From: Sphingomonas hankookensis
GTDB lineage: Bacteria > Pseudomonadota > Alphaproteobacteria > Sphingomonadales > Sphingomonadaceae
Assembly (NCBI RefSeq): GCF_028551275.1
Contig: NZ_CP117026.1
Location: 119,880-183,879, forward strand
Length of the DNA: 64,000 nt
Direction: 5' to 3'
The notes below the pieces were generated by a model. It worked only from the letters and a program-made list of their open reading frames with translations, did not search any database and was not told the origin of the DNA. A program made the position numbers and the translations under genes. Shown here piece after piece: positions 1-64,000 of the stretch. Every line of letters begins with the position of its first letter. Within the stretch, counting starts at the first letter, position 1.

Positions 1-396
1 CAGCTGGGTCTCTTCGAGCTCCACCGCGTAGATCTCCGAGGGGTCGTAGCTGCGCACCAGGTCGCCAAGTTTCTTGGCGGCGTCATCCTCACGGCCCTCG
101 ATGCGCTTGGCCACCATGTGGAAGCTGTTGACGAAGCCCCATGCGAGGTCGGCGGCGAACTCCTCCATGCGAGTGTCGCGGAACACGTCGAACATCGTCG
201 CCAGCATCTGCTCGACGGCGTGTGCGGCCTGCTCCGGGTCGGGCATGTCCAGCTTCTCGGCTTCGCTGACGATGGAAAGCTTCGCCATCTCGCTCGCCTC
301 GATGAACGCCCCCTGATAGGTCTCGGTGGTGTGCTCGTCGGCGCGGCGCTCGTTGATCGCGCGGCCCATGTCGTTGAAGTTGCTGTACTTGGTCAT
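1..396 (-). CDS. hypothetical protein, C-terminus cut by window edge
   Basis: The minus-strand frame is open from an ATG at 396 to the window edge, giving 132 codons that begin MTKYSNFNDMGRAINERRAD. A strong GGAGG ribosome site lies about 6 nt before the ATG. The visible part is acidic and helical, with no motif I recognise. It is the most downstream gene seen in the minus-strand array. It is separated from the next gene upstream by a gap of about 570 bp, so it probably has its own promoter. The function is unknown. Confidence 0.75.
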   Translation of the reverse strand, partial: MTKYSNFNDMGRAINERRADEHTTETYQGAFIEASEMAKLSIVSEAEKLDMPDPEQAAHAVEQMLATMFDVFRDTRMEEFAADLAWGFVNSFHMVAKRIEGREDDAAKKLGDLVRSYDPSEIYAVELEETQL

Positions 397-969
397 GATA
401 GCCTCCATGAGTTGAAAATCTCACCTTCTCTCGGTGAGGAATCTCATCCGGCATGCGGCGGTCAGGGCGGTCAGGGACGTTAACCGGGAAGCCGCGGCCC
501 GCAGGGTCGCGGACCCCGGTTAACGCTCGCGCGCGGGGGAGCCGATTTTCTCGTGCCCTGGAGGCGGAGCGAAGCGGAGACGGAAGGGTGCGTGAAAATT
601 GGGGGGACCGCGCGTCCTTGACGGCCCGCCAACCCCGCATGCCAGACTTCCTCATCACAGAGAGAGAAAATATTATGTTGTGGTGGGCACGCCGGGTCGG
701 ACCGAGCACGGGCGGCGGTGATGCGCCGGCACGGCGCAGCGCCGCAAAGGCAGCGCCAGTGAGCCCGGGAGGGCGAGCCAGCTGCCGCCGCCCGCGCGCA
801 GGACGCCCGGCGCCGGCATAGGGATCGTCACCCGCAGGGCGGAGACCCCGCCAGGGGGCTCCGTGAGGCCCGCCAGGGCCGAATAGAGCCCGGTCCCGCC
901 CACAAGGCGGGACGCCCCCCCCTGCCCCTCTACGGCCGTCCCACAGCCAGCACAGCAGGATCAGCAGGA
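397..969. other. 573-bp gene-poor gap with a palindromic hairpin
   Basis: I support no gene here. The short frames are GC-rich shadows without ribosome sites. The gap holds a perfect 10-bp inverted repeat, GTTAACCGGG (479-488) and CCCGGTTAAC (515-524). It also holds an isolated AT-rich patch around 655-680, which could be the promoter for the gene that starts at 396, and a C-rich tract at 914-929. A gap of this size near ssb is unusual in such a tightly packed array. A transfer-related or single-strand promoter function is possible but not shown. Confidence 0.4.
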
Positions 970-1443
970 TCAGTCCCATTCATACTCGCCACCGTCATCC
1001 CCGGCATCGTAATCCGGCATCTCCTGGATTCCCGGGTCGTCTGGATCGCGGTTGGCATCGGGGTCCTCGCCGTGCGGGTCGGTCTGGATATCCGGTTCGG
1101 TTGCGAACCGGATATCTTCACCGATCCGGTCAGCAATGTCCGGCTCGACCGCGCTGTCATCGTCTAGCCAGCAGGAACGCGGACACTGGAGCAGCTGGTG
1201 ACCACGATGGACGAAGGGCTGGCCGTTCATCAGGATGGGTCGCTCGGCGAGACGCCGGCAGGGTTCATTGCGACGGTTGCGGAAGCCGCACGGCACCGCC
1301 AGCGGGGCGAGCGCGACGGCATTGCCGTCGTGGTCGCCGCCGGCGGGTGCCGGCTCGTCGACCCGAGCGACCGGGTCCGGTGCCGCAGGTATCGGCTCGG
1401 GCGCGAACGGGTCGCCGTCGAACATGTCGCGCTGGACGGTCAT
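970..1443 (-). CDS. hypothetical protein with four-cysteine cluster
   Basis: This encodes 157 aa starting MTVQRDMFDGDPF. The first 45 residues are rich in Pro, Ala and Asp. They are followed by a region with four cysteines in two C-x(8)-C-like and C-x3-C-like groups (CGFRNRRNEPC, then LLQCPRSCW), which could bind a metal. The C-terminal 60 residues are very acidic. It lies 137 bp downstream of ssb in the same direction and may be co-transcribed. The start was chosen as the first ATG that leaves no overlap with ssb. The function is unknown. Confidence 0.65.
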   Translation of the reverse strand: MTVQRDMFDGDPFAPEPIPAAPDPVARVDEPAPAGGDHDGNAVALAPLAVPCGFRNRRNEPCRRLAERPILMNGQPFVHRGHQLLQCPRSCWLDDDSAVEPDIADRIGEDIRFATEPDIQTDPHGEDPDANRDPDDPGIQEMPDYDAGDDGGEYEWD

Positions 1444-1580
1444 GGTGCCGGACCTTTCAGGTGAGCGCGCGCGGGCGCAAGGCCGCGGTGCGAAGCAACG
1501 TGGCCGAAGCGTCCGAGCTGGCGATGAAGAAGCATGCGCGAAGGGCGACGCCCGCAGGCGCCGCCCGGTTCGCTGGCCGG

Positions 1581-1919
1581 TCAGTAGAACTCGGCGCGAT
1601 CGGCGATGATCTCGCAGCCGTAGCGGTCGTTGCCGTCGCTGTCCTGCCAGCGGGTGTAGTGCAGGCGTCCCTCGATGGCGATGAGGTCGCCCTTCTTGCG
1701 GTTGCCGGCGATCGCCTTGGCGAGGCCGTTGAAGCAGGTGACCTTGTGGTATTCGGTCTCCTTGACGGTGAAGCCGTCGTCGCCTTTGTAGGTGTGGCCG
1801 TCCTTGTTGAGCTTCGGGCGATCGGTCGCCACGAAGATGGTCGCGACGCTGGTGGCGCGATTGACTTCGCGCAGTTCGGGGGTGCGGGTCAGGCGGCCGA
1901 CGAGGTTCACGTTGTTCAT
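1581..1919 (-). CDS. ssb: single-stranded DNA-binding protein
   Basis: The 112-aa product is an OB-fold SSB. It begins MNNVNLVGRLTRTPELRE, the usual SSB opening, then has the segment FVATDRPKLNKDG and the classical strand ETEYHKVTCFNGLAKAIAG, followed by KKGDLIAIEGRL. It ends right after the OB fold and lacks the acidic DDDIPF-type tip of chromosomal SSBs, so it may not recruit the usual SSB partner proteins. A GGAGGC ribosome site precedes the ATG. Plasmid SSBs protect single-stranded DNA entering during conjugation and can damp the SOS response. That role is inferred here from family and context. A decayed copy lies just upstream in inverted orientation. Confidence 0.93.
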   Translation of the reverse strand: MNNVNLVGRLTRTPELREVNRATSVATIFVATDRPKLNKDGHTYKGDDGFTVKETEYHKVTCFNGLAKAIAGNRKKGDLIAIEGRLHYTRWQDSDGNDRYGCEIIADRAEFY

Positions 1920-2169
1920 GGCATTGCCTCCTTGGGTTGGTCGGCGGTCCGTCCGCCGGTGTCACCTGAAGGGCGTCGCGGTTCGGGGCGTCGCACCGGA
2001 GGGCGAGCTGGGCCGGCGCGCAGGCGGCGGGCCTGGTCGACCGGAGGGGAACCCCTTTTGCAGGGGTGGTGCGGGCAGCCGCGCGAAGCGCGGCAACACG
2101 GCCCTGCCAAAGGGGTTGCGAGGCCCCGGGGCGCGGCGCAGGTGACACGAAACGGCGGATGGGCCGTCG

Positions 2170-2600
2170 ATCAGCCCAAGGTTCCCGCAGGCATTGCCAT
2201 GGACAAACCTCGTGAACCGCTCATGTCGGTCGCCTGACCCGTACCCCCGAACGACCCGGCGCGAAGGCAGGCGTGCCGCCAGCGTCGCTCGCTGACCGAC
2301 GTGGTGCCGCTCCGAAGCTCGACAAGGACGGCCGCGCCCGGGCGACGACGCACCGGCAAGGAGACCGGATGCCGCAAGGTCGCCCGACGGCCGACCCTCG
2401 CCAGGGCGATCGCCGGCAACCGCATCGGACCTGGGCGTCCTCATCGCCATAGGGGGCAAACGCCTGCCGATACCCGCTGGCAGAACAGCGACGGCTTTAC
2501 GCGCCGCCCGGCTGCGGGATCATCGCCGATCGTGATGATCTTTCCACTCGGCCAGCGAACCGGGCTGTGTCTGCGGGCGCCGCCCTTCGGGTTGGCGAGG
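2170..2600 (+). pseudogene. decayed inverted copy of ssb
   Basis: Plus-strand sequence here matches the sense strand of the intact ssb (1581-1919) over almost its whole length, but with many indels. Matched landmarks are the leader (GCCCAAGG, then GCAATGCC in ssb and GCATTGCC here), CGCCTGACCCGTACCCCCGA, AAGCTCGACAAGGACGGCC, AAGGAGACCG, CAAGGTC, GGCGATCGCCGGCAACCGCA, CCTCATCGCCAT, ACCCGCTGGCAGAACAGCGA and ATCATCGCCGATCG. Past the stop codon the similarity continues through GGCCAGCGAACCGGGC. No long frame survives. This is an old inverted duplication that has lost coding capacity. Ends are approximate. Confidence 0.8.
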
Positions 2601-2609
2601 ATCGATCGC

Positions 2610-3077
2610 CTACTCGGTTCGCCGGGTGGGGGTGATCCGATGCTCGACGATCAGCGCCGCGACACGTTGTACGATGCGGCTCGGCACCTCGGCGATGATG
2701 GTGCTACCGTCGTTACCGGCGCGAACGTCGGGTCCGACCCATGCGAAATCGTTCACGTCGTCCCACACGATGCGTGATCGGTCATCGAGGCCGAAGGCCT
2801 CAATGAATCGCGGCGGCAGAGGGATGGATGCAGCCGGTGAATAATCGCGCGTCGTCAGTGGCACCATCAGGACACGGAGCCTTCCGGCTGAGCGATAGCT
2901 GCCAACCACCATGCAGGGGCGGAGTTTCGAGCCGTCCTCGTCGCCCCGGTTATGTTCATGCCGCCAGAGGTAGAAATACCAGATCAGGTCACCGGCTTGC
3001 GGTTCAATCGACGTACTGATCGTTCTGGACGGACCCGGCGCTGGGCGTCGCGGTCCTGATGGCGTGGATGGCTTCAT
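2610..3077 (-). CDS. PemK/MazF-like toxin component
   Basis: The product is 155 aa at most. After a Pro/Ser-rich leader that overlaps the upstream antitoxin frame, the core reads EPQAGDLIWYFYLWRHEH, then KLRPCMVVG and LRVLMVPLTT. This follows the PemK/MazF pattern of G-D-(I/V)-W near the start, K-x-R-P-x-(V/L)-V-V in the middle and V-x-x-(I/V)-P-(L/I)-T. Family members are mRNA interferases. The length and N-terminus are atypical: true translation may begin nearer the antitoxin stop codon at 3004-3006. It sits directly downstream of a Phd-like antitoxin. The assignment rests on motifs and operon context. Confidence 0.6.
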   Translation of the reverse strand: MKPSTPSGPRRPAPGPSRTISTSIEPQAGDLIWYFYLWRHEHNRGDEDGSKLRPCMVVGSYRSAGRLRVLMVPLTTRDYSPAASIPLPPRFIEAFGLDDRSRIVWDDVNDFAWVGPDVRAGNDGSTIIAEVPSRIVQRVAALIVEHRITPTRRTE

Positions 3078-3270
3078 CGCTCAACTCCTGCGGCGAGAGC
3101 GCGAGGTGATCGAGGCGGGACAAGCGTTCGAACTCGGAGGCGGGTAGCATGACCACGCGGGCAGCGCCGTTGCGCTCGATTGCGATCGGATGCGTCATCG
3201 CCTCGTCGTAATAGAAGCCGAACCGCTTCGACACGTCGGTCGATCTGGCCTTTTCGATTGTAGGGGTCAT
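3004..3270 (-). CDS. Phd/YefM-like antitoxin
   Basis: This encodes 88 aa beginning MTPTIEKARSTDVSKRFGFY. The first half, FGFYYDEAMTHPIAIERNG followed by ARVVMLPASEFERLSRLD, has the Phd/YefM antitoxin layout: a DNA-binding N-terminus with 'x-P-(V/I)-x-I-x-R-N-G-x-x-x-x-V-(M/L)-(L/M)-x-x-x-E-(Y/F)-E-x-L'. The acidic C-terminus should bind the toxin. An in-frame ATG four codons earlier is possible, but 3270 was chosen because it precedes the conserved Thr-Pro start. The 3' end overlaps the toxin frame. Family members repress their own operon, and inverted repeats lie upstream. Confidence 0.75.
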   Translation of the reverse strand: MTPTIEKARSTDVSKRFGFYYDEAMTHPIAIERNGAARVVMLPASEFERLSRLDHLALSPQELSDEAIHAIRTATPSAGSVQNDQYVD

Positions 3271-3358
3271 GGTTTCCCTCATCTTTCGTTACGCGGCCGG
3301 GGATCGATTAAGCCCTGCGTCCCTCCAGGATGGGACCCTCATCTGGTCCTGCCAATGT

Positions 3359-3413
3359 TGTAACGGCCATCTTTCTGTTACATGGGAATCCGTATCTTCC
3401 GTAAAACGGAAGA
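3359..3413. promoter_or_regulatory. candidate operator of the toxin-antitoxin operon
   Basis: Upstream of the antitoxin are two inverted repeats. One is TGTAAC (3359-3364) facing GTTACA (3377-3382). The other is TCTTCCGT (3395-3402) facing ACGGAAGA (3406-3413) with a 3-nt spacer. Phd-type antitoxins bind palindromes near their promoter, so these are plausible operators. They lie 90-140 bp before the start codon, further than usual, so the link is tentative. Confidence 0.4.
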
Positions 3414-3538
3414 CAATCCGTACACCACGGACCGCGCGGCTGCAACAGGCACTAACGGCAACAGGGACCGCTTCGGCGATGAAGCGATCCCCGTCGAGGT
3501 GGCGATACGGGCGACGCGTCAGCGCCGCCCGATGCCGG

Positions 3539-4015
3539 TCAGACCCTCTCGTCGACCGGCGCGGTGCTGGCACCCAGCCCGTCTCCGGTGTCATCGCCTG
3601 CGCCCGAGGTCGCCACGTCACGGCCATCGGCGGTGAAAGGCAGCGCGGGTTCGCCATCGTCCGCCTTGACCCCGAGCGCGGCACCGACGTCGCGGCGCTT
3701 CTGGGCGCGCTGCCACACGACGTTGTACGAGCCGTCGTCCTGGCGGAAGGCCGAGACCTGGAGCGGCGCGGCGAGCGACGGATCGTCGATGCGGCCGTTG
3801 AGGAACGCCTCGCCGGTGTTGTTGGAGGTGAGTTCAAAGAACGCGCCGACCTGCACCCACGTCCGGCCCGGGGTGAGCGCATGGATCTCGTAGCGCGGGG
3901 CGCGCGGATTGGACGACTGGACCGGCTTCAGCGCGATCGTCATCGCGACCGCGAGGGTGGAAATGCGGCCCATGAAGATGCCCGCGTCGTTCTGCTTGAT
4001 CTGACCGATGTTCAT
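3539..4015 (-). CDS. DUF736 family protein, copy 1
   Basis: The product is 158 aa. The conserved DUF736 part covers about residues 1-105 and begins MNIGQIKQNDAGIFMGRIST, continuing through RAPRYEIHALTPGRTWVQVG, NNTGEAFLNGRIDDPSL and NVVWQRAQKR. The tail is low-complexity, rich in Ala, Asp and Gly. DUF736 proteins are small alphaproteobacterial plasmid proteins of unknown function. An AGGAG-type ribosome site precedes the ATG at 4015. The long upstream in-frame extension is rejected because it runs through the conserved leader. Residues 1 to about 108 are identical to copy 2 at 4983-5504, and the tails differ. Confidence 0.88.
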   Translation of the reverse strand: MNIGQIKQNDAGIFMGRISTLAVAMTIALKPVQSSNPRAPRYEIHALTPGRTWVQVGAFFELTSNNTGEAFLNGRIDDPSLAAPLQVSAFRQDDGSYNVVWQRAQKRRDVGAALGVKADDGEPALPFTADGRDVATSGAGDDTGDGLGASTAPVDERV

Positions 4016-4165
4016 GACGTGTCTCCTGATGTCGTGCTGGACCCCATGTCCTCGACACCGATCTTCAATCCTCCTCCCCTCCCCGGCCCTTCGGCCGGGC
4101 AGGGCGCGATGAGCGCCCCTCACCGACCGCGTTCTTCACGCGGACGGTGGTGCGTGCGGGACGCG
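3655..4165. repeat. direct repeat with 5144-5655 (DUF736 gene and leader)
   Basis: This stretch, covering the 5' two-thirds of DUF736 copy 1 and about 150 bp of its leader, recurs at 5144-5655 with an offset of about 1,489 bp. Differences are scattered single bases plus small indels in the leader (CTCCTGATG against CTCCTGTGATG, and CGTTCTTC against CGTCTTC). The repeat carries the ribosome site, the GGACCCCATGTCC palindrome and the hairpin plus pyrimidine tract. Recombination between the copies would delete 4203-4661 and one DUF736 gene. Confidence 0.85.
4039..4100 (-). promoter_or_regulatory. recurring leader element: palindrome, purine tract, UUCG hairpin
   Basis: Read in the direction of the gene (minus strand), the leader has three parts. 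First is a stem capped by TTCG (CCGGCCC TTCG GCCGG, about 4083-4098). Next is a purine tract of the GGGGAGGGGAGGAGG type (4070-4085), then the 13-bp near-palindrome GGACATGGGGTCC (4039-4051), then the ribosome site. The purine tract recurs before about 15 gene starts in this window. The GGACATGGGGTCC box recurs at 5530-5542 and 6224-6236. Function is unknown. It could be a terminator, a protein-binding leader or a promoter element. Confidence 0.55.
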
Positions 4166-4202
4166 GATCGGGCTAGGTCAGGAGGATGTGCCGATGGCGC
4201 TG

Positions 4203-4661
4203 TTAGCTATCGGTCTCAGGCTTTCCCGGGACGATGGAGAGCGCAGGCGGTTTGAAGCCACCCAACCGGAAGTGCTCACCGATCGCGGCGAGGTCACCTA
4301 GAGCATTGTATTCCTGAAGCGTCAGCACGACGCTTTCGTTGTCGTCGGCCGAGAATATCGCGCGCGGACCATGACCTGGCCAGACCCGAACCTCGGGCGA
4401 GAACGACCCGGGCGAGCCTCCCGACCACGTCCTGAACGGAAGGTCGTTGGTGCAGCAGAAGTCCTCGATATCCTCGATATTGCCGTTCTGGACCTCGTGA
4501 GCATGGAGGCGCAGGGGTTCGCCGGATGTAACGGATTCAAGCGGTTCTCCCCCCCATTCGGTCGAGAGGCCGTAGAAATCGGCGAGTTTGTACAGTTCGG
4601 GCAGTCGATCGGCGGGAAGTTTCCCCCCGATCGTAATGGAGACGGAGACGCGGTCGGCCAT
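4203..4661 (-). CDS. hypothetical protein
   Basis: The product is 152 aa starting MADRVSVSITIGGKLPADRL. ATG 4661 was chosen over an upstream frame extension because homologous-looking beta-strand content begins there. The sequence alternates short strands and loops with no catalytic motif, and the fold ends EYNALGDLAAIGEHFRLGGF. It is the unique gene caught between the two DUF736 copies. The function is not recognised. Confidence 0.65.
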   Translation of the reverse strand: MADRVSVSITIGGKLPADRLPELYKLADFYGLSTEWGGEPLESVTSGEPLRLHAHEVQNGNIEDIEDFCCTNDLPFRTWSGGSPGSFSPEVRVWPGHGPRAIFSADDNESVVLTLQEYNALGDLAAIGEHFRLGGFKPPALSIVPGKPETDS

Positions 4662-4865
4662 GTCGGGACCTCGTGATGAAGTGGACGTGCCGGTCCCGCG
4701 AGCGGTGTCATCACCATTCGCCCGGCTATCCATTCATCACCCCCTTCCCTTGAGCGTGGCCCAGGTTCGAACTGCGATATCCTGTGCTTATACGGCGATA
4801 AAGCGAAGGAATAGCTAAATTATCGATCCGATACGGTGTTGAATCGGGACTGGAGCCCATGAAGC

Positions 4866-4899
4866 AAAAAAAGGGCGACGCCGTGTGCCGGCGTTGCCC
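4866..4899 (-). terminator. intrinsic terminator after DUF736 copy 2
   Basis: On the minus strand an 11-bp GC-rich stem (GGGCGACGCCG at 4873-4883 pairing with CGGCGTTGCCC at 4889-4899, one G-T pair) is followed by a run of seven T residues (plus-strand A-run 4866-4872). It lies about 85 bp past the stop codon of the gene ending at 4983. This is the clearest Rho-independent terminator in the left array. Confidence 0.75.
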
Positions 4900-4982
4900 C
4901 GAGTTTCGGCGTGCGGGAGCGAAAGGGGGCGCGCCCGTGCGCCATGCGGTGCCGTGAGGGAGTGCACGGCACCGGGGGTGGA

Positions 4983-5504
4983 TCAGGCGTCCTCGGCGAC
5001 GCGCTGGCGGCGACCGCGGCCCTTGCCGACCGGCTCCTCGACCGGGGCGGTGGTTTCGCCCAGGCCGTTGTCGGTGGTGCCCGCATCGTGATCGGGGCCG
5101 TTGCCGACCGGGCCGCCATCGGCGCCGAACGGCGGCGACAGATCGTCATCCGCCTTGACGCCGAGCGCGGCACCGACATCGCGGCGCTTCTGGGCGCGCT
5201 GCCACACGACGTTGTACGAGCCGTCGTCCTGGCGGAAGGCCGAGACCTGCAGCGGCGCGGCGAGCGACGGATCGTCGATGCGGCCGTTCAGGAACGCCTC
5301 GCCGGTGTTGTTCGAGGTGAGTTCGAAGAACGCCCCGACCTGCACCCACGTCCGGCCCGGGGTGAGCGCGTGGATCTCGTAGCGCGGCGCGCGCGGGTTG
5401 GACGACTGGACCGGCTTGAGCGCGATCGTCATCGCGACGGCGAGGGTGGAAATGCGGCCCATGAAAATGCCCGCGTCGTTCTGCTTGATCTGACCGATGT
5501 TCAT
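4983..5504 (-). CDS. DUF736 family protein, copy 2
   Basis: The product is 173 aa. Residues 1 to about 108 are identical to DUF736 copy 1 (start MNIGQIKQNDAGIF). The tail differs and ends with a basic cluster, GKGRGRRQRVAEDA. The start at 5504 has the same leader as copy 1. A terminator follows at 4866-4899. The N-terminal identity beside divergent tails points either to recent duplication with tail replacement or to gene conversion of the 5' part. The family has no known function. Confidence 0.88.
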   Translation of the reverse strand: MNIGQIKQNDAGIFMGRISTLAVAMTIALKPVQSSNPRAPRYEIHALTPGRTWVQVGAFFELTSNNTGEAFLNGRIDDPSLAAPLQVSAFRQDDGSYNVVWQRAQKRRDVGAALGVKADDDLSPPFGADGGPVGNGPDHDAGTTDNGLGETTAPVEEPVGKGRGRRQRVAEDA

Positions 5505-5669
5505 GACGTGTCTCCTGTGATGTCGTGCTGGACCCCATGTCCTCGACACCGATCTTCAATCCTCCTCCCCTCCCCGGCCCTTCGGCCGGGCAGGGCGCGA
5601 TGAGCGCCCCTCACCGACCGCGTCTTCACGCGGACGGTGGATCGTGCGGCAGGCGGACGATGTCGGTGC

Positions 5670-6197
5670 TCAGTGGGCGAGCTGGTCGGTGAGCGCGGTG
5701 CCGATATCGGCGTGCGCCGCGGCGAGCGCGCCGATCGCGCGGCTGACGACGTCGGTCGCCTCGTCGCTCGGATCGATGCACCAGCATTTGCCGGCGTGGC
5801 GGATGTCGATCAGCCGGTCGGACTTGTTGTCGATCCCGAACGTGTAGCCTTGACGCTGGTCGAAGCCGGCGACGGTGACGTCGGTCGTTTTGGCCTTGAT
5901 CGTGACGACGGGCGCGACCGCGGGGGTCAGCAGCACGGTATCGCGCGGCGTTTGCGCCTGTGGGACCAGCGCGGGTGCGGGCGGCTTGCCGAGCGTCGGC
6001 ATCTTCGGGATCGGCACGAGGCCGTTCACCGCGTCCTGCGCCATGTCGGCCGCCATTGCGGTCGCCATGAAGATGGCGGTGCGCGCGAGATCCTGGGCGA
6101 TGGCTTCGCGGTGCGGCTCGGTCAGCGTGGGCAGGAGGTGGCAGAGTTTGGTGTCGAGCGCGAAGGCGACGGGCTCGGCGTTGGGATCGATGCACAT
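5670..6197 (-). CDS. hypothetical protein
   Basis: The product is 175 aa starting MCIDPNAEPVAFALDTKLCH. An Ala/Met-rich helical stretch lies at about residues 40-65 (AIFMATAMAADMAQDAVNG), and a Pro-rich linker follows. The motif CIDP occurs at both ends (MCIDPNAE and CWCIDPSDE), hinting at an internal repeat. The leader shares the GGACATGGGGTCC box with the DUF736 genes, so the three may be co-regulated. The function is unknown. Confidence 0.65.
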   Translation of the reverse strand: MCIDPNAEPVAFALDTKLCHLLPTLTEPHREAIAQDLARTAIFMATAMAADMAQDAVNGLVPIPKMPTLGKPPAPALVPQAQTPRDTVLLTPAVAPVVTIKAKTTDVTVAGFDQRQGYTFGIDNKSDRLIDIRHAGKCWCIDPSDEATDVVSRAIGALAAAHADIGTALTDQLAH

Positions 6198-6310
6198 GAT
6201 CGTGACCTTTCGGCAAAATGCCCGGACCCCATGTCCAGGATGCCGATCCGGTCCCTCTCTCCTTCCGGCGCAGCCGGTGCCGGCATCGTCGCGAGGCGAT
6301 GCCGTGCCGT

Positions 6311-6829
6311 TCAGCGAGGCGGTCGCGGATGTCGCATGAGGCGCTTCCGGGCGGCCGACAGATGATCGATCGAGCGTTGCAGGAAGAAGGCGTGCGCGCT
6401 GTCGGATTCGAGTGTCCCCAACCGGCGTTCGAGCGCCGTGATACGGTGGTGGATCGCATCGATCGTCAGCATGATATCGTCGAACGAGAGCGCGACGACG
6501 GTCTGCGGATAGGGATAGGGCAGCGCCGGCGCGACGAAGGCGAGGAAATGGGGCTGCACGGGCAAATGGTGCAGGAGGGCGGTCGCGACCGCGCGGCGGA
6601 TCTGGGAGGCGCCGTGGACGAGTTCTGCTAGCAGCACGTCCATCGCCATCGGGCGGACGATGCGCAGTGCGCCGGGGTCGAGGGTGACGGCGATCGGATC
6701 GGTCGAGGCGAGACCGATGACGCCCTCCGACAGGATGGCGAGAACGTCGCCTTCCTCGATGCAGGGACCGTCATCGAGACAGGCGTCATGCGCGGCTTCG
6801 CTGGTGTCGAAATAATGGACGCGATGCAT
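6311..6829 (-). CDS. hypothetical protein
   Basis: The product is 172 aa starting MHRVHYFDTSEAAHDACLDD. It has a mixed alpha/beta composition and a C-terminal coiled-coil-like helix with heptad leucines (ITALERRLGTLESDSAHAFF), followed by a basic end. No recognised domain was found. It is first in a short run of small genes that appear separately translated. Confidence 0.65.
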   Translation of the reverse strand: MHRVHYFDTSEAAHDACLDDGPCIEEGDVLAILSEGVIGLASTDPIAVTLDPGALRIVRPMAMDVLLAELVHGASQIRRAVATALLHHLPVQPHFLAFVAPALPYPYPQTVVALSFDDIMLTIDAIHHRITALERRLGTLESDSAHAFFLQRSIDHLSAARKRLMRHPRPPR

Positions 6830-6851
6830 GGGCTGGTCCCTTTCTGCTGGG

Positions 6852-7136
6852 TCAGGAATATTCCGGGCGACGTGCGGGAAACCGCGTGGGCGGGAGGCCG
6901 GAGAAGCTGAAGGCGCGGAAGCGTCCGCCGGTGTAGGCAGCCGAATCCACCGGCGGGCGATGCCGCTGCAGGCGCTCGAGCAGCCGGTTGGCGCGGCGCA
7001 TCGCCGCGACCGCGGCCTCGTCGTGGTAATGGAGGGCGATCACGCGGACGAAGGTGCCGGTGTCGTACCACCATCCCCCTTCCTCGGGGCCGCCCCAGGC
7101 ACGGTCGATTTCGTAGAAGGCGAGGATGCTGCGCAT
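6852..7136 (-). CDS. hypothetical protein
   Basis: The product is 94 aa starting MRSILAFYEIDRAWGGPEEG. It is rich in aromatic residues early (WWYDTG) and has a basic middle (RRANRLLERLQRHRP). ATG 7136 is preferred to an upstream ATG because the leader element ends just before it. It lies 22 bp upstream of the next gene start. The function is unknown. Confidence 0.6.
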   Translation of the reverse strand: MRSILAFYEIDRAWGGPEEGGWWYDTGTFVRVIALHYHDEAAVAAMRRANRLLERLQRHRPPVDSAAYTGGRFRAFSFSGLPPTRFPARRPEYS

Positions 7137-7208
7137 GGGGTCAGCTCCGGTTGTCACCGGGTCGGATGATCCTCCCGGTTCATAACAGCCGGTCCCCCTT
7201 CCCCTTCC

Positions 7209-7403
7209 TCAGACGTCCGGTGCTTCGTCGGGACGCTGGTGGCGCAGCGCACGCGCGAGCGCCCGCTTGCGGGCGGTCGCCGCGGCGCGCGACGGATAGG
7301 CGCCCGAGAGGCGAGAGGGGTGTGACAAGCTGTTGTCGAACACGACCCAGCCCGTTGCGGTATGGGCGACGTGCATCCCGTCGCTGCGCGAGGGGGTGGT
7401 CAT
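7209..7403 (-). CDS. small hypothetical protein
   Basis: The product is 64 aa starting MTTPSRSDGMHVAHTATGWV. The C-terminal half is strongly basic (SRAAATARKRALARALRHQR). The ATG overlaps the stop of the upstream gene (ATGA at 7400-7403), so the two are probably translationally coupled. The N-terminal half resembles short 'DUF2188-like' strand pairs (W-V-V-F-D-N), but I am not confident of that. Confidence 0.6.
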   Translation of the reverse strand: MTTPSRSDGMHVAHTATGWVVFDNSLSHPSRLSGAYPSRAAATARKRALARALRHQRPDEAPDV

Positions 7404-7948
7404 GACGGGCGCGCCCGCCTGATCGCGGCCTCGGCGATGAGCTGGCCGGCAAGCGTGTTGCGATGCGACGCGATCCGGCTGTCGGGCGCAGCCACGACTT
7501 CGGCCGCGCGTGTCAGCAGCGCAGCGAGGTCAATGTCCGACATCGGCGCCGGGTTGGTCGCGGATCGCGCGGGTTCTTCCCCGGCCTTGTCGAGCATCAG
7601 CACGAGGATCGAGGGCTTGATCTCTTCGTCGAGCGGTCGACTGTCGGCGACGAACTTGCCGCCACGCGTGATCGCGAACGCGTTGAAGGTGGGTGATACC
7701 CCGTTATCGGCGTTGGGGATCGTGGTGCCGCGGTCGTGGAACTGGATGTCGATGAAGCGGGGCGGGCCACCATAAGTGGATTCGAGAAAGCAGAAGGTGA
7801 CGCGGCGACCCTCGCTGGTCTTCGCCGTGATCGTGAACGCGCCGTCGGGCACGTCGATTGGTTTGTGCGGCACGTCGTTGTAGCCGGCGAAGCCCGCGGC
7901 GATCGCGTCGGCGCGCGTCATGACGGGGAGATCGGTGATATCGGGCAT
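7400..7948 (-). CDS. hypothetical protein
   Basis: The product is 182 aa starting MPDITDLPVMTRADAIAAGF. The middle holds a DGAFTITAKTSEGRRVTFCF strand pair followed by PPRFIDIQFHD, and the C-terminus is helical. It lies immediately downstream of the PP-loop gene at 7971-9092 (22-bp gap) and is coupled to the small gene below it, so it may work with the PP-loop protein. No family is recognised. Confidence 0.65.
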   Translation of the reverse strand: MPDITDLPVMTRADAIAAGFAGYNDVPHKPIDVPDGAFTITAKTSEGRRVTFCFLESTYGGPPRFIDIQFHDRGTTIPNADNGVSPTFNAFAITRGGKFVADSRPLDEEIKPSILVLMLDKAGEEPARSATNPAPMSDIDLAALLTRAAEVVAAPDSRIASHRNTLAGQLIAEAAIRRARPS

Positions 7949-7970
7949 GATGAAAGCTCCTTGCTCTGGA

Positions 7971-9092
7971 TCAGGCGGCACGCTTCAGCGCGATCAGGTC
8001 GGAAAAGCGGTCTCGCACCGCGCCGGCATTGGGATAGAGATCGGCGAGACCGTGCCGCGAGAGGATCGGTGCGCGGGACGCGGCGATGATGCCGGCCTCC
8101 TCGATGGTGGGAATGCGCGGCGGCCAGCCTTTGACGTAGCGCAGGTCGGGCGGCATCGCGGCTTCGAGCCGTCGCCGCTCGGCGGCATCGGCCTTGGCGA
8201 GGGAAATCCGGTTCCTCAAATTACCCGGTATGTGACGCGGTGCGACGTCGGCGAGCCAGCGTGCGGGCTGGAACGAGAAGGTTGAGGTCGCCTCGAGGCC
8301 GACCAGGTGGAGCAGCGCGGGACGGTTCGCCGGTGCCGAAGCCGATGCCTGGGCGTCGCCGAGCGATTGAAGGACGCAAAAGCGGCACGACAGTCGTGAC
8401 GACTGGTAACAGGTGTAGGCGACGTGCAGCGGGATGCCGAGCGTATCGTGCGCGGCGAAGACCTGTGGTGTCGTCCAGTGCGCGATCGGGTTCCACAGCA
8501 TCATCGCGGTGCCGTGCGGATTGCCGGCAGCGGCGTAGCGCGCGTCTGCTTTCCATTCGGGTGTGCGTGACCGAGCGATGCTCTCGTCGCGGCGCAGTCC
8601 CAGCACGTTGATGATAGTCTGGCCGCGCAGCAGTCTGGCGAGGTGCGGCCCGATGACATGGGCCTTCATCTCTGAGGTGCAGAAGCGCAGCGCCGAGGAT
8701 GACCAGGGACCGATCAGATTATAGGTTTCGAGTGCCTCGTAGCGCGCCTTGCCGTTGGCAAAGCGCGTGGCCCAGCGGTCGAACAGGTCGCCGGCGTTGC
8801 GCCGGACGATCGTCAGCGGGACGCCGGCGTGGGCCGCGAGATCCTCGACCGTCGCGGGCGTTTCGTCCCATTCGGCACGGCCGAGGTCGGCGTGAATGGC
8901 GATACGCCGCTCGCGCGGATGGCCGAGCGCATCGAGGATCAGGTTGACCGCGAACATCGCGGCCGAGCTGTCCTTGCCGCCCGAGAGGTTGAAGACGATC
9001 CATGCGCCGCGTTCGACCGCGTCGAGGATGGCGGGCGGCAGGGCGAGGGCCGGAAGGCCGGCGACCAGGCCGCGTCCGATGTCGATGAACAT
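7971..9092 (-). CDS. PP-loop ATP pyrophosphatase, PAPS-reductase-like
   Basis: The product is 373 aa. The PP-loop signature is WIVFNLSGGKDSSAAMFAVN at about residues 31-50, where SGGKDS is the ATP-pyrophosphate loop. It is followed by HADLGRAEWDET, the conserved His-Ala-Asp-Leu turn of the adenylate-binding fold. Further on, RFCTSEMKAHVI and LGLRRDES match the PAPS-reductase and DndC-like layout. A CRFC pair in RLSCRFCVLQS could hold zinc or an iron-sulfur centre. Family members activate a substrate with ATP for sulfur or nitrogen transfer (sulfate reduction, tRNA thiolation, DNA phosphorothioation, QueC). No cysH-pathway genes are nearby. The neighbours are a Mom-like and a DpdA-like gene, so a nucleic-acid modification role is inferred. 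Confidence 0.8.
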   Translation of the reverse strand: MFIDIGRGLVAGLPALALPPAILDAVERGAWIVFNLSGGKDSSAAMFAVNLILDALGHPRERRIAIHADLGRAEWDETPATVEDLAAHAGVPLTIVRRNAGDLFDRWATRFANGKARYEALETYNLIGPWSSSALRFCTSEMKAHVIGPHLARLLRGQTIINVLGLRRDESIARSRTPEWKADARYAAAGNPHGTAMMLWNPIAHWTTPQVFAAHDTLGIPLHVAYTCYQSSRLSCRFCVLQSLGDAQASASAPANRPALLHLVGLEATSTFSFQPARWLADVAPRHIPGNLRNRISLAKADAAERRRLEAAMPPDLRYVKGWPPRIPTIEEAGIIAASRAPILSRHGLADLYPNAGAVRDRFSDLIALKRAA

Positions 9093-9098
9093 GGCCGT

Positions 9099-9815
9099 TC
9101 AGGCCGCGAGCGGCGCTGGCAGCGCCAGCCACTCGGGTTCGTCGTTGGCGATGACCGGATCGTGTGCGCGGGCCTCGGCTTTCGAGAACACGGTCGCGCT
9201 GGCGAGTGCCCCGAAGCCGTCGTCGTTGTTCCAGAAGACGGCGTGGCCGTCCTGGTCGCGCGAGGCGAGCACGAAACCGAAGCGACCCTCGTGACCATGG
9301 GTGTCGGGATCGGCTGCGGCGCTGCGCGCGGCGCGATCGAGGATGTCCTGGGTGCTGTGGAACGTCAGCCCCGCGTCGGTAATGATGACGCAGCCGCTTC
9401 CGAACTCGCCGGGGCGCAGCCGGTCGCAGTCGGAGATCCATGCGAACCCGCAGGGGAGCGCGGACTTGCAAGCGCGGAAGATGAGCTGGGCGACCTGTTC
9501 GACGCCGAATTGATCGCCGCTGAAGAATACGCGCGCGTTCCCGTCTTCGCCTTTCCAGTCGATGTCGATCGCGCAGTCGAGATAAGGGAAATGCCAATCG
9601 TCGAATATCTCGAGGAAGCTTTCGAACTTCATCGGCCCCTTCGCCGGGAACACGGCGTGAAACGCGGGATCGAGCGCGTCATATTCGTGGGCGAGGTCGG
9701 CATCGTCGCCGTTGGTGTCGAGGATATCGACTGCCTGTTCGGCAATGGTTAGCAACGCCGCGTCGGCGTGGCTCATGGTCAGCGTGAACGCGGCCTTGGT
9801 GTAGGTGTTCGCCAT
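9099..9815 (-). CDS. hypothetical protein
   Basis: The product is 238 aa starting MANTYTKAAFTLTMSHADAA. It is acidic with many aromatic residues. The segments FLEIFDDWHFPYLDCAIDID and GFAWISDCDRLRPGEFGSGC suggest a beta-rich sensor-like fold. It ends 7 bp before the PP-loop gene start and so is probably in the same transcript. I do not recognise the family. Confidence 0.65.
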   Translation of the reverse strand: MANTYTKAAFTLTMSHADAALLTIAEQAVDILDTNGDDADLAHEYDALDPAFHAVFPAKGPMKFESFLEIFDDWHFPYLDCAIDIDWKGEDGNARVFFSGDQFGVEQVAQLIFRACKSALPCGFAWISDCDRLRPGEFGSGCVIITDAGLTFHSTQDILDRAARSAAADPDTHGHEGRFGFVLASRDQDGHAVFWNNDDGFGALASATVFSKAEARAHDPVIANDEPEWLALPAPLAA

Positions 9816-9859
9816 GGGAATGCTCCGAAATGATGGGAAATCGCTCTGTGCGGTCGCGC

Positions 9860-10369
9860 TCAGGCGTCCGCGGCCTCGGCGAGACGCGCGTTGGCGGCCG
9901 CGGCCTCGGCGGGGTAAGCCTGCGTGAGATTGCCGTGCAGGACCGCGAAATCCGGGATCGGGAAAAGACCGTTCGGCCCGGGCCGGGTAATCAGCAGCGC
10001 GCTGATGACGGCATCGGCCGGATCGGCATGGACGATGGTGGGCGTCTCGCCGTTATACTCGACCGGCGCGGTGAAGCCCGCCTCGCGCCAGGTGGCGAGT
10101 CCCTCCTCGACGCGTGTCGCATAGTCGGCGACGGCCTCGTCGAGCTCGTTCTCGATATGGAGGACGAGTTCGACATAGCGACCGAAATCGTGTCGGTTGG
10201 ACAGGCCGGCGAGGCGGCATCCCGGGGGCGGCGGGCCGTAGCGTGCGATCAGCGCGGACTTGTAGACCGCGATTTCGAGGCGGTTGAGGCTGTCGAAGTT
10301 GGGCGACTGGCCGAGTTGCGCGCAATCCTCCTCGGCGGGACCGGCACCGAGATCGATAAAATATGGCAT
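9860..10369 (-). CDS. hypothetical protein
   Basis: The product is 169 aa starting MPYFIDLGAGPAEEDCAQLG. It contains RLEIAVYKSALIARYGPPPP and a long helix, YVELVLHIENELDEAVADYA, and ends in an Ala-rich tail. A purine-tract leader lies about 40 nt before the ATG. The function is unknown. Confidence 0.65.
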   Translation of the reverse strand: MPYFIDLGAGPAEEDCAQLGQSPNFDSLNRLEIAVYKSALIARYGPPPPGCRLAGLSNRHDFGRYVELVLHIENELDEAVADYATRVEEGLATWREAGFTAPVEYNGETPTIVHADPADAVISALLITRPGPNGLFPIPDFAVLHGNLTQAYPAEAAAANARLAEAADA

Positions 10370-10433
10370 GGGGCTCTCCGTCGATCGTCATTGATCGACG
10401 CGCCCCATCCCCCTCCCCTTTCTTGTCGGGTAC

Positions 10434-10748
10434 TCAGTCGCCGAAGAAGCGGCGCTTGATGGCGATCTGCGCCTCGCCATCGGACTGGCCGAGGGTCATC
10501 AGCCGGTCGGTCTCGAGCGTGATCGCGAGATCGGCGGGAAGATCGGCCCAGCGTGAGGCGATGGTGACCGCGGCGGCCGCTGTGGTCAGCTCGCCGGGGT
10601 GCGCGCCATGCCATGCGACGGTTTCGTCCTCACCCGTGAGATGCGGGTGCGGGCGCAGCACCTGGACGAAGAAGGTGCCAAGCGGGCGGTCCCACCCGAT
10701 GCTGACGCTGGTGCCGGGTTCGATACCGGGAAACTGGTGGCGGCTCAT
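10434..10748 (-). CDS. small hypothetical protein
   Basis: The product is 104 aa starting MSRHQFPGIEPGTSVSIGWD. Strand-rich segments (GTFFVQVLR, then a helix TTAAAAVTIASRWADL) precede a C-terminal LETDRLMTLGQSDG. The start at 10748 is fixed by the upstream gene ending at 10765 and by a GGAT-type ribosome site. The function is unknown. Confidence 0.65.
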   Translation of the reverse strand: MSRHQFPGIEPGTSVSIGWDRPLGTFFVQVLRPHPHLTGEDETVAWHGAHPGELTTAAAAVTIASRWADLPADLAITLETDRLMTLGQSDGEAQIAIKRRFFGD

Positions 10749-10764
10749 GGCGATCCTTTCAGGG

Positions 10765-11058
10765 TCAGTGCAGCGAGATCCACTCGCCGTGCCAGGGGCG
10801 CGGGTGCGGGTAGAAGCGAAGAACGCCTGGAACATCGGTTTCGCCGCTGGCGAGGCGTTCTTCCAGCCAGAGGATGTAGAGCGCGGCGTCGGCGAGATCG
10901 CCGGCGAGCAGATCGTCGAGCATCGCGGCCTCGCGCGCGGTCTGTTCGTCGAGCGCGGACCAGTCCAGCGCATCGAGGAAACGGTCGCGTCGATCGGTGT
11001 AGCGCGCGATGCGGGCAGCGTCGGCCTGGACGCTGGCGATGGCGAGATGGATATCCAC
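10765..11058 (-). CDS. small hypothetical protein, GTG start
   Basis: The product is 97 aa starting at GTG 11058 (MDIHLAIASVQADAARIARY). The GTG is chosen over an ATG eight codons earlier because GGAAGGAGC lies 6-8 nt before it. The fold is almost all helix, with an acidic middle (DEQTAREAAMLDDLLAGDLA). It is closely spaced with the gene below. The function is unknown. Confidence 0.65.
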   Translation of the reverse strand: MDIHLAIASVQADAARIARYTDRRDRFLDALDWSALDEQTAREAAMLDDLLAGDLADAALYILWLEERLASGETDVPGVLRFYPHPRPWHGEWISLH

Positions 11059-11135
11059 GGGCGGTGCTCCTTCCGGCATGTCGGTGACATGCCGCCCGCT
11101 CCCGCTCCCCTTCCCTCGCGCCGCTGGCGCGGGGA

Positions 11136-11942
11136 TCATGCCGCGAGGATTTCGCGGATCGCGTCGCTCCGGCGCGGATAGGCAAGCCGGGGCAGATCGC
11201 GCGCGGTGCGCCGGGCGTCGCGCGTCAGCTCGAAGCAATAGGTGAATAGCGGGCTTTGCCGGTGCGGGCGGAGCAGATTGTCGGCACGGAGCCGCGCGAG
11301 CCAGTCGGCGGGGTGTTCGTGCGCCTCCGGCCTCGGCGCACCGAGCCGCACCAGCTGGTCGATCGCCCCGGCATGGCCGGATTCGAGGTTGCGGATCTTC
11401 GACAGCGTTCTCTCCGAGATCGTCTCGCCGGCGATGCGCAGCACCGTCCGCGGCCTCGTGCGGCCGCGATAGGCGCCCGACAGCGCGGCATAGACGACGC
11501 CGCAATGGCCGAAGGCGGGATCGGAGAAGCTGACGACAGCGTCGATCCGGGGCTTGGCGAGGCGCAGGAGGCGGAAGGCGCGCGACGTGAAGAAGCTTTC
11601 GCCGTTCGCGGCGACCGAGGGCAGGCAGATGAGCCGTTGCAGTACGCAGCCCCGAGCGGGATCGGCATAGCCGGTGTGCCGGGTGATGACCGCGCCGGTC
11701 GCCGGCACGCCGAACACGATGAGACCGACCAACGTGGATCTGCCCGGGTCGCCCGGACCGAACAGCCCGCAGGCGAGCTGGGCGGCGGGATAGCGCGGGA
11801 GGTAATGATGGTCGGCGAGGAATGCGCGGGCAGTATCATGGGCGACGACATCGACGGCGTAGCGGCGCGGGTCGATCACGCTGTCGCCGGCAACGAACAA
11901 GCTGCGCCGGTCGCGCCAGCGCTGGGAGCGGTCGGTGAGCAT
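11136..11942 (-). CDS. Mom-like DNA-modifying acyltransferase
   Basis: The product is 268 aa. It matches the pattern of Mom-family proteins (GNAT fold), which in phage Mu convert adenine in DNA to a carbamoylmethyl-type derivative and block restriction. Visible landmarks are ARAFLADHHYLPRYPAAQLA at about residues 38-57, LVGLIVFGVPATGAVITRH, CVLQRLICLPSVAANGESFF, then AVVSFSDPAFGHCGVVYAAL and a C-terminal ERTLSKIRNLESGHAGAIDQ. A CGGAGGTAACC leader gives a strong ribosome site. It starts 12 bp after the DpdA-like gene ends, so they almost certainly share a transcript. A modification role is inferred from family and context. The base that is modified cannot be read from sequence. Confidence 0.78.
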   Translation of the reverse strand: MLTDRSQRWRDRRSLFVAGDSVIDPRRYAVDVVAHDTARAFLADHHYLPRYPAAQLACGLFGPGDPGRSTLVGLIVFGVPATGAVITRHTGYADPARGCVLQRLICLPSVAANGESFFTSRAFRLLRLAKPRIDAVVSFSDPAFGHCGVVYAALSGAYRGRTRPRTVLRIAGETISERTLSKIRNLESGHAGAIDQLVRLGAPRPEAHEHPADWLARLRADNLLRPHRQSPLFTYCFELTRDARRTARDLPRLAYPRRSDAIREILAA

Positions 11943-11953
11943 GGTTACCTCCG

Positions 11954-12958
11954 TCAGGCCGCGTCGGCGTAGATCTCGGCCGCCCAGGTCTCGATCCATC
12001 CGGTGGTGATCTCATCGTGATCGAGATCGCCGCTCTCGATCAGGGCGCGGATCTCGGCGCGAGCCTGCGCGATCGCGCGTTCCCAGGGGTCGGCGGTTGG
12101 TGGCGGTGGAGCAGACGCCGCGGCCTCGGGCAGGTGTCGCGGTGTTTCGAGCGTTCGCGCGCATTGCGTGCGATACCAGCGTTCCATGAAGTCGGCGCCG
12201 AGCGCGTCGGTCTTGGCGATGCGATGCCTGAGCGCGTGCTGTCGCACGCCTACGCCCCATCCCTGGCTGTCTATCGAGGCGATCCAGCGTGCGAACGGCG
12301 TGAGGTACGGCAGGGCATCGCCTTTCACCCCGAAGAGGTGCGCCTTGACGCCGATCGGCAGGATGCGGGTCAGCCGCTCGACGACGGCGATCAGCCCTTC
12401 GGGACCGTGGATCGGTCGCCGGCACATGCTGCCGATGCCGACGACGGTGCCGGGCAGGATCAGACCGCCGATCGCGTCGAGTGAACGGACGTAGTCGTCG
12501 GGCACGCGGCCCTGCAGCACGGGCATCAGCCGGTCGCGGATGGCCAAGTCGTCGGCGCGGGCAAAGCATTCTCGGTTGGTGGCGGTGGTGCGCGCGATGC
12601 GGTCGAGCACTTCCTCGCGGTCGTGGGCAACGCCCTCTTCGCAGCAGTAATCGACCGACGAGATGCGTCGGAACGGCCATGACGCGGCGAGCGCCATGTA
12701 ATCGGCGATGCTCCAGGGAAGCCCGCCATAGCGGACCATCATGGTGTAACCGGCGGAATCGAGGTCGACGCTGGCGAGCGGTCGCGCGTTGGCGAGCGTT
12801 CCGGTGCGCCATCCCGACCACTCGCGCCAGCCATCGGCCTTGCGCCAGCGCGACAGACAATTGGCCGAGATCAGCACCGGTGCTTGCAGCGCGACCGCGC
12901 GCTGAAGGATAGGCCCGTTTGCGAGATGCGGCAGGCCGAGGATGATCTCGATCGTCAT
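11954..12958 (-). CDS. DpdA-like DNA transglycosylase (TGT superfamily)
   Basis: The product is 334 aa with the layout of DpdA/DUF7221 proteins, TIM-barrel relatives of tRNA-guanine transglycosylase that exchange a base in DNA for a 7-deazaguanine. In order: LISANCLSRW, then SVDLDSAGYTMMVRYGG (candidate active-site Asp), SSVDYCCEEGVAHDREEVL, RLMPVLQGRVPDDYVRSLDA, VVGIGSMCRRPIHGPEGLI, VKAHLFGVKG and ASIDSQGWGVGVRQHALRH. The last region lacks the usual C-x2-C zinc ligands of TGTs. No preQ0 synthesis genes are visible, so substrate would have to come from the host. A TAGC-rich repeat (12961-12988) sits where the ribosome site should be and may be an operator. Confidence 0.78.
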   Translation of the reverse strand: MTIEIILGLPHLANGPILQRAVALQAPVLISANCLSRWRKADGWREWSGWRTGTLANARPLASVDLDSAGYTMMVRYGGLPWSIADYMALAASWPFRRISSVDYCCEEGVAHDREEVLDRIARTTATNRECFARADDLAIRDRLMPVLQGRVPDDYVRSLDAIGGLILPGTVVGIGSMCRRPIHGPEGLIAVVERLTRILPIGVKAHLFGVKGDALPYLTPFARWIASIDSQGWGVGVRQHALRHRIAKTDALGADFMERWYRTQCARTLETPRHLPEAAASAPPPPTADPWERAIAQARAEIRALIESGDLDHDEITTGWIETWAAEIYADAA

Positions 12959-12960
12959 CG

Positions 12961-12988
12961 TCTAGCGGCCAGCTAGCTGATAGCTGTC
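12961..12988. promoter_or_regulatory. TAGC-rich repeat abutting the DpdA-like start
   Basis: TCTAGCGGCC followed by AGCTAGCTGATA (12971-12982) ends 3 bp before the start codon. The 12-mer AGCTAGCTGATA occurs identically at 51751-51762 in front of parA. TCTAGCGGC also recurs at 50724-50732. This suggests a binding site for the plasmid's ribbon-helix-helix protein, but no binding has been shown. Confidence 0.5.
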
Positions 12989-13008
12989 GGCCATTCCGAC
13001 AATACGCA

Positions 13009-13368
13009 TCACAGATCCTCGCGCAGCATGAGCGTGAGAACACGGCGCGTGATGCTGGCGTCGGCGGGGTCTTCCGATCCCCATTCCAGCGCCACGTCAT
13101 AATAATCGATACGGAAGTGTATCGTCTCGCCTGACAGCTCGAACTGGCCGCGATCGCGCTCGGGACAGTCGGCGGGGAAAGTGTAGCGGCGCAGCGCCTG
13201 CAGGACATGCGCCTGGGCGACGGCTTCCGAGGCGAGCGTGCCGTTCGACAGCGCGCCGAGGCACGCGCGCGTCATGACGATCTTCGCGGTGCGGTCGAAC
13301 CCCTGGCGGCAACGGTCGTTGAGCCTGGCCACGGCTTCGAGGCGCGTTTCGGTGGCGGTCGAAATCAT
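13009..13368 (-). CDS. DUF3768 family protein
   Basis: The product is 119 aa. It contains ARLNDRCRQGFDRTAKIVMT, the conserved V-M-T-R segment, then HFRIDYYDVALEWGSEDPAD and the end TRRVLTLMLREDL. These are the usual DUF3768 blocks (LND-x-(F/C)-R, then IDYYD, DPADP and RVLTIML). It is a small alphaproteobacterial plasmid protein of unknown role. ATG 13368 is chosen because the conserved part begins right after it. Confidence 0.82.
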   Translation of the reverse strand: MISTATETRLEAVARLNDRCRQGFDRTAKIVMTRACLGALSNGTLASEAVAQAHVLQALRRYTFPADCPERDRGQFELSGETIHFRIDYYDVALEWGSEDPADASITRRVLTLMLREDL

Positions 13369-13411
13369 GTGATGATCCTCCGTTTGGTCGATAGCGATGG
13401 TGGCGGGGACT

Positions 13412-14377
13412 TCAGGCGGCGAGCGCGTCGCTTCGTCCCCGGCCTCGTTCGGGAAAGGCCGCATGGAAGCGGTCGAGCCAGTCGCCCATCGTCGGGCGCT
13501 CGCCGAGCGGGATGACGGCCGCGACATCCTGGAACCGGATGAGGTCGAGCGGCGCATCGCGGATGATCCGGTCGATCTCGTCAGCCGGCAGGAGGTGCTC
13601 GTCGCGGATGAAGGCGGTCATCGATCCCGGGCGCGCGCGGGTCGATCTGCGCCACAGGCCCTCGACCGTGTGCAGTCGCGGGGCGGCGCGTGCCTCGACC
13701 AGCACGATGAGTCGCAGGCACCATTGCGGGAGGCCGCGGATTTCGCTCGGATGGTTGGCGATGCACAGCCAGCACGCCGATTTGGGTGGCACCGGCAGAC
13801 CCTCGGCCTGGATGCGGGCGACGCAGTCGGGCCGGTCCCATCGCCATTCGCGCAAGGGGTACTCGCAGTCGTACAGCGGATCGTCGATCGACAGCGCATG
13901 GTTGGCGCGCGCGGTGTCGCGCGGTCCGGCGTCATAGCCGATCAGGCGAACGACGCGCTGCCCGCGCGCCCAAGCGTCGACCGCTGGTTGCCAGGTCGAC
14001 AGGAATTTGTCCTGCGGCGCCTTCTTGTATTTGAGGCTGCAACTCGACCCGCCGAGCGACTTGCTCGGCAGCGTGGCATTGGTCAGGCACATCTCGAGGA
14101 TGCCGTAATAGGGCGGCCAGTGCTTGAATCGCTTCGGGACATAGCTGACCAGCTCGAAACGGATACCGCGGTCGCGCATCCAGGGCCGGATCACGTCGAG
14201 ATATTCGTAGGTCGCCGGTTTCTCGACCGAGGTATCGGCGGTCAGCACGAGGTCAGGCGCTTCGCCGCGCGCGTGCTTCTCGATCAGCAGCGCGGTGCTG
14301 TCGACGCCGATGCCGTAGGCCAGCACCACTGGTGGCGGCGGCGCCAGCGGCACGACCGGAACTGGCGCGCCGGTCAT
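13412..14377 (-). CDS. second PP-loop / PAPS-reductase-like protein
   Basis: The product is 321 aa. After a Pro-rich start the PP-loop reads VVLAYGIGVDSTALLIE (about residues 17-33), with G-I-G-V-D-S replacing S-G-G-K-D-S. It is followed by LVLTADTSVEKPATYEYLD. A Cys pair, ACWLCIANHP, lies at about residue 200, and GGSSCSLKYKKAP at about 110 resembles the C-x-x-K-(Y/W)-K region of phage-type PAPS-reductase proteins. It is coupled to the 64-aa gene upstream (ATGA at 14374-14377). Two different PP-loop enzymes in one short cluster suggest a multistep modification pathway. The substrate is unknown. Confidence 0.75.
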   Translation of the reverse strand: MTGAPVPVVPLAPPPPVVLAYGIGVDSTALLIEKHARGEAPDLVLTADTSVEKPATYEYLDVIRPWMRDRGIRFELVSYVPKRFKHWPPYYGILEMCLTNATLPSKSLGGSSCSLKYKKAPQDKFLSTWQPAVDAWARGQRVVRLIGYDAGPRDTARANHALSIDDPLYDCEYPLREWRWDRPDCVARIQAEGLPVPPKSACWLCIANHPSEIRGLPQWCLRLIVLVEARAAPRLHTVEGLWRRSTRARPGSMTAFIRDEHLLPADEIDRIIRDAPLDLIRFQDVAAVIPLGERPTMGDWLDRFHAAFPERGRGRSDALAA

Positions 14378-14568
14378 GGCGCCTCCTCCGGTTCTAGATA
14401 GGTGTCATAGGGCGCACCGGCAGACTCGATCCAGCTACCCTCCTCGTCGAGATTCTCGATCCGTGCGAGCAGCGCCGCCTTCAGCTGGCGCGCATCGACG
14501 TCGTGGCCCTTGTCGTCGTTCGAGACGAGGCTGAAGGCGAGCGTGTAGGCGTGGTTGTAGCGCGCCAT
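14374..14568 (-). CDS. small hypothetical protein
   Basis: The product is 64 aa starting MARYNHAYTLAFSLVSNDDK. The pattern, beta strand then the helix DARQLKAALLARIENLDEEG, looks like a small sensor or partner protein. It overlaps the PP-loop gene by 4 bp (ATGA) and starts 1 bp from the stop of the GHKL ATPase gene, so all three are tightly coupled. The function is unknown. Confidence 0.65.
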   Translation of the reverse strand: MARYNHAYTLAFSLVSNDDKGHDVDARQLKAALLARIENLDEEGSWIESAGAPYDTYLEPEEAP

Positions 14569-14569
14569 G

Positions 14570-16267
14570 TCACGCGTCCTCCGCCGCGGCCTTGGGCGCG
14601 GCGGGAACCGCGCGGGGCGTGATCGTCACGTCGAGCCGGTCGCGATTGATGACGACGGTGACCGTCCGGTCCTCGGGGACGAGGAAATAATGCCCCGCCA
14701 GCTTGTCGCGAATGCGGTTCTCAAGCGCGGCATCGTCGCCTTCGAGCAGGCCGATGATTCGTTCGGCGGCATCGGCCTGGAAGCGCTCGAGCTGCGTATC
14801 GTAGCTGTCGGCATCGCTGTCGTCGCTGGCATAGAAGATCGCGCTTTCGAGGATGTCGGCGACGCCGAGCGCGGTGATTTCGCTGCCCCGGCGGACGAAG
14901 ACGGACGTCTCGTCGACCGAGTTGCACGACCATTGGTCGGGTGCGAAGGCGACATCCGCGTCGGTCGATACCTCGATGAATGCGCCGGCGTGGCTCATCG
15001 TCGCCTCGAGCGTGATAGCCTCGACCCAACCGTTTTCCGCCTCGGCGGGGGCTTCGCGGCTGTCGGAGACGATGAAGGTGCGGTCGCCCTGGGTGACGCG
15101 GAACCGCATATCCTCGACACGGGCGAGGATATCGTACCAGCCATAGCCCTTGAACGCGTCCTGGGCCTCGACCAGCGGACCACCGAACGGATTATGCTTC
15201 GCGATCGCCGCCTGCGCGGGTTGGCCGATCAGCGCATCGAAGTCGGGCATCAGCACCATGCCGGTGTCGGTCACGCGTGCGCCGCTCTCGTAGTTGCGCG
15301 AGCTGTCGGCCGCATAGGCGGTCCATGCGAACAGATAGGGCTCGGCTTCGGGTAGTGCGATACCGAGCGAGCGCGCCTCGCGCCAGTCATGCGCCGACAG
15401 CCGGTGCGTCCCCGCGGCCTCGATCGCGCGGTAGATCGCGAGCCGGACCGCATCGCGCAGGGCGGCGATGCCGGTGTTCTCGACCACTTCCTTGCGCGCC
15501 GGGAGGACGAGCTGGATTTGCGGCGCGTCGAAGATGTCGACCCGCGCGATCCAGTGGCCGCCCCGGTCGACTTCCTGAACATACGGCAGGTCGCACGGGA
15601 TGGTCAGCCCGTGGAAGTTGAGGCGTCCGTCGCGCGAGGAATAATGCGAGGGGTGTTTCTGGAACACGCCGATGCGCACGCCGTACCATTCCTCGACATG
15701 GACCGCGTCCTTCAGCCAGTCCTCCTGCGGAAGGACCGCGCCGTTCCAGGTCACGGGAACCGGATAATGTTTGGCGGCGCGGGCCACGTCGCGCTCGAGC
15801 GTCTTCAGCCACTCGTCGGGCACGCGCACGGTGATCGCGGTGCCGCGCATGATCGGATCGGGTTCGATCGCGATCGGGCGGCTCGTCTCCCACGCCGAGG
15901 CCGGGATATGCGCCATCCAGCCCTGGCGGTCGGGTTTCGAGAAGGAGCGGATGATGACGTCGCGGCCTGCGAGGCTGAACACGCCCATGCCGGCGGGATC
16001 TTCGGCGCGGCGCGTCTCGTCGGACCAGCCCGAGCGGCCGAGCGTGACGATGCTCACCGGATCGGCGATGCCGTGGCCGTCATCGGTGATGTGCAGGAAG
16101 TGCTCGGCGCCGGCGCCGTTCAGCGCGAGCGCGACGCCGGTCGCACCGGCGCGGCGCGCGTTCTGGAGGAGTTCGCAGATGACGTCGAACGCGGTATTGT
16201 TGAACAGGCGCGTGACCTTGGCGATCGTCTCGGGGGCGACCGCGGTCGCGATGGTGGCGGGAATCAT
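14570..16267 (-). CDS. GHKL-type ATPase (Hsp90/MORC-like N-terminus)
   Basis: The product is 565 aa. The N-terminal 200 residues form a Bergerat ATP-binding fold: ICELLQNARRAGATGVALAL (N box, Glu and Asn) at about 30-50, ITDDGHGI (G1 box) at about 59-66, and DPAGMGVFSLAGRDVIIRSF (G2 box) at about 89-108. The remainder is beta-rich and ends RDRLDVTITPRAVPAAPKAA. The family includes MutL, Hsp90 and MORC. Here it opens a coupled run with a 64-aa protein and a PP-loop enzyme, so it may provide ATP-driven clamping on DNA for that set. This is inference. Confidence 0.8.
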   Translation of the reverse strand: MIPATIATAVAPETIAKVTRLFNNTAFDVICELLQNARRAGATGVALALNGAGAEHFLHITDDGHGIADPVSIVTLGRSGWSDETRRAEDPAGMGVFSLAGRDVIIRSFSKPDRQGWMAHIPASAWETSRPIAIEPDPIMRGTAITVRVPDEWLKTLERDVARAAKHYPVPVTWNGAVLPQEDWLKDAVHVEEWYGVRIGVFQKHPSHYSSRDGRLNFHGLTIPCDLPYVQEVDRGGHWIARVDIFDAPQIQLVLPARKEVVENTGIAALRDAVRLAIYRAIEAAGTHRLSAHDWREARSLGIALPEAEPYLFAWTAYAADSSRNYESGARVTDTGMVLMPDFDALIGQPAQAAIAKHNPFGGPLVEAQDAFKGYGWYDILARVEDMRFRVTQGDRTFIVSDSREAPAEAENGWVEAITLEATMSHAGAFIEVSTDADVAFAPDQWSCNSVDETSVFVRRGSEITALGVADILESAIFYASDDSDADSYDTQLERFQADAAERIIGLLEGDDAALENRIRDKLAGHYFLVPEDRTVTVVINRDRLDVTITPRAVPAAPKAAAEDA

Positions 16268-16360
16268 GGGAGTGCGCTCCTGGAAAAGGGCTCAGGCGTC
16301 CGTCACGCCTTCCCTCCCCGCTCCCTCTCTCCTTCATCGGCGCATCGGGCCGAGCCCTGG

Positions 16361-16546
16361 TCAGCCTGCCTTGCCGTCGCGGAACGCGCCGACCACGGTG
16401 CCCGCGTCCCAGTGACCGCTGAGGATACCGCGACGCGGGACCGAGTTGATCGCATAGCGCCGCGCCGCGAGGAGGCGGGCACGCCGGGTGTCGCGGTCGA
16501 TCGGCGCGCCGGTTGCGATATCGCGGGCGAGGCGAAGCGGCGTCAT
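16361..16546 (-). CDS. small basic hypothetical protein
   Basis: The product is 61 aa starting MTPLRLARDIATGAPIDRDT. It is strongly basic (RRARLLAARRY) and could bind nucleic acid. The ATG overlaps the stop of the SANT-repeat gene (ATGA at 16543-16546), so it is translationally coupled to it. No family is recognised. Confidence 0.6.
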   Translation of the reverse strand: MTPLRLARDIATGAPIDRDTRRARLLAARRYAINSVPRRGILSGHWDAGTVVGAFRDGKAG

Positions 16547-17817
16547 GGCTTTTCCTCATCGATTGTGCCGGGGATGGCAACATGGTCGGTGACGCCCGTT
16601 CCCGAAGGATCGAGCGCGATAATTTCGGCGAGCGTCCAGGGGGCTGCGCGGCGCGGGCGACGCGAGAAGCGAAGCTCGTGCTTTTCGGCATATTTGTGGA
16701 CCGCTGGATATTTGCGGCCGATCGCTGCCGCAACATCAGGCAGCGCGACGCCGAAGTCGTGCGCGATGCGCAGCGCCCGGATCTCCTCTTCGGTCCATTT
16801 CCGGTGATAGCCGTGGACAAGGCCGAGGATGTTCGCGCGCGTGAACAGCGAAGCCTTGGTGCGACCCATCTTCGTCGCCAGGGCGTCCATCGGCATCGTG
16901 CCGTAAAGGTCGCGCAGCCTTTCCAGATCATTGTCGCTCCACACCGGCCCGCCCCGGAACCCGTCGCGGTTGGCATGTGTGCCGCGCAACCCGAGATAGT
17001 CGGCGCGCCAGCGGATAGAGCATTTCGTGCGGCCGAGCCTGGTCGTGAGCGGGGTCAGGCTTGCCCCGTCGGCATAGGCGCGGATGAGCAGTGTGTCTTC
17101 GTCAGGGGTCCAGTTGCGGCCCCATCCCCGGCCATAGCCGAGCTTGCGCAGGTGCGGCCCGAAGCCAGCCTTGGTCCTGCGCGGAAAGCCCTCTGTGGCG
17201 AGAATGTCGATGATCGCGATATAACGAAGCCCCTCCCCGGCCAGCGTCAGCGCCCGCGTCGCCTCGGCCTCGGTCCAGTCAGCGGGCTTGTTGGGATGGC
17301 GCAAACCGAGCGCGTTGGCACGGGTCGCGGTGCCGGACAGCGGGCGTCCGATCAGCGTGGCGATCTGTGCGATCGGGATCGCCTGCGCGTAGCCGGCGCG
17401 CAGCTGGGCATCCTCCCAGTCGCTCCATTTTGGAGGATTTCCTTCGGTCAGCCCGAGCACGCCCGCGCGGGCATAGACGCTGGTGCAGGCGCGGCCGAGA
17501 TCTCCAGCGAGATCGGCCGTGGGGCGAAGGCCATATTCGCGGGTGAGCCATGCGTCTTCGTCGGTCGACCACGGACGCGACGAATTGCGGCGCAGGCCCA
17601 GTTTGGCGATCTTGTCGCGCACGCCGGCGCGGCCGCGACCGAGCGCGGCGACGATGTCGTCGATCGCAGCGTCGTCGCAGAACATGCGTTCGACCGTGGC
17701 GATCTCGTCGGGGGTCCAGGCATCGTGCCGGAACGGCATCTCGCGCAGGCGCCCGCACGGCTCGGGCAGCTTCGGACACGCGACCAGCTCGACGATATCG
17801 GGCGCGAGGTCGGTCAC
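16543..17817 (-). CDS. multi-SANT/Myb-like repeat DNA-binding protein
   Basis: The product is 424 aa. At least seven repeats of 40-55 residues each start with a Trp and an acidic pair and end in an L-G-L/L-G-Y turn: AWTPDEIATVERMF, PWSTDEDAWLTREYG, KWSDWEDAQLRAGYA, DWTEAEATRALTLAG, NWTPDEDTLLIRAYA, VWSDNDLERLRDLYG and KWTEEEIRALRIAHD. A partial eighth (PWTLAEIIALDPSG) follows. The spacing W, then about 20 residues, then the (G/K)R-(T/S/G)-x(3)-(V/S/A) helix, fits Myb/SANT or GcrA-type helix-turn-helix units. Such long tandem arrays are unusual in bacteria. The gene overlaps the ATPase gene upstream by 4 bp. A role as an array-type DNA reader is inferred. Confidence 0.72.
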   Translation of the reverse strand: MTDLAPDIVELVACPKLPEPCGRLREMPFRHDAWTPDEIATVERMFCDDAAIDDIVAALGRGRAGVRDKIAKLGLRRNSSRPWSTDEDAWLTREYGLRPTADLAGDLGRACTSVYARAGVLGLTEGNPPKWSDWEDAQLRAGYAQAIPIAQIATLIGRPLSGTATRANALGLRHPNKPADWTEAEATRALTLAGEGLRYIAIIDILATEGFPRRTKAGFGPHLRKLGYGRGWGRNWTPDEDTLLIRAYADGASLTPLTTRLGRTKCSIRWRADYLGLRGTHANRDGFRGGPVWSDNDLERLRDLYGTMPMDALATKMGRTKASLFTRANILGLVHGYHRKWTEEEIRALRIAHDFGVALPDVAAAIGRKYPAVHKYAEKHELRFSRRPRRAAPWTLAEIIALDPSGTGVTDHVAIPGTIDEEKP

Positions 17818-19019
17818 AGCGACACCACGGCGACGTCGCTCAGCCGCGCGCGCAGCCGTGCATGCAGGCGGGCGATGCGGTCGTCGCCCTTGGGCATGGT
17901 GTCGACCGCGGCGATCGCCGACAGGAGGTTGAGCGCGCGGTCGGTGCGCTCGGCGTCGAGCGACAGGTGCCGTGCGAGGTCGCGCGCGGTGCTGGCGTTG
18001 GGGGAGATGCGCTTCAGCGCGTCCATGATCGCGGCCGCGTCGGTCGCAGCGGGATCGAGCAGGAACGCGTCGAGCGCGCGCGTGCCCTTGAGGGCGATGG
18101 CGGGGCCGTGGTCCGCGACCTCGGCCAGGCCCGCGAGATCGAGCAGCTTCGCCGCCTCGTCGGCATCGACGGACGCGGCGGCACGCAGTTCCGGGGTCTT
18201 GCCGAGATGTTCGGTGATGGTGGGATCGATATGCGCCAGCACCGGGGTTGCCGACAGCGCCGGACCCATCGCGAAGAAATCGCCGGGGGCGAGGTTGCGC
18301 AGCAGGTCGGCGTCACGCGCGGGAAAGCCGAGCAGGTCGGCCGCGCGCGCGATGTCGCGGTCGAAGACGTTGAGCCCGACCAGCACGTTCTGCAGCTCGG
18401 ACACGACCGAGGTGGAGAGCTTCGCGAGGCGCTGGGTGGCGATGACGGGGGCGAGACCGCGCTTGCGGCCGCGCGCGCACAGGTCGGTCAGGGTGGCGAC
18501 GCCGAGCCGGCGGGCATCGGCATCGAGCGCGGAACCGGCGACATGCGGTGCGAGCAGATGGCCCTCGTCGATGCACACCAGCATGGTATGCGCCCAGTCC
18601 TCGCGCGGTGCGCCGACCAGGCCGGCAAAGAACGCGGCTGCCTTGATGATCCGCTGGTCGGGATCGAGGTCGGTGAGGTCGATGTGCATCGACAGCCGAT
18701 GTCGCCGGCTGCGCGTCGCCGCGGCCGTCAGCCCGTCGGCGGTGAGTTCGACCGCGCGGATCGTGGTCGCGCCGATATGGCGGGCGAGGTTCTCGAATTC
18801 CCCCTCGGGGTCGACGATCGCAAGCGTCGTATAGTCGAACGCCTCCTCGATGATCCGGCGCAAGGTCCTGCTCTTGCCCGCCCCGGAGCTGCCCTGGATG
18901 AGCAGGCGTCCGGCAAGCAGGCGATCGAGGTCAAGGCTGAGCGTGCCGGTCGAATGATGGCCCAGCGGTACGCGATTGTCCGCGGCCTCGGGCGCGCGGA
19001 TCGGGGTAACACAGGTCAT
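17814..19019 (-). CDS. HerA/VirB4-like ATPase
   Basis: The product is 401 aa. Walker A is LLIQGSSGAGKSRTLRRII (about residues 39-57), followed by LAIVDPEGEFENLARHIGA (the D-P-x-G-E-(F/Y) motif typical of HerA/DUF87 ATPases). Walker B is HTMLVCIDEGHLLAP (about 145-160). A sensor-like LAPVIATQRLAKLSTSVVSE and NVLVGLNVFDRD then follow. HerA-type proteins are hexameric DNA translocases, often with a nuclease partner, but none is obvious nearby. The stop overlaps the start of the SANT-repeat gene (ATGA), so the two proteins are made together and may form a DNA-reading and DNA-pumping pair. Confidence 0.78.
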   Translation of the reverse strand: MTCVTPIRAPEAADNRVPLGHHSTGTLSLDLDRLLAGRLLIQGSSGAGKSRTLRRIIEEAFDYTTLAIVDPEGEFENLARHIGATTIRAVELTADGLTAAATRSRRHRLSMHIDLTDLDPDQRIIKAAAFFAGLVGAPREDWAHTMLVCIDEGHLLAPHVAGSALDADARRLGVATLTDLCARGRKRGLAPVIATQRLAKLSTSVVSELQNVLVGLNVFDRDIARAADLLGFPARDADLLRNLAPGDFFAMGPALSATPVLAHIDPTITEHLGKTPELRAAASVDADEAAKLLDLAGLAEVADHGPAIALKGTRALDAFLLDPAATDAAAIMDALKRISPNASTARDLARHLSLDAERTDRALNLLSAIAAVDTMPKGDDRIARLHARLRARLSDVAVVSL

Positions 19020-19035
19020 GGCGCGGTCCTCCGGG

Positions 19036-19590
19036 TCAGGCGGCATCGGCATCGGGCGGCGCCGGGTCGTTGGTAGGGACGGCGGGAGCGTCGGGATCGG
19101 GAGCGGGCGCACCGTCGAGCGTCCGCCATTCGAGCATGTCGTCGCTCTCGCGCTCGCAGGTCTGGCAGGTGGTGGAATCGTAGGTGCTGAGCAGCACCCA
19201 GGCCTGTTCGGCCTCATCCCACACCGCGACGGCGTCCTTGGTGACGTTGTCGCTGCCGCACTCGTCGCACACCGGCTTGATCCGCGAGGCGGCGGGCAAA
19301 CGGAGGCGATCCTCGGTGCAGATCGACCAGTCACCGTAGAATTTGCCGTCGTGCGGAAGACAGTCGCCGGCGAGCTGGATGGCGTGTTCGCCATAGCCCT
19401 CGTGGAAATGGATTTCCGAATTCGGGAAGAACTTTTCCAGGACCGCCTTCGCGCCGCGGATCTTCACCTCGCTGCCATAGGTGGTGTGGATATAGTCGAG
19501 CGGTCCGATCGCGGGGCCTTCGCAGCCCCAGTCTTCGACGTCCTCGTCGGGCGTGGCGCGGCCGTGGAACAGATAGAGATAGACGCTCAT
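19036..19590 (-). CDS. hypothetical protein with zinc ribbon
   Basis: The product is 184 aa starting MSVYLYLFHGRATPDEDVED. Residues 100-150 carry two Cys pairs, VCDECGSDN and TCQTCERES, that would make a zinc ribbon. A Pro/Ala/Asp-rich tail follows. It ends 16 bp before the HerA-like gene. The N-terminal segment LYLFHGR-(D-x-x-x-x-D)-W-G is shared by a class of plasmid proteins of unknown function. Confidence 0.65.
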   Translation of the reverse strand: MSVYLYLFHGRATPDEDVEDWGCEGPAIGPLDYIHTTYGSEVKIRGAKAVLEKFFPNSEIHFHEGYGEHAIQLAGDCLPHDGKFYGDWSICTEDRLRLPAASRIKPVCDECGSDNVTKDAVAVWDEAEQAWVLLSTYDSTTCQTCERESDDMLEWRTLDGAPAPDPDAPAVPTNDPAPPDADAA

Positions 19591-19603
19591 CGTGGCGGTC
19601 CTT

Positions 19604-20272
19604 TCAGGCGCTGGGGAGGAGGTGCGCGAGCGCGCTCGCGTCGACCTGCTTGGAGATCGGTGCGGTGCTCTCGACGCGGACCGCGTCCAGGCTCTCGAAC
19701 GTCTCGGGCATCTGGCGGCGTTCGTAACGGTCCTTGTCGACGAGACCGTGGATCGGCGCGCCCTCGTGGCGCGCGAAGCCGAGCGCATCGACGCTGACAA
19801 CGCGGCGGAAGACGCAGCCGACCTTGCCCTCGGGCACCCAGTCCGCCCAGGAACCCGACGCCGAGACACTCTCATACTGGCCGATGATCGCCTGATAGGC
19901 GGCGCGGCGGCGAACGACGTGGCTGTCGTGGACCGGCACGTCCTCGCCGGTCAGCGCGGTCCAGCGGTCGGGATGCCAGCAGCGCACCGACCGGCGCGCG
20001 TTCTCGACCTGCAGCGCGATGCCGGGGATGGGTAAGCGGCGAAACTCGCTGCCGAAGGCGTAGAGTACCAGCGCGTAATCGACGTCTTCCTCATAAAACG
20101 GATCGTCGCGGCGCAGCGCGTCGGGCATCGCGGACTGGCGTTCGTCCGACAGGACATAGCCGCCATGGCTGGGCGTCCACACGCGCCAGATGCCGGGCAG
20201 CACCTGGTCGGCGCGATCGGGCGTGTCCCAAGGGGTCGTGTCGGGTCGGGGGCTGGGCTTGAACCGGGTCAT
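19604..20272 (-). CDS. DUF7007-like hypothetical protein
   Basis: The product is 222 aa. GIWRVWTPSHGGYVLSDERQ followed by MPDALRRDDPFYEEDVDYAL resembles DUF7007 proteins (H-G-G, then R-x-x-x-(M/V)-P-x-x-(L/F)-R, then Y-E-E-D). The C-terminal 100 residues hold no further motif I know. A purine-tract leader lies about 30 nt before the ATG. It is a plasmid-borne protein of unknown role. Confidence 0.6.
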   Translation of the reverse strand: MTRFKPSPRPDTTPWDTPDRADQVLPGIWRVWTPSHGGYVLSDERQSAMPDALRRDDPFYEEDVDYALVLYAFGSEFRRLPIPGIALQVENARRSVRCWHPDRWTALTGEDVPVHDSHVVRRRAAYQAIIGQYESVSASGSWADWVPEGKVGCVFRRVVSVDALGFARHEGAPIHGLVDKDRYERRQMPETFESLDAVRVESTAPISKQVDASALAHLLPSA

Positions 20273-20366
20273 CTGTCATCTCCCTCATGGATCTGACAGC
20301 TATCCCTCCCCCTCCTCTACCGGGCGAAGAGGCGTCCCGGTCTCCTCGCCGGCGGCCGAGGGCCGT

Positions 20367-20738
20367 TCAATGCTCGACGACGCGATAGTTGCCGAGGTCC
20401 GCCCGGATGCCGAGCGCATCGATCATGGTCGCCGGCTCGAAGCCGCTTTCGCGGTACCGTTCGGCCGCGAGCGATCTGGCACGGTCGAGACAGGCCTGGT
20501 CGCGCCACTCGACGATGGTCACGATGTTATAGCCGCCCGGGCCGCTTTCCTGCGTGAGGATGAGGTTCTGGATGCAGCCCTCCATATCGTCGAGAAAGGC
20601 ATGCGTCTCGGTAAGCTTCGCGACGAAGGCGTCGATGCTGGCGGCAGGGACGGCGAACTTGTCGACCTTGTAGACGGAGCTGGTCAGGCGTTCTCTCCCG
20701 GATGCGAAGGATCGGACCGGGGGCACCCGGTCCGGCAT
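20367..20738 (-). CDS. ABM-like (antibiotic biosynthesis monooxygenase fold) protein
   Basis: The product is 123 aa. The core, YKVDKFAVPAASIDAFVAKL, then TQESGPGGYNIVTIVEWRDQ and ARSLAAERYRESGFEP, fits the dimeric alpha/beta barrel of ABM proteins (strand K-F-x-V-P, helix, then I-V-x-W-(R/K)). Enzymatic members are small monooxygenases or haem enzymes, and no haem ligand is evident here. The start at 20738 follows the stop of the small secreted protein gene by 5 bp. It could instead start some 18 codons later. Confidence 0.6.
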   Translation of the reverse strand: MPDRVPPVRSFASGRERLTSSVYKVDKFAVPAASIDAFVAKLTETHAFLDDMEGCIQNLILTQESGPGGYNIVTIVEWRDQACLDRARSLAAERYRESGFEPATMIDALGIRADLGNYRVVEH

Positions 20739-20743
20739 GGTGG

Positions 20744-20932
20744 TCAGGCGGGTTTGCTGCCGGGCGTGCCGCACTTGGCGAACTTGCCTTTGGCATCCTT
20801 GCAGCGCGTGGGCTTGGCGGGCTTCTCGGGACATTTGACGAAGCGGCCCTTGGCATCCTTGCAGGGGGCGGCAAGTGCCGGGACACCAGCGAGAAGTGAA
20901 AGCGCGGCAGTAGCGGCGACGATTGTGCGCAT
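20744..20932 (-). CDS. small exported protein with CKDAKGxFxKC repeats
   Basis: The product is 62 aa. Residues 1-21, MRTIVAATAALSLLAGVPAL then A, form a typical signal peptide with cleavage near Ala-Leu-Ala-Ala. The mature part has two copies of a disulfide-ready unit, CKDAKGRFVKC and CKDAKGKFAKC, joined by a Lys/Pro-rich linker. The product should be periplasmic. The function is unknown. Confidence 0.7.
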   Translation of the reverse strand: MRTIVAATAALSLLAGVPALAAPCKDAKGRFVKCPEKPAKPTRCKDAKGKFAKCGTPGSKPA

Positions 20933-21064
20933 CTCTAATCTCCTGCCCGGTGATCGGGCTCGAAAGGAGTATCCGGGAGAACAGCGGTACGCCAGCCATT
21001 ACGGAACCGTGGCTGGTGGGTACTGGTTTTCACCCATCAACATATCGCTCAAACGAGTTCGATC

Positions 21065-21247
21065 ATGGGTGAAGCAACCGACAAGGTGAACGCTGCGGGC
21101 AACAAGCTGGCCGGCAACGTCATGGAAGGGATCGGCAAGGCGACCGACAACGCGAGCCTCGAAGCGGAGGGCAAGGCCCAGAAGCTGAAGGGGTCCGCTC
21201 AGGACGTAAAGGGCTCGGTCAAGGGCGCGCTCGGCGACAACATCTGA
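21065..21247 (+). CDS. CsbD-family stress protein
   Basis: The product is 60 aa starting MGEATDKVNAAGNKLAGNVM. The repeat-like helix pattern (G-N-V-M-E-G-I-G-K-A-T-D, then AEGKAQKLKGSAQDVKGSVK) matches small CsbD-type proteins, which are disordered or helical and are induced under stress in several bacteria. It is one of only two plus-strand genes in the left array, and it is divergent from the secreted protein gene with a gap of about 130 bp that should hold both promoters. Confidence 0.82.
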   Translation: MGEATDKVNAAGNKLAGNVMEGIGKATDNASLEAEGKAQKLKGSAQDVKGSVKGALGDNI

Positions 21248-21307
21248 CCGCAGATTCCGGTGTGAAGACGAGGGCCGTTTCGGGAAACCGGGGCGGCCGT
21301 TTCGGTA

Positions 21308-22615
21308 TCAGCCGATATGAAGCTGATCGAGAACGGCGCTTTCCAGATTATCGCCTTCGAGATCCTCGGCATGGATCGTCACGACGGGCGCGATCTCACG
21401 CAGCTTTTCGACCTGGCGCAGCTTCAGCCCCAGCGCATCGGGATTGTCGCCGGTGACGACTTCGAGCGCCGCCTCGATCACCTCGCCGGTGGTGAAGTCC
21501 CGCAGGTCCAGGATGAGGTCGGGGCGGACGTCGCCGATCGACGTCGCGATGTCGAACAGGAGGCGCTTGAATCCGACGCCGATGCCGCGCCGGCGAAGCC
21601 GGTACTGGAGATCGAGCAGGCCGACGATCGTCTTGCGTTCGGCGAGATTGTGGATCGCGACGAAATTGGCGGGGCGCGCGATCGGCTGCGCATAGGCGCG
21701 CAGGCACGCATAGCCCTCGCGCGGGTTGTGCTCGCCGACGACGGCCAGGACCAGATACGGCGGTCCGATGTGGCGCTGGTGGACGCCGATGTGGCGGATG
21801 CGGTTCTTGACGATCAGCTCGCGCCCTTCGGCAAGCGTGATGGTCGAGCCGGAGACGTCGATCGCATACAGGAGGAGGAAGGCCTGCGGGGCGTGCTCGC
21901 TCGGCCATTTCTTCGCCGCCTCGCGCAGTTTCGCGAATACGATGCCGCGTTCGTAGGGGTCGATGTGGGTGTAGAGATGGCGCGCGAGCGGGATACCCGG
22001 TGCGATCTGGACCCGTTCGGCCGCGGCGCGCATCGCCGCGAATTCGCTCGCCATCGACGTGGTGCGCGGCTCGCCGACCTCAAGCGGCTCGACGACGTTG
22101 ACCTGCGCCATTTCCATCAGCTGCCACAGCAGCCGCGCGAGGCGCGGGATCGCGACGCCGCGGGTGCGATCGTCGGGTTCGCTGTCGTCGGGCAGCTGCG
22201 CCAGTTTCTCGGGGGCGAGCCGGTGCGCCGAGAACAGCCCGTCCGGCTCGTTGATCGTGCGCGGGGTGGCGGTCGCTTTCTCGCGGATGCGGGGCGGTGC
22301 CTGCTCGCGGAAGAAGGGGCAGTCGACGTCATGCTCGGGGCGACGCTGGCGGATACTGGTAAGGCGTCGCAGGTAATAGGTTTCGGCTTCGGAGAGATAG
22401 GCCGGCGAGAGTAGCGGTGGGTCCGTCCCCTCCCCCAGGCAGTCGCAGGCGATCCACTGGTGATGGTCGCGTGCCTTGACCACCATGATGACCGACGCGC
22501 GGTGATCGCTGTCCTCGCCTTCGCCGGTATACCAGCGCACCAGCGCCTCGCGCACCACGTCGGGGACGGGCGAGCGGGAGGTTAGACCCCGGGTATCGCG
22601 CGGGACGAGCCACAT
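21308..22615 (-). CDS. hypothetical protein, 435 aa
   Basis: It starts MWLVPRDTRGLTSRSPVPDV. Near residue 55, QWIACDCLGEG, and near residue 96, HDVDCPFFREQ, form a Cys/His set that could bind zinc. This region is followed by a long alpha/beta body with KNRIRHIGVHQRHIGPPYLV and RRGIGVGFKRLLFDIATSIG, then DLILDLRDFTTGEVIEAALE, whose last part has the spacing of a restriction-endonuclease-like strand (D-x-x-x-D). I do not recognise the family, and a DUF1173-type relationship is only a guess. It converges on the CsbD gene. Confidence 0.65.
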   Translation of the reverse strand: MWLVPRDTRGLTSRSPVPDVVREALVRWYTGEGEDSDHRASVIMVVKARDHHQWIACDCLGEGTDPPLLSPAYLSEAETYYLRRLTSIRQRRPEHDVDCPFFREQAPPRIREKATATPRTINEPDGLFSAHRLAPEKLAQLPDDSEPDDRTRGVAIPRLARLLWQLMEMAQVNVVEPLEVGEPRTTSMASEFAAMRAAAERVQIAPGIPLARHLYTHIDPYERGIVFAKLREAAKKWPSEHAPQAFLLLYAIDVSGSTITLAEGRELIVKNRIRHIGVHQRHIGPPYLVLAVVGEHNPREGYACLRAYAQPIARPANFVAIHNLAERKTIVGLLDLQYRLRRRGIGVGFKRLLFDIATSIGDVRPDLILDLRDFTTGEVIEAALEVVTGDNPDALGLKLRQVEKLREIAPVVTIHAEDLEGDNLESAVLDQLHIG

Positions 22616-22690
22616 GGTGGTGATGCTACTCCATAATGCTTGCCTTGTCGCCTTTGTTCACGTTACGTTCAATGAACAAAGGAGCTGGCC

Positions 22691-23215
22691 ATGAAGCGTT
22701 CGGAATTTATCGGAGAGTTCGACCTCGACGCGGTGCTCACCGAATTGTCGGTCGATCTGGATATTCGCGTCACCCGGCGCATGCTCGCCGGAGCGTGCAT
22801 CGGCAGCAATCCGGAGGATGCGTATCTCTCGGCGCGCGAGTTGCGGGAATCGCTCGAATGGATTCATGAGGGCGAGAACGAGGGCAAGGTCAAGCTGACC
22901 ACGATCCTCAGCACCGCGTGCGACGATTTCCAGCGGTGCCTCTATTATTGCGTCGCCGGCAAGGGCGTCGTGACCATGCTCGACGATCTCGTCTGGCTGG
23001 AGAAGCTGCTGGAGGCGCGCGGTCGCATCGCCGGGCACATCTACCGCAACAAGCTGCCGGTGAAGCCGCTGGTCAACCCGTATGTCGCGGCCGAGCCGGA
23101 CGGTCCGCTGGGCCGGTTCGACGCGGCGTTCGCGATCGGCGCGTCCTGGTCGCATGACCCGGGACCCGATTACGATTCCGACGATCGTGGCCCCGGTCCG
23201 AAGCTCAAGGGCTGA
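22691..23215 (+). CDS. hypothetical protein
   Basis: The product is 174 aa starting MKRSEFIGEFDLDAVLTELS. It is acidic and helical until about residue 125, then becomes Asp/Pro/Gly-rich. The gene is divergent from the 435-aa gene, and the 75-bp spacer holds an inverted ACGTTACGTTCA-like element (22659-22675) and an AT-rich stretch likely to contain both promoters. It is followed by a two-way terminator. The function is unknown. Confidence 0.65.
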   Translation: MKRSEFIGEFDLDAVLTELSVDLDIRVTRRMLAGACIGSNPEDAYLSARELRESLEWIHEGENEGKVKLTTILSTACDDFQRCLYYCVAGKGVVTMLDDLVWLEKLLEARGRIAGHIYRNKLPVKPLVNPYVAAEPDGPLGRFDAAFAIGASWSHDPGPDYDSDDRGPGPKLKG

Positions 23216-23220
23216 CGACA

Positions 23221-23264
23221 AAAGAAAAGGCGGTTCGGCAAGGGAGCATGCCGGACCGCCTCTT
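23221..23264. terminator. bidirectional intrinsic terminator
   Basis: A 12-bp stem (GGCGGTTCGGCA at 23229-23240 with TGCCGGACCGCC at 23249-23260, one G-T pair) lies between the convergent genes ending at 23215 and 23279. The minus-strand side is followed by TTTTCTTTT, the plus-strand side by a weaker TCTTCC. Confidence 0.7.
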
Positions 23265-23278
23265 CCAAGGGGGGGATA

Positions 23279-23797
23279 TCAATAACGCGCCTCGCACGCG
23301 AGGCGTTCCCCGCGCCGCCAGCGCGCCGGATCGATGAATTCCCCCGCATAGGCACCGTGACCCGCTGACCGGGCCTGTTCTGCCGCGGCGACATAGCGCG
23401 CGGCGCGTTGCGGATCGCCGCGCAGATATTGCGTCGCCGGCACCGCCAGACCCTGCAAAATGAGTTGCTCGCCCAGGTCGTAGCCGTCGACCGTCACGAT
23501 GGCGATCGGGCGGCCATAGCTGCTCGCGCCGGTCATGCGGATCGTGGCGACACCGCTCTTGAGGATACGCGAGGCGGAATCCTGAGCAAACTTGCCGCAT
23601 GGATAGCAGGCACCGTCCTTCGAGCACATCTGCTTGCGCTCGAAGGCGTCGGCCCCCGACAGGCGGAAATCGACCGAAACCGTGTCGCCGTCGATCGCCC
23701 GCCCCTCGCCGGTGATCGTCGCACCGTCGTGGCCCTGGGGTGCCCCTGCCCCGCAGGCGGCGAGCGCGGCGATGCCGAGGAGCAGCGCGCCCCTCAT
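23279..23797 (-). CDS. thermonuclease-like lipoprotein
   Basis: The product is 172 aa. The N-terminus MRGALLLGIAALAACGAG has a lipobox (L-A-A-C), so the protein is likely a membrane-anchored lipoprotein. The body has the staphylococcal-nuclease (SNc) outline: AIDGDTVSVDFRLSGADAFE (conserved D-G-D-T and L-x-G-x-D-A-x-E), then RPIAIVTVDGYDLGEQLILQ and GLAVPATQYLRGDP. Four extra cysteines (QMCSKDGACYPCG) could form a disulfide. It may act on DNA in the periplasm. It overlaps the gene upstream by 4 bp (ATGA). Confidence 0.78.
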   Translation of the reverse strand: MRGALLLGIAALAACGAGAPQGHDGATITGEGRAIDGDTVSVDFRLSGADAFERKQMCSKDGACYPCGKFAQDSASRILKSGVATIRMTGASSYGRPIAIVTVDGYDLGEQLILQGLAVPATQYLRGDPQRAARYVAAAEQARSAGHGAYAGEFIDPARWRRGERLACEARY

Positions 23798-24003
23798 GCG
23801 TAGCGCAATTCGACTTCGACGTTCGGCCCGTCGACGATGACCGGGAGGACGCGGAAGGGTTGCAGCGGATCGCCGGTGCGCACGATCGAGACCTGGCGTG
23901 CGCCGGCATCGAACATCCGCATGGCGACGCGCTGGGCATGGGCGCGGCTGCAGAGCTGCGACCGCTTCGGGCTGGGTGTGACGGGCGGATACGGGGCGGA
24001 CAT
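23794..24003 (-). CDS. small hypothetical protein
   Basis: The product is 69 aa starting MSAPYPPVTPSPKRSQLCSR. A basic N-terminal region is followed by ARQVSIVRTGDPLQPFRVLP and a final strand, PNVEVELRYA. It is coupled to the thermonuclease-like gene by an ATGA overlap. No family is recognised. Confidence 0.6.
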   Translation of the reverse strand: MSAPYPPVTPSPKRSQLCSRAHAQRVAMRMFDAGARQVSIVRTGDPLQPFRVLPVIVDGPNVEVELRYA

Positions 24004-24035
24004 GGCGATGATCCTGACGTGGGGGATGTCGGCGA

Positions 24036-24659
24036 TCAACCGAACACCGTCTTGTGGACGCGAGTTTCGGGCTTGGGCGGCACGAGTGTCCACGCCCATT
24101 TGCGAAGGTTACCGATCCGATATTTCGGGTAGCTGTTGCCGGGGATCGCGAGCGAGATCTTGCGGCCGCGCTTGTGGACGATGAACTCGTCTCCCTCATA
24201 GCCGTCAACGAAGGTGACCTTGCTCGGCAAGCGGATGTGCATGCCGTGTTCGAGCGGGCGTACCGGGGTCGCGAGCCGCTCGAGGCAGCGTCGGCGCCAG
24301 TCGAGCGCACCGGGATCGTCGGTATCGCCGAGCAGCGAGAGGATGCGCTCGGGGCATTCGGCCTCGCATGGCCCGGCGTGTTCGGTCATATCCTTGTAGG
24401 CGAACACGAATCCGTCCTTGGCACGCGGATTCCAGCTGACCAGGCAGACGGCCGCGAAGGCGGGTTCGTCGGTGCCGTCGGTCGACGGCACCACGGCCGC
24501 GTACCAGACCTTGTTGCGCAGGCAGGAAGAGGCGATGACGCGCAGCGCCTTGCCCTTCCCGTCGGCATTGCGGTTGTCGTAGGTGAATTGCGCGTCGAGA
24601 TAGGCTTTGGGGCCTGTGTGCGGGAACATCGACGACAGCGGCATGCTTAGCCAGCCCAT
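24036..24659 (-). CDS. DUF6927 family protein
   Basis: The product is 207 aa. MGWLSMPLSSMFPHTGPKAY then LDAQFT, LRNKVWYAAVVPS, CLVSWNPRAKDGFVFAYKDM and HAGPCEAECPERILSLL follow the DUF6927 pattern (M-G-W-L-x-M, K-x-Y-L-D-x-Q-F-T, then Y-K-D-M-x-E-x-x-G-P and C-P-x-x-I-L). The C-terminal 70 residues (KVTFVDGYEGDEFIVHKRG) are a beta domain. It is widespread on alphaproteobacterial plasmids and its function is unknown. Confidence 0.75.
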   Translation of the reverse strand: MGWLSMPLSSMFPHTGPKAYLDAQFTYDNRNADGKGKALRVIASSCLRNKVWYAAVVPSTDGTDEPAFAAVCLVSWNPRAKDGFVFAYKDMTEHAGPCEAECPERILSLLGDTDDPGALDWRRRCLERLATPVRPLEHGMHIRLPSKVTFVDGYEGDEFIVHKRGRKISLAIPGNSYPKYRIGNLRKWAWTLVPPKPETRVHKTVFG

Positions 24660-24696
24660 GATGGCGGTCCTTTCGCGTGTGTGGACGGGTGATCGA

Positions 24697-25341
24697 TCAG
24701 CCGAACAGGCTGACCGGCTCGGCGACCGGCGGTGTGAGCCGCAATTCCTTGCGCAGCCGCACGGCGAACCGCTCGGGCGCGAGCAGGTCGCGGATCGAGG
24801 CGTAGCAGTCGCGCTCCCCGAGGTGATCGTGACGACCGCTGACGCGGCGGTAGATGACCTCGCGGTCGGCCATGGTGCCGTGGAGCGATAGCTGCATCCA
24901 CAGCTCCTCGCCGTGGAGGGTGATCTCGCCGGACCGGGAGGCGTGGCTGCGGTTCGAGCGAAGGTCGTAGTGCGCGGGGTCGAGCCCCAGCGTTTCGGCG
25001 AGCCGGCGCAGCGCCTTGCGTCCGTCGCTGTGGAAGCGATCCTTGGCGGCCGCATCGTGCGCGACGCCGCGCACCGCGAGCGTCAGCAGCGCCGGGTGCT
25101 GTCGCAGCTCGGCGATACGGTCCATGCAGCGCCGCTTGAGGAGCGCGTCTTCGGACTGCCGCGCGGTGACGCTTGCGAGATGGCGGGCGAGCAGGATGAC
25201 CGCGGGATCGGTCTCGAAGGCGATGCCGGCGTTGCGGCAGTCGTCGATCGCGCGGGTGATGGCGTGAAGGCTTGCTCCAATCGTGACCAGCGCGCTCGGG
25301 TCGAGCGCCTGCTGGTGGCGGAAGGCGACATCGTAGGGCAT
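24697..25341 (-). CDS. hypothetical protein
   Basis: The product is 214 aa starting MPYDVAFRHQQALDPSALVT. It is mostly helical and basic in the middle (AKDRFHSDGRKALRRLAETL), with a C-terminal EELWMQLSLHGTMADREVIY then SGRHDHLGERDCYA. The last part resembles strands found in several neighbouring plasmid proteins. A purine-tract leader lies about 40 nt before the ATG. The function is unknown. Confidence 0.65.
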   Translation of the reverse strand: MPYDVAFRHQQALDPSALVTIGASLHAITRAIDDCRNAGIAFETDPAVILLARHLASVTARQSEDALLKRRCMDRIAELRQHPALLTLAVRGVAHDAAAKDRFHSDGRKALRRLAETLGLDPAHYDLRSNRSHASRSGEITLHGEELWMQLSLHGTMADREVIYRRVSGRHDHLGERDCYASIRDLLAPERFAVRLRKELRLTPPVAEPVSLFG

Positions 25342-25392
25342 GAGCGATCTCCCGAGCGCCTCACGCGCTCAGAAATTCGCTCCCCCTCCCCT

Positions 25393-25584
25393 TCACGATA
25401 ACCAGTTACGTAATTGCTCCGGTATTTCAGGATCGATGTCCTCGCCCGGTTGCATAGGCCGCAGACCCTGCTCCGCATCGACCGCGGCCTGCAGATGACA
25501 GGCGGCAACGGTCGCTCCGTCGTCGGTCGCGTCATAAAGCGCGAGCGCCTGCCGCATTAGCGCGAGCCGTATATTATCGCTCAT
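25393..25584 (-). CDS. small hypothetical protein
   Basis: The product is 63 aa starting MSDNIRLALMRQALALYDAT. The first 35 residues form two helices with the pattern L-x-A-V-D-A-E-x-G, common in small plasmid proteins. The tail is acidic. The function is unknown. Confidence 0.6.
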   Translation of the reverse strand: MSDNIRLALMRQALALYDATDDGATVAACHLQAAVDAEQGLRPMQPGEDIDPEIPEQLRNWLS

Positions 25585-25668
25585 GCCAGTCTCCCACTAC
25601 GGTCTGCCGCCATGATTGCGTTCGGGGCAAACGAAAGCAGGCCCATAATGGTTGTAACGGCCGTGCGC

Positions 25669-25983
25669 TCATCGCAGCCTCCATCGGCCGACAAGGTCGA
25701 CCATTGCGTCACGATAGCCCCACGCATCGGGATAGATCGCAGGCTCCTGCGCGAGCCAGGCCATGACAATTAGCATGTCCTCGGAAATGATCGCGTCGCA
25801 GTTGCTGAGGTGGAGGATGGGGAAGTGGCCGTTGTCGTCACCATTCCACCACGCCAGCAGGAAGTCCGCGACGCGCGCGGCCTGCCCGGTATCGGACGAG
25901 GCGACATCCACGAGGCGGCCGATCGCGGCGCCGACCTCGTCGAAGGCGAGTGCGCGGATGAGGGGGCGGCGTTGCGGTTGCAT
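25669..25983 (-). CDS. DUF7673-type protein
   Basis: The product is 104 aa starting MQPQRRPLIRALAFDEVGAA. The conserved half reads FLLAWWNGDDNGHFPILHLS, SEDMLIVMAWLAQEPAIYPD and AWGYRDAMVDLVGRWR. The same domain is fused to the C-terminus of the transposon's resolvase (37549-37740), with about two-thirds identity over that region. ATG 25983 is chosen over one 12 codons earlier because the conserved part and a ribosome site fit better. The function is unknown. Confidence 0.72.
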   Translation of the reverse strand: MQPQRRPLIRALAFDEVGAAIGRLVDVASSDTGQAARVADFLLAWWNGDDNGHFPILHLSNCDAIISEDMLIVMAWLAQEPAIYPDAWGYRDAMVDLVGRWRLR

Positions 25984-26023
25984 GGTGCGTATCCTGTCCT
26001 GTCGGGTGGAAGCTGTCATGCGA

Positions 26024-26515
26024 TCAGGATGGGGCGTGCTTCCCGGCCTGGGCGATCATCACGGCGACCGCCTCGTCGAGCGCGGCGTCATCGCCGTTGA
26101 CCATGCGCGCCGACGGGGTGAGGCGTTGCACGCCGGCGAACACGATGGCGGGTGTCCTGCCCTTGAGCCGATAGCAGAACACCTGGTCGCCCTCGATCGT
26201 CACCAGCTTCGTCCGGCATTGCCGGCGCAGCCGCTTCGCCTCCTCGATCCGGGTGATGAGCGCCGCCACCTCGAATTCGAGGCAGTGCGGCATGACGCTG
26301 TCGCCGAGCCGCGAGACGGGCCGGTTGGCGGCGAGCCAGGCATCGACCGCCTGTTCGGTGACGCTGCCGACGGCATGGTAATCGTCCGCGGCGCCATGAC
26401 CGCGGTTCGAGGCGAGGAAGGCGCGCTGCCCATCGATCCAGATCTCGGCCGAGTAGCAGGTCGTTTCCTCGGACAAAGCGTCGACCACCTTCAGCTTGCG
26501 CAATTCGATGTGCAT
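26024..26515 (-). CDS. hypothetical protein
   Basis: The product is 163 aa starting MHIELRKLKVVDALSEETTC. It has an N-terminal beta sheet, then ASNRGHGAADDYHAVGSVTE and a long helix, AALITRIEEAKRLRRQCRTK. It lies 15 bp downstream of the ardC 3' part and so was once co-transcribed with ardC. The function is unknown. Confidence 0.65.
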   Translation of the reverse strand: MHIELRKLKVVDALSEETTCYSAEIWIDGQRAFLASNRGHGAADDYHAVGSVTEQAVDAWLAANRPVSRLGDSVMPHCLEFEVAALITRIEEAKRLRRQCRTKLVTIEGDQVFCYRLKGRTPAIVFAGVQRLTPSARMVNGDDAALDEAVAVMIAQAGKHAPS

Positions 26516-26530
26516 GGTGCGATCTCCAGG

Positions 26531-27314
26531 TCATGCTGCGAGGGCTTCGGGTTGGTCGATCCCGGGCGCGCCACCCGCGGCGGCGTTATGGAGCCAGGTC
26601 ACCGCCTGCTCGGCTTTCGCCGCGGCCTTGATGATCGCGCTTGAATCGCCCTTCAGGATCTTCAGCCAATGATCGACGTAGCTGGCGTGGTTGTCGTGCA
26701 GCTCGCCGGGCAGATTGAGGTCGGCGCACACCAGACACTGGCCGATGCAGGCGACCAGCTCCTCGAACGCATAGGCGTTGTCGCCGAACTTCTTGCCGAA
26801 CTCGCGGTTGAGGCGCTGCGGCGCGCCCGAATAATGGACATATTCGTGCGCGAGCGTGCTGGCGTAATGATCGTCCGAGCGAAACGCGCCGCGCTGCGGT
26901 AGCTGGATATAGTCGCCGATCGGCGAATAGAATGCCTGATCGCCGCCATGCCGCACGGTCGCCGGCAGGCCTCCGAAGAAGGCATCGATCGCGGCGCGGT
27001 GCCGGCTCTCGATGCGCGGTTCGGGCGGTGCGGGCACCGGATAATAATACGCCGGGAGACCGTCGATCTGATCGACGTTGAACACCGTGTACGAGCGCAG
27101 GAACCGGATATTCTTCGTCGCCGCCTCGCCGGTGACGCGGTCCGCCTCGGTTTTCGAGAAGGTCGAATAATAGACGCTGTGCGCGCCATGCTCGCCGCGC
27201 CGTACCTGTCCGCCCAACTCGGTCGCCTGTCGGTAGGTCATCCAGTTGCGGCCAGAGAACCCCTGGGCGTCGCCGATCGCCCAGAGATAGAGCGCGTTGA
27301 TGCCGGTGTAGGGC
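26531..27314 (-). pseudogene. ardC: ardC, 3' part (split by transposon)
   Basis: The C-terminal 260 residues of an ArdC-type antirestriction protein. GTPYTGINALYLW then FSGRNWMTYRQATELGGQVR is the end of the ssDNA-binding domain. The zincin-like part has the metal motif in YASTLAHEYVHYSGAPQRLN (H-E-x-x-H), with downstream FEELVACIGQCL as the Glu helix. The 5' part (52 codons) is at 42983-43137. Joining codon AC at 42984-42983 to G at 27314 restores ...RHCGT-PYTGIN in frame for 312 aa. ArdC proteins protect incoming plasmid DNA from restriction. Both halves as they stand lack the full fold, so the gene is probably inactive. Confidence 0.92.
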
Positions 27315-27319
27315 GTGCC

Positions 27320-27354
27320 GGGGGCCGGTGAGAGAAGGCCCGAAAACGTACGCT
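27320..27354 (+). repeat. left terminal inverted repeat, outer 35 of 38 bp
   Basis: It starts GGGGGCCGGTGAGAGAAGGC and ends ACGTACGCT. The last three bases of the 38-bp repeat (AAG) are displaced to 28861-28863 by the IS inserted after base 35. The mirror copy is 42948-42982, identical over all 35 bases. Confidence 0.93.
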
Positions 27355-27367
27355 CTCATGACTGCCA

Positions 27368-27666
27368 TCCGAGACGCTGGCCGAGTTTACTCCTTCGCTG
27401 GCCTCGAGACCAGCGGTCGCATTGACCTTGGCGGGTGTGCCGCGGGCGCCTGATCGACGACGATTGATCATGCTCTCATCCGCGGGTTGATTACCGCACT
27501 ACCCGTATCCGTCGCTGGGCCTATCCTCCGTCTAAGTTCGGGCGTCGGACGAACCTGCCCCACCGTACACCGTGGATTGCCCATCACAGTCGGGTGCCCG
27601 CGGCACGCCGGCCAAGGCTATGCAGTTGGTGCGCTGGCGCCTCCTCTCGTTAATGTCGTGGGTGGA
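27368..27666 (-). ncRNA. candidate bridge-RNA region of the left IS1111-type copy
   Basis: About 300 bp downstream of the transposase stop and inside the element are non-coding and rich in inverted repeats, while the 5' side has only about 80 bp. IS110-family recombinases use a non-coding bridge RNA with target and donor loops, and in the IS1111 subgroup it lies on the downstream side. GCTCTCAT (27472-27479) repeats the junction of TIR and IS end (27352-27359), and GTCTAAG (27530-27536) repeats the other junction (28857-28863). These are candidate guide segments. The RNA itself is not demonstrated. Confidence 0.5.
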
Positions 27667-28782
27667 TCAGCCGGCTATCGCCGGCGACACCCGACGGGCG
27701 ATGTCCCAGGCATAGCCGACCAGTTCACGCGCGATCGCGGTGGTCACCTTGGGCTGAGGCTTGCCCGTGGCCGCCAGGCGACGGTAGCGCTGGCACAGGC
27801 GAACCTGCGCTTTCCACCCGATCGCCTGGATGTCCTCGGACAAGTCGATGACCCGCTCACGGTAGCGTCGTTCCTCGCGAGCGGGCAGTCGATACGACCA
27901 GCCCGCCTCAATCAGCATGGTTCGTGCCTGCGCGTTGCCCGCGCGGGTGATCCGGCCCCGTTTGGTCCGAGCGCCGCTGGAGTGCTCGGACGGCACCAAG
28001 CCGACATACGCCATCAGTTGCTTGGGATTGTCGAAGCGGGTGAGATCGCCTACTTCAGCGACCAGCGTCGCAGCGCTGACCAGCCTGATACCGCGCAGGA
28101 CCTGTAGATTGCGGACCAGCGGCGCAAAACACCATGCGTCCACCGCTTCAGTCAGCGCCGCTTCTAAGCGCCCAACCCGTGCCTGCGCCTCCAGCACCCG
28201 CTTCTGCATTTCCTCGAATGCCAGCTGTTGGTGGGGAAAATCGAACCGCTGCTCGGACAACCACCGCCAGTACATTTTCGTCCAGGCCGCCTTGCCACCG
28301 AAACGACGATCATGACGCAACAGGAAGCTGCGCACTGTCTGCTTGGCTCCGATGGCATCATCTTGCGCGCTGCGTCGCGCGCGGATGAGATCGCGTACCG
28401 CCTCGTGCGCTTCGTCCGGTATCCAGATTGCGGTGAGTTCGCCAGCGCGTAGCAGCCGCGCCAGGGTCATCGCGTCACGCCGGTCCGTCTTTACATGGTC
28501 ACCCGGGCGCCGCGGCATCATCGAGGGGGCGATGACGATGCAATTCTGTCCCAGCTTCGTCAGCAGCCGATGCAAGCCATACCCGCAGGGACCAGCTTCG
28601 TAGCAGACGTTCAACGTCACGCCCGGTCCAGTCAGCCGCTTGACCAGCTTCCTGATCGCATCGTCCTCGTTGGCGACCGTGCCGACGAAACGCACCTCGC
28701 CTCCGCGTTCCCCATCGGCAACCGCGACCGCAATGGTTTCCTTATGAACGTCCAGACCAACGTATTTCACCGTCTCCGTCAT
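27667..28782 (-). CDS. IS110-family transposase (DEDD recombinase), left copy
   Basis: The product is 371 aa. The RuvC-like N-terminal domain starts with KYVGLDVHKETIAVAV (first catalytic Asp), then CYEAGPCGYGLHRLL (Glu) and HVKTDRRDAMTLARLLRAGE (Asp-Arg-Arg-Asp pair). The C-terminal Transposase_20 domain holds LRGIRLVSAATLVAEVGDLT, QLMAYVGLVPSEHSSGARTK (candidate Ser nucleophile in SSG) and RGRITRAGNAQARTMLIEAG. The predicted protein is identical to the copy at 41520-42635. The start at 28782 is the first ATG inside the element. Confidence 0.95.
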   Translation of the reverse strand: MTETVKYVGLDVHKETIAVAVADGERGGEVRFVGTVANEDDAIRKLVKRLTGPGVTLNVCYEAGPCGYGLHRLLTKLGQNCIVIAPSMMPRRPGDHVKTDRRDAMTLARLLRAGELTAIWIPDEAHEAVRDLIRARRSAQDDAIGAKQTVRSFLLRHDRRFGGKAAWTKMYWRWLSEQRFDFPHQQLAFEEMQKRVLEAQARVGRLEAALTEAVDAWCFAPLVRNLQVLRGIRLVSAATLVAEVGDLTRFDNPKQLMAYVGLVPSEHSSGARTKRGRITRAGNAQARTMLIEAGWSYRLPAREERRYRERVIDLSEDIQAIGWKAQVRLCQRYRRLAATGKPQPKVTTAIARELVGYAWDIARRVSPAIAG

Positions 28783-28918
28783 GACTCGTCTCCGCTGCTG
28801 ACAAATCCATCATCAGCATCTCAGATTCGAGCCTCCGAGGCTCTGGCAGTCATGGGGTCTAAGTGAATTGGTATCGATCGATTATCGAGACCTCGACTTA
28901 CGGCGACCGCACGGTCTT

Positions 28919-30151
28919 CTAGCTCAGGGCGGATGCCCCGATCACTGCCCCAATCGCCAGGACAACCGGCGTGGCGAGCTTGCTTTTCCAGCGGTACATG
29001 ATGGCCAGCGCGATGGCGAAGATGAGCGCGCTCGCGATTGGGCTTGAGGTGCGTGCGGCCGTGGTCCGGGCGAGGTCCGTGACCGTCACCACGATAACGC
29101 CAACGACCCCGGCCGCGACGCCCGCCAAGAAGAGTTGCAGCCGCTTGTGCTCTACCACCGCTTCCAACCGGTCGTAGAGTAGGAGCGAGAAGGCGAACGC
29201 GGGGAGGAACATGCCGGCCGTCATCGCGAGCGCCCCGGCGAGGCCGCCGCTGATCCAGCCGGCGAAGGTCGCAAAGATTACGAGTGGGGCTGGCAGGATG
29301 CCGGCCAACCCTAAGCCGTCGAGGAACTGCGCGTCCGTCATCCAGCCCCGGCCCACCGTGTCGTTCCGGATGAACGGAATGGCGGTATAGGCCCCGCCGA
29401 ACGTCAGCAGCCCGCCTTTCAGCCCGGTCCAAAAGAGCGCGGCGACCGTGGGCGCCGGTTCCCGAGCGACCGCCACGCTGGCATTCCCGAGGCTTCCTGC
29501 CCAGGTCAGGGCCGCCAAGCCAACGGCGATCGCGACGACGACCGCAGGGAGCGCGTAGCGCCCGGTCGATGCGAGCGCATAGGCAGCGCCTGCGGCTGGC
29601 AGCACGATCCAGAAACTGACACCGGCGAGCGAGGCGATCGCTGCGGCGATAGCCGCAGCCCAGAGCCATGGGTCAAGCAGGATGTGCTCGCCGATCCTAT
29701 GCACCGCGCGGACGATTACCGCGATCACCGCCGCCTGGACGCCGAGGAGCGCCGCTCCGAGTAGCGTTCCTTGGATCGGCAGCCGAGTGTAGAGCCATGC
29801 CAGCGCGAGCATGAGGACCAAGCCCGGCAGCATGAAGCCGAGCCCGGCGAGCAAGCCGCCCAGCCGCCCCTTGGCCCGGACGCCGAGATGCACGCACAAT
29901 TCATGCGCCTCCGGCCCGGGCAACACCTGCATGACGGCCAAGAGCTTGTTGAACCGGTCGCTCCCGATCCAGCGTTCCTCGTCGACCAGCTCGCGCCGGA
30001 TCATCGCGATCTGCGCAACAGGACCGCCGAACGCCATCATGCCGAAGCGTAGGAATCGGACAAATAGCGCGGGATAGCTCAGGTCGGGCGGGCGGGTGTC
30101 ATCGCCGACCGCGCTTGTCGGAACGGGTTGTTCGATGCTCGCCATGATCAA
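28919..30151 (-). CDS. chrA: chromate efflux transporter ChrA
   Basis: The product is 410 aa in the long-chain CHR family with two homologous halves. Half one opens FLRFGMMAFGGPVAQIAMIR and half two FWTGLKGGLLTFGGAYTAIP, each with the FGGP/FGGA motif. About 10-12 hydrophobic helices follow (LGFMLPGLVLMLALAWLY and LPAAGAAYALA for example). The protein exports chromate from the cytoplasm using the proton-motive force. It lies 11 bp downstream of chrB in the same operon. The gene end is 56 bp from the left composite terminal repeat. Confidence 0.93.
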   Translation of the reverse strand: MIMASIEQPVPTSAVGDDTRPPDLSYPALFVRFLRFGMMAFGGPVAQIAMIRRELVDEERWIGSDRFNKLLAVMQVLPGPEAHELCVHLGVRAKGRLGGLLAGLGFMLPGLVLMLALAWLYTRLPIQGTLLGAALLGVQAAVIAVIVRAVHRIGEHILLDPWLWAAAIAAAIASLAGVSFWIVLPAAGAAYALASTGRYALPAVVVAIAVGLAALTWAGSLGNASVAVAREPAPTVAALFWTGLKGGLLTFGGAYTAIPFIRNDTVGRGWMTDAQFLDGLGLAGILPAPLVIFATFAGWISGGLAGALAMTAGMFLPAFAFSLLLYDRLEAVVEHKRLQLFLAGVAAGVVGVIVVTVTDLARTTAARTSSPIASALIFAIALAIMYRWKSKLATPVVLAIGAVIGASALS

Positions 30152-30162
30152 CTCCCATCTGT

Positions 30163-31110
30163 TCAGCGCCGCTTGGCGAAGTGCGCGTAGAAGCCGTCGA
30201 GCGCGCCCGATCCTTGCGCGATGCGCTCAATGTCGTCGTCCGTGCCAGCGCAGATGCCGTTGATGAGCGCGCCGATGCCCGCCGTCTCCGGACGACCGAA
30301 CTTGCCATCGGCGATGTCGAGATCATGGACGATCTCGGCGAGCGCGCGGAGCGCCTGGTCGCCATCGAGCCCGGTGCGGGACACCAGCGTCTCGAAGGTG
30401 CAGCGGTCGCCTTCATGCGTAAACTCCGCGTCCGCCATGTCGAATCGCAGCTCGCTCGGCTGGGGGGTGTATTCCTTGCCGTCCACGAATTTGAAGCTGG
30501 CATCCACGTCGATATACCGCCGGATCAGCCAAGCAGACGCGATGCGGTCGACATGGACGTGTCGGCGCGTGACCCAGGTGCGGCTTTTCAACTCCGCGGG
30601 CATCAGCTCCGGCGCACCCGCCCCGCTCACGTCGGGATGTTCATGGTCGCGGCGGTCCGCATCTGCGAGGGCCGCCAACGCTACTTGCTGACCATGCGCG
30701 CCGAAGAAGTCGATGGCGGCAATCTCGTCCAGGCGCTTGCGCAAGCGCCGAGTGTCGGTCGCGTCGCCGGCGTCGCTCAGCGAGCGCGCCTCGCGCGTAA
30801 GCTCGTCATAGTCGGCGTCGCGGGCCGCATCGAACACGGCGCGAAGCTCTGCGTCCGTCATTCCATCCACGAGCCGCGCTTCCAGGATCAGCGCCTCGCC
30901 GCCGCCTGCGATGATTTCCGTTCTCAGCTCCTCAAACAGCGCGCGCGTGTCGTCGCGCGAAGGAAGCGCGTGGACGGCGTTCTTGAGCGCGGCGGCACCG
31001 ATCGCCTGCAAGCGCCGCCACACCCGGACACGCAGGTAGGCGGGCTTAGCCGGGAGTTGGGGGATCAGCAGCAGCCAGTCGTGCGGCGTAGATGGAGAAG
31101 CATCAGCCAT
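30163..31110 (-). CDS. chrB: chromate-resistance regulator/sensor ChrB
   Basis: The product is 315 aa. The N-terminal ChrB domain has WLLLIPQLPAKPAYLRVRVW then RRLQAIGAAALKNAVHALPS. The C-terminal domain has TWVTRRHVHVDRIASAWLIR and RYIDVDASFKF, then EFTHEGDRCTFETLVSRTGL and AEIVHDLDIADGKFGRPETA, with His and Asp residues suited to metal binding. In Ochrobactrum and Cupriavidus, ChrB is needed for chromate-induced expression. It is first in the chrBA operon and divergent from the exported-protein genes, and shares a promoter region with GATACA repeats. Confidence 0.9.
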   Translation of the reverse strand: MADASPSTPHDWLLLIPQLPAKPAYLRVRVWRRLQAIGAAALKNAVHALPSRDDTRALFEELRTEIIAGGGEALILEARLVDGMTDAELRAVFDAARDADYDELTREARSLSDAGDATDTRRLRKRLDEIAAIDFFGAHGQQVALAALADADRRDHEHPDVSGAGAPELMPAELKSRTWVTRRHVHVDRIASAWLIRRYIDVDASFKFVDGKEYTPQPSELRFDMADAEFTHEGDRCTFETLVSRTGLDGDQALRALAEIVHDLDIADGKFGRPETAGIGALINGICAGTDDDIERIAQGSGALDGFYAHFAKRR

Positions 31111-31196
31111 GCAGCGCCTGTATCATGAGGCGGATACAACCGTACACTTGTATCGTTTGAGGGTGGCGAGTTAAAGCTTGGGGCGAGGAGACTTTG
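31111..31196. promoter_or_regulatory. divergent chr promoter region with GATACA repeats
   Basis: The 86-bp spacer holds TGTATC (31119-31124), GATACA (31133-31138) and TGTATC (31149-31154), giving an inverted pair plus a third half-site. It separates chrB from the exported-protein operon, so one repressor or activator, most simply ChrB, may control both directions. A GAGGAG ribosome site lies before the plus-strand ATG. Confidence 0.55.
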
Positions 31197-31562
31197 ATGC
31201 AAACCGTCCAATCAAGTGCTTCTGCCATCCTGGCGGGTCTCGCGCTCGCGACCGCCTCGCCCACTCTGGCGCAACCACGTTACGAGACGGTGGCGCAGTT
31301 TCACCAGATGTGCGCCGACGAGCAGAAGAAAAAGGTGAACGGTCGTTGCGAGGCGTACCTCGCCGGCGCGGCCGAGACGCTTTCCGCGTTCGGCAACGGC
31401 GGCAGCGAGGCCGGCATTTGCGGGCGGGGTGTCAGGGCCGGTGAGTTGAGCCGCATCTTTCTGGCATGGGCGGCCGACAACCGGCAAATGGCGAACATGC
31501 CCCGGCTTGCGGGTGTGACGATAGCGTTGCGCCAGCATTTTCCATGCCGGCCGACCAGTTGA
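31197..31562 (+). CDS. small exported Rap1a-like protein
   Basis: The product is 121 aa. The signal peptide is MQTVQSSASAILAGLALATA then SPTLAQ, with cleavage near Ala-Gln. The mature part has VAQFHQMCADEQKKKVNGRC and EAYLAGAAETLSAF, then CGRGVRAGELSRIFLAWAAD. The cysteine spacing and Y-L-x-G-x-x-E resemble Rap1a/Tai proteins, periplasmic immunity-like proteins. Here it opens a chromate-linked operon, so its role is unclear. ATG 31197 follows a GAGGAG ribosome site. Confidence 0.7.
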   Translation: MQTVQSSASAILAGLALATASPTLAQPRYETVAQFHQMCADEQKKKVNGRCEAYLAGAAETLSAFGNGGSEAGICGRGVRAGELSRIFLAWAADNRQMANMPRLAGVTIALRQHFPCRPTS

Positions 31563-31579
31563 GATCGAGGAGAGAAGTT

Positions 31580-32497
31580 TTGCGCCACCTAATGCTCCCC
31601 CTGGCGGTCGCGGTCGCCGTGACCTTTGCCGCGCCGGCGTCGGCCGCCCCCGACTGGGCCGCGGTCGACCGCGCGCTCGGCCGCGTCGGGACCGAACAGG
31701 CGGGCGGCGTCCGTCGCTACGGCTTTCCACGATCGGACCTTAACGTGACGCTTGACGGCGTTGCCGTGAAGCCCGCCTTGGCGCTGGGCTCCTGGGCGGC
31801 GTTCCAGCCGATGGGTGATCAGGTGATGGTCATGGGCGACCTGGTTCTCACTCATGCGGAAGTGAACCCGGTGATGAGCCGACTGTTGGCGAGCGGGTTC
31901 ACGATCACGGCGCTCCACAACCACCTGCTCCGTTCCGCGCCGGCGACGATGTATATGCACATCGGCGGCCATGGCGACCCGGTGAAGCTCGCGACCGCGC
32001 TTCGCGAAGCGCTCGCCGCCAGCCGAACCCCTCTCGCGGCCCCGTCCAGGGACTCGCAGCCACCTTCGGCCGGCGCGGGCTCGTCATCACCGATCGCGCT
32101 CGACACCGCGGCGCTCGACCAGGTGATGGGGATCAAGGGCAAGCCGAACGGCGGTGTATATCAGTTCAGCTTTCCGCGCGCCGAGAAGCTGACCGACGGC
32201 GGGATGCCCGCGCCCGCCTCGATGGGGACGGCGACCGCGATCAACTTCCAGCCGACCGGCTCCGGGCGGGCGGCGATCACGGGTGATTTTGTGCTGACCG
32301 CGGCCGAGGTCGACCCGGTGCTCAAGGCGTTGCGCACCAACGGGATCGAGGTGACCGCGCTCCACAATCACATGCTTGATGACCAGCCGCGGCTGTTCTT
32401 TATGCACTTCTGGGCGATCGATGACGCGGCGAAGCTTGCGCGCGGACTCCGGGCGGCGCTGGACAAGACCAACGTCGCACGGCCCGGCGCGAGTTGA
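31580..32497 (+). CDS. DUF1259 protein, two-repeat exported
   Basis: The product is 305 aa with probable TTG start at 31580, since GAGGAGAG lies 6-8 nt before it. ATG 31592 is the alternative. The signal peptide MRHLMLPLAVAVAVTFAAPA ends before SAAPD. Two tandem DUF1259 units follow. Each has a Tyr-x-Phe-Pro-Arg strand (VRRYGFPRSD and VYQFSFPRAE) and a metal-like motif, ITALHNHLLRSAPATMYMHI and VTALHNHMLDDQPRLFFMHF. DUF1259 proteins are commonly found in chromate-resistance clusters; their function is unknown. Export suggests a periplasmic role, perhaps binding chromium or its reduced products. Confidence 0.82.
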   Translation: MRHLMLPLAVAVAVTFAAPASAAPDWAAVDRALGRVGTEQAGGVRRYGFPRSDLNVTLDGVAVKPALALGSWAAFQPMGDQVMVMGDLVLTHAEVNPVMSRLLASGFTITALHNHLLRSAPATMYMHIGGHGDPVKLATALREALAASRTPLAAPSRDSQPPSAGAGSSSPIALDTAALDQVMGIKGKPNGGVYQFSFPRAEKLTDGGMPAPASMGTATAINFQPTGSGRAAITGDFVLTAAEVDPVLKALRTNGIEVTALHNHMLDDQPRLFFMHFWAIDDAAKLARGLRAALDKTNVARPGAS

Positions 32498-32537
32498 GCA
32501 CATGCATGAACAAGAACGAAAATCAGGAGGTGGACCA

Positions 32538-33071
32538 ATGCGAAAGTCAGTCGGCGCGGCTCTGACCGCGATCACGGTGGCGTGTCTTGCTGCGCCGTTG
32601 TCGGCGTCCCTCGCGCAGGCCGGGATCAGCACGAACCCTGCTCCTGTCGAAACCAGGGATTATCTCGGTGCCATGCACGCGCTGAGTAGGTACGAGGTCG
32701 ATGCGAGCCGGCTCGTGCTGACCAGATCCCAATCCCAAGCTTCACGCTTGTTTGCGCAAACGATGGTCGACCATCACACCCGTATGATGGCGGAGCACGC
32801 CAGCGTACTGAGCATGCCCGCCGCCACCGATTCCGGAAGCGCGCTGGTCGGGCCTCTGTCTCAGATGCTGGACACGCTAGAGAACACGCCCCGCGCCGAA
32901 TTCGACGCGGCGTACAAGCGGGGACAGATCGCGGCGCACGAGGAAGCGTTGAAGGTCCATAACGCCTACGCGACGAAGGGTAGTAACGCGGCGGTGCGGG
33001 AGAAGGCTAAAGCGGGCGGGCTCGTGACCCGGAAGCACCTCGATAAAGCGCGGAAGCTGCCCGGAGCCTGA
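32538..33071 (+). CDS. exported DUF4142 protein
   Basis: The product is 177 aa. The signal peptide is MRKSVGAALTAITVACLAAP then LSASLAQA. The DUF4142 four-helix body has ALSRYEVDASRLVLTRSQSQ, RLFAQTMVDHHTRMMAEHAS (D-H-x-x-x-x-x-x-E) and GQIAAHEEALKVHNAYATKG. These are ferritin-like helix patterns with His/Glu residues that may bind metal. The ribosome site AGGAGG lies 8 nt before the ATG. It is the last gene of the exported operon. Confidence 0.85.
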   Translation: MRKSVGAALTAITVACLAAPLSASLAQAGISTNPAPVETRDYLGAMHALSRYEVDASRLVLTRSQSQASRLFAQTMVDHHTRMMAEHASVLSMPAATDSGSALVGPLSQMLDTLENTPRAEFDAAYKRGQIAAHEEALKVHNAYATKGSNAAVREKAKAGGLVTRKHLDKARKLPGA

Positions 33072-33281
33072 AACAGTTTCGGCCGGCACGCGAGCGCAAC
33101 TATCCAGTTGGTGAGTCGCTCCGATCGAGAATGATCATATGACCGTCAGGCAGTTGTACGTAGCGATCTTTGCTCGAGCAGCTTCTCCCCACATTCCCCA
33201 AGTAAATCGCTGATTTTGCTGTCAGGATCTCAATATTTCCGATATAAATCATGGTGTTGATGGCCGTGAGGGGCGCGTTTG
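33072..33281. other. 210-bp spacer before the IS1380-family transposase
   Basis: This stretch has lower GC than its surroundings. It must contain the left end of the IS1380-family element, but I could not match an inverted repeat to the sequence after 34637, so the IS limits are left undefined. No gene is supported. Confidence 0.35.
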
Positions 33282-34637
33282 ATGGATCACCCAGAGGGTG
33301 CGGGTTCGAAGCGGGCAGATCGGGTCGAGTTCGACCGCCGGGTGCATGTGGAGTTCCGAGGTGCGCAGCTCAGTTCCGACGGCGGCCTGCTGGTGATGCG
33401 CGAGCTGGATGACGCGCTCGGGCTGTCCGATCTGGCGGCAAAAGCATTGCGCGACACCCGGCGCGGCAAGAACACGGTCCACCGGCTTGACGGGTTGTTC
33501 CGGCAATCGGTGTTCGGGCGACTGGCCGGATACGAGGATGTGAACGACGCCGACCGCCTGGCCCTCGATCCGGTGATGCGCCAGGTCGTGGGTGGAAGGG
33601 CTGTCGATGCGCAAGCGGCCTCGGCCTCGCAGATGGGACGGTTCGAGACCGAGACACTGGCACAGCCCGAGAACCGTGCCGCGCTGGCCGACCTGAATGG
33701 CCAATGGATCGACCGGTTCCATGACCGTAACGGGCTGAAGTACATCGTTCTGGACATGGACAGTTCGGTCAGCCCCACCCATGGCGATCAGGAGGGCGCG
33801 GCCTGGAACGGGCATTTCGACTGCACCTGCTATCACCCGAACTTTTTGTTCAACCAGTTCGGCATGCTGGAGCGCTGCGCCTTGCGCCATGGCAACGTCC
33901 ACAGCGCCGATGGCTGGCGGGACGTTCTCGACCCCGTCATCGCCCGCTACGCGGAGCGCGACCTTTGCGGCCGGTTCTTCCGGGCTGACGCCGCCTACGC
34001 GATCCCCGCGATCTATGAGCGGCTGGAAGAAGCCCGATTCTTCTACGCCATCCGGCTGCCTGCGAACAACGTCCTGCGCGAGAAGATCGCGCATCGGCTG
34101 ACGCGCCCTGTCGGGCGACCTTCGCTGACCAAGGTCAAGCGCTTCTACGAAGACTTCGAGTATCAGGCGGCATCCTGGGACAAGGAACGCCGGGTGATCG
34201 CCAAGATCGAATGGCATCCGGGCGAACTGTTCCCGCGTGTCGGCTTCATCGTCACCAACCTGCCGATGGAGCCCGACTGGGTGGTGCGGTTCTATAACCA
34301 GCGCGGCACCGCCGAGCAGCACATCAAGGAAGGTAAATATGCCTTCCACTGGACGCGGCTGTCATGCCGGAAGTTCCGCGACAATGAGGTGCGACTGCAA
34401 CTGCATGCGCTGGCCTACAACCTGGCCATCTTCTTGCGCTGCATCGAGTTGCCCGAGACGATGGCCGACTGGTCGTTGACCAGCCTGCAACTGAAGCTGA
34501 TCAAGATCGGGGCACGTGTCGTCCGCCATGCCCGCGCCATCACCTTCCAGCTGGCCGAGGTGGCCGTCACCGGTCCGATGGTCCGCGCCATCCTCGCCGC
34601 CATCCGCCGATTGCGAGCGCCTCCGCTATGCGCATGA
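33282..34637 (+). CDS. IS1380-family transposase
   Basis: The product is 451 aa. It begins MDHPEGAGSKRADRVEFDRR, then LSSDGGLLVMRELDDALGLS, the family N-terminal signature. The DDE positions are visible as YIVLDMDSSVSPTHGDQEGA (D), CGRFFRADAAYAIPAIYERL (D) and VRFYNQRGTAEQHIKEGKYA (E). The length is normal, so the element may be active. IS1380 members such as ISEcp1 can mobilise adjacent genes, and the two genes downstream could have arrived this way. Confidence 0.93.
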   Translation: MDHPEGAGSKRADRVEFDRRVHVEFRGAQLSSDGGLLVMRELDDALGLSDLAAKALRDTRRGKNTVHRLDGLFRQSVFGRLAGYEDVNDADRLALDPVMRQVVGGRAVDAQAASASQMGRFETETLAQPENRAALADLNGQWIDRFHDRNGLKYIVLDMDSSVSPTHGDQEGAAWNGHFDCTCYHPNFLFNQFGMLERCALRHGNVHSADGWRDVLDPVIARYAERDLCGRFFRADAAYAIPAIYERLEEARFFYAIRLPANNVLREKIAHRLTRPVGRPSLTKVKRFYEDFEYQAASWDKERRVIAKIEWHPGELFPRVGFIVTNLPMEPDWVVRFYNQRGTAEQHIKEGKYAFHWTRLSCRKFRDNEVRLQLHALAYNLAIFLRCIELPETMADWSLTSLQLKLIKIGARVVRHARAITFQLAEVAVTGPMVRAILAAIRRLRAPPLCA

Positions 34638-34892
34638 CCGCCATCCACGCCCAAACTGAACGAAAACGGCAGGATGGGTCTGTCCGCTGCGCTGAAAAAC
34701 ACCGCCACCAGGGCACAACACGGCGGCTTCGCGGGCCGATCTGCCCTGTCTCAGCGCCTTGCGCGCCCGACGACGCCGCTCGGGACGGAAAATGATTGTC
34801 CTGCGGTCGGATTCAGGCGAAACTCACGTCAGACGGCATGCCACTTGGGGAATGTATGCTGAAAACAACAGCTCAACCGGAGAGGAACAACA
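34638..34892. other. 255-bp spacer, IS1380 right end and hydrolase promoter
   Basis: It contains no supported gene. The right end of the IS1380-family element must lie here. An AACCGGAGAGGAACA segment just before 34893 supplies the ribosome site of the hydrolase gene. The short plus-strand frame at 34674-34862 lacks codon or motif support. Confidence 0.35.
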
Positions 34893-36068
34893 ATGAAAAG
34901 CGGTTTCAAGGAGGCTGCGGACAGGGTTCTGCAAACGGCCGCGGAATCGGGCGACCATGTGCCCGGCGTGGTGGCGATGGTCACCGACCGGAACGGCAAC
35001 ATCTATGAAGGGGCCGCTGGCAAACGGCAGGAGGACGGCGAAACGGCGATAGCGACGGACGACCATTTCGCCCTGTTTTCAACCACCAAGGCGATCACCG
35101 GAACAGCGGTGCTGCAATTGGTGGAACAGGGCAGGCTGGACCTAGACGCGCCTGCCAGCAACTATGCGCCCGAAATCGGCAAGCTTCAGGTTCTGGAGGG
35201 CTTCCAGGCCGACGGCACGCCGAAATTGCGCGCGCCCAAGCGCCCCGTCACCACCCGGATGCTGATGACCCATACAGCCGGATTTGGCTATCACTTCTTC
35301 AACGCCGCCTATCTGCGACTGGTTGAACAAGGTCACCCCAGCATCGTTTCCAGTTCCAAGCTCAGCCTGATGACCCCCTTGTTGTTCGACCCCGGCGAGG
35401 CATGGGAATATGGGTCCAACATCGACTGGTGCGGGCAGATCGTCGAACATATCACCGGGCGACGACTGGGCGAGGTATTCCGGGACGACATATTCGCGCC
35501 ATTGGGCATATCGACCATGACCTTTGAGATTGACGGGCGGGTCGAACGGACATTGGCGCCGATCCATGCCCGCAATGACGACGGCAGCCTGACCCCGCTG
35601 GACCTGAAGCTGCCGGCGGACCCGGAAGTGCATATGGGCGGCCATGGCCTATATGGCACGGTTCCCGACTATATGCGCTTCATCCGCATGTGGCTGAACG
35701 ACGGGATGGGCGAACATGGCCGCGTGCTGAAAGCCGACACGGTTCGGATGGCGGAACGCAACCAGATGGGCGACATGAGGATCGGGATGCTCAAGGGGGT
35801 AGACCCCACCCTGTCGAATGACGCCGAATTTTTTCCCGGCCTGCCGAAATCCTGGTCCTTCACCTTCATGGTCAACAACGCCACCGCGCCCACGGGCCGC
35901 CCGGCGGGGTCGCTGGGCTGGGCCGGTCTGGCCAATCTCTTCTACTGGATAGATCGCAAGAATGGCTATGGCGGCTTCTGGGCCACGCAAATCCTGCCAT
36001 TTGGCGATCCGGTTTCGTTCAGCCAATATATGGCATTCGAAACCGCCTTCTACGATTATCTCGACTGA
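34893..36068 (+). CDS. serine hydrolase, beta-lactamase/family VIII esterase fold
   Basis: The product is 391 aa without signal peptide, so cytoplasmic. The catalytic S-x-x-K is [20 protein letters not shown], with Ser63 and Lys66. The Tyr motif is [20 protein letters not shown] (Y-G-S/N at about 172), and [20 protein letters not shown] follows, as in family VIII carboxylesterases. [17 protein letters not shown] is the conserved L-L-x-H-T-(S/A)-G segment. Such enzymes hydrolyse esters or lactams. Located between an IS1380-family element and an alcohol dehydrogenase, it looks like part of a catabolic pair. The substrate is unknown. No resistance function is implied. Confidence 0.82.
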
Positions 36069-36151
36069 TTGGCCTGCGGATGCGCTATAGTGTCCGGGCA
36101 TGTTCAGCCCGGCATACGCATGACGCGCGATGCCGTACATGGAGAACAGAC

Positions 36152-37189
36152 ATGAAAGCACTGGTCTATCAAGGTCCGGGCCGCAAGGCCTGGATCGATA
36201 AGGACAAACCCGTGATCGAAGAGCCGACGGACGTTATCGTCCGTATTACGCGCACGACGATCTGCGGCACCGACCTGCATATCCTGAAAGGCGACGTGCC
36301 GGCTGTCGCGGAAGGACGCACGCTGGGCCATGAAGGCGTGGGCATCGTCGAAGACGTAGGCGCGGCAGTCAGCAATTTCCGGCCTGGCGACCATGTGCTC
36401 ATCTCATGTATCACCTCCTGTGGGCGGTGCACCAATTGCAAGCGTCAGCTCTATGCCCATTGCGCGGACGGCGGCTGGCGCCTTGGCCATCTGATCGACG
36501 GTACGCAGGCCGAATATGTGCGTATCCCCCATGGCGAAAACTCGCTCTATCCCATTCCCGCCGGCAGCGACGAAGAAGCATTGGTCATGCTGTCGGACAT
36601 CATGCCCACGGGGCTGGAAATCGGCGTCCAATATGGCAATGTGAAGCCGGGCGACACCGTCGCCATCGTGGGGGCCGGCCCGGTCGGCATGTCCGTTCTG
36701 CTGACGGCCCAATTCTATGCCCCTTCGCGCATCATCATGGTGGACATGGACCCCGCACGCCTGGAACTGGCCCGCCAGTTCGGCGCGACCGACACCGTGC
36801 AGGTCGGCGCGCAAGACCCCGCCGCCGCGATCCTGGCGATGACCGACGGTCAGGGGGTGGACGTGGCGATCGAGGCGGTCGGCATCCCGGCCACGTTCGA
36901 CATCTGCCAAAAGATCGTTTCCGCTGGCGGAAGCATCGCCAATGTGGGCGTTCACGGCCGGTCGGTCGAGTTGCGGATCGAAGAATTGTGGATCAAGAAT
37001 ATCAATATTTCCATGGGCTTGGTGAACACCAACACCACGCCCATGCTGCTCAAGACCGTTGTTTCCGGCCGGGTCGATCCGTCCAGGCTGATCACTCATC
37101 GCTTCGCACTGGACGACATCACCAAGGCCTATGACGTATTCGGCAATGCGGCGGAGGAAAAGGCGATGAAGGTGATACTCACCGCCTGA
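36152..37189 (+). CDS. zinc-dependent alcohol dehydrogenase
   Basis: The product is 345 aa in the medium-chain dehydrogenase family. Catalytic zinc ligands lie in TICGTDLHILKGDVP (Cys) and TLGHEGVGIVEDVG (His-Glu). The structural zinc set is SCGRCTNCKRQLYAHC. The NAD fold is AIVGAGPVGMSVLLTAQFYA, followed by IIMVDMDPARLELARQFGAT. GGWRLGHLIDGTQAEYVRIP is typical of threonine/alcohol dehydrogenases. The start follows GGAGAACAGAC. It is probably co-transcribed with the hydrolase (83-bp gap). The pair could release an alcohol from an ester and oxidise it. Confidence 0.88.
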   Translation: MKALVYQGPGRKAWIDKDKPVIEEPTDVIVRITRTTICGTDLHILKGDVPAVAEGRTLGHEGVGIVEDVGAAVSNFRPGDHVLISCITSCGRCTNCKRQLYAHCADGGWRLGHLIDGTQAEYVRIPHGENSLYPIPAGSDEEALVMLSDIMPTGLEIGVQYGNVKPGDTVAIVGAGPVGMSVLLTAQFYAPSRIIMVDMDPARLELARQFGATDTVQVGAQDPAAAILAMTDGQGVDVAIEAVGIPATFDICQKIVSAGGSIANVGVHGRSVELRIEELWIKNINISMGLVNTNTTPMLLKTVVSGRVDPSRLITHRFALDDITKAYDVFGNAAEEKAMKVILTA

Positions 37190-37239
37190 CGAGCGGGTGA
37201 AGCGCGCTATGGCGCATCCATGGAGCCGCCTCGCCCCCG

Positions 37240-37551
37240 TCAGGGGGCAGGCGCGCTTCCTGTCTGGGGATCGTAACGCGGTGCCCCGGGGTCTTGCGGA
37301 CGGGCTTCCCCGGTCCCAGCCTCGGCGCTTTCCAGCCAGGCCCGATACAACATGTCCCGCAACATCGAAGCGCCGAAGGCCGCCCGGTCCAGCACGAAGT
37401 CACGCGCCGGCCCATCCGCCCCGTCCTTGAAAGCGCTCCGCTGGTCCAGCCGGTAGATGGTCTCCACATGGCTGTTGCTTTCAGCCAAATAGTCGAGAAC
37501 CTGCCCGAAAAGATCGCCGCTCTGGCGCGCCGGCCGGGCGATCCGGCTTTA
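37240..37551 (-). pseudogene. C-terminal remnant, possibly S1/P1-type nuclease
   Basis: The minus frame reads GDLFGQVLDYLAESNSHVET then IYRLDQRSAFKDG, AAFGASMLRDMLYRAWLESA and a Pro-rich tail. There is no start codon with a ribosome site, and the frame begins directly where the resolvase stop lies, so the 5' part is missing. The pattern (N-S-H-V, then Y-x-L-(D/E), then M-L-R-D-M-x-x-x-A-W) is reminiscent of the C-terminal part of S1/P1 nuclease or zinc-phospholipase-like proteins. That assignment is weak. Confidence 0.4.
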
Positions 37552-38337
37552 AACGCTCTCTGCGGGGTCGCCGCGATAGCGCACCCAAAGGTCGCCCATC
37601 GCGTCGCGGTAGCCCCAGGCATCGGCGTAGGTGGTCGACTCCTGCGCCAGATAGGCCATGACCGTAAGCATATCCTCGGCAATGACGGCATCGACGGCAT
37701 CGACGTTGCACAAGTGGATGATCGGGAAATGCCCGTTCTCACCATCGGAGCGGATCTGACCATCGGGCGTGACATGCCGGTAGAGCGTCTGACGCGTGAC
37801 GCCGAGCTCGACGCACAGCTCACCCACCTTAGTTTCCGGTTTCCCCATCGCGGCCTGGGCGAGCCGCAATTTGGCGGGCGTCATCTTGAACGGTCGCCCG
37901 CCATGTCTGCCGCGGGCGCGTGCCGAGGCAAGGCCCGCTTTGGTGCGTTCGACGATCAGTTCGCGCTCGAATTCGGCGAGTCCGGCGAAGATCGCGAAGA
38001 TCAGCCGACCATTGGCGGTGGTGGTGTCGATCGACGCGCCTTCCCCCGCCAGCACTTTCAGGCCAACGCCGCGCTTGGTTAGATCGCCGACCGTATTGAC
38101 TAGGTGGCGCAGGTCGCGCCCGAGCCGGTCGAGTTTCCAGATGACGAGCGTATCGCCTGAGCGGAGCGCCTTGAGCGCGCCCGCTAAACCGGGGCGATCG
38201 TCGCGCCGCCCCGAGGCCGTATCCTCGTAGATGTGGTCGGGATCGACCCCGGCGCCGATCAGCGCGTCGCGCTGCAGATCGTGGACCTGGCTGCCGTCCG
38301 TTTTCGAGACCCGTGCATAGCCGATGAGCGTTGTCAC
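37549..38337 (-). CDS. tnpR: Tn3-type serine resolvase fused to DUF7673 domain
   Basis: The product is 262 aa from a GTG at 38337. Residues 1-190 are a normal resolvase: LIGYARVSKTDGSQVHDLQR (catalytic Ser8), IWKLDRLGRDLRHLVNTVGD, LIFAIFAGLAEFERELIVER (E helix) and a helix-turn-helix, KVGELCVELGVTRQTLYRHV. After RSDGE at about 201 the sequence switches to NGHFPIIHLCNVDAVDAVIA then EDMLTVMAYLAQESTTYADA and WGYRDAMGDLWVRYRG, a DUF7673 domain like the one encoded at 25669-25983. A usual resolvase ends near residue 200. The fusion probably arose by illegitimate joining at a shared D/E-N-G-H-F stretch. The start codon lies within res. Confidence 0.9.
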   Translation of the reverse strand: MTTLIGYARVSKTDGSQVHDLQRDALIGAGVDPDHIYEDTASGRRDDRPGLAGALKALRSGDTLVIWKLDRLGRDLRHLVNTVGDLTKRGVGLKVLAGEGASIDTTTANGRLIFAIFAGLAEFERELIVERTKAGLASARARGRHGGRPFKMTPAKLRLAQAAMGKPETKVGELCVELGVTRQTLYRHVTPDGQIRSDGENGHFPIIHLCNVDAVDAVIAEDMLTVMAYLAQESTTYADAWGYRDAMGDLWVRYRGDPAESV

Positions 38338-38454
38338 ATATTCGTCCGTCTGCGTGACAAAACCGGAATGCTCGCCACGATCCCGCTACTTTGTCACTTA
38401 ACCCGTGTTCCTGTCTATGCTCCACCAACAGCCTGAGTAGAAGAATATGTGACA
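38332..38454. promoter_or_regulatory. res: res site and divergent tnpR/tnpA promoters
   Basis: The region has four related half-sites: TGTCACATATTC (38332-38343) inverted against GAATATGTGACA (38443-38454), and GTGACAAA (38354-38361) inverted against TTTGTCAC (38390-38397). This is the layout of a multi-subsite resolvase target between divergent tnpR and tnpA. Resolvase binding would resolve cointegrates and repress both genes. Confidence 0.8.
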
Positions 38455-38473
38455 ATTGCGGGGAACCGGTGCG

Positions 38474-41443
38474 ATGTCGACCAAGACGATCCTTTCGCCC
38501 GGGCAGCGTGCCGCGATCTTCGACCCGCCGACCGATCGGGAAACGATCGATCGGCTCTACACGCTTGGGCCGGATGACCTCGTCCAAGTGTGTCGCCGTC
38601 GACGCGGTGCCAACCGGATCGGCTACGCGGTCCAGCTCTGCTATCTTCGCCATCCCGGGCGAGCGCTCGCGCCAGGTGAGGCACCGCCCGCCATTATGCT
38701 TGCGACCTTGTGCGAGCAGCTGGGTGGCGAGCCTGCCGCCTTCCTTGGCTACGCCGATCGCGGACCGACCCTGCGCGAGCACCGCGCCGAGATCGAGACG
38801 CTGCTCGTGCTACGCGCGTTCGAACGTGCCGACATGCGCGCCATGCTGACGCTCGGCATTGAGGTCGCGACATCGACCGATCGCGGCGAGCCGATCGTCG
38901 CGGCGATGGTTGAACGACTGCGGCTGACCCGCGTGGTGGTCCCCGCGGCATCGTCGCTGGAACGGGTTGCCCTGATCGCGCGCACTCAGGCACGCCGATC
39001 CGCGTTCGCAGGCCTGATCCGCGACTGCTCGGACGACCAAGAAGCAGGGCTCGATGAACTGATCGACGCTGGCGAACACGGCCGGACGGGCCTGGGCTGG
39101 ATCCGGGACTGGTCGGAGGCACCCTCAGCGTCCAACCTGAAAGCGCTGGTCGAGCGCCTCGATCGAGTTCGCTCTCTCGGGATCGAACCCGACCGAGCCC
39201 GCCGCATTCACGGCGCACGTTATGCCGTGATCGCGCGCGTCGCGAGCATTGTGACAGCGCAGCACCTTCGCCGCCTGGAGCGTCGCCGGCGACTGGCCAC
39301 GCTGATCGCGTTCGCAATCGAAATGGAGGCGGCGCTAACTGACGCCGCTCTGGTCATGGTCGAGAAGCTGGTCGGCTCGTTGTTTCGGCGGGCGGACCGG
39401 ATGCGCTCCGAACGACTGCTTGGGGCCGCCCGGCTGCTCAAAGACACCGCTCGCGTCCACGCGCGGCTCGGTCGCCTGCTGATGGAAACGCGCGCGAGCG
39501 GCCGCGACCCGCTGCGCGCGATCACCGACGGCATCGGATGGGAGCAGCTCGAACGCAGCGTTCGCGATGCCGAGGAGCTGACCCGACCCACCGACGACGG
39601 TCTGGACGAGGTGGTCGAGCGCTACCCCGCGGTCCGCAAGTTCGCACCTACCTTCCTGGCTGCGTTCTCGTTCCACGCCGCTCGTTCCGGCGACCCGCTG
39701 CTCAGCGCGATCGAGGTGCTGCGGCGCATGTACCAGGACGGCCGCTCGGTCCTGCCCAAGCGCGTCCCGACCACCTTTCTTCGCCCGCGCTGGCGCAAGG
39801 TGGTGTTCGCGGCCGGGGGTGGCATCGACCGGCGTGCCTATGAGATTGCCGTTGTCGTTCATCTGCGCGAGCGGTTGGCGTCGGGTGGCATCTGGGTCGA
39901 TGGCAGTCGCGCCTATCGCACCCTCGACGATTATCTTCTGCCTCAGCCCGCGTTCGCCGCGATGCGCGCCGAAGGACGGCTTAGACTCGCGGTGGCCTCC
40001 GGGTTCCGGGACTGGCACGTCGAACGGCGCGATCTGCTTACCCGGCGCATGACCGAGGTCGAGCAGGCCGCGGCTGCCGGTGAACTGGTTGACGTCGCCA
40101 TCACGGGCGGGGAGCTGACCATCTCACCGCTGCGCCGTTCGGTTCCCGATGAGGCTGAAGCGTTGAAAGCTCGCCTCTATGCGATGCTGCCGCGCGTGCG
40201 CGTCACGGATCTTCTGGTCGAAGTCGCTGCGTGGTCGGGCTTCGCGGACCAGTTCGTTCATGCGCGCAGCGGCGAGCCGGCGTCCGACCAGTCGGCGCTG
40301 ATGGGCACAATCCTCGCCGACGCGACCAACCTGGGGCTGGGCCGGATGGCCGAAAGTTCGCGCGGATTGACGCTCGCCCGGCTGCGCTGGACAGCCGAAT
40401 GGCACGTCCGCGACGAGACGTACCTGTCGGCCCTCGCCGCGATGGTCGACACGCATACCGCGCACCCGCTCGGGGCGGTGTGGGGACCGGGCGATACGTC
40501 GTCGTCCGACGGGCAGTTCTTCCGGGCGGGAGGTCGCGGTGAGGCGCGGGCCGATCACAACGCCCGCTACGGCTCGGAGCCGGGGGTGCTGTTCTACACC
40601 CACGTCTCCGACCGGTTCACACCGTTCCATACCAAGGTGATCGCCGCAAACGCGGGCGAAGCCGCGCACGTCATCGATGGGCTGCTCGACCATGAAAGCG
40701 AACTCGTCATCCGCGAGCACGCGACCGACACCGCGGGAGCAGTCGACCATGTGTTTGGGCTCTGCCACCTGCTTGGATTCCGGTTCGCGCCGCGCATCCG
40801 CGATCTGAACGAGCGGCGACTATACAGCCTGTCACCGCTCGAGAGCTGGCCGACGCTTCAGCCTCTGGTAGCCGGGCCGGTCAATGTCCGCGCGATCGAG
40901 GAGAACTGGGACGAGACGCTGCGCCTCGCCGCCTCGATCCGGGCGGGCACGGTGAGCGCGTCCGCAATGCTCCGCAAGCTGGCGGGCTACCCTCGCCAGA
41001 ACCCGATCGCCCGGGCGCTTCGCGAGGTCGGCCGCGTCGAGCGCACGCTGTTCATGCTCGACTGGTTCGACGATCCCGAGCAGCGGCGCCGAACCGGCAG
41101 CATCCTCAACAAGGGCGAGGCCAGGAACGCGCTTGCCCGCGCGATCTTCTTCAACCGCCTTGGCGAGCTGCGCGACCGGACGTTCGAGAACCAGCGGCAC
41201 CGAGCCTCGGGGCTGACGCTGGTCACCGCGGCGGTGACGCTGTGGAACACGGTGTACCTCGACCGCGCCGTCCGGCATCTTCGGTCGACCGGCGTCGACG
41301 TGCCGGATGAACTGCTCGCCCACGTGGCTCCGCTCGGGTGGGAGCACATCGGGCTGACCGGCGACTATCTTTGGAGCGAACTCGACCGCCCGCGCGAGCG
41401 GTTCAGGCCGCTCCGGCTCACCGCAACTGACCGACGGGCTTAG
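38474..41443 (+). CDS. tnpA: Tn3-family transposase TnpA
   Basis: The product is 989 aa, full length for the family. It begins MSTKTILSPGQRAAIFDPPT and has the N-terminal DUF4158-like helices. The catalytic core has GVLFYTHVSDRFTPFHTKVI (first Asp), DTAGAVDHVFGLCHLLGFRF (second Asp) and LNKGEARNALARAIFFNRLG then ELRDRTFENQRHRASGLTLV (Glu region). The stop TAG (41441-41443) straddles the inner end of the right terminal repeat and the first bases of the inserted IS. An uninterrupted repeat would supply the same TAG, so the protein is unchanged by the insertion. Confidence 0.95.
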   Translation: MSTKTILSPGQRAAIFDPPTDRETIDRLYTLGPDDLVQVCRRRRGANRIGYAVQLCYLRHPGRALAPGEAPPAIMLATLCEQLGGEPAAFLGYADRGPTLREHRAEIETLLVLRAFERADMRAMLTLGIEVATSTDRGEPIVAAMVERLRLTRVVVPAASSLERVALIARTQARRSAFAGLIRDCSDDQEAGLDELIDAGEHGRTGLGWIRDWSEAPSASNLKALVERLDRVRSLGIEPDRARRIHGARYAVIARVASIVTAQHLRRLERRRRLATLIAFAIEMEAALTDAALVMVEKLVGSLFRRADRMRSERLLGAARLLKDTARVHARLGRLLMETRASGRDPLRAITDGIGWEQLERSVRDAEELTRPTDDGLDEVVERYPAVRKFAPTFLAAFSFHAARSGDPLLSAIEVLRRMYQDGRSVLPKRVPTTFLRPRWRKVVFAAGGGIDRRAYEIAVVVHLRERLASGGIWVDGSRAYRTLDDYLLPQPAFAAMRAEGRLRLAVASGFRDWHVERRDLLTRRMTEVEQAAAAGELVDVAITGGELTISPLRRSVPDEAEALKARLYAMLPRVRVTDLLVEVAAWSGFADQFVHARSGEPASDQSALMGTILADATNLGLGRMAESSRGLTLARLRWTAEWHVRDETYLSALAAMVDTHTAHPLGAVWGPGDTSSSDGQFFRAGGRGEARADHNARYGSEPGVLFYTHVSDRFTPFHTKVIAANAGEAAHVIDGLLDHESELVIREHATDTAGAVDHVFGLCHLLGFRFAPRIRDLNERRLYSLSPLESWPTLQPLVAGPVNVRAIEENWDETLRLAASIRAGTVSASAMLRKLAGYPRQNPIARALREVGRVERTLFMLDWFDDPEQRRRTGSILNKGEARNALARAIFFNRLGELRDRTFENQRHRASGLTLVTAAVTLWNTVYLDRAVRHLRSTGVDVPDELLAHVAPLGWEHIGLTGDYLWSELDRPRERFRPLRLTATDRRA

Positions 41444-41519
41444 ACCCCATGACTGCCAGAGCCTCGGAGGCTCGAATCTGAGATGCTGATGATGGATTTG
41501 TCAGCAGCGGAGACGAGTC

Positions 41520-42635
41520 ATGACGGAGACGGTGAAATACGTTGGTCTGGACGTTCATAAGGAAACCATTGCGGTCGCGGTTGCCGATGGGGAACGCGGA
41601 GGCGAGGTGCGTTTCGTCGGCACGGTCGCCAACGAGGACGATGCGATCAGGAAGCTGGTCAAGCGGCTGACTGGACCGGGCGTGACGTTGAACGTCTGCT
41701 ACGAAGCTGGTCCCTGCGGGTATGGCTTGCATCGGCTGCTGACGAAGCTGGGACAGAATTGCATCGTCATCGCCCCCTCGATGATGCCGCGGCGCCCGGG
41801 TGACCATGTAAAGACGGACCGGCGTGACGCGATGACCCTGGCGCGGCTGCTACGCGCTGGCGAACTCACCGCAATCTGGATACCGGACGAAGCGCACGAG
41901 GCGGTACGCGATCTCATCCGCGCGCGACGCAGCGCGCAAGATGATGCCATCGGAGCCAAGCAGACAGTGCGCAGCTTCCTGTTGCGTCATGATCGTCGTT
42001 TCGGTGGCAAGGCGGCCTGGACGAAAATGTACTGGCGGTGGTTGTCCGAGCAGCGGTTCGATTTTCCCCACCAACAGCTGGCATTCGAGGAAATGCAGAA
42101 GCGGGTGCTGGAGGCGCAGGCACGGGTTGGGCGCTTAGAAGCGGCGCTGACTGAAGCGGTGGACGCATGGTGTTTTGCGCCGCTGGTCCGCAATCTACAG
42201 GTCCTGCGCGGTATCAGGCTGGTCAGCGCTGCGACGCTGGTCGCTGAAGTAGGCGATCTCACCCGCTTCGACAATCCCAAGCAACTGATGGCGTATGTCG
42301 GCTTGGTGCCGTCCGAGCACTCCAGCGGCGCTCGGACCAAACGGGGCCGGATCACCCGCGCGGGCAACGCGCAGGCACGAACCATGCTGATTGAGGCGGG
42401 CTGGTCGTATCGACTGCCCGCTCGCGAGGAACGACGCTACCGTGAGCGGGTCATCGACTTGTCCGAGGACATCCAGGCGATCGGGTGGAAAGCGCAGGTT
42501 CGCCTGTGCCAGCGCTACCGTCGCCTGGCGGCCACGGGCAAGCCTCAGCCCAAGGTGACCACCGCGATCGCGCGTGAACTGGTCGGCTATGCCTGGGACA
42601 TCGCCCGTCGGGTGTCGCCGGCGATAGCCGGCTGA
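41520..42635 (+). CDS. IS110-family transposase (DEDD recombinase), right copy
   Basis: The 371-aa product is identical to the left-copy protein (27667-28782). DEDD-type residues lie in KYVGLDVHKETIAVAV and HVKTDRRDAMTLARLLRAGE, with the Transposase_20 region QLMAYVGLVPSEHSSGARTK. The gene is intact, so each copy can supply recombinase. Confidence 0.95.
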   Translation: MTETVKYVGLDVHKETIAVAVADGERGGEVRFVGTVANEDDAIRKLVKRLTGPGVTLNVCYEAGPCGYGLHRLLTKLGQNCIVIAPSMMPRRPGDHVKTDRRDAMTLARLLRAGELTAIWIPDEAHEAVRDLIRARRSAQDDAIGAKQTVRSFLLRHDRRFGGKAAWTKMYWRWLSEQRFDFPHQQLAFEEMQKRVLEAQARVGRLEAALTEAVDAWCFAPLVRNLQVLRGIRLVSAATLVAEVGDLTRFDNPKQLMAYVGLVPSEHSSGARTKRGRITRAGNAQARTMLIEAGWSYRLPAREERRYRERVIDLSEDIQAIGWKAQVRLCQRYRRLAATGKPQPKVTTAIARELVGYAWDIARRVSPAIAG

Positions 42636-42942
42636 TCCACCCACGACATTAACGAGAGGAGGCGCCAGCGCACCAACTGCATAGCCTTGGCCGGCGTGCC
42701 GCGGGCACCCGACTGTGATGGGCAATCCACGGTGTACGGTGGGGCAGGTTCGTCCGACGCCCGAACTTAGACGGAGGATAGGCCCAGCGACGGATACGGG
42801 TAGTGCGGTAATCAACCCGCGGATGAGAGCATGATCAATCGTCGTCGATCAGGCGCCCGCGGCACACCCGCCAAGGTCAATGCGACCGCTGGTCTCGAGG
42901 CCAGCGAAGGAGTAAACTCGGCCAGCGTCTCGGATGGCAGTC
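42636..42942 (+). ncRNA. candidate bridge-RNA region of the right IS1111-type copy
   Basis: This is the counterpart of 27360-27666. CTTAGAC (42766-42772) equals the left junction of this copy (CTTAGAC at 41439-41445), and ATGAGAGC (42823-42830) equals the right junction (42943-42950). Both therefore bridge IS end and target, as expected of guide loops. Self-complementary stretches such as CGTGCCGCGGGCAC (42696-42709) suggest folded RNA. A small frame starting at 42831 is judged spurious. Confidence 0.5.
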
Positions 42943-42947
42943 ATGAG

Positions 42948-42982
42948 AGCGTACGTTTTCGGGCCTTCTCTCACCGGCCCCC
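42948..42982 (-). repeat. right terminal inverted repeat, outer 35 of 38 bp
   Basis: This is the reverse complement of 27320-27354, identical over 35 bases. The inner three bases (CTT on the plus strand) are at 41439-41441, beyond the IS. The GTGCC target copy follows at 42983-42987. Confidence 0.93.
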
Positions 42983-43137
42983 GTGCCGCAATGCCGCAGC
43001 GGTCGCCCCCCTGCCCCGGTCAGTCCCCAGGGGCGCGACCAGGGCAGGACGCCGGCTTCAAGCTTGGCGATTATGAGGTTGGTGATCTCGGCCGCGACAT
43101 CGCGGCGTGGCGCAGTCGATTTGCGGTGAAAGGTCAT
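42983..43137 (-). pseudogene. ardC: ardC, 5' part (split by transposon)
   Basis: The first 52 codons of the antirestriction gene: MTFHRKSTAPRRDVAAEITN then LIIAKLEAGVLPWSRPWGLT and GAGGRPLRHCGT. The D-V-(A/Y)-x-x-I-T-x-x-I and G-V-x-P-W-x-(R/K)-P-W blocks are the start of the ArdC N-terminal domain. After Thr52 the frame runs into the transposon end. The 3' part is at 26531-27314. The promoter here could still make a short truncated peptide. Confidence 0.92.
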
Positions 43138-43182
43138 GGGAAAGCTCCCTCGATGCGCGGGCCACGCGTGACGGTCCGCGGG

Positions 43183-43222
43183 TAAAAAGAAGGCGGCCGC
43201 CCCGGTGAGGGACAGCCGCCAA
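43183..43222 (-). terminator. probable terminator between the ParB-like gene and ardC
   Basis: On the minus strand a GC-rich stem (GGCGGC pairing with GCCGCC, apical CCGGGG) is followed by TTCTTTTTA. It lies about 45-80 bp past the stop of the ParB-like gene, so ardC would need its own promoter or readthrough. The exact stem limits are approximate. Confidence 0.5.
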
Positions 43223-43262
43223 GGTGTGCCCGGGAGACGAACGGGCCGGGGGTATCGGGGGG

Positions 43263-45311
43263 CTATTCGGCCGCGATCAGCGCCTCGTCGCTGTCGATCC
43301 CGGCATCGTCGGCACCGAGATCATCGGTGTCGCCGTAGTCGTCGTCGTCGAAGCCCTCATCGCCGGGCTCGTCGTCGATTGCCTCGTCGGCACCGGCGAC
43401 CGACACGAGATCGAACCGCATCGCGTCGGGCACCCAGGCCAGCGCCGCGTCCTTGGTCTCCGCCTCGGTGATCGCTTCGCCGGCGAACAGCTTCTCGCAG
43501 CTGGTCGAGATCTCGCCCTTCTTCGAGGCCATGTAGCGGGCCGCGAGCGGCGCGCCCCCGACGTTGGTGAGCAGCGCCAGCAGCGTACCCTTCGACACGC
43601 GGTCGAAGAAGTTCGCCGAGGTAGGGCGCCACCATTTGGCGGGTTCGATCTCGAGGATCGAGGCGAGCCGCGCATGGAGCGGGTTGGTGGTGACCGAGCT
43701 GTAATCGGGCTTGGCCTCGAGCGAGGTCGCCACCACGACCGCGAGCCAGGCCGCCTTGGCGTCGTCGCTGAGCGCGCGGAACGCCTCGAACCGCTCGACC
43801 GGGTTCGACCCTTCCGTCCACGACGTGTCGAGACCCTCGCGGGCTTCGGCGATCGCGACCTGCGCCTGCGTGGCGGGCTGATCCTTGGGCATCTGCGGGT
43901 CCTGCGGACGCCCTGCCCGAACCGTCGTCCCGTAGCGGCCGTAGCCGTGGCTGGGGTCGGCGAGGCAGAACAGCATATAGTCGAGCGCGAGCCCCGGATC
44001 GCCGAGGATCGAGGCGGCGAGGATGTCGCGGCGCTGGACCGCCAGTTCGTCATGGAGCCGCGCGCTGAGCGGCTTGCCGCCAGGAGCGACCGCCTCGGGC
44101 GGCAGGTCGGCGGTGCGACGCGACGACGGCGACGACGGCAGCGGCCGATCGTCCCCGGGCAGGCGGATCGGCGTTTCGCTGTAATAGGTCGTGTCGAGCG
44201 TCATCTTGCCGTCGCGGCCGAGCGTCAGGAAGACGCCGACCTGGCCCTTGACCTCGTCGGTCAGCTCGGGCGCCTTGTCGTGGATCGCCTGATATTCCTC
44301 GCGCAGCCGATCCGATTCCGCATCGAGCGCGGCATAGGTGTCGTCATCGATACCCTCGTCCTCCATATCGCTCTCGATGACCTGCACGCGCTCCTCGATC
44401 TTGTCGCAGCGCGTCTGTTCCTCGTCCGTCAGCGGCGCTGCCGGCAGCGTCACGCGGTGGAGGTCGGACGTGATGCCGTAGAGGCTGGTCGTGGCGACGG
44501 GGCGCACCCATGCGACGCCCAGTTCCTCGCCGAGCCGCTTGGCCTCGGCCTCCATCAGCGAGGCAGCGAGCGTCTGCGCGAGTTCCGGGTCGGTCCAGCG
44601 GTCACCGTCCTCGCTGAACAGTTCGCGCTCGATGCGGCCGCCCGCGGCGACATAGGCATCGGCACCGACCAGGATCGCGATCGGATCCGTCGCCTTCATC
44701 GTGTCGTTGGCGATCGCGCGACGGATCTGGTCGGCGTTGACGTAGGACGAGTGACCATACTGCTCGAACACGCGCTCCTGCTTGGCCTTGTCGGCCGTCG
44801 AGCCGTAGGCCTTGGCCATCTCGTAGGAGATCTTGCCCGCGGCCAGGGCTTCGAAGATCGGTTCGGCAAGATCGGCGAGGCGCAGCCGTCCCTCGATGAA
44901 GCGGCGGGTCTGGCCAAACCGTTTGGCGACCGCGTCGACGTCACCGTCGGTCTTGAGGAAGTGCTGGAACGCGACGCATTCCTCGGCGACGGTCATCTGC
45001 TCGCGCTGGAAATTCTCGGTCAGCGACACCTCGCGCAGGTCCGCCTCGTCGCCGGTGATGATCTTGACCGGCACGTCATAGTCGGCGGCAACGATCTCGC
45101 CGGCTTCGGCCAGCATCATCGCACCGAGATAGCGGCGATCGCCGGCGATTATCTCGAACATGCCCTTCGGGCGGGCGGCGGTCACCAGCAGGTTCTGCAT
45201 GATGCCGCGAGCGCGGATGCTGGCGGCCATCGCCTCGATATTCTTGGGCGGGGTGGTGCGCACGTTCTTCTCGGAACGCTTCAGCTTCGCGAGTTTGACG
45301 GTCTGGGTCAT
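43263..45311 (-). CDS. large ParB/Srx-fold protein
   Basis: The product is 682 aa. The ParB N-terminal domain covers about residues 1-115: LKRSEKNVRTTPPKNIEAMA, then GIMQNLLVT, FEIIAGDRRYLGAMMLAEAG (G-x-R-R-Y/H-x-A box) and LREVSLTENFQREQMTVAEE (E-N-x-x-R box). The helix-turn-helix is DAVAKRFGQTRRFIEGRLRL. The remaining 450 residues are alpha-rich and end in a very acidic tail (EPGDEGFDDDDYGDTDDLGA). It is twice the size of a partition ParB and unpaired with a ParA. Related plasmid proteins are annotated as ParB-like nucleases or regulators. A TAGC-rich element lies about 130 bp before its start. Confidence 0.85.
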   Translation of the reverse strand: MTQTVKLAKLKRSEKNVRTTPPKNIEAMAASIRARGIMQNLLVTAARPKGMFEIIAGDRRYLGAMMLAEAGEIVAADYDVPVKIITGDEADLREVSLTENFQREQMTVAEECVAFQHFLKTDGDVDAVAKRFGQTRRFIEGRLRLADLAEPIFEALAAGKISYEMAKAYGSTADKAKQERVFEQYGHSSYVNADQIRRAIANDTMKATDPIAILVGADAYVAAGGRIERELFSEDGDRWTDPELAQTLAASLMEAEAKRLGEELGVAWVRPVATTSLYGITSDLHRVTLPAAPLTDEEQTRCDKIEERVQVIESDMEDEGIDDDTYAALDAESDRLREEYQAIHDKAPELTDEVKGQVGVFLTLGRDGKMTLDTTYYSETPIRLPGDDRPLPSSPSSRRTADLPPEAVAPGGKPLSARLHDELAVQRRDILAASILGDPGLALDYMLFCLADPSHGYGRYGTTVRAGRPQDPQMPKDQPATQAQVAIAEAREGLDTSWTEGSNPVERFEAFRALSDDAKAAWLAVVVATSLEAKPDYSSVTTNPLHARLASILEIEPAKWWRPTSANFFDRVSKGTLLALLTNVGGAPLAARYMASKKGEISTSCEKLFAGEAITEAETKDAALAWVPDAMRFDLVSVAGADEAIDDEPGDEGFDDDDYGDTDDLGADDAGIDSDEALIAAE

Positions 45312-45440
45312 CTATCGTCTCCATGAGCGGGAAAGTGTCCGGTGCACGGGTGTTTCCCCCGACCCGGACACCCTCCCCGCTCCTTCTCCCCTCTCGTTTC
45401 CCGCTTGGGCGGGAGGGCGACTGGGGCTCGCCGACAAGCG

Positions 45441-45468
45441 GCTACCTTGCTGCTAGCTGGCTGTTATC
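45441..45468. promoter_or_regulatory. TAGC-rich element upstream of the ParB-like gene
   Basis: GCTACCTTGCTGCTAGCTGG then CTGTTATC lies between the helicase stop (45476) and the ParB-like start (45311). GCTAGCTGGCTG and GCTACC resemble units in the clusters at 50641-50756 and 51700-51790. It is a candidate operator for the ribbon-helix-helix protein. Confidence 0.45.
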
Positions 45469-45475
45469 GTGTCGG

Positions 45476-48400
45476 TCAGGCCATCAGCTTTGCGAGAACC
45501 GCATCGGCCGTCTCGACGGGGATGAAGACGCGCGTCTTGTAGGCGATGATCTCTGTGAAGCAGCCGATCGACTTGAGCCACGCGAGCTGGTCGGCCGGTG
45601 CGCCGCTGATCTCGATGCGCGGCTTGGCGTTGACGCGTACGCGCTTCACCTCGCACACGAACGGTCGCCGGATCGTGACCGTCCCGCCCTCCATCGCGGC
45701 GCGCGCGACCTCGGCCGGGCTGAGCACGTCGTTGCTGTCGAGGCCCATCTTCGAGAACAGCGCCGGCACGTCGCCCGGGAACACCATGCGCCCGAGCCAG
45801 GAGCGACCCTCGGCATCGACCACGCGGTTGACCACGAGATGGTCGCTCGGCAGCGCCGACCAGATCGGCAGCAGAAGGCCGGTCGCGAGCCGGATCGTCT
45901 CGACGTCGAGCTTGCCGCGGATCTCGTCGACCTCGGCCGACCATTCCGCCTCGAACCGTGCGCGGCTGCATTCCTCCCAGGCCGTCTCGTAGAGATCGTC
46001 GAGTGCGAGATATTCGTGCCGGGTCGGACGCATCAGTTCGATGCGCGACACCGCCACCCCGTCCTCGGTCAGCCAGGAGCGCGCGTTGGTGCGCAGCGCG
46101 ACCTTGCCCGACTTGCCGTTGCGCACGAACACGGCGGTCTGGTCGGTATCGGCGATGCGCAGCACGCGCTCGAGCGACATGGGGTTGCGGCGCCGGGTCA
46201 CCTCGATCGTCAGCAGGTGCGAGGTCGCCTTGCTGACCGGGTCGGTGCGCAGGATCGTATCGTCGAGCACGGTCGCGGTCTCGACCGTCATCGTCTCGAC
46301 GCCGACATCGAGTGTCCCCGCCTCGCGCGCGGCCGCGACCCGTGCCTCGACCAGCGCCAGGAATTCGTCAAAGATGCAGTTCTGGAGCCCGATCGGCAGC
46401 GCCAGCAACCGGTTGAGCCAGCGCTGGATGGGCGGGAGATCCTCCTTCAACACGCCGTCGGTATCGAGCAGTTCCAGGCCGGTGCGATGCTGGAAATCGG
46501 TGAGGTTGGTGCTGGTCAGCTTCCCCGCGACGAGCAGGTGATACCAGCTGATGAGCGCCGCCTTGGCGTAGTCGCTTTCGAGATTATCGGCCGGGTCGAA
46601 CAGATTCTGCCCCCCGGTCTGGCGCTGGCCGCGCGTCAGAGCGCCGAGGCTGTCTAGACGCCGCGCGATGGTCGAGGTGAACCTGAGTTCGCCCTTGCAG
46701 TCGGTCGTGACGGGCCGGAACAGGGGCGAGCAGGCCTGATGCGTGCGGTGGGTACGTCCCAGGCCCTGGATCGCGCGATCGGCCCTCCAGCCCGGCTCCA
46801 GGAGCAGATGCGCGCGTTGCTGCTGGTTCTTCGCATCGAGGCTGGCATGATAAGACCGCCCGGTCCCGCCGGCGTCGGAGAAGACCAGGATGCGCTTGGT
46901 GCCTTCCATGAAGGCGGCGGAATCGGCCTGCGTGGCGCGGGCCGAGCGCGATTCGAGCTTCTGCCCTCCCCCGCTCACCGTGATGAGGCGCTTGGTGCGC
47001 CCCGTCACCTCGGCGACCATCTCGGTGCCGAACCGGGTGATGATGGCATCGAGCACGGCCGCGATCGGCGGCAGCGCGCAAAGCTGCTCGACCAGATTGT
47101 CGCGCTCGGCTTCGGCTTCGGGGTTGGTGACCGGGTGGCCGCTCTCGTCGAACAGCGGTCGCGAGCGCACCTCGCCGGTGTCATCGCGGAAGAAGGTCAT
47201 CTGCTGGACCGGGAATGCCCGCGTCAGATAGTCGATCACGGCCTCGCGCGGGGAGAGATCGATGTCGAGGTCGGCGCGCTCGTCGGGCGACAGTTCGCCC
47301 AGGCGGCGGTCGAGGATCGCCTCGGCGGTGCTGACCAGCTGCAGCACGACCGACTGATCGGCCGCCAGATGCTGTTCGATCGCCGCGATGACGGTCGGGA
47401 GCTTCGCTGACAGGAGGAGCGCCCCGAAGAACCGCTGCTTGCAGCTTTCGAACCGCGAGCGCGCCGCGGCCTTCGCGCCCGAGTTGAGCGTCTTGCCCTC
47501 GTTGCCGTCGACGACGCCGGTGAGTTCGAGCGCCTTTTCAAGGCCGCGATGGATGATCGCCCAGGCATCGGCATAGGTGTCGTACACCGCGATCTGTTCA
47601 GGCGTCAGCTCGTGGCGGAGGATGTCATATTCGACCCCGGCGAAGCTCAGCGCGCGCGCGGTGTAGAGGCCGGTCGCCTTGAGATCGCGCGCGACCAGTT
47701 CCATCGCCGCGATCCCGCCCTGCCGGATCTGGGTGATGAACGCCTCGCGGTTGGCGAAGGCGGTCTCCGGCCCCCACAGGCCGAGCCGCACGGCATAGGC
47801 GAGGTTGTTCACCTCCGACGCGCCGGTCGCCGAGGCGTAGAGCACGCGGGCGTCGGGCAGGTGGTTCTGCAGGAGAACGCCGGCGATGCCCTGCTGCGAG
47901 CCCTTCTTGGTGCCCATCGACCCTTCGCCACCCGCGACGCCGCCCATCTCATGCGCCTCGTCGAACGCGATGACGCCGTCGAAGTCGGCACCGGCCCAGG
48001 CGATGATTTGATCGAGCCGGGTGGCGTCGCCGCGGTTGGAGCGCAGCGTCGGATAGGTCACGAACAGGACGCCCTCGTCCATCGTGACGGGCTCGTCGAT
48101 CTTCCAGCGCGAGAGCGGCTGCACATCGGCCGCGAGACCGCCGAGCGCGGTCCAGTCGCGGATCGCGTCGGCATGGAGCGCCTCGTTCTTGCTGATCCAG
48201 ATGTTCTTGCGACGACCCGCCAGCCAGTTGTCGAGGATGACGGCCGCGACCTGCCGCCCCTTCCCTGCCCCGGTGCCGTCGCCCAGGAAATAGCCCTTGC
48301 GGTACGCGCGTCCGTCGTCGGAGAGCACCAGCCCCACGCCCTCCTTGTCTGGCTTGCTCAGGCCCGGGATATACTGGGTCCAGGCATGGCCGGCGTAAAC

Positions 48401-49690
48401 GACGGTCTCGAGCTGCGAGGAGGACAGGAGGCGTTCGGTGACGGTGCGTTCGGGCAGCGACGGAACATGGACGGGGATCGGCGCGGGGATCGAGCCCATC
48501 GCGATCGATTCCACCAGCGCGGTCGGATGCTCGCCGGCAGCGTCGAACACGATACGGCTCGGCCGATAGGGCAGATAGACGCCGGACTGCTCGGCGAGTG
48601 GCGCCGGCGTCTCGAGTACCTGGTAGCCGACCGGGAGAACCTCGTTCCTGGCGAGAGCGCGGAAGATGCGCGGGGTGGCAGCGGGCTTCGATCTCACGCT
48701 GCGCAGGAGGGACAGCCCCCCGCCCCGCTTGACCGGCGCCGGAGTGGCGGCCTCCGGGATCAGATCCTGCCGGGGCGGGATGACCAGCGCCTCGACCAGG
48801 TCGCTTACGGCGCCGCGCTGGAGCGTGACCGTCGTGGTATCACCCACCGTCTTGTCGATGACATAGAGTCGCACCGCGACTCCGGTGCCGTGCTTGCCAT
48901 AGGCATGGGTCAGCCGGATCGAGGTGCGCAGCGCGACGCTCGCCAGCGTCGTCGACCAGATCGTGCCCATGCGCGCGGAGTTGAAGAACCAGTCGGGCAT
49001 GATCGCGACGACGCGCCCGCCAGGCCGCACACGCTTGATCGCCGCCTGCAGGTGGCGGACCGCAGCGAGCGCGTCGGCACCGCGGCCGAGCGAGCGCGAG
49101 AAGGGCGGGTTCATCAGGATGAGGCTGGGGCGCTCCGCGGATGCCATGACGCTGGCGATCTGCGCGCCGTCGTGGCCGGTAACGCTGGCTTTCGGGAAGG
49201 TGGCCGACAGCCGCTCGCGGCGCGCGGGATCGATCTCGTTGAGCTGGAGCGCCGCGATCGGCGGGAGGCCCGCTACCAGGAGACCGTTGCCGGCGCTCGG
49301 TTCGAGTACGATGTCATCCGCGCGTGCGTTCGCGAGCATGACCGTGATCGTGGCGAGATCGAGCGGGGTCGAGAATTGCTGCCAGTCGATCTGCTCCTCG
49401 CTGCGCACGGTCTGGGTAGGAAGGCGCGCCATAAGCCCGATCGCGGCGTCGACCGCCGGCGTGGTGCCTGCTGCGCATACCGCCAGCGCGGTCGCATGCT
49501 CCAGCACCTCGAAGCTCTCGCGCTGGGTCCAGTGACCATCGGCGTCGGTGCCGCCATAGGCGCGGATCATCGCGTCGTTGAGCATCGCTCGGGTGATCTT
49601 CGCGTCGCCGGCGATCGCGGGGAGCAGCAGGCGGGCGGCAGCGGTGGCATGGTCGGCGCGCGCGGGCGCAGGGTCGAACAGGTCGGTCAT
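45476..49690 (-). CDS. DNA methyltransferase fused to strawberry-notch-type helicase
   Basis: The product is 1404 aa. Residues 1-320 hold an adenine-type methyltransferase: DIVLEPSAGNGLLVAGLPPI (motif I at about 131-150) and SLILMNPPFSRSLG (motif IV, N-P-P-F). Residues 440-1000 form the Sno helicase: GYFLGDGTGAGKGRQVAAVI (Walker A), GVIAFDEAHEMGGVAGGEGS (DEAH) and RVLYASATGASEVNNLAYAV, then the C-terminal helicase with VFSDAGGTGRSYHASLDAKN and AIQGLGRTHRTHQ. The end has a beta domain. The layout matches polyvalent antirestriction proteins such as DarB of phage P1. The inferred role is to protect plasmid DNA as it enters a new host. A truncated paralogue is at 58738-59520. Confidence 0.9.
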   Translation of the reverse strand: MTDLFDPAPARADHATAAARLLLPAIAGDAKITRAMLNDAMIRAYGGTDADGHWTQRESFEVLEHATALAVCAAGTTPAVDAAIGLMARLPTQTVRSEEQIDWQQFSTPLDLATITVMLANARADDIVLEPSAGNGLLVAGLPPIAALQLNEIDPARRERLSATFPKASVTGHDGAQIASVMASAERPSLILMNPPFSRSLGRGADALAAVRHLQAAIKRVRPGGRVVAIMPDWFFNSARMGTIWSTTLASVALRTSIRLTHAYGKHGTGVAVRLYVIDKTVGDTTTVTLQRGAVSDLVEALVIPPRQDLIPEAATPAPVKRGGGLSLLRSVRSKPAATPRIFRALARNEVLPVGYQVLETPAPLAEQSGVYLPYRPSRIVFDAAGEHPTALVESIAMGSIPAPIPVHVPSLPERTVTERLLSSSQLETVVYAGHAWTQYIPGLSKPDKEGVGLVLSDDGRAYRKGYFLGDGTGAGKGRQVAAVILDNWLAGRRKNIWISKNEALHADAIRDWTALGGLAADVQPLSRWKIDEPVTMDEGVLFVTYPTLRSNRGDATRLDQIIAWAGADFDGVIAFDEAHEMGGVAGGEGSMGTKKGSQQGIAGVLLQNHLPDARVLYASATGASEVNNLAYAVRLGLWGPETAFANREAFITQIRQGGIAAMELVARDLKATGLYTARALSFAGVEYDILRHELTPEQIAVYDTYADAWAIIHRGLEKALELTGVVDGNEGKTLNSGAKAAARSRFESCKQRFFGALLLSAKLPTVIAAIEQHLAADQSVVLQLVSTAEAILDRRLGELSPDERADLDIDLSPREAVIDYLTRAFPVQQMTFFRDDTGEVRSRPLFDESGHPVTNPEAEAERDNLVEQLCALPPIAAVLDAIITRFGTEMVAEVTGRTKRLITVSGGGQKLESRSARATQADSAAFMEGTKRILVFSDAGGTGRSYHASLDAKNQQQRAHLLLEPGWRADRAIQGLGRTHRTHQACSPLFRPVTTDCKGELRFTSTIARRLDSLGALTRGQRQTGGQNLFDPADNLESDYAKAALISWYHLLVAGKLTSTNLTDFQHRTGLELLDTDGVLKEDLPPIQRWLNRLLALPIGLQNCIFDEFLALVEARVAAAREAGTLDVGVETMTVETATVLDDTILRTDPVSKATSHLLTIEVTRRRNPMSLERVLRIADTDQTAVFVRNGKSGKVALRTNARSWLTEDGVAVSRIELMRPTRHEYLALDDLYETAWEECSRARFEAEWSAEVDEIRGKLDVETIRLATGLLLPIWSALPSDHLVVNRVVDAEGRSWLGRMVFPGDVPALFSKMGLDSNDVLSPAEVARAAMEGGTVTIRRPFVCEVKRVRVNAKPRIEISGAPADQLAWLKSIGCFTEIIAYKTRVFIPVETADAVLAKLMA

Positions 49691-49748
49691 GGGGGTCTCC
49701 GGGTCTGTGGCTGCTCGTGCAGCTCACGACCCCGACCCCCCTTCCCTC

Positions 49749-50588
49749 TCAGGCTCCGGGTTTCACGACGTCGGCCCAGTCGCCATAACGTGAGGGTGGC
49801 GGCATCCGCTTCAGCGTCAGCCCGCGCGGCCGATAGGCGGCCCACGCCTTGCGTCGTGCGCGTCGGCCCTCGAAGTCATTGTCCTCGGCGAAGATCAGCG
49901 TGGTGACGCTATCGGGGATGTGGACACGGTCGAGCCGCGCCGCGCCGAGCGTCGCCCAGCACGGGATGCCGTGGATCTGGGTGAAGGCGGCCGAGGTCTC
50001 GAACCCCTCACCAAGCGCCAATGTGTCGGTGACGCGCATGCCCTGCCAGGTCGCACCTCCCGGCGTGCCGAGCGTCGCCTTGTCGAGATAGCCGCCATGC
50101 GCGAGGTCGAGGAAGATGCGCTGAATCGAGCGCAGCGTGCGCCCCTCCCGCGCCGCGATCAGCAGCGCCGGGAGGAACCGGGTATGCGGTTTCGGTCCCC
50201 ACGGACAGCGCGGGTGGTAGCTCAGGTCGTCGAAGGCGCCGGTGATGCCGCGAAAGCGGAGATAGGCTTCCGCGGGCGTTCCGGCGATCGGCAACCCCTC
50301 GTTCCACAGCCGTTCGATGTTGGCGGGTCTGCCGGTGCGCTGTTCAGCGGGTGGGTCGTAGGTGCGTCCGGGTCTGATGCGCGCGATCTCGCGGAGCACG
50401 TCCTCGGCGGTGCAGCCGGCGAAGCAGTGAACGAGGATGCCGTCATGGCCCTGCCGGATCGAGAGGCTGGGATCGCTGTCGGCGTGGGCCGGGCAACGGC
50501 ACATGGCGTTGTAGCCGTGCCAGGTGCCGCCGAGGGCGCCGACGATGTCCACGATGGTCTGGGTGGGTTTCAGCGCAACGAGGGGCAT
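49749..50588 (-). CDS. Toprim-domain primase-like protein, copy 1
   Basis: The product is 279 aa. The zinc-finger start is IVDIVGALGGTWHGYNAMCR then CPAHADSDPSLSIRQ and VHCFAGCTAEDVL (Cys, Cys-x-x-His, Cys), as in DnaG-type primases. The Toprim half has TDTLALGEGFETSAAFTQIH (Glu) and VTTLIFAEDNDFEGRRARRK (D-x-D). It is shorter than a full primase. Such proteins may act as plasmid primases or with the helicase, which it precedes by 58 bp. TAGC repeats lie about 50-170 bp upstream. A paralogue is at 59644-60456. Confidence 0.88.
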   Translation of the reverse strand: MPLVALKPTQTIVDIVGALGGTWHGYNAMCRCPAHADSDPSLSIRQGHDGILVHCFAGCTAEDVLREIARIRPGRTYDPPAEQRTGRPANIERLWNEGLPIAGTPAEAYLRFRGITGAFDDLSYHPRCPWGPKPHTRFLPALLIAAREGRTLRSIQRIFLDLAHGGYLDKATLGTPGGATWQGMRVTDTLALGEGFETSAAFTQIHGIPCWATLGAARLDRVHIPDSVTTLIFAEDNDFEGRRARRKAWAAYRPRGLTLKRMPPPSRYGDWADVVKPGA

Positions 50589-50640
50589 GACCGATCCTTT
50601 CTCGCTGCCTCTGACCCCCTTCTCTCCCTTCCTAGGTGAC

Positions 50641-50756
50641 TCAGTAGCTGCTGGCTAGCAGCTAGCGGAAGATCCCCGTGTTAGCAGTTAGACCTCCGCT
50701 ATCTAGCGTTGAGATGGCTGGTATCTAGCGGCTAGCTACCTTTGAGCTAGCAGTTT
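50641..50756. repeat. TAGC-rich repeat cluster (candidate partition site or operators)
   Basis: Successive units are GTAGCTGCTGGCTAGCAGCT then AGCGG (50644-50668), TTAGCAGTTAG (50681-50691), GCTATCTAGCG (50698-50708), TATCTAGCGGCTAGCTACC (50722-50740) and GAGCTAGCAG (50744-50753). The cluster runs into the end of the ribbon-helix-helix gene and precedes the Toprim gene. With the cluster at 51700-51790 it brackets a ParA/RHH pair, as do centromeres of type Ib partition systems. Confidence 0.6.
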
Positions 50757-51044
50757 CTCATAAGCGTCGAGTGCCTTCTCGAGCACTTCTGTAAGAAGCA
50801 GACCCTCACGTTGAGCTATTTCGCGGATTCGATTGTCCCATTCGGGTGTGACCCTAGTCGCAAATTGTTGAGTGCGGTTAGTCTTGCGCGAACTGCGGGC
50901 ATCAATGCGGGTTGCGGTTATCAGCGGTGCAGCCGGAGGGGCGGGGGCTACTTCGGGTGCATCCAAATTCTGGCTCGCCTCACTGATTGGTGGGGGTGAA
51001 CCCAAACGAGTAGCCTTCTTTAGCTTCGAGATATCGGCCATCAT
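50736..51044 (-). CDS. ribbon-helix-helix partition/regulator protein
   Basis: The product is 102 aa. The first 55 residues are Pro/Ala-rich and disordered. The C-terminal part is TNRTQQFATRVTPEWDNRIR then EIAQREGLLLTEVLEKALDA, an RHH/CopG pattern (strand Q-F-A-T-R-V, two helices). It is one base from the ParA gene (stop at 51045). In type Ib partition systems such a small RHH protein (ParG or ParR-like) binds the centromere and represses the operon. Repeats of TAGC type flank the pair. Confidence 0.75.
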   Translation of the reverse strand: MMADISKLKKATRLGSPPPISEASQNLDAPEVAPAPPAAPLITATRIDARSSRKTNRTQQFATRVTPEWDNRIREIAQREGLLLTEVLEKALDAYEKLLAQR

Positions 51045-51674
51045 TCACCCCGCTACTTTGTCGATTAGGGATTGGATCAGAGTATCAGCACGCTGGTTAA
51101 GGCCGGAGAATTTGGTTTCGGTAATTGACAGGCCTTGGTTCTGCGCTTGCCGGTATGCTGGTCGTTCCACGATCGAACCGTCGAGGACATTATACCCCGC
51201 TTCGGTCAAATACGCCCGCGCGTCATTTTCTTCAGCCGAAGTTCCAATGCGGTTGAGCGCAAAAACGAGCCGTCCAGTCGGGATACCCTCCTTAACAAGG
51301 GCATGGTATTCGCGGACGGCAGGCCTGAGATCGTCCAAGGATGCGCCGGTGGGTTGAACCACGAGTGACGATGACCGTGCAATTTCAAGTGTAGCTTTGC
51401 TGGTCCGAGCGGGGCCGTCGATGATAAGCAGATCGAAGCCGTCTGCAGCGGCCAGGGCCTGAGACGCGGTTTTGAATGCCTCAACCGACACAATCGGCTC
51501 GATGGAGATGCCAAGGCGTGCTCGGTGCCAATCGACCGAAGTGCCCTGTTGAGTATCGAGATCGGCGATTTTAACCCGCAGTTCGCCTGCCGCCGCCTCG
51601 CGAGCAAGGGCTCTTGCCAAGGTGCTTTTTCCTACACCGCCTTTTTGTGAGACGAATGCTACGACAGCAGCCAT
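51045..51674 (-). CDS. parA: small ParA-type partition ATPase
   Basis: The product is 209 aa. Deviant Walker A is VAFVSQKGGVGKSTLARALA (about residues 5-24), followed by VKIADLDTQQGTSVDWHRA, the Walker A' Asp, and DLLIIDGPARTSKATLEIAR (Walker B). The short length without N-terminal helix-turn-helix is type Ib, like ParF or VirC1. It drives plasmid segregation with the adjacent RHH protein. GC and codon use are a little lower than in neighbouring genes. It is distinct from the type Ia ParA at 62426. Confidence 0.9.
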   Translation of the reverse strand: MAAVVAFVSQKGGVGKSTLARALAREAAAGELRVKIADLDTQQGTSVDWHRARLGISIEPIVSVEAFKTASQALAAADGFDLLIIDGPARTSKATLEIARSSSLVVQPTGASLDDLRPAVREYHALVKEGIPTGRLVFALNRIGTSAEENDARAYLTEAGYNVLDGSIVERPAYRQAQNQGLSITETKFSGLNQRADTLIQSLIDKVAG

Positions 51675-51699
51675 GACCGATCCTGTGATAGTTCGAACG

Positions 51700-51790
51700 A
51701 CTGGATAGCTAGCCGCTCCCTAGCAGTTTGGCAACCGCTACCTATGTGATAGCTAGCTGATACCCAACCAGCAGATATCTGTGAGCTAGC
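51700..51790. repeat. TAGC-rich repeat cluster upstream of parA
   Basis: Units GGATAGCTAGCCGCT (51703-51717), CCTAGCAG (51719-51726), GTGATAGCTAGCTGATACC (51746-51764) and GTGAGCTAGCTGCTACC (51781-51797 approx.) stand before the small parA. AGCTAGCTGATA here (51751-51762) is identical to 12971-12982 before the DpdA-like gene. It is likely an operator and/or a partition site. Confidence 0.6.
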
Positions 51791-51896
51791 TGCTACCCAC
51801 GGGGGTTTGCCTGACCTAGTCCGGATCAAGCACTGGGAGATAGTGGAATTTTTTTCCACGTTGTGCGGTTGATCGAAACATGATGTTCAATGATCG

Positions 51897-52814
51897 ATGA
51901 ACACGCGATCGAACTCGAGCTTATGCGTAGTGGGTAGTGTTATGGCACTGCTATGGGCGCAAACATCGGCAGCTAAGCAGGCCGAGGTAATGACATTTGA
52001 TGGGCAGGCAGTTGAAGCCGTCATCGATGTGGGCCCGAGAATGCGGGGTATGCCAACAGACGGAACGCCGCCAGTACCAAGCATGGAAGCCGTTTTAGGC
52101 AATGACTTCAGATCATTCGGCAGCCCCGTAATGGAACCCCAAGAGGAGGCAATAAGCACGTCGCATATATCGGTGCCCCTTTGGATGCAGACTGGCCAGG
52201 TTTCGGGGGGAGCTGGCCGGGCAGCGATGTCCGATATGGCAAGTTATCTCTACACCCCACAGGCTTGCTCAATCACACCCTACCGTCCACGCGGCGATTT
52301 TCCAGGCTGGCTCGAAGCTCGGCGGGCTCAATATTACCCCTTGATCCAGGCCGTGGCGTGCGAAGCTGGTGTGCCAGTCGGGCTTTTCGATGCACTGGTG
52401 GCCCAGGAAAGCCGCTATGACCCATTGATCGTATCACCGAAGGGCGCCGTTGGCCTTACCCAATTGATGCCCGGTACAGCGCGTGGACTTGGGGTTTTCA
52501 ATTCGAGAGATCCGTTGTCGAACCTGAGGGGAGGGGCCAGATACCTCCGCGCGCATCTGGATGAGTTCAAGCGGGTCGATCTAGCCTTGGCCGCGTACAA
52601 TGCAGGTCCAGGACGCGTTCGATCGATGCGCCGTATTCCGCCGTTTCGCGAGACGATGGACTATGTCGCAGCGATCACTCGAGGGTGGAGCACCGGATCG
52701 TTCAGGACAGCATCGATTCAGACCGCCGGTTTGGCAGTGGGTCGACAGGAATTCCGGGGCAGGGGGGTCCAGTTACTCGCTTACACATCTACAAGAGTAT
52801 CGAACCCGAGGTAG
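51897..52814 (+). CDS. lytic transglycosylase (VirB1-like)
   Basis: The product is 305 aa. A short hydrophobic start (SSLCVVGSVMALLWAQTSAA) is a likely signal peptide. The SLT domain occupies about residues 130-250: GLFDALVAQESRYDPLIVSP (catalytic Glu in Q-E-S), GAVGLTQLMPGTARGLGVFN, NLRGGARYLRAHLDEFKRVD and LALAAYNAGPGRVRSMRRIP. It cuts peptidoglycan in the periplasm. On plasmids such enzymes open the wall for conjugative transfer. No other type IV secretion genes are in the window. Confidence 0.88.
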   Translation: MNTRSNSSLCVVGSVMALLWAQTSAAKQAEVMTFDGQAVEAVIDVGPRMRGMPTDGTPPVPSMEAVLGNDFRSFGSPVMEPQEEAISTSHISVPLWMQTGQVSGGAGRAAMSDMASYLYTPQACSITPYRPRGDFPGWLEARRAQYYPLIQAVACEAGVPVGLFDALVAQESRYDPLIVSPKGAVGLTQLMPGTARGLGVFNSRDPLSNLRGGARYLRAHLDEFKRVDLALAAYNAGPGRVRSMRRIPPFRETMDYVAAITRGWSTGSFRTASIQTAGLAVGRQEFRGRGVQLLAYTSTRVSNPR

Positions 52815-53056
52815 TGCGCGTAATAGATCGCAATTCCGAGGATCGCCGGCGCGCCGAGCAGATAGTTGATCTGCCAACGTATCCACAACCGGGGTGCAAC
52901 GAGTACCTTATCGAGGACGGTCGCAGTTGGGAGTTTCCTAGTTCCCAGACGATAATCGTAGGCGGTCTTTATCATCGCGAGGAAAGCGCACAGCGCCACC
53001 ATGACGCCGACCGCGGCATAGAGTGAAAGCCAGGCCTGAAGTGTCGCTTGGGGCAT
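52781..53056 (-). CDS. small inner-membrane protein
   Basis: The product is 91 aa starting MPQATLQAWLSLYAAVGVMV. There are two hydrophobic helices (WLSLYAAVGVMVALCAFLAM and YLLGAPAILGIAIYYAHYLG) separated by a basic stretch. ATG 53056 has AGGTGG before it; a GTG three codons earlier is possible. The 3' end overlaps the transglycosylase 3' end by 34 bp on the other strand. The function is unknown. Confidence 0.6.
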   Translation of the reverse strand: MPQATLQAWLSLYAAVGVMVALCAFLAMIKTAYDYRLGTRKLPTATVLDKVLVAPRLWIRWQINYLLGAPAILGIAIYYAHYLGFDTLVDV

Positions 53057-53230
53057 GCCGACCACCTAGCAGCAAGATGCTGACGGTCCATTAACCGCTG
53101 AATCGCGCATTAGTTACCAGGTGGGCTGCGTTTTCAATCGCAAGTTGGTGCTCAGCATGGCGCTACGGTCGCGATGACGCACCAAAAACGGCTGCACCGG
53201 GGTAAGCGTGGCCGGTAGACCGCCTTGCTA

Positions 53231-53830
53231 TTAGGCGCGGCTTTTTTGGTAGGCGAGTTTGCCGGCGTGACGGCGGATAGCGATGGCGGCGATGGCGCGG
53301 CGGGTGAAACGTTCGTCGATGTCGTCGGCGTTGTAGGGGCCATCGTACCATTCGCGCAGGTGGTCGTGTTCTTCGTGTGCCGGGTCGGCCATGGCATCGA
53401 GGAACATCTCGAACCCAGGCAAGCCGCCGACGTCCTCGGGCGGACAGCGCCGTTCCCCGTCGATGAAGCGCGGATATTTGACGTCGGGTTCGCCGTGGCC
53501 GACGGTCTCGACGGTGATGGTGTGCCGCCAATCGTCGCCCATGTCATAGGTGTAGACGAGTTCCGCCACGCCCCGGTCGATGAGCGTCGCGAGCTTCACG
53601 TTCTTGGCCGCGGTCATGCCGCTCTCCGGCCACATCGGGTCGGGGATACCGTAGCGCCGGTCGCCGGCTTCGAAATGCCACAGGTGACAATTTTCCCAGC
53701 CCATCGCGGCCTGGACGATATCGTGGAGCATCTTGAGGCTGGCAGTGACCGGTACGTCGACCCGGCGCCAGATGGCGGGTTCGATGTCGTTCAGGACGAT
53801 ATGCAGGCGGGCGATGGTCTCGACGCTCAT
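53231..53830 (-). CDS. pRiA4b ORF-3 family protein, IS66 passenger
   Basis: The product is 199 aa starting MSVETIARLHIVLNDIEPAI. The family pattern is clear: L-x-D-(I/V)-x-P-x-I-W-R-R, LHDIVQAAMGWENCHLWHFE, LVYTYDMGDDWRHTITVE and CPPEDVGGLPGFEMFLDAMA. The start overlaps the tnpC stop (ATGA at 53827-53830), so it is translationally coupled and lies inside the IS ends. The function of the family is unknown. Its position makes it cargo rather than a core transposition gene. Confidence 0.9.
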   Translation of the reverse strand: MSVETIARLHIVLNDIEPAIWRRVDVPVTASLKMLHDIVQAAMGWENCHLWHFEAGDRRYGIPDPMWPESGMTAAKNVKLATLIDRGVAELVYTYDMGDDWRHTITVETVGHGEPDVKYPRFIDGERRCPPEDVGGLPGFEMFLDAMADPAHEEHDHLREWYDGPYNADDIDERFTRRAIAAIAIRRHAGKLAYQKSRA

Positions 53831-55371
53831 GCCGCCAGTCTGGCAGGTTCGGGAGACCAGTTCCACGGCATGAGTTCGTCCCAGCGGCTGGCAGGCCAGT
53901 CGTCAGCAACCCTGGCGATGACGTCGGTGATGTAGGCCTGCGGGTCGACGCCGTTGGCCTTGCAGGTCTGGATGACGGTGTAGATGGCCGCGGCGCGCTC
54001 GCCGCCTGCACGCGAACCGGCGAACAGCCAGTTGCGGCGCCCGACCGCGACACCACGCAATGCCCGTTCCGCGATATTGTTGTCGATCTCCAGGCGACCA
54101 TCGTCGAGGAAGCGCGACAGTGCCGGCCAGCGTTTGGTGCCGTAGGCGATGGCCTTTGCCATGTCGGACCTGGGCGACAGTCGGCGAAGGGCGGCGTCGA
54201 GCACCTGGCGCAAGGCATCGACCAGCTGCCGGCTTTTCTCCTGACGGGTTCGGCGTCGCACATCGGGCGGTTGGCCACGCACCTTGGCCTCGATGGCATA
54301 TAGCACGCCGATTCGTTCGAGGATGTCGGTCGTCAGCGGGGTGGAAGACCGCTCGTGCAGGTCGAAGACCTTGCGGCGAAAGTGCGCCCAGCATGCGACC
54401 TCCGTCACACCGCCCCGGTAGAGCCCGTCGTAGCCGGCATAGGCATCCGCCTGCAGGAAGCCGCGGAACCCTGCGAGATGGGCCAGCGGGTGCGCGGCGG
54501 TACGGTCGGGCGTGAAGCGATACCAGGTCGCGCACGGTGCCGTGCCGCCGGATGCCCGGTCGTCGGCGGCGTAGACCCACAGCCGCCCGGTCGCGGTCTT
54601 GCCCCGGCCGGGGTCGAGCACCGGCACCGGCGTGTCGTCGGCATGGATCTTGTCGGCCTTGAGCACCGCGTCGTGGATGCGGCTGACGATGGGGTCGAGA
54701 AGCGCCGCGGCCTGTCCGGTCCAGCCGGCCAGCGTCGCGCGGTCGATGTCGACCCCCTGCGCGGCCATCATTTCGGCCTGACGATAGAGCGGCAGATGGT
54801 GGTCGAACTTGGACACCACGACGTGCGCCAGTGTGGCGAAGGTCGCTTTGCCCCGCGCGATGGTGCTGACCGGCGCCGGTGCCTGGACGATCTTCTCGCA
54901 GGTTCGGCAGCTGTATTTGGGACGGACATTGCGCACGACCCGCCAGCGCACCGGCACGATGTCGAGCATCTCGTGCGCGTTCACCCCAAGCGGGCGCAAC
55001 GCACCGCCACAGTCCGGGCAGGTGCAGGCGCCCGACGCCGGCTCGTGAACGACCTCCTCGCGCGGCAGATGCCCCGGCAGACTGCGGACGGGCACCGGCC
55101 GAGCCGCTGCGCCAGGGTCCGCCGCCTCGGGCACAGGCGCGTCGCGCTCCGTCTCCAGTTCCTCCAGCGCCAGTTCGAGCTGTTCGATCTCGCAGCCGAG
55201 TTTTTCGGACGAGGCCCCGAACTGCATCCGCCGCAGCCGGGCAATCTGCCCGCGCAGCGTATCGATGAGCAGGTCGCGGGCGGCGAGTGCGGCATTGGCC
55301 CGGGCGAGCGACGCCTCCAGCGCGGCGATCCGCGCGGTGGCATCAGCAGGGGAAACGAGCGCTTCCGACAC
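53827..55371 (-). CDS. tnpC: IS66 transposase TnpC
   Basis: The product is 514 aa. A coiled-coil start (IAALEASLARANAALAARDL) is followed by MQFGASSEKLGCEIEQLELA, the zinc ribbon GACTCPDCGGALRPLG and KYSCRTCEKIVQAP. The DDE core then has DKIHADDTPVPVLDPGRGKT (D), GFLQADAYAGYDGLYRGGVT (D) and GRLEIDNNIAERALRGVAVG (E). It ends with the C-terminal ANGVDPQAYITDVIARVADD. It is intact. Confidence 0.95.
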   Translation of the reverse strand: MSEALVSPADATARIAALEASLARANAALAARDLLIDTLRGQIARLRRMQFGASSEKLGCEIEQLELALEELETERDAPVPEAADPGAAARPVPVRSLPGHLPREEVVHEPASGACTCPDCGGALRPLGVNAHEMLDIVPVRWRVVRNVRPKYSCRTCEKIVQAPAPVSTIARGKATFATLAHVVVSKFDHHLPLYRQAEMMAAQGVDIDRATLAGWTGQAAALLDPIVSRIHDAVLKADKIHADDTPVPVLDPGRGKTATGRLWVYAADDRASGGTAPCATWYRFTPDRTAAHPLAHLAGFRGFLQADAYAGYDGLYRGGVTEVACWAHFRRKVFDLHERSSTPLTTDILERIGVLYAIEAKVRGQPPDVRRRTRQEKSRQLVDALRQVLDAALRRLSPRSDMAKAIAYGTKRWPALSRFLDDGRLEIDNNIAERALRGVAVGRRNWLFAGSRAGGERAAAIYTVIQTCKANGVDPQAYITDVIARVADDWPASRWDELMPWNWSPEPARLAA

Positions 55372-55432
55372 CCGGATTTCATAGCGGATTGCGTGCTAAC
55401 AGGCGAGAAAAACCGGTGCAAAACCGCCGTTC

Positions 55433-55780
55433 TCATCCCGCCAGCGTCGGCGTGAACGTCCGCTCGGGCCGACGCCAGTCGATGCCTTCCAGCAGCATCG
55501 ATAATTGCGCTGGTGTCAGCACCACCGTGCCGGTCGCGGTCACCGGCCAGATGAAACGACCCCGGTCCAGACGCTTGGAAAACAGGCACAGACCCTGCCC
55601 ATCGAACCACAGCAGCTTGACCAGATGGCCTCGCTTGCCACGAAACGCGAACAGCGCCCCCGAATGCGGGTCCTGCGCCAGCACCTGCTGCACCAGCACC
55701 GCCAGGCCATCGAACCCCTTGCGCATATCGGTCACCCCGCACGCCAGGAACACCCGCGTCGGCAATGGCACAGGGCTCAC
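55433..55780 (-). CDS. tnpB: IS66 accessory protein TnpB
   Basis: The product is 115 aa, complete: VFLACGVTDMRKGFDGLAVL, VLAQDPHSGALFAFRGKRGH, LVKLLWFDGQGLCLFSKRLD and RGRFIWP. This is the standard IS66 Orf2 pattern (T-D-M-R-K-x-x-D-G-L and F-x-x-x-K-x-x-x-x-K-x-L-x-W-D). The ATG overlaps the tnpA stop (ATGA). Confidence 0.95.
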   Translation of the reverse strand: MSPVPLPTRVFLACGVTDMRKGFDGLAVLVQQVLAQDPHSGALFAFRGKRGHLVKLLWFDGQGLCLFSKRLDRGRFIWPVTATGTVVLTPAQLSMLLEGIDWRRPERTFTPTLAG

Positions 55781-56151
55781 CGCAGCACCGACAGCACCCG
55801 TGTCAGCGCGCCTGCATCCACGCCCGCGTCAACGCTCACCCGTACCCCACCCGGTAGTTCGATATGAATGAACCCCGGTGGACATGGTGCCGGCTGCAGT
55901 GTCGGCGCGACCGGATCAACAACCTGTACCTCCGCAAACACCGGCAACGAAGCCACGACGCCCGCCAGCTTGCCCTCGCGCAGTTGCTTGCGCCACGTGT
56001 AGATCAGGCTGCTCGACACCTCACGCCGGGCGATGACGTCGCAGACCCGCACCCCCGGCCGGAACGCCTCGGCGAGGATCTCCAGCTTCTCAGCGTCCGA
56101 CCATCGCCGTCGACCAGACACCCGGCCGACGACCTCCATCCGACCAGTCAT
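55777..56151 (-). CDS. tnpA: IS66 accessory protein TnpA (HTH)
   Basis: The product is 124 aa from ATG 56151: MTGRMEVVGRVSGRRRWSDA then EKLEILAEAFRPGVRVCDVI and ARREVSSSLIYTWRKQLREG, a helix-turn-helix of the IS3/IS66 Orf1 type. The C-terminal half is a short beta domain (IHIELPGGVRVSVD). The start codon lies within a perfect 34-bp palindrome (56141-56174). The in-frame extension upstream to 56223 would read through that palindrome and is judged less likely. Confidence 0.85.
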   Translation of the reverse strand: MTGRMEVVGRVSGRRRWSDAEKLEILAEAFRPGVRVCDVIARREVSSSLIYTWRKQLREGKLAGVVASLPVFAEVQVVDPVAPTLQPAPCPPGFIHIELPGGVRVSVDAGVDAGALTRVLSVLR

Positions 56152-56174
56152 ACGAGTGCTCGTATGACTGGTCG
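56141..56174. promoter_or_regulatory. perfect 16-2-16 palindrome over the IS66 tnpA start
   Basis: CGACCAGTCATACGAG (56141-56156) and CTCGTATGACTGGTCG (56159-56174) are exact reverse complements with a 2-bp centre. The ATG at 56151 is inside the left arm. As RNA it would bury the start codon in a stem. As DNA it would be an ideal dimeric operator. Confidence 0.6.
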
Positions 56175-56423
56175 TAGAACCGAAAACTTCCTGCACCGCT
56201 TGCGCCCTCGTCAAAGGCGACAAGCATCCTGACTGCCAGCGCTACCGCAAGGCGGTCTACCCACCACGCTTACGCACCGGGCACAAAGGCGGCAATTTCA
56301 GCGCAACGGTAAACGCTTGCTCCCCTCGGGAGCATCGAGACGCGAAGCGGCGCGTCCAACCTTGCCGCTTGGTCTTGCCGTTTGTGGTTTGTGCGGTCCG
56401 GTCGGTTAGGACTGTACTCGCCG

Positions 56424-56840
56424 TCAGGCGTTAGGGCGTTGGCCGACTAGGCCAACTCCATTCGTTCTCAGATCATATGAATCTAGGAGCGGTTGACCAT
56501 TTTTTTGAGACTCTTGCTTCTCGATAGCGATGGCAAGGCTGTCCAGCACTTGCCGCAAGCCGGCGTCTTCGATCTCCTCGGCGACAACCTGGCGCGGGGA
56601 GCGCCAGAGGCGCATCACCTCGATCTGCTCGATACGATCGACCTCGCGTTGCACCACGTCATCGGGGAGGGGGACAGGCCGGAGACGACGCGGAAGGAAG
56701 CGGGCAAGCCGGTTGGGGAAGCTCATGCGATAGACGTTGGAGGTCTGCGCATTGCGCGCCTTCGGGCGATCGGCCGGGGGATCGATCGGCACGCATCGCC
56801 GCTGCTTGTCGAGAAGGCCCATGCTGGCCAGCGCCACCAG
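56424..56840 (-). pseudogene. winged-helix plasmid protein, 3' part (split by IS256-family element)
   Basis: The C-terminal 138 codons: LVALASMGLLDKQRRCVPID, then RNAQTSNVYRMSFPNRLARF and LPRRLRPVPLPDD, with a charged helical end. Joined to the 5' part at 58274-58693 after removing the IS and one 8-bp duplication, it reads GVSRASVGRA-LVALASMGLL, a continuous winged helix, 278 aa in total. Relatives are helix-turn-helix proteins of sphingomonad replicons. The split form is probably inactive. Confidence 0.85.
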
Positions 56841-56848
56841 CGCACGTC

Positions 56849-58273
56849 GGTCGTGTCCGTCAACGTGGTGTAATTTCAGGTGTGCCACCGGGCCGCATCG
56901 TTCAGGCGGCCTTGGGTGTAATCTGTAGGGGCGGTACCTCCTCGATCTGTGGTGTGGCGAGAGCGGTCATGCCTTCGATCTGCATGTAGCGGTTCTGGAG
57001 CTGGTATTCGTCGTTCTGCTCGAGGAGCACGGCGCCGATGAGGCGGGTGATGCTATCCTCGTTGGGGAAGATGCCGACCACGTCGGCGCGGCGCTTCACC
57101 TCCTTGTTCAGCCGTTCCAATGGGTTGGTGGAGTGCAACTTCGTGCGATGCTGTTCGGGGAAGGTCATGTAGGCGAGCACGTCGTGCTCGGCGTTGTCCA
57201 TGCAGGCGCCGAGTTTCGGCCAGCGGGCGCGCAGCTGGTCGGCGACGTGACGCCAGGTCTGGGTGGCTGCGGCATGATCGGGCTGGAGGAAGACCTGCCG
57301 GATGGCGGCAGCCACCATGGTGTTCTGGCCCTTGGGCACATGAGCCAGCGCGTTGCGCATGAAGTGGACGCGGCAACGCTGCCAGGTGGCGCCGACGACG
57401 CGGGTGATGGCGGCCTTCAAGCCCTCATGCGCATCGGAGATGACCAGCTTCACACCCTTCAGGCCGCGCCGGACGAGGTCGCGCAGGAAGGTCGACCAGA
57501 ACGGCTCGGCCTCGCTGGGGCCGATGTGCAGGCCGACGATCTCGCGCTTGCCTTCGGTGGTGACGGCGACGGCGATTATGGCTGCCACGCTGACGATGCG
57601 GCCGCCCTCGCGCACCTTGAGGTAGGTCGCGTCCAGCCAGAGATACGGCCACTCGCCGGCGAGCGGGCGCTTCAGGAAGGCGTTCACCCGCTCGTCGATG
57701 TCCTTGCACAGTTTCGACACGCTCGACTTCGAGATGCCACTCATCCCCATCGCCTGCACCAGATCATCGACGCGCCGCGTGCTGACGCCGGCGATCCAGG
57801 CCTCCTGGATGACGCTGACCAGCGCCTTCTCCACCGTCTTGCGGGGTTCGAGGAAGCCGGGGAAATAGGCGCCGGTGCGCAGCTTGGGGATCTTCAGGTT
57901 GAGCGTGCCCAGTCGCGTATCCAGGGTGCGGTCGCGGTAGCCATTGCGCCAGGTGCTGCGCTCGCCGGAGCGCTCGTGGCGACCGGCGCCGATGAGGCCG
58001 TCGACGTCGGCCTCCATGATGATCTGCAACACGCTCTCGGCGACGCTGCGCAGAAAATCGCCGTCTCCGGTCTTCGCCATCAGTTCGGCAAGCGGTAGTC
58101 TGTCGTCGGTCATCGGGAAAAACTCCTCGGGTGTTGGTGAAGCTCGACACTTCCACCTTAACCGATGAGCCCGGTGGCCACCGAGACGCCGACGCCGGGG
58201 TGGGGCCTCGGCCCCACCCCGGCATACACCGTCATCTACACCGGGAAATTACACCACGACCGCGGACGCTACC
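56849..58273 (-). mobile_element. IS256-family element, 1,425 bp
   Basis: Imperfect inverted ends: GGTCGTGTCCGTCAACGTGG on the plus strand at 56849, and GGTAGCGTCCGCGGTCGTGG on the minus strand from 58273, both continuing TGTAATTTC. The direct duplication CGCACGTC flanks it at 56841-56848 and 58274-58281. It contains a single intact transposase gene. It splits the winged-helix gene, and precise removal restores the frame. Confidence 0.92.
56902..58113 (-). CDS. IS256-family (mutator-type) transposase
   Basis: The product is 403 aa. The N-terminal part is VLQIIMEADVDGLIGAGRHE then RTWRNGYRDRTLDTRLGTLN-like blocks (R-N-G-Y). The DDE core has YLWLDATYLKVREGGRIVSV (D), GVKLVISDAHEGLKAAITRV (D) and STNPLERLNKEVKRRADVVG (E), and WQRCRVHFMRNALAHVPKGQ is the C-x-x-H signature. 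Length and motifs are intact. Confidence 0.95.
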   Translation of the reverse strand: MTDDRLPLAELMAKTGDGDFLRSVAESVLQIIMEADVDGLIGAGRHERSGERSTWRNGYRDRTLDTRLGTLNLKIPKLRTGAYFPGFLEPRKTVEKALVSVIQEAWIAGVSTRRVDDLVQAMGMSGISKSSVSKLCKDIDERVNAFLKRPLAGEWPYLWLDATYLKVREGGRIVSVAAIIAVAVTTEGKREIVGLHIGPSEAEPFWSTFLRDLVRRGLKGVKLVISDAHEGLKAAITRVVGATWQRCRVHFMRNALAHVPKGQNTMVAAAIRQVFLQPDHAAATQTWRHVADQLRARWPKLGACMDNAEHDVLAYMTFPEQHRTKLHSTNPLERLNKEVKRRADVVGIFPNEDSITRLIGAVLLEQNDEYQLQNRYMQIEGMTALATPQIEEVPPLQITPKAA

Positions 58274-58693
58274 CGCACGTCCGACGCTGGCGCGCGAGAC
58301 GCCGGCAGCCGCCTCAATCCATTCCCAGGTCGGGAATACCTTGCCGGCGCACGTTCGCGCCAACGTCGTAAGCTGCTCGAACACACGCAATGCTGTGTTA
58401 GTTATCAGGGTGGCAAGGCGTTCGTCCTCGGTGAGCTGGCGGCCCTCGGCACGGGCGATGCGCCGCACCGCGTTCTTGCGCTTCAGCAGTTCGGCCGCCT
58501 GCTTGTAGAGTCGGTCGGGTTCGCCCTTCGCGTAGTTGTAGAAGAAGTCATCCTCAAACGTGCCGGCCTTTCGGCTGTTTGGGTGAACATGCGCTTGGGT
58601 CGGGTTTGCCGCGCCCGATCGTGATCTCGGCCGTGTACGCTCGATGCGGTCGAGCGCCATGAAGCTCGCTTTCGCGAGGGTAACAACTCCCAT
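58274..58693 (-). pseudogene. winged-helix plasmid protein, 5' part (split by IS256-family element)
   Basis: The first 140 codons, probably from ATG 58693 (MGVVTLAKASFMALDRIERT) with GGGACGG before it. The region includes GTFEDDFFYNYAKGEPDRLY, a helical middle with ARAEGRQLTEDERLATLITN, and FPTWEWIEAAAGVSRASVGR, the recognition-helix start. The partner part is at 56424-56840. A GGGACCAAGGCAAAAC-type region and a hairpin (CCCC-ACGA-GGGG) precede it. Confidence 0.85.
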
Positions 58694-58737
58694 CGTCCGT
58701 CCCCTTCGTGGGGCCGGGACCAAGGCAAAACTAGAGC

Positions 58738-59520
58738 GTGGCGGACGGCCGCCAGGACGCTCACGTCGCGCAGGATCGTCTCATATTGCTCACGCATGCG
58801 TGCGCTCGGGCCAAACCAATCGGGCATGATGGCAACGAGCCGGCCGCCCGGTTGAAGACGGCGCAGCGCCGCTTGCAGATGACGGACTGCGGCATAGTCG
58901 TCGGCGCCGCGGCCGACCGACCTCGAAAAGGGCGGGTTCATCAGGATGAGGGTTGGTCGATCGACGCTTGCGAGGGTGGAATTGATGGTCGCACCATCGT
59001 GCCCGGTGATCGATGCTGAGGGGAAAGCCGCCTTCAATCGGCCACGGCGGAGCGGATCGAGCTCGTTCAGATGGAGCGATTCGACGTGACGGAGCTGCGC
59101 GACCAATAGGCCGTTACCCGCGCTCGGCTCGAGCACGATGTCGTCGGGCTGGACGTTGGCGAGAAGCGTCATAACCGCAGCGATGTCGACAGGTGTCGAG
59201 AATTGCTGCCATTCGATCTGATCCTCGCTGCGAACCGTCTGAGTGGGCAGGCGATCGGACAAATCGATCAGCGCGCGGACGTCGCCGAACGCCGCAATTT
59301 TTTGGGCGCTCGACTGAAGATGGATGGCAAGGGCATGCTCGAGGAGTTCAAAGCTGGCGCGTTGTGTCCAGCGACCGTCGGCATCAGAACCGCCGAAGGC
59401 CTTGGTCATCGCGTCGTTGAGGTGACGACGCTGAATGGCCTCGTCGGAGCGCAGACGGGGTAGAAGGAGGCGCACGGCCTCGCGCTCAGCCTGGGCGGCC
59501 GCTTCGAAGAGATCGGACAT
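58738..59520 (-). pseudogene. truncated paralogue of the methyltransferase-helicase (methyltransferase part only)
   Basis: Residues 1 to about 260 from ATG 59520 align with the N-terminus of the 1404-aa protein: RRHLNDAMTKAFGGSDADGR, RLPTQTVRSEDQIEWQQFST, DIVLEPSAGNGLLVAQL, PTLILMNPPFSRSVGRGADD and PGGRLVAIMPDWFGPSARM. After about residue 260 homology ends and the frame runs on into the start region of the winged-helix gene, so the entire helicase half is deleted. The leader has the TTCG hairpin and purine tract. The remnant keeps motifs I and IV and might still bind AdoMet. Confidence 0.88.
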
Positions 59521-59643
59521 GGGTGTGGTCTCCAGAGTGGGCTGCACCCTCGGCAGCGACACCCTTTCGATCCCCCTCCCCTCTCCTCCGGCGCTTCGCG
59601 CCTAGACGCGGCTCTGCTGCGCTCGGGCATCGAGCGCCTTTGC

Positions 59644-60456
59644 TTAATCCTTGTAGATTGGCGGCGGGGGCGCGCGTTCGATGATGAGGCCCGACCGGGC
59701 GTAATGCGCTTGGGCACTTTCGGCTGCCCTGTGCCCTTCGGAATCGTTGTCCTCGGCGACCAGGAGCGTTGTGACCGTGGGCGGAATGACGAGCTGGTTG
59801 AGCCGACGTGCGCCGAGTGAAGCCCAGCACGGGAGGTTGCTCAGGCGCGCGAAAGCGTCGGCCGTCTCAAAGCCCTCGGCGATGGCAAGGGTGTTGCCCC
59901 CTGCCCCGCCCCGCCAAGCGCCGTGCCCCGGGGCGCCAAGCATGACCTTGCGCGTGTAATGGGCGGTGTCGGGGTTCAGGAATATGCGTTGAATTGCGAC
60001 CAGACGGTTTCCCTCGCGCACCGCTACCAGGAGAGCGGGTTCGAAGATCGTCTTCGGCTTGGGCAGGTAAGGGCAACGCGGATGGAAGCGAAGATCGCGT
60101 GGTGGTGGGAGGAGGTTCCGGCACTGGAGGTAGCGCTCGGCAAGGGTGCCCGGAACGTCGACCGCCTCATTCCAGATTCTTTCGACGTTCATCGGCCGCG
60201 GCGAGTCCGCCAAGGCGGGTGGCGGATAATGGCGACCCGGGCGAACAAGGCGCAGTTCACGCAGGACGTCTTCGCGCGAGCATCCTGCGAAACAGGTGAC
60301 GAGAATGCCGCGATCCCCTTGCCGAATCGACAAGCTTGGATCGCGATCGCTGTGTGCGGGACAGCGGCACATCGCGACATTGCCGCTCCACGTGCCGCCC
60401 AGGGCCCCGACAATGTCGACTATCTCCTGCGATGGCCGTCTGGCTGTAAGCGGCAT
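59644..60456 (-). CDS. Toprim-domain primase-like protein, copy 2
   Basis: The product is 270 aa, a paralogue of 49749-50588. The zinc-finger part is IVDIVGALGGTWSGNVAMCR then CPAHSDRDPSLSIRQG and TCFAGCSREDVLREL. The Toprim part is GNTLAIAEGFETADAFARLS and VTTLLVAEDNDSEGHRAAES. It is intact, unlike the methyltransferase gene downstream of it. It starts 116 bp after the repA stop, with a purine tract in between, and both run in the same direction. Confidence 0.88.
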   Translation of the reverse strand: MPLTARRPSQEIVDIVGALGGTWSGNVAMCRCPAHSDRDPSLSIRQGDRGILVTCFAGCSREDVLRELRLVRPGRHYPPPALADSPRPMNVERIWNEAVDVPGTLAERYLQCRNLLPPPRDLRFHPRCPYLPKPKTIFEPALLVAVREGNRLVAIQRIFLNPDTAHYTRKVMLGAPGHGAWRGGAGGNTLAIAEGFETADAFARLSNLPCWASLGARRLNQLVIPPTVTTLLVAEDNDSEGHRAAESAQAHYARSGLIIERAPPPPIYKD

Positions 60457-60572
60457 AATTCTACCTCCTGCTTACACGCTCGGCCCCTCCTTTCCTCTTT
60501 TCGGTCGGTCTGAGACTTGGAGACAGATTCAGCCTGCGCTCGCCTCAACGCGAACGGCTCGGAGATCATCGG

Positions 60573-61877
60573 TTAGTCGTCGCTTCGATTCGCGCGGCGT
60601 TCAGCATAGGCGACGACGAACTTCTCCCAGATCCGCAGCCACTCTGAATCGGTGCGCGGCCGGCTAAAATCGGGGCATCCCTTGCGGAATGCAGCCGCCA
60701 TGTCATCCACTGACCACGGATGGCCCTTGGTCAGCGCGATCTGGCGGAAGACGGCCTCACGCGTGCCGTATGAGAGAGACCCGGCGGGGAACGGAAGAGT
60801 CGGCGCATCGTCCTTCGCGGGCGCGGACTTCGCTGCATGGGCCGGTTTGACCGATGATCTCGGTGCCGTTTTCGGAGCCTCGCCCCCGACGAGTCGAAGG
60901 TGCGGCCCCACGAGCTTGCGCTCCAGCGGTGCCGGTGACGGATGAAGAATGACCTTCCGCCCGGAGAGATCGACATTTGCGTTGGGATAGACCGCCGACA
61001 CGATCTGCATGGTTTCGCGGACGGTCTGTCGGAAGCGCTTGCTGTCGGCCTCGTTGCCAAGGTGCTTGGCGAGCTGGTCCCATGAGATAACCTGGCCCTT
61101 GTCGGATCCAATCCGCGGGAGTCGGTAGGCAAGGTAAGTGTAGAGATCGAGCGCCGTTGGCGTACCCTTGAGCTCGCGGATGGCGATCTCATTGAGTGGC
61201 ACGGCATGGTCGATGAGGTGCGAGTAGAACGCCTCGGACATACGGATTTCGCGCGCGAATGAGCCGTTCTTGTCGAGCGAACCGGCATATTCGTTGGAAA
61301 TCTTGACGTCCCGGACAGCGAAGGCGTTGTCTTCCGTGTCGGTGCCGTCCCAGCGGATCTGCCACTCGCACGCCAGCAGCCGATCCACCTGCTCTCGCAT
61401 CAGGTTGGCCGTCCCGCGTGGTCCATAAGACACGGTCTGGTAGCCAAGGCGGCGCATCCACTCGGTGAAATTGCGGCCAAGATAAACGTCCCGCGATTGC
61501 TTCATGACCGCCTGAGAGAGGAGGTAGATCAGGGCAACGCGTGGATAGGCGCCATAAGGCACACCAAGGCTTCGCATGACGGACTTGCCGTCGACATTCT
61601 GAAGCACTGGCCTGGGATTGATGGCCAGCGCATATTTGCCGTCCTCACGGACGATGGGCTGAGTGTCGTCCTTGGGCCGCTTGGTTGGCAGCGACATCGC
61701 ACAAAGCGCGGAGTGGAGGAAGGCAGGAACCGGTTCTTCGTCCTGGACGCGCAGGAATGCGTCCAAGGTGAGCTGGGTGCCGGCGGTGGTGGCGAGCTTG
61801 CGGACGCTCTCCTCGCCGCCGTTGAGCATGGCTAGTGCGTACTGATGCCCCAGCGGCCTATGCTGATCCCCATTCAT
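60573..61877 (-). CDS. repA: plasmid replication initiator RepA
   Basis: The product is 434 aa from ATG 61877 (MNGDQHRPLGHQYALAMLNG), which is preceded by GGGAAGGGCAG. The body has PAFLHSALCAMSLPTKRPKD, YALAINPRPVLQNVDGKSVM, SLGVPYGAYPRVALIYLLSQ and LGRNFTEWMRRLGYQTVSYG. These are the plasmid RepA (RepA_C) blocks of alphaproteobacterial replicons. The protein should bind the iterons upstream and open the origin. One iteron-type box overlaps its stop codon (60560-60573), and another lies inside the gene (60850-60863). Confidence 0.88.
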   Translation of the reverse strand: MNGDQHRPLGHQYALAMLNGGEESVRKLATTAGTQLTLDAFLRVQDEEPVPAFLHSALCAMSLPTKRPKDDTQPIVREDGKYALAINPRPVLQNVDGKSVMRSLGVPYGAYPRVALIYLLSQAVMKQSRDVYLGRNFTEWMRRLGYQTVSYGPRGTANLMREQVDRLLACEWQIRWDGTDTEDNAFAVRDVKISNEYAGSLDKNGSFAREIRMSEAFYSHLIDHAVPLNEIAIRELKGTPTALDLYTYLAYRLPRIGSDKGQVISWDQLAKHLGNEADSKRFRQTVRETMQIVSAVYPNANVDLSGRKVILHPSPAPLERKLVGPHLRLVGGEAPKTAPRSSVKPAHAAKSAPAKDDAPTLPFPAGSLSYGTREAVFRQIALTKGHPWSVDDMAAAFRKGCPDFSRPRTDSEWLRIWEKFVVAYAERRANRSDD

Positions 61878-61998
61878 GGTCTGCCCTTCCCCCCGAATCG
61901 ACCGGGGGCTGTGATGGGCATGTCTCAACAGGTTTGAGGCGTGAAATCAACCCCGTTGGCAGTTTGGGAGGGGAAAAGGCCGCGAGAGTTGCAGAAAC

Positions 61999-62345
61999 AC
62001 CGATGATGTCGGTGCCGTTCTGCGCCCTCCCCCTGCCCTCCTTCACCCAAAATCGAAAAATCAAAACGATTCGCGAATCGGTTTTTTATAGGGTGATTCT
62101 AGTAATAGGTATGGGCTCTGAGATCATCGGTCGGCTCGCACCGAGATCATCGCTGATACGCACCGAGATCATCGCAAAGTACCGAGATCATCGGTGGTTA
62201 TCCACAGGTAGCCGTTTGTCGCCACAATCCCAGCGCCAGACTTTGCAGCAACACGCAAAGGCACGGAGATCATCGGTCGCAGCCGCCGCCGATTGGCCAG
62301 AAAGCGCGCACATGCGCAAGGGGCTCGGAGATCATCGGTCAACTT
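61999..62345. other. oriV: origin of replication with iterons and DnaA box
   Basis: The repA-parA spacer has six direct iterons of the form CNGAGATCATCG(G/C)(T/A): 62118-62131, 62141-62154, 62163-62176, 62182-62195, 62264-62277 and 62326-62339. An inverted near-copy lies at 61999-62012. A perfect DnaA box, TTATCCACA (62198-62206), lies next to the fourth iteron. An AT-rich stretch (about 62050-62110) adjoins them and could melt first. This is the standard arrangement of an iteron-controlled plasmid origin. Confidence 0.88.
62061..62088. terminator. A/T-flanked 14-bp palindrome in the repA-parA spacer
   Basis: CGATTCGCGAATCG (62067-62080) is self-complementary, with AAAA before and TTTTTT after, so it reads as a short intrinsic terminator or a dimer operator. 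It lies about 190 bp upstream of the repA start, between repA and the iterons, and may regulate repA. Confidence 0.5.
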
Positions 62346-62425
62346 GTAAGTCTGGTGGCCATTTCCTTGCTCGAAACTGCCAACGTGGCTATCATGGCGC
62401 ATCAAACCCACAGAAGCGGACTGAG

Positions 62426-63628
62426 ATGGCTACCGACCCCTCCCTAGCACAGCCGGACGACCTCATCGAAGGTGGTCTGGACGTGCTCCACAGAAAGTCG
62501 TTGACGATCCTCAAGCGCATTCGTGACAGCGCGGTTGATCCCGAAACCGGTCAGAAGAAGGGTCCGACCTTCCCGATTTCGAAAGCTGCTGCACTGGTCG
62601 GGCGGACGGCATCTGCTGTCCGGGAAGCGGAGCGCGACGGCCGCCTCCCCGCTCGAGGGCGGACGGGCTCCGGGCATAGGCTGCAGTATACGCTCGAAGA
62701 GCTTGATCATATGCGCGAGGTGTTTGGAACGCGTCCCTGGCGCGAGCCAACCGATACCCCGGCGATCATCTCGGTCTGCAACTTCAAGGGGGGCGTCGGC
62801 AAGTCGACGATCGCGCTGCATCTCGCCCAGCATTTTGCCATCAAGGGCTACCGGGTCCTGTTCATCGACTGCGACAGCCAGGCGTCTTCAACCATGATGT
62901 TCGGCTATCGCCCCGACGTGGACCTCGACGAGGAAGACACGCTTTACGGGCATTTTCACAATCCGGAGCTGCTTGGCGTTCGCAAGATTATCCGCAAGAC
63001 GCACTTTCACAACCTCCACCTGATCCCGTCGAACCTGCGACTTTATAATCTCGAGTATGAGATCGCCGGGCACATGGCGCGAAATCAGAACATGGAGATC
63101 ATCGACCTGATCGCGCAGGCCATTGATGAGGTGGTCGATGACTATGACGTCGTGATCATGGACCCGCCGCCGGCATTGGGCATGGTGTCGATGGCTGTGC
63201 TCCAGGCCGCTAACTGCATGGTCATTCCGGTGCCGCCGAGCCTTGTCGACTTCGCCTCGACGGTATCTTTCATCGACATGACGCGAACGACGATGAAGCA
63301 GCTCGAGCAACTCGCGGGGCGGGGAAGGCCGGCCTACAACTTCATCCGGCTGGTCGGCAGCCGCGTGGACGAGAGCAAGTCGATGCACCGGGAGATACTG
63401 TCGATGATGCGGCAGGTCTTCGGTGGCTCAATGACGCAGTCGGTGATGGTCACCAGCGCCGAAATCGACAATGCCAGCTCCAGGATGAAAACCGTTTTCG
63501 AACTCGACAAGCCCGTCACGTCGCACGAGGTCTACAACCGCTGCATGAAGCATCTCAGCGACGTTTGCCAGGATATTGAGCAGGACGTTCTGCGCACCTG
63601 GGCGAGCAGGGCAGGGGGCCGAATTTAG
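62426..63628 (+). CDS. parA: type Ia partition ATPase ParA
   Basis: The product is 400 aa. The N-terminal helix-turn-helix is FPISKAAALVGRTASAVREA. Walker A is IISVCNFKGGVGKSTIALHL (about residues 112-131), A' is VLFIDCDSQASSTMMFG, and Walker B is DYDVVIMDPPPALGMVSMAV. ATG 62426 is chosen over a much longer upstream frame that would run through the iterons. It is large enough to autoregulate through its own DNA-binding domain. It works with the ParB that starts at 63896 and the parS sites in between. Confidence 0.93.
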   Translation: MATDPSLAQPDDLIEGGLDVLHRKSLTILKRIRDSAVDPETGQKKGPTFPISKAAALVGRTASAVREAERDGRLPARGRTGSGHRLQYTLEELDHMREVFGTRPWREPTDTPAIISVCNFKGGVGKSTIALHLAQHFAIKGYRVLFIDCDSQASSTMMFGYRPDVDLDEEDTLYGHFHNPELLGVRKIIRKTHFHNLHLIPSNLRLYNLEYEIAGHMARNQNMEIIDLIAQAIDEVVDDYDVVIMDPPPALGMVSMAVLQAANCMVIPVPPSLVDFASTVSFIDMTRTTMKQLEQLAGRGRPAYNFIRLVGSRVDESKSMHREILSMMRQVFGGSMTQSVMVTSAEIDNASSRMKTVFELDKPVTSHEVYNRCMKHLSDVCQDIEQDVLRTWASRAGGRI

Positions 63629-63633
63629 GGAGA

Positions 63634-63842
63634 GTTGCCACGTGGCAACTCCGATATTTCTCACGTCGGCGAGCACGGGCAATCGGGGAGTGAGACGAAG
63701 CCGGATCACCGAGTTGCCACGTGACAACAAAGTGGAAGAACCCAATAGAAGCAATATGTTAGGTAGGAATACCATGTCAGATCGCACACGGCAGGAACGT
63801 CAGTGCAAGCGCCTGGGGGCGGCGCAGTTGCCACGTGGCAAC
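63634..63842. promoter_or_regulatory. parS: three parS-like palindromes between parA and parB
   Basis: GTTGCCACGTGGCAAC, a perfect 16-bp palindrome, occurs at 63634-63649 and 63827-63842. A one-mismatch copy (GTTGCCACGTGACAAC) is at 63713-63728. They lie between parA and parB, where ParB binding sites are expected. They differ in sequence from the TAGC repeats of the small ParA system, so the two systems should not cross-react. Confidence 0.85.
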
Positions 63843-63895
63843 TCTGGCCTGTTGGCACCCGTCGGCGAGGGCAAGAGAGAAGGAGAAACGGGCCG

Positions 63896-64000
63896 ATGAG
63901 CAAGGGCAACAAGGGCTTCGGCTCGATGTTCACAGAGGGGCTCGACGACGAGGAGAACCTCGATAAGGCGACCCCTGCGGACGGCATCATGGCAAGTCGC
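63896..64000 (+). CDS. parB: ParB partition protein, N-terminus only
   Basis: ATG 63896 follows AGAAGGAGAAACGGGCCG. The 35 visible codons read MSKGNKGFGSMFTEGLDDEE then NLDKATPADGIMASR, resembling the start of plasmid ParB proteins (M-S-K-G-x-K-G-F-G). The rest is beyond the window. Identity is supported by parA and the parS sites upstream. Confidence 0.75.
   Translation, partial: MSKGNKGFGSMFTEGLDDEENLDKATPADGIMASR

Follow-up and report, generated by a model that had tools for sequence, protein, structure and literature searches.

To our knowledge, DpdA-type and Mom-type DNA modifications have so far been studied as separate phage tricks. Mom of phage Mu modifies adenine, a reaction called momylation. 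Deletion of the DpdA gene of phage CAjan removes preQ0 from the phage DNA, according to the accessible text of the report (PMC6884629). The bacterial dpd islands, as in S. Montevideo, are preQ0-based and have in common with the locus described here a TGT-like DpdA, which would act on DNA here as well, as far as their description in the accessible text goes (PMC11888242). In our locus, Mom and PP-loop partners replace the dpd partners, and no DpdB- or DpdC-type domain was found in 30 scans of window proteins against Pfam, which cover part of the genes of the window. An earlier, sequence-only reading had known of no described system that combines DpdA- and Mom-type enzymes. This needs amending, as the genome of the jumbo phage PA5oct has Mom enzymes plus a deazaguanine system in print (PMC7824862). 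The accessible text on PA5oct does not describe a linked module with PP-loop enzymes, unlike what is seen in the window, and the combination of DpdA, Mom and PP-loop enzymes was not found in the accessible portions of the open-licence literature.

Organization of the locus

The window, which is the whole 64,000-nucleotide stretch of DNA analysed here, carries DpdA-, Mom- and PP-loop-type genes together on a plasmid, as had been observed before. All genes of the block lie on the minus strand. Following that strand, the gene of a GHKL-like ATPase (14570..16267; 565 residues) is separated by that of a 64-residue protein (14374..14568) from PP2 (13412..14377; 321 residues), a PP-loop protein with a GxGVDS motif, C113 and C202xxC205. 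A DUF3768 protein (13009..13368; PF12599, E = 1e-16) occupies the interval between PP2 and the DpdA/TGT-like transglycosylase of the PF23859 type (11954..12958; 334 residues). From the stop of the latter, 11 bp (11943..11953), in which direct reading of the sequence finds a ribosome-binding-like GGAGG, lead to the start of the Mom-family, GNAT-like acyltransferase of PF25680 (11136..11942; 268 residues).

Directly after Mom comes a protein of about 97 residues whose start is uncertain (10765..11058); there are loci in which its profile overlaps the frame of Mom as well. Proteins of 104 (10434..10748), 169 (9860..10369) and 238 residues (9099..9815) recur in relatives, the last two without a Pfam match. 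The 238-residue protein adjoins PP1 (7971..9092; 373 residues), which is a PAPS-reductase-like PP-loop protein with an SGGKDS motif, C138 and C236xxC239. The end of PP1 is overlapped by a 193-residue protein without a Pfam match (7400..7981), which recurs near Mom or PP2 in relatives. The analysis also detected purifying selection.

The Mom-like and DpdA-like proteins

The placement of the acyltransferase in the Mom/GNAT family, proposed from the sequence, is borne out. The protein matches PF25680 (E = 9.7e-23; 81.3 bits for a curated cut-off of 27.1), the Pfam family of phage Mu Mom, and a PDB sequence search retrieved the solved Mu Mom, 8bv8 (E = 5e-6). H46-Y47, R103 and D141 are invariant in 20 aligned sequences, and the same positions are kept in Mu Mom (8bv8); we take these H-Y, R and D positions to be the active-site or catalytic residues of the family. 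With about 268 residues, compared with 232 in the 8bv8 chain, the window protein differs by its longer C-terminal part and by an N-terminal QRW motif that is conserved; also unlike phage Mu Mom, it clusters with PP-loop and DpdA genes. Its sphingomonad homologues are already labelled 'Mom family adenine methylcarbamoylation' by NCBI.

The neighbouring protein likewise belongs where it had been placed, in the TGT/DpdA family. It scores 39.2 bits against PF23859 in a Pfam search (curated cut-off 27) and has the TGT (beta/alpha) barrel fold by fold comparison, which alone gave this match: no TGT was found when the sequence and its profile were run against PDB sequences. In two alignments, of 22 and 34 sequences, D67, D103, Q149, G174, G176-S177, H207 and D230-S231 are invariant, and S68 is nearly so in one of them. 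We take the invariant residues as the equivalents of the catalytic and base-binding residues of Z. mobilis TGT; the aligned sequences keep the TGT/DpdA motifs for base binding and for the nucleophile. In NCBI records, homologues from sphingomonads already go under the name 'deazapurine DNA modification protein DpdA family'.

The DpdA proteins of phages 9g and CAjan are TGT-type transglycosylases as well and share the LDSG, HxFG and DS motifs, the sequence comparison being with CAjan DpdA. CAjan DpdA, unlike the window protein, does not match PF23859, and BLASTP similarity between the two is not significant. The apparent lack of zinc ligands had been pointed out. Indeed, no CxxC of the Zn-binding Cys3-His site of tRNA TGT occurs within 75 residues past the DS motif of the window protein, nor in any of 80 genome DpdA loci, whereas 54 of 80 viral loci have it. 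However, this is no oddity, since CAjan DpdA is also devoid of the Cys triad, and we thus dropped the loss of the zinc site as a sign of divergence. In the accessible literature, no 7-deazaguanine insertion by a PF23859 DpdA was found, which counts against such a role here. Phage Orion, whose DpdA is its only such gene, had no 7-deazaguanine, but its host is unable to make preQ0, according to the accessible text (PMC6884629); this result would bear on the window protein if the Orion DpdA belongs to the same subfamily.

PP-loop proteins and the GHKL-like ATPase

The presence of two different PP-loop/PAPS-reductase-like proteins is confirmed. PP1 matches PF01507 (E = 5.5e-9; 36.7 bits, cut-off 22.5) and phrog_424 (E = 5e-22), and its profile run against the PDB matches the PAPS reductase 6vpu (E = 9e-5). 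PP2 matches phrog_424 (E = 9e-20), with its GxGVDS motif recognized by alignment; it has no Pfam match, and its profile found no convincing match in the PDB. PP1 shares a PAPS-reductase-like core with DndC and SspD of DNA phosphorothioation and weakly matches the models of both. A DndC-like phosphorothioation system was rejected, as PP1 reaches 24.2 bits for a DndC cut-off of 290.4; no further Dnd or Ssp component was found among the nine window proteins scanned. Neither Mom nor DpdA nor the GHKL-like protein had a PADLOC hit at E<=0.1.

The GHKL-like ATPase had been counted as a member of the set, coupled to a PP-loop protein. It turned out to be an inconstant partner, within 3 kb of PP2 in only 15 of the 41 genome loci having PP2, and we rejected it as a core part; in 21 of the 26 PP2 loci without a nearby GHKL gene, the sequence upstream of PP2 extends beyond 3 kb. 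Its very name appears to reflect a weak resemblance, with scores of 18.9 (cut-off 25) and 15.9 bits (cut-off 26.4) against HATPase profiles, both below threshold.

Supply of preQ0

The sequence-only reading had seen no preQ0 synthesis genes, and QueC was not found on the contig of the window. Such genes may be dispensable on the plasmid, since the host has QueC and TGT genes on its own chromosome-size contig. The locus differs in this respect from phage DpdA systems (9g, CAjan), in that QueC is chromosomal here, with none on the DpdA-bearing contig. In a search for QueC and TGT, a full QueC was found in 22 and TGT in 23 of 24 DpdA-positive genomes. Both are common in bacteria, and their presence in the host is therefore weak evidence. 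A full QueC is missing from G200, and G017 (96% complete), in which DpdA, Mom, PP1 and PP2 are present, has neither full QueC nor TGT, which would count against a preQ0-fed cassette.

Co-occurrence in genomes, plasmids and viruses

Among 397 genomes of the window's family, inferred to be Sphingomonadaceae, Mom is found in 19, DpdA in 24 and both in 12 (Fisher p = 4e-12, ignoring kinship). The two are on the same contig in 11 of these 12 genomes, 7-51 kb apart in seven of the 11 (G257, G114, G200, G017, G149, G331 and G220). Around 80 genome DpdA loci, kept of 231 relatives, Mom is present in 36, PP1 in 28 and PP2 in 39, and 29 loci lack all three. When the 17 closest loci (L020-L036, among which L020-L028 are near-identical) are set aside, the corresponding numbers for the remaining 63 are 20, 16, 22 and 29; several loci stop at contig ends.

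A survey of other plasmids had been proposed, and it shows that parts of the set do recur. DpdA and Mom both occur in 26 plasmid records, based on a comparison of 60 of 91 DpdA rows with 59 of 83 Mom rows, one listed Mom row being left out. A Streptomyces plasmid (L425) has the order PP-Mom-PP with no DpdA. Of five Mom plasmid loci outside sphingomonads (L425-L429), it alone has PP-loop matches, and DpdA was found within 6-8 kb of Mom in none of the five; both results count against a cassette. A Piscinibacter locus (L009) has the order PP1-Mom-PAPSred-..-DpdA, and independent orders elsewhere are DpdA-PP1-Mom (L238), PP1-Mom-DpdA (L116), Mom-DpdA (L224) and DpdA..Mom (L102).

For viruses, 80 loci were kept in each scan, of 132 for DpdA, 101 for Mom, at least 201 for PP1 and at least 210 for PP2, and contigs met repeatedly (L102=L180; L116=L219=L306) were counted once per scan. 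Partner genes cluster around viral Mom, with 11 of 14 within 2.5 kb (364 kb) and 3 in the other 865 kb (p = 2e-4; 6e-4 without a duplicate). The 11 near partners all share the strand of Mom, which is weak evidence because phage genes often have the same orientation. Around viral DpdA, six partners lie within 2.5 kb and five farther, and 71 of the 80 loci have no partner within their flanks. DpdA and Mom are found at two and one of the viral PP1 loci, and at none and five of the PP2 loci, respectively. The mostly partnerless viral DpdA loci and the few DpdA or Mom genes near viral PP1 and PP2 count against a cassette.

Discussion

That parts of the set are found together again on other plasmids and in certain viruses supports the idea of a functional set, and the block is therefore probably a DNA-disguising kit. 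We give about an even chance to the specific reading that we prefer, a mobile DNA base-hypermodification cassette with two partly separable branches that would disguise plasmid or phage DNA against restriction. The branches are considered separable because a gentR plasmid has Mom and PP2 without DpdA and because Mom is absent around DpdA in many loci. In the first, the Mom-type enzyme would add an acyl or carbamoylmethyl-type group to an exocyclic amino group of a base, which is adenine in the case of phage Mu, and one or two of the PAPS-reductase-like PP-loop enzymes might help through ATP-dependent activation of base or donor. The second branch would use the DpdA-type enzyme to exchange guanine in DNA for a 7-deazaguanine (preQ0) made by the host chromosome.

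It is conceivable, though unlikely, that all act in a joint pathway, with the side chain of a DpdA-inserted 7-deazaguanine amidated or thiolated by a PP-loop enzyme and its amine acylated by the Mom-type enzyme. L238 and L116 have DpdA, PP1 and Mom in a row, and DpdA adjoins Mom in the window and in L224. PP1 is also found with DpdA and no Mom nearby (L134, and L008, whose plasmid has Mom some 74 kb off), as well as with Mom and no DpdA nearby (L218), and it therefore links both. Phage 7-deazaguanines carrying further modifications are in print, in the accessible text of PMC12783734. Nevertheless, unless other enzymes fill in, a single linear route predicts no such splits as Mom and PP-loop genes without DpdA (L425), Mom and PP2 without DpdA (L001) or DpdA without Mom in many loci. 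If true, this pathway would involve a Mom-family enzyme working on a base other than adenine; we know of no description of an acylated 7-deazaguanine in DNA.

We consider it unlikely that the block is a loose island, where independent anti-restriction or accessory genes are pooled in common regions of plasmids and phages with no shared pathway. The shuffled gene order, the 7-51 kb between Mom and DpdA in most same-contig genomes, the partnerless viral DpdA loci and the presence of methyltransferase genes nearby as well (L008, L009 and L011) would fit such pooling, but partners cluster close to Mom on viral contigs, and adjacency is found in several independent orders. Finally, we consider it still less likely that the TGT-like protein works on a different nucleic acid or swaps a different base. 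This might be argued from the evidence consisting of TGT-like fold and motifs only, the absence of a full QueC and of TGT from G017, the lack of significant similarity to CAjan DpdA and the possible functional divergence of singleton DpdAs that was flagged on their description (accessible text of PMC6884629), but the base-binding and nucleophile motifs are kept and the Mom context suggests DNA.

A set recurring with PP-loop enzymes on plasmids and in viruses would represent a novel way of disguising DNA. Singleton DpdA proteins would thereby gain a context and Mom chemistry candidate partners, and there would be a hint at how large sphingomonad plasmids might cross genera.

Organisation of the gene block and its recent movement

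The window is the final 64 kb of a contig of 183,879 bases, in a genome of 3.95 Mb made up of four contigs; its closest matches mark it as sphingomonad. The contig is plasmid-like, judging from its genes for RepA_C, ParB, SSB, Toprim and a Strawberry-notch helicase and from its insertion sequences. The block itself lies entirely on the minus strand. It starts with the gene of a GHKL-like ATPase (14570-16267), followed by those of a protein of 64 aa and of the PP-loop protein PP2 (13412-14377). A DUF3768 gene separates PP2 from the gene of a DpdA-like protein of the TGT-like transglycosylases (11954-12958). After this come genes for a Mom-like protein of the GNAT-like acyltransferases (11136-11942), for four proteins with no assigned function and for a PAPS-reductase-like PP-loop protein, PP1 (7971-9092), whose end is overlapped by the gene of a 193-aa protein. 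On inspection of the sequence, the Mom start was found 11 bp past the DpdA stop, with a GGAGG inside the gap. A DUF87/HerA-like ATPase gene (17814-19022, minus strand), with PADLOC matches to the mad8 (E=2e-13) and HerA models, overlaps a downstream ORF (16543-17817). In several relatives, the gene for the DUF87/HerA-like ATPase adjoins that of the GHKL protein.

Compared with relatives, DpdA, Mom, PP1 and PP2 have dN/dS values of 0.05-0.19, showing that these genes are maintained. Contigs under the names Sphingomonas, Sphingobium and Rhizorhabdus carry DpdA at 99-100% identity, so the block appears to have moved recently. Loci L020-L028, on contigs labelled as different sphingomonad genera, harbour blocks that are almost the same (DpdA 99-100% aa identity), a near-identity pointing to recent plasmid transfer.

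Recurrence of the set in genomes, plasmids and viral contigs

Among 397 genomes of the window's family, 19 have Mom-family genes, 24 have DpdA-family genes and 12 have both, a co-occurrence with a Fisher p value of 4e-12 when kinship is ignored. The two genes share a contig in 11 of these 12 genomes, at distances of 0.4 to about 51 kb save in genome G057, where they are 356 kb apart in contig coordinates. Around 80 of the 231 DpdA relatives in species genomes, counting within the flanks covered, we found Mom at 36 loci, PP1 at 28 and PP2 at 39, and none of the three at 29. For the more distant loci of that set (L037-L099, n=63), the corresponding numbers are 20, 16, 22 and 29. The order GHKL-PP2-DUF3768-DpdA-Mom-..-PP1 of the window is one variant; another among relatives is PP1-Mom-x-PP2, with DpdA far away.

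The sequence-only reading had called for a survey of co-occurrence on other plasmids, and parts of the set indeed recur there in differing orders. Outside the sphingomonads, a Piscinibacter plasmid has PP1-Mom-PAPS reductase-..-DpdA and an Azospira plasmid has DpdA-PP1, with Mom about 74 kb off. In this Azospira sp. I09 plasmid (L008), the stretch at 6948-14167 has its DpdA-like and PAPS-reductase-like genes shortly after those of a thymidylate synthase homologue and an enzyme that methylates DNA cytosine; it also includes DUF4326 genes and genes of the phage Gp37/Gp68 type. On the Erythrobacter aureus plasmid (L012), the DpdA-like gene shares its region (6013-18962) with a cytosine methyltransferase gene and with genes for one macro-domain and one NADAR protein.

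The 24-kb stretch of a gentR plasmid (L001) contains Mom and PP2 without DpdA or PP1. One Streptomyces plasmid (L425) has PP-Mom-PP without DpdA, its Mom being backed by Pfam and its PP-loop calls by custom profiles and a sub-threshold Pfam match. Against the four profiles, a second Streptomyces plasmid and plasmids of Variovorax, Burkholderia and Brevundimonas (L426-L429) yielded Mom alone. A gene for a PP-loop protein of the NAD-synthase type nevertheless lies near Mom in the Variovorax sp. SRS16 plasmid (L427). There, at 4205-8834, the Mom-like gene sits beside a divergent block that encodes, besides that protein, a 2OG-Fe(II) oxygenase, a member of the Asp/Glu racemase family and a protein whose GNAT match is below threshold. 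The arrangement is possibly another, different modification cassette.

In viral contigs, gene orders include DpdA-PP1-Mom (L238), PP1-Mom-DpdA (L116), Mom-DpdA (L224) and DpdA..Mom (L102). Seen from viral Mom loci (80 of 101), 11 of 14 partner genes lie within 2.5 kb of Mom, all on its strand. Clustering is weaker when seen from the other genes: 71 of 80 viral DpdA loci (of 132) have no partner in their flanks, 80 of at least 201 PP1 loci include DpdA in two cases and Mom in one, and 80 of at least 210 PP2-like loci include DpdA in none and Mom in five.

Known families, possible chemistry and host dependence

The sequence-only reading knew of no system combining DpdA-type and Mom-type enzymes. 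This holds for a linked module, for which our searches of open-licence papers found no description, but not for co-presence, which has been published for one jumbo phage, PA5oct, with both Mom enzymes and a deazaguanine system (PMC7824862). Passages of another paper list both a Mom gene and a PAPS reductase gene in a Psychrobacter phage and draw no link between them (PMC10434257). As NCBI already names the homologues DpdA-family and Mom-family, the block is a recurrent combination of known enzyme families.

Family assignments, fold, motifs, selection, clustering and the host QueC and TGT genes have direct support. From these we infer that DpdA would replace guanine in DNA with a 7-deazaguanine of host origin, that Mom would modify the amine of a base with a small acyl-type group and that the PP-loop enzymes would activate the base or the donor at the expense of ATP. 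Restriction would thereby be blocked on entry into a new host. Since Mom and PP-loop genes occur together without DpdA, and DpdA without Mom, we favour two partly separable branches, a reading with about an even chance of being correct. The making of one joint base by all the enzymes is unlikely, and a loose island of genes slightly more so. That the TGT-like protein acts on a different substrate is improbable.

Full-length QueC, a preQ0 synthesis enzyme, is present in 22 of the 24 DpdA-carrying genomes, and the tRNA transglycosylase TGT in 23. The search of these 24 genomes found no full QueC in G200 and neither full QueC nor TGT in G017. In the latter, DpdA, Mom, PP1 and PP2 lie within about 20 kb (L420, at about 2.61-2.62 Mb of the 3.38-Mb contig C1). 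With all four genes and no full QueC or TGT, G017 offers a natural test for preQ0 dependence.
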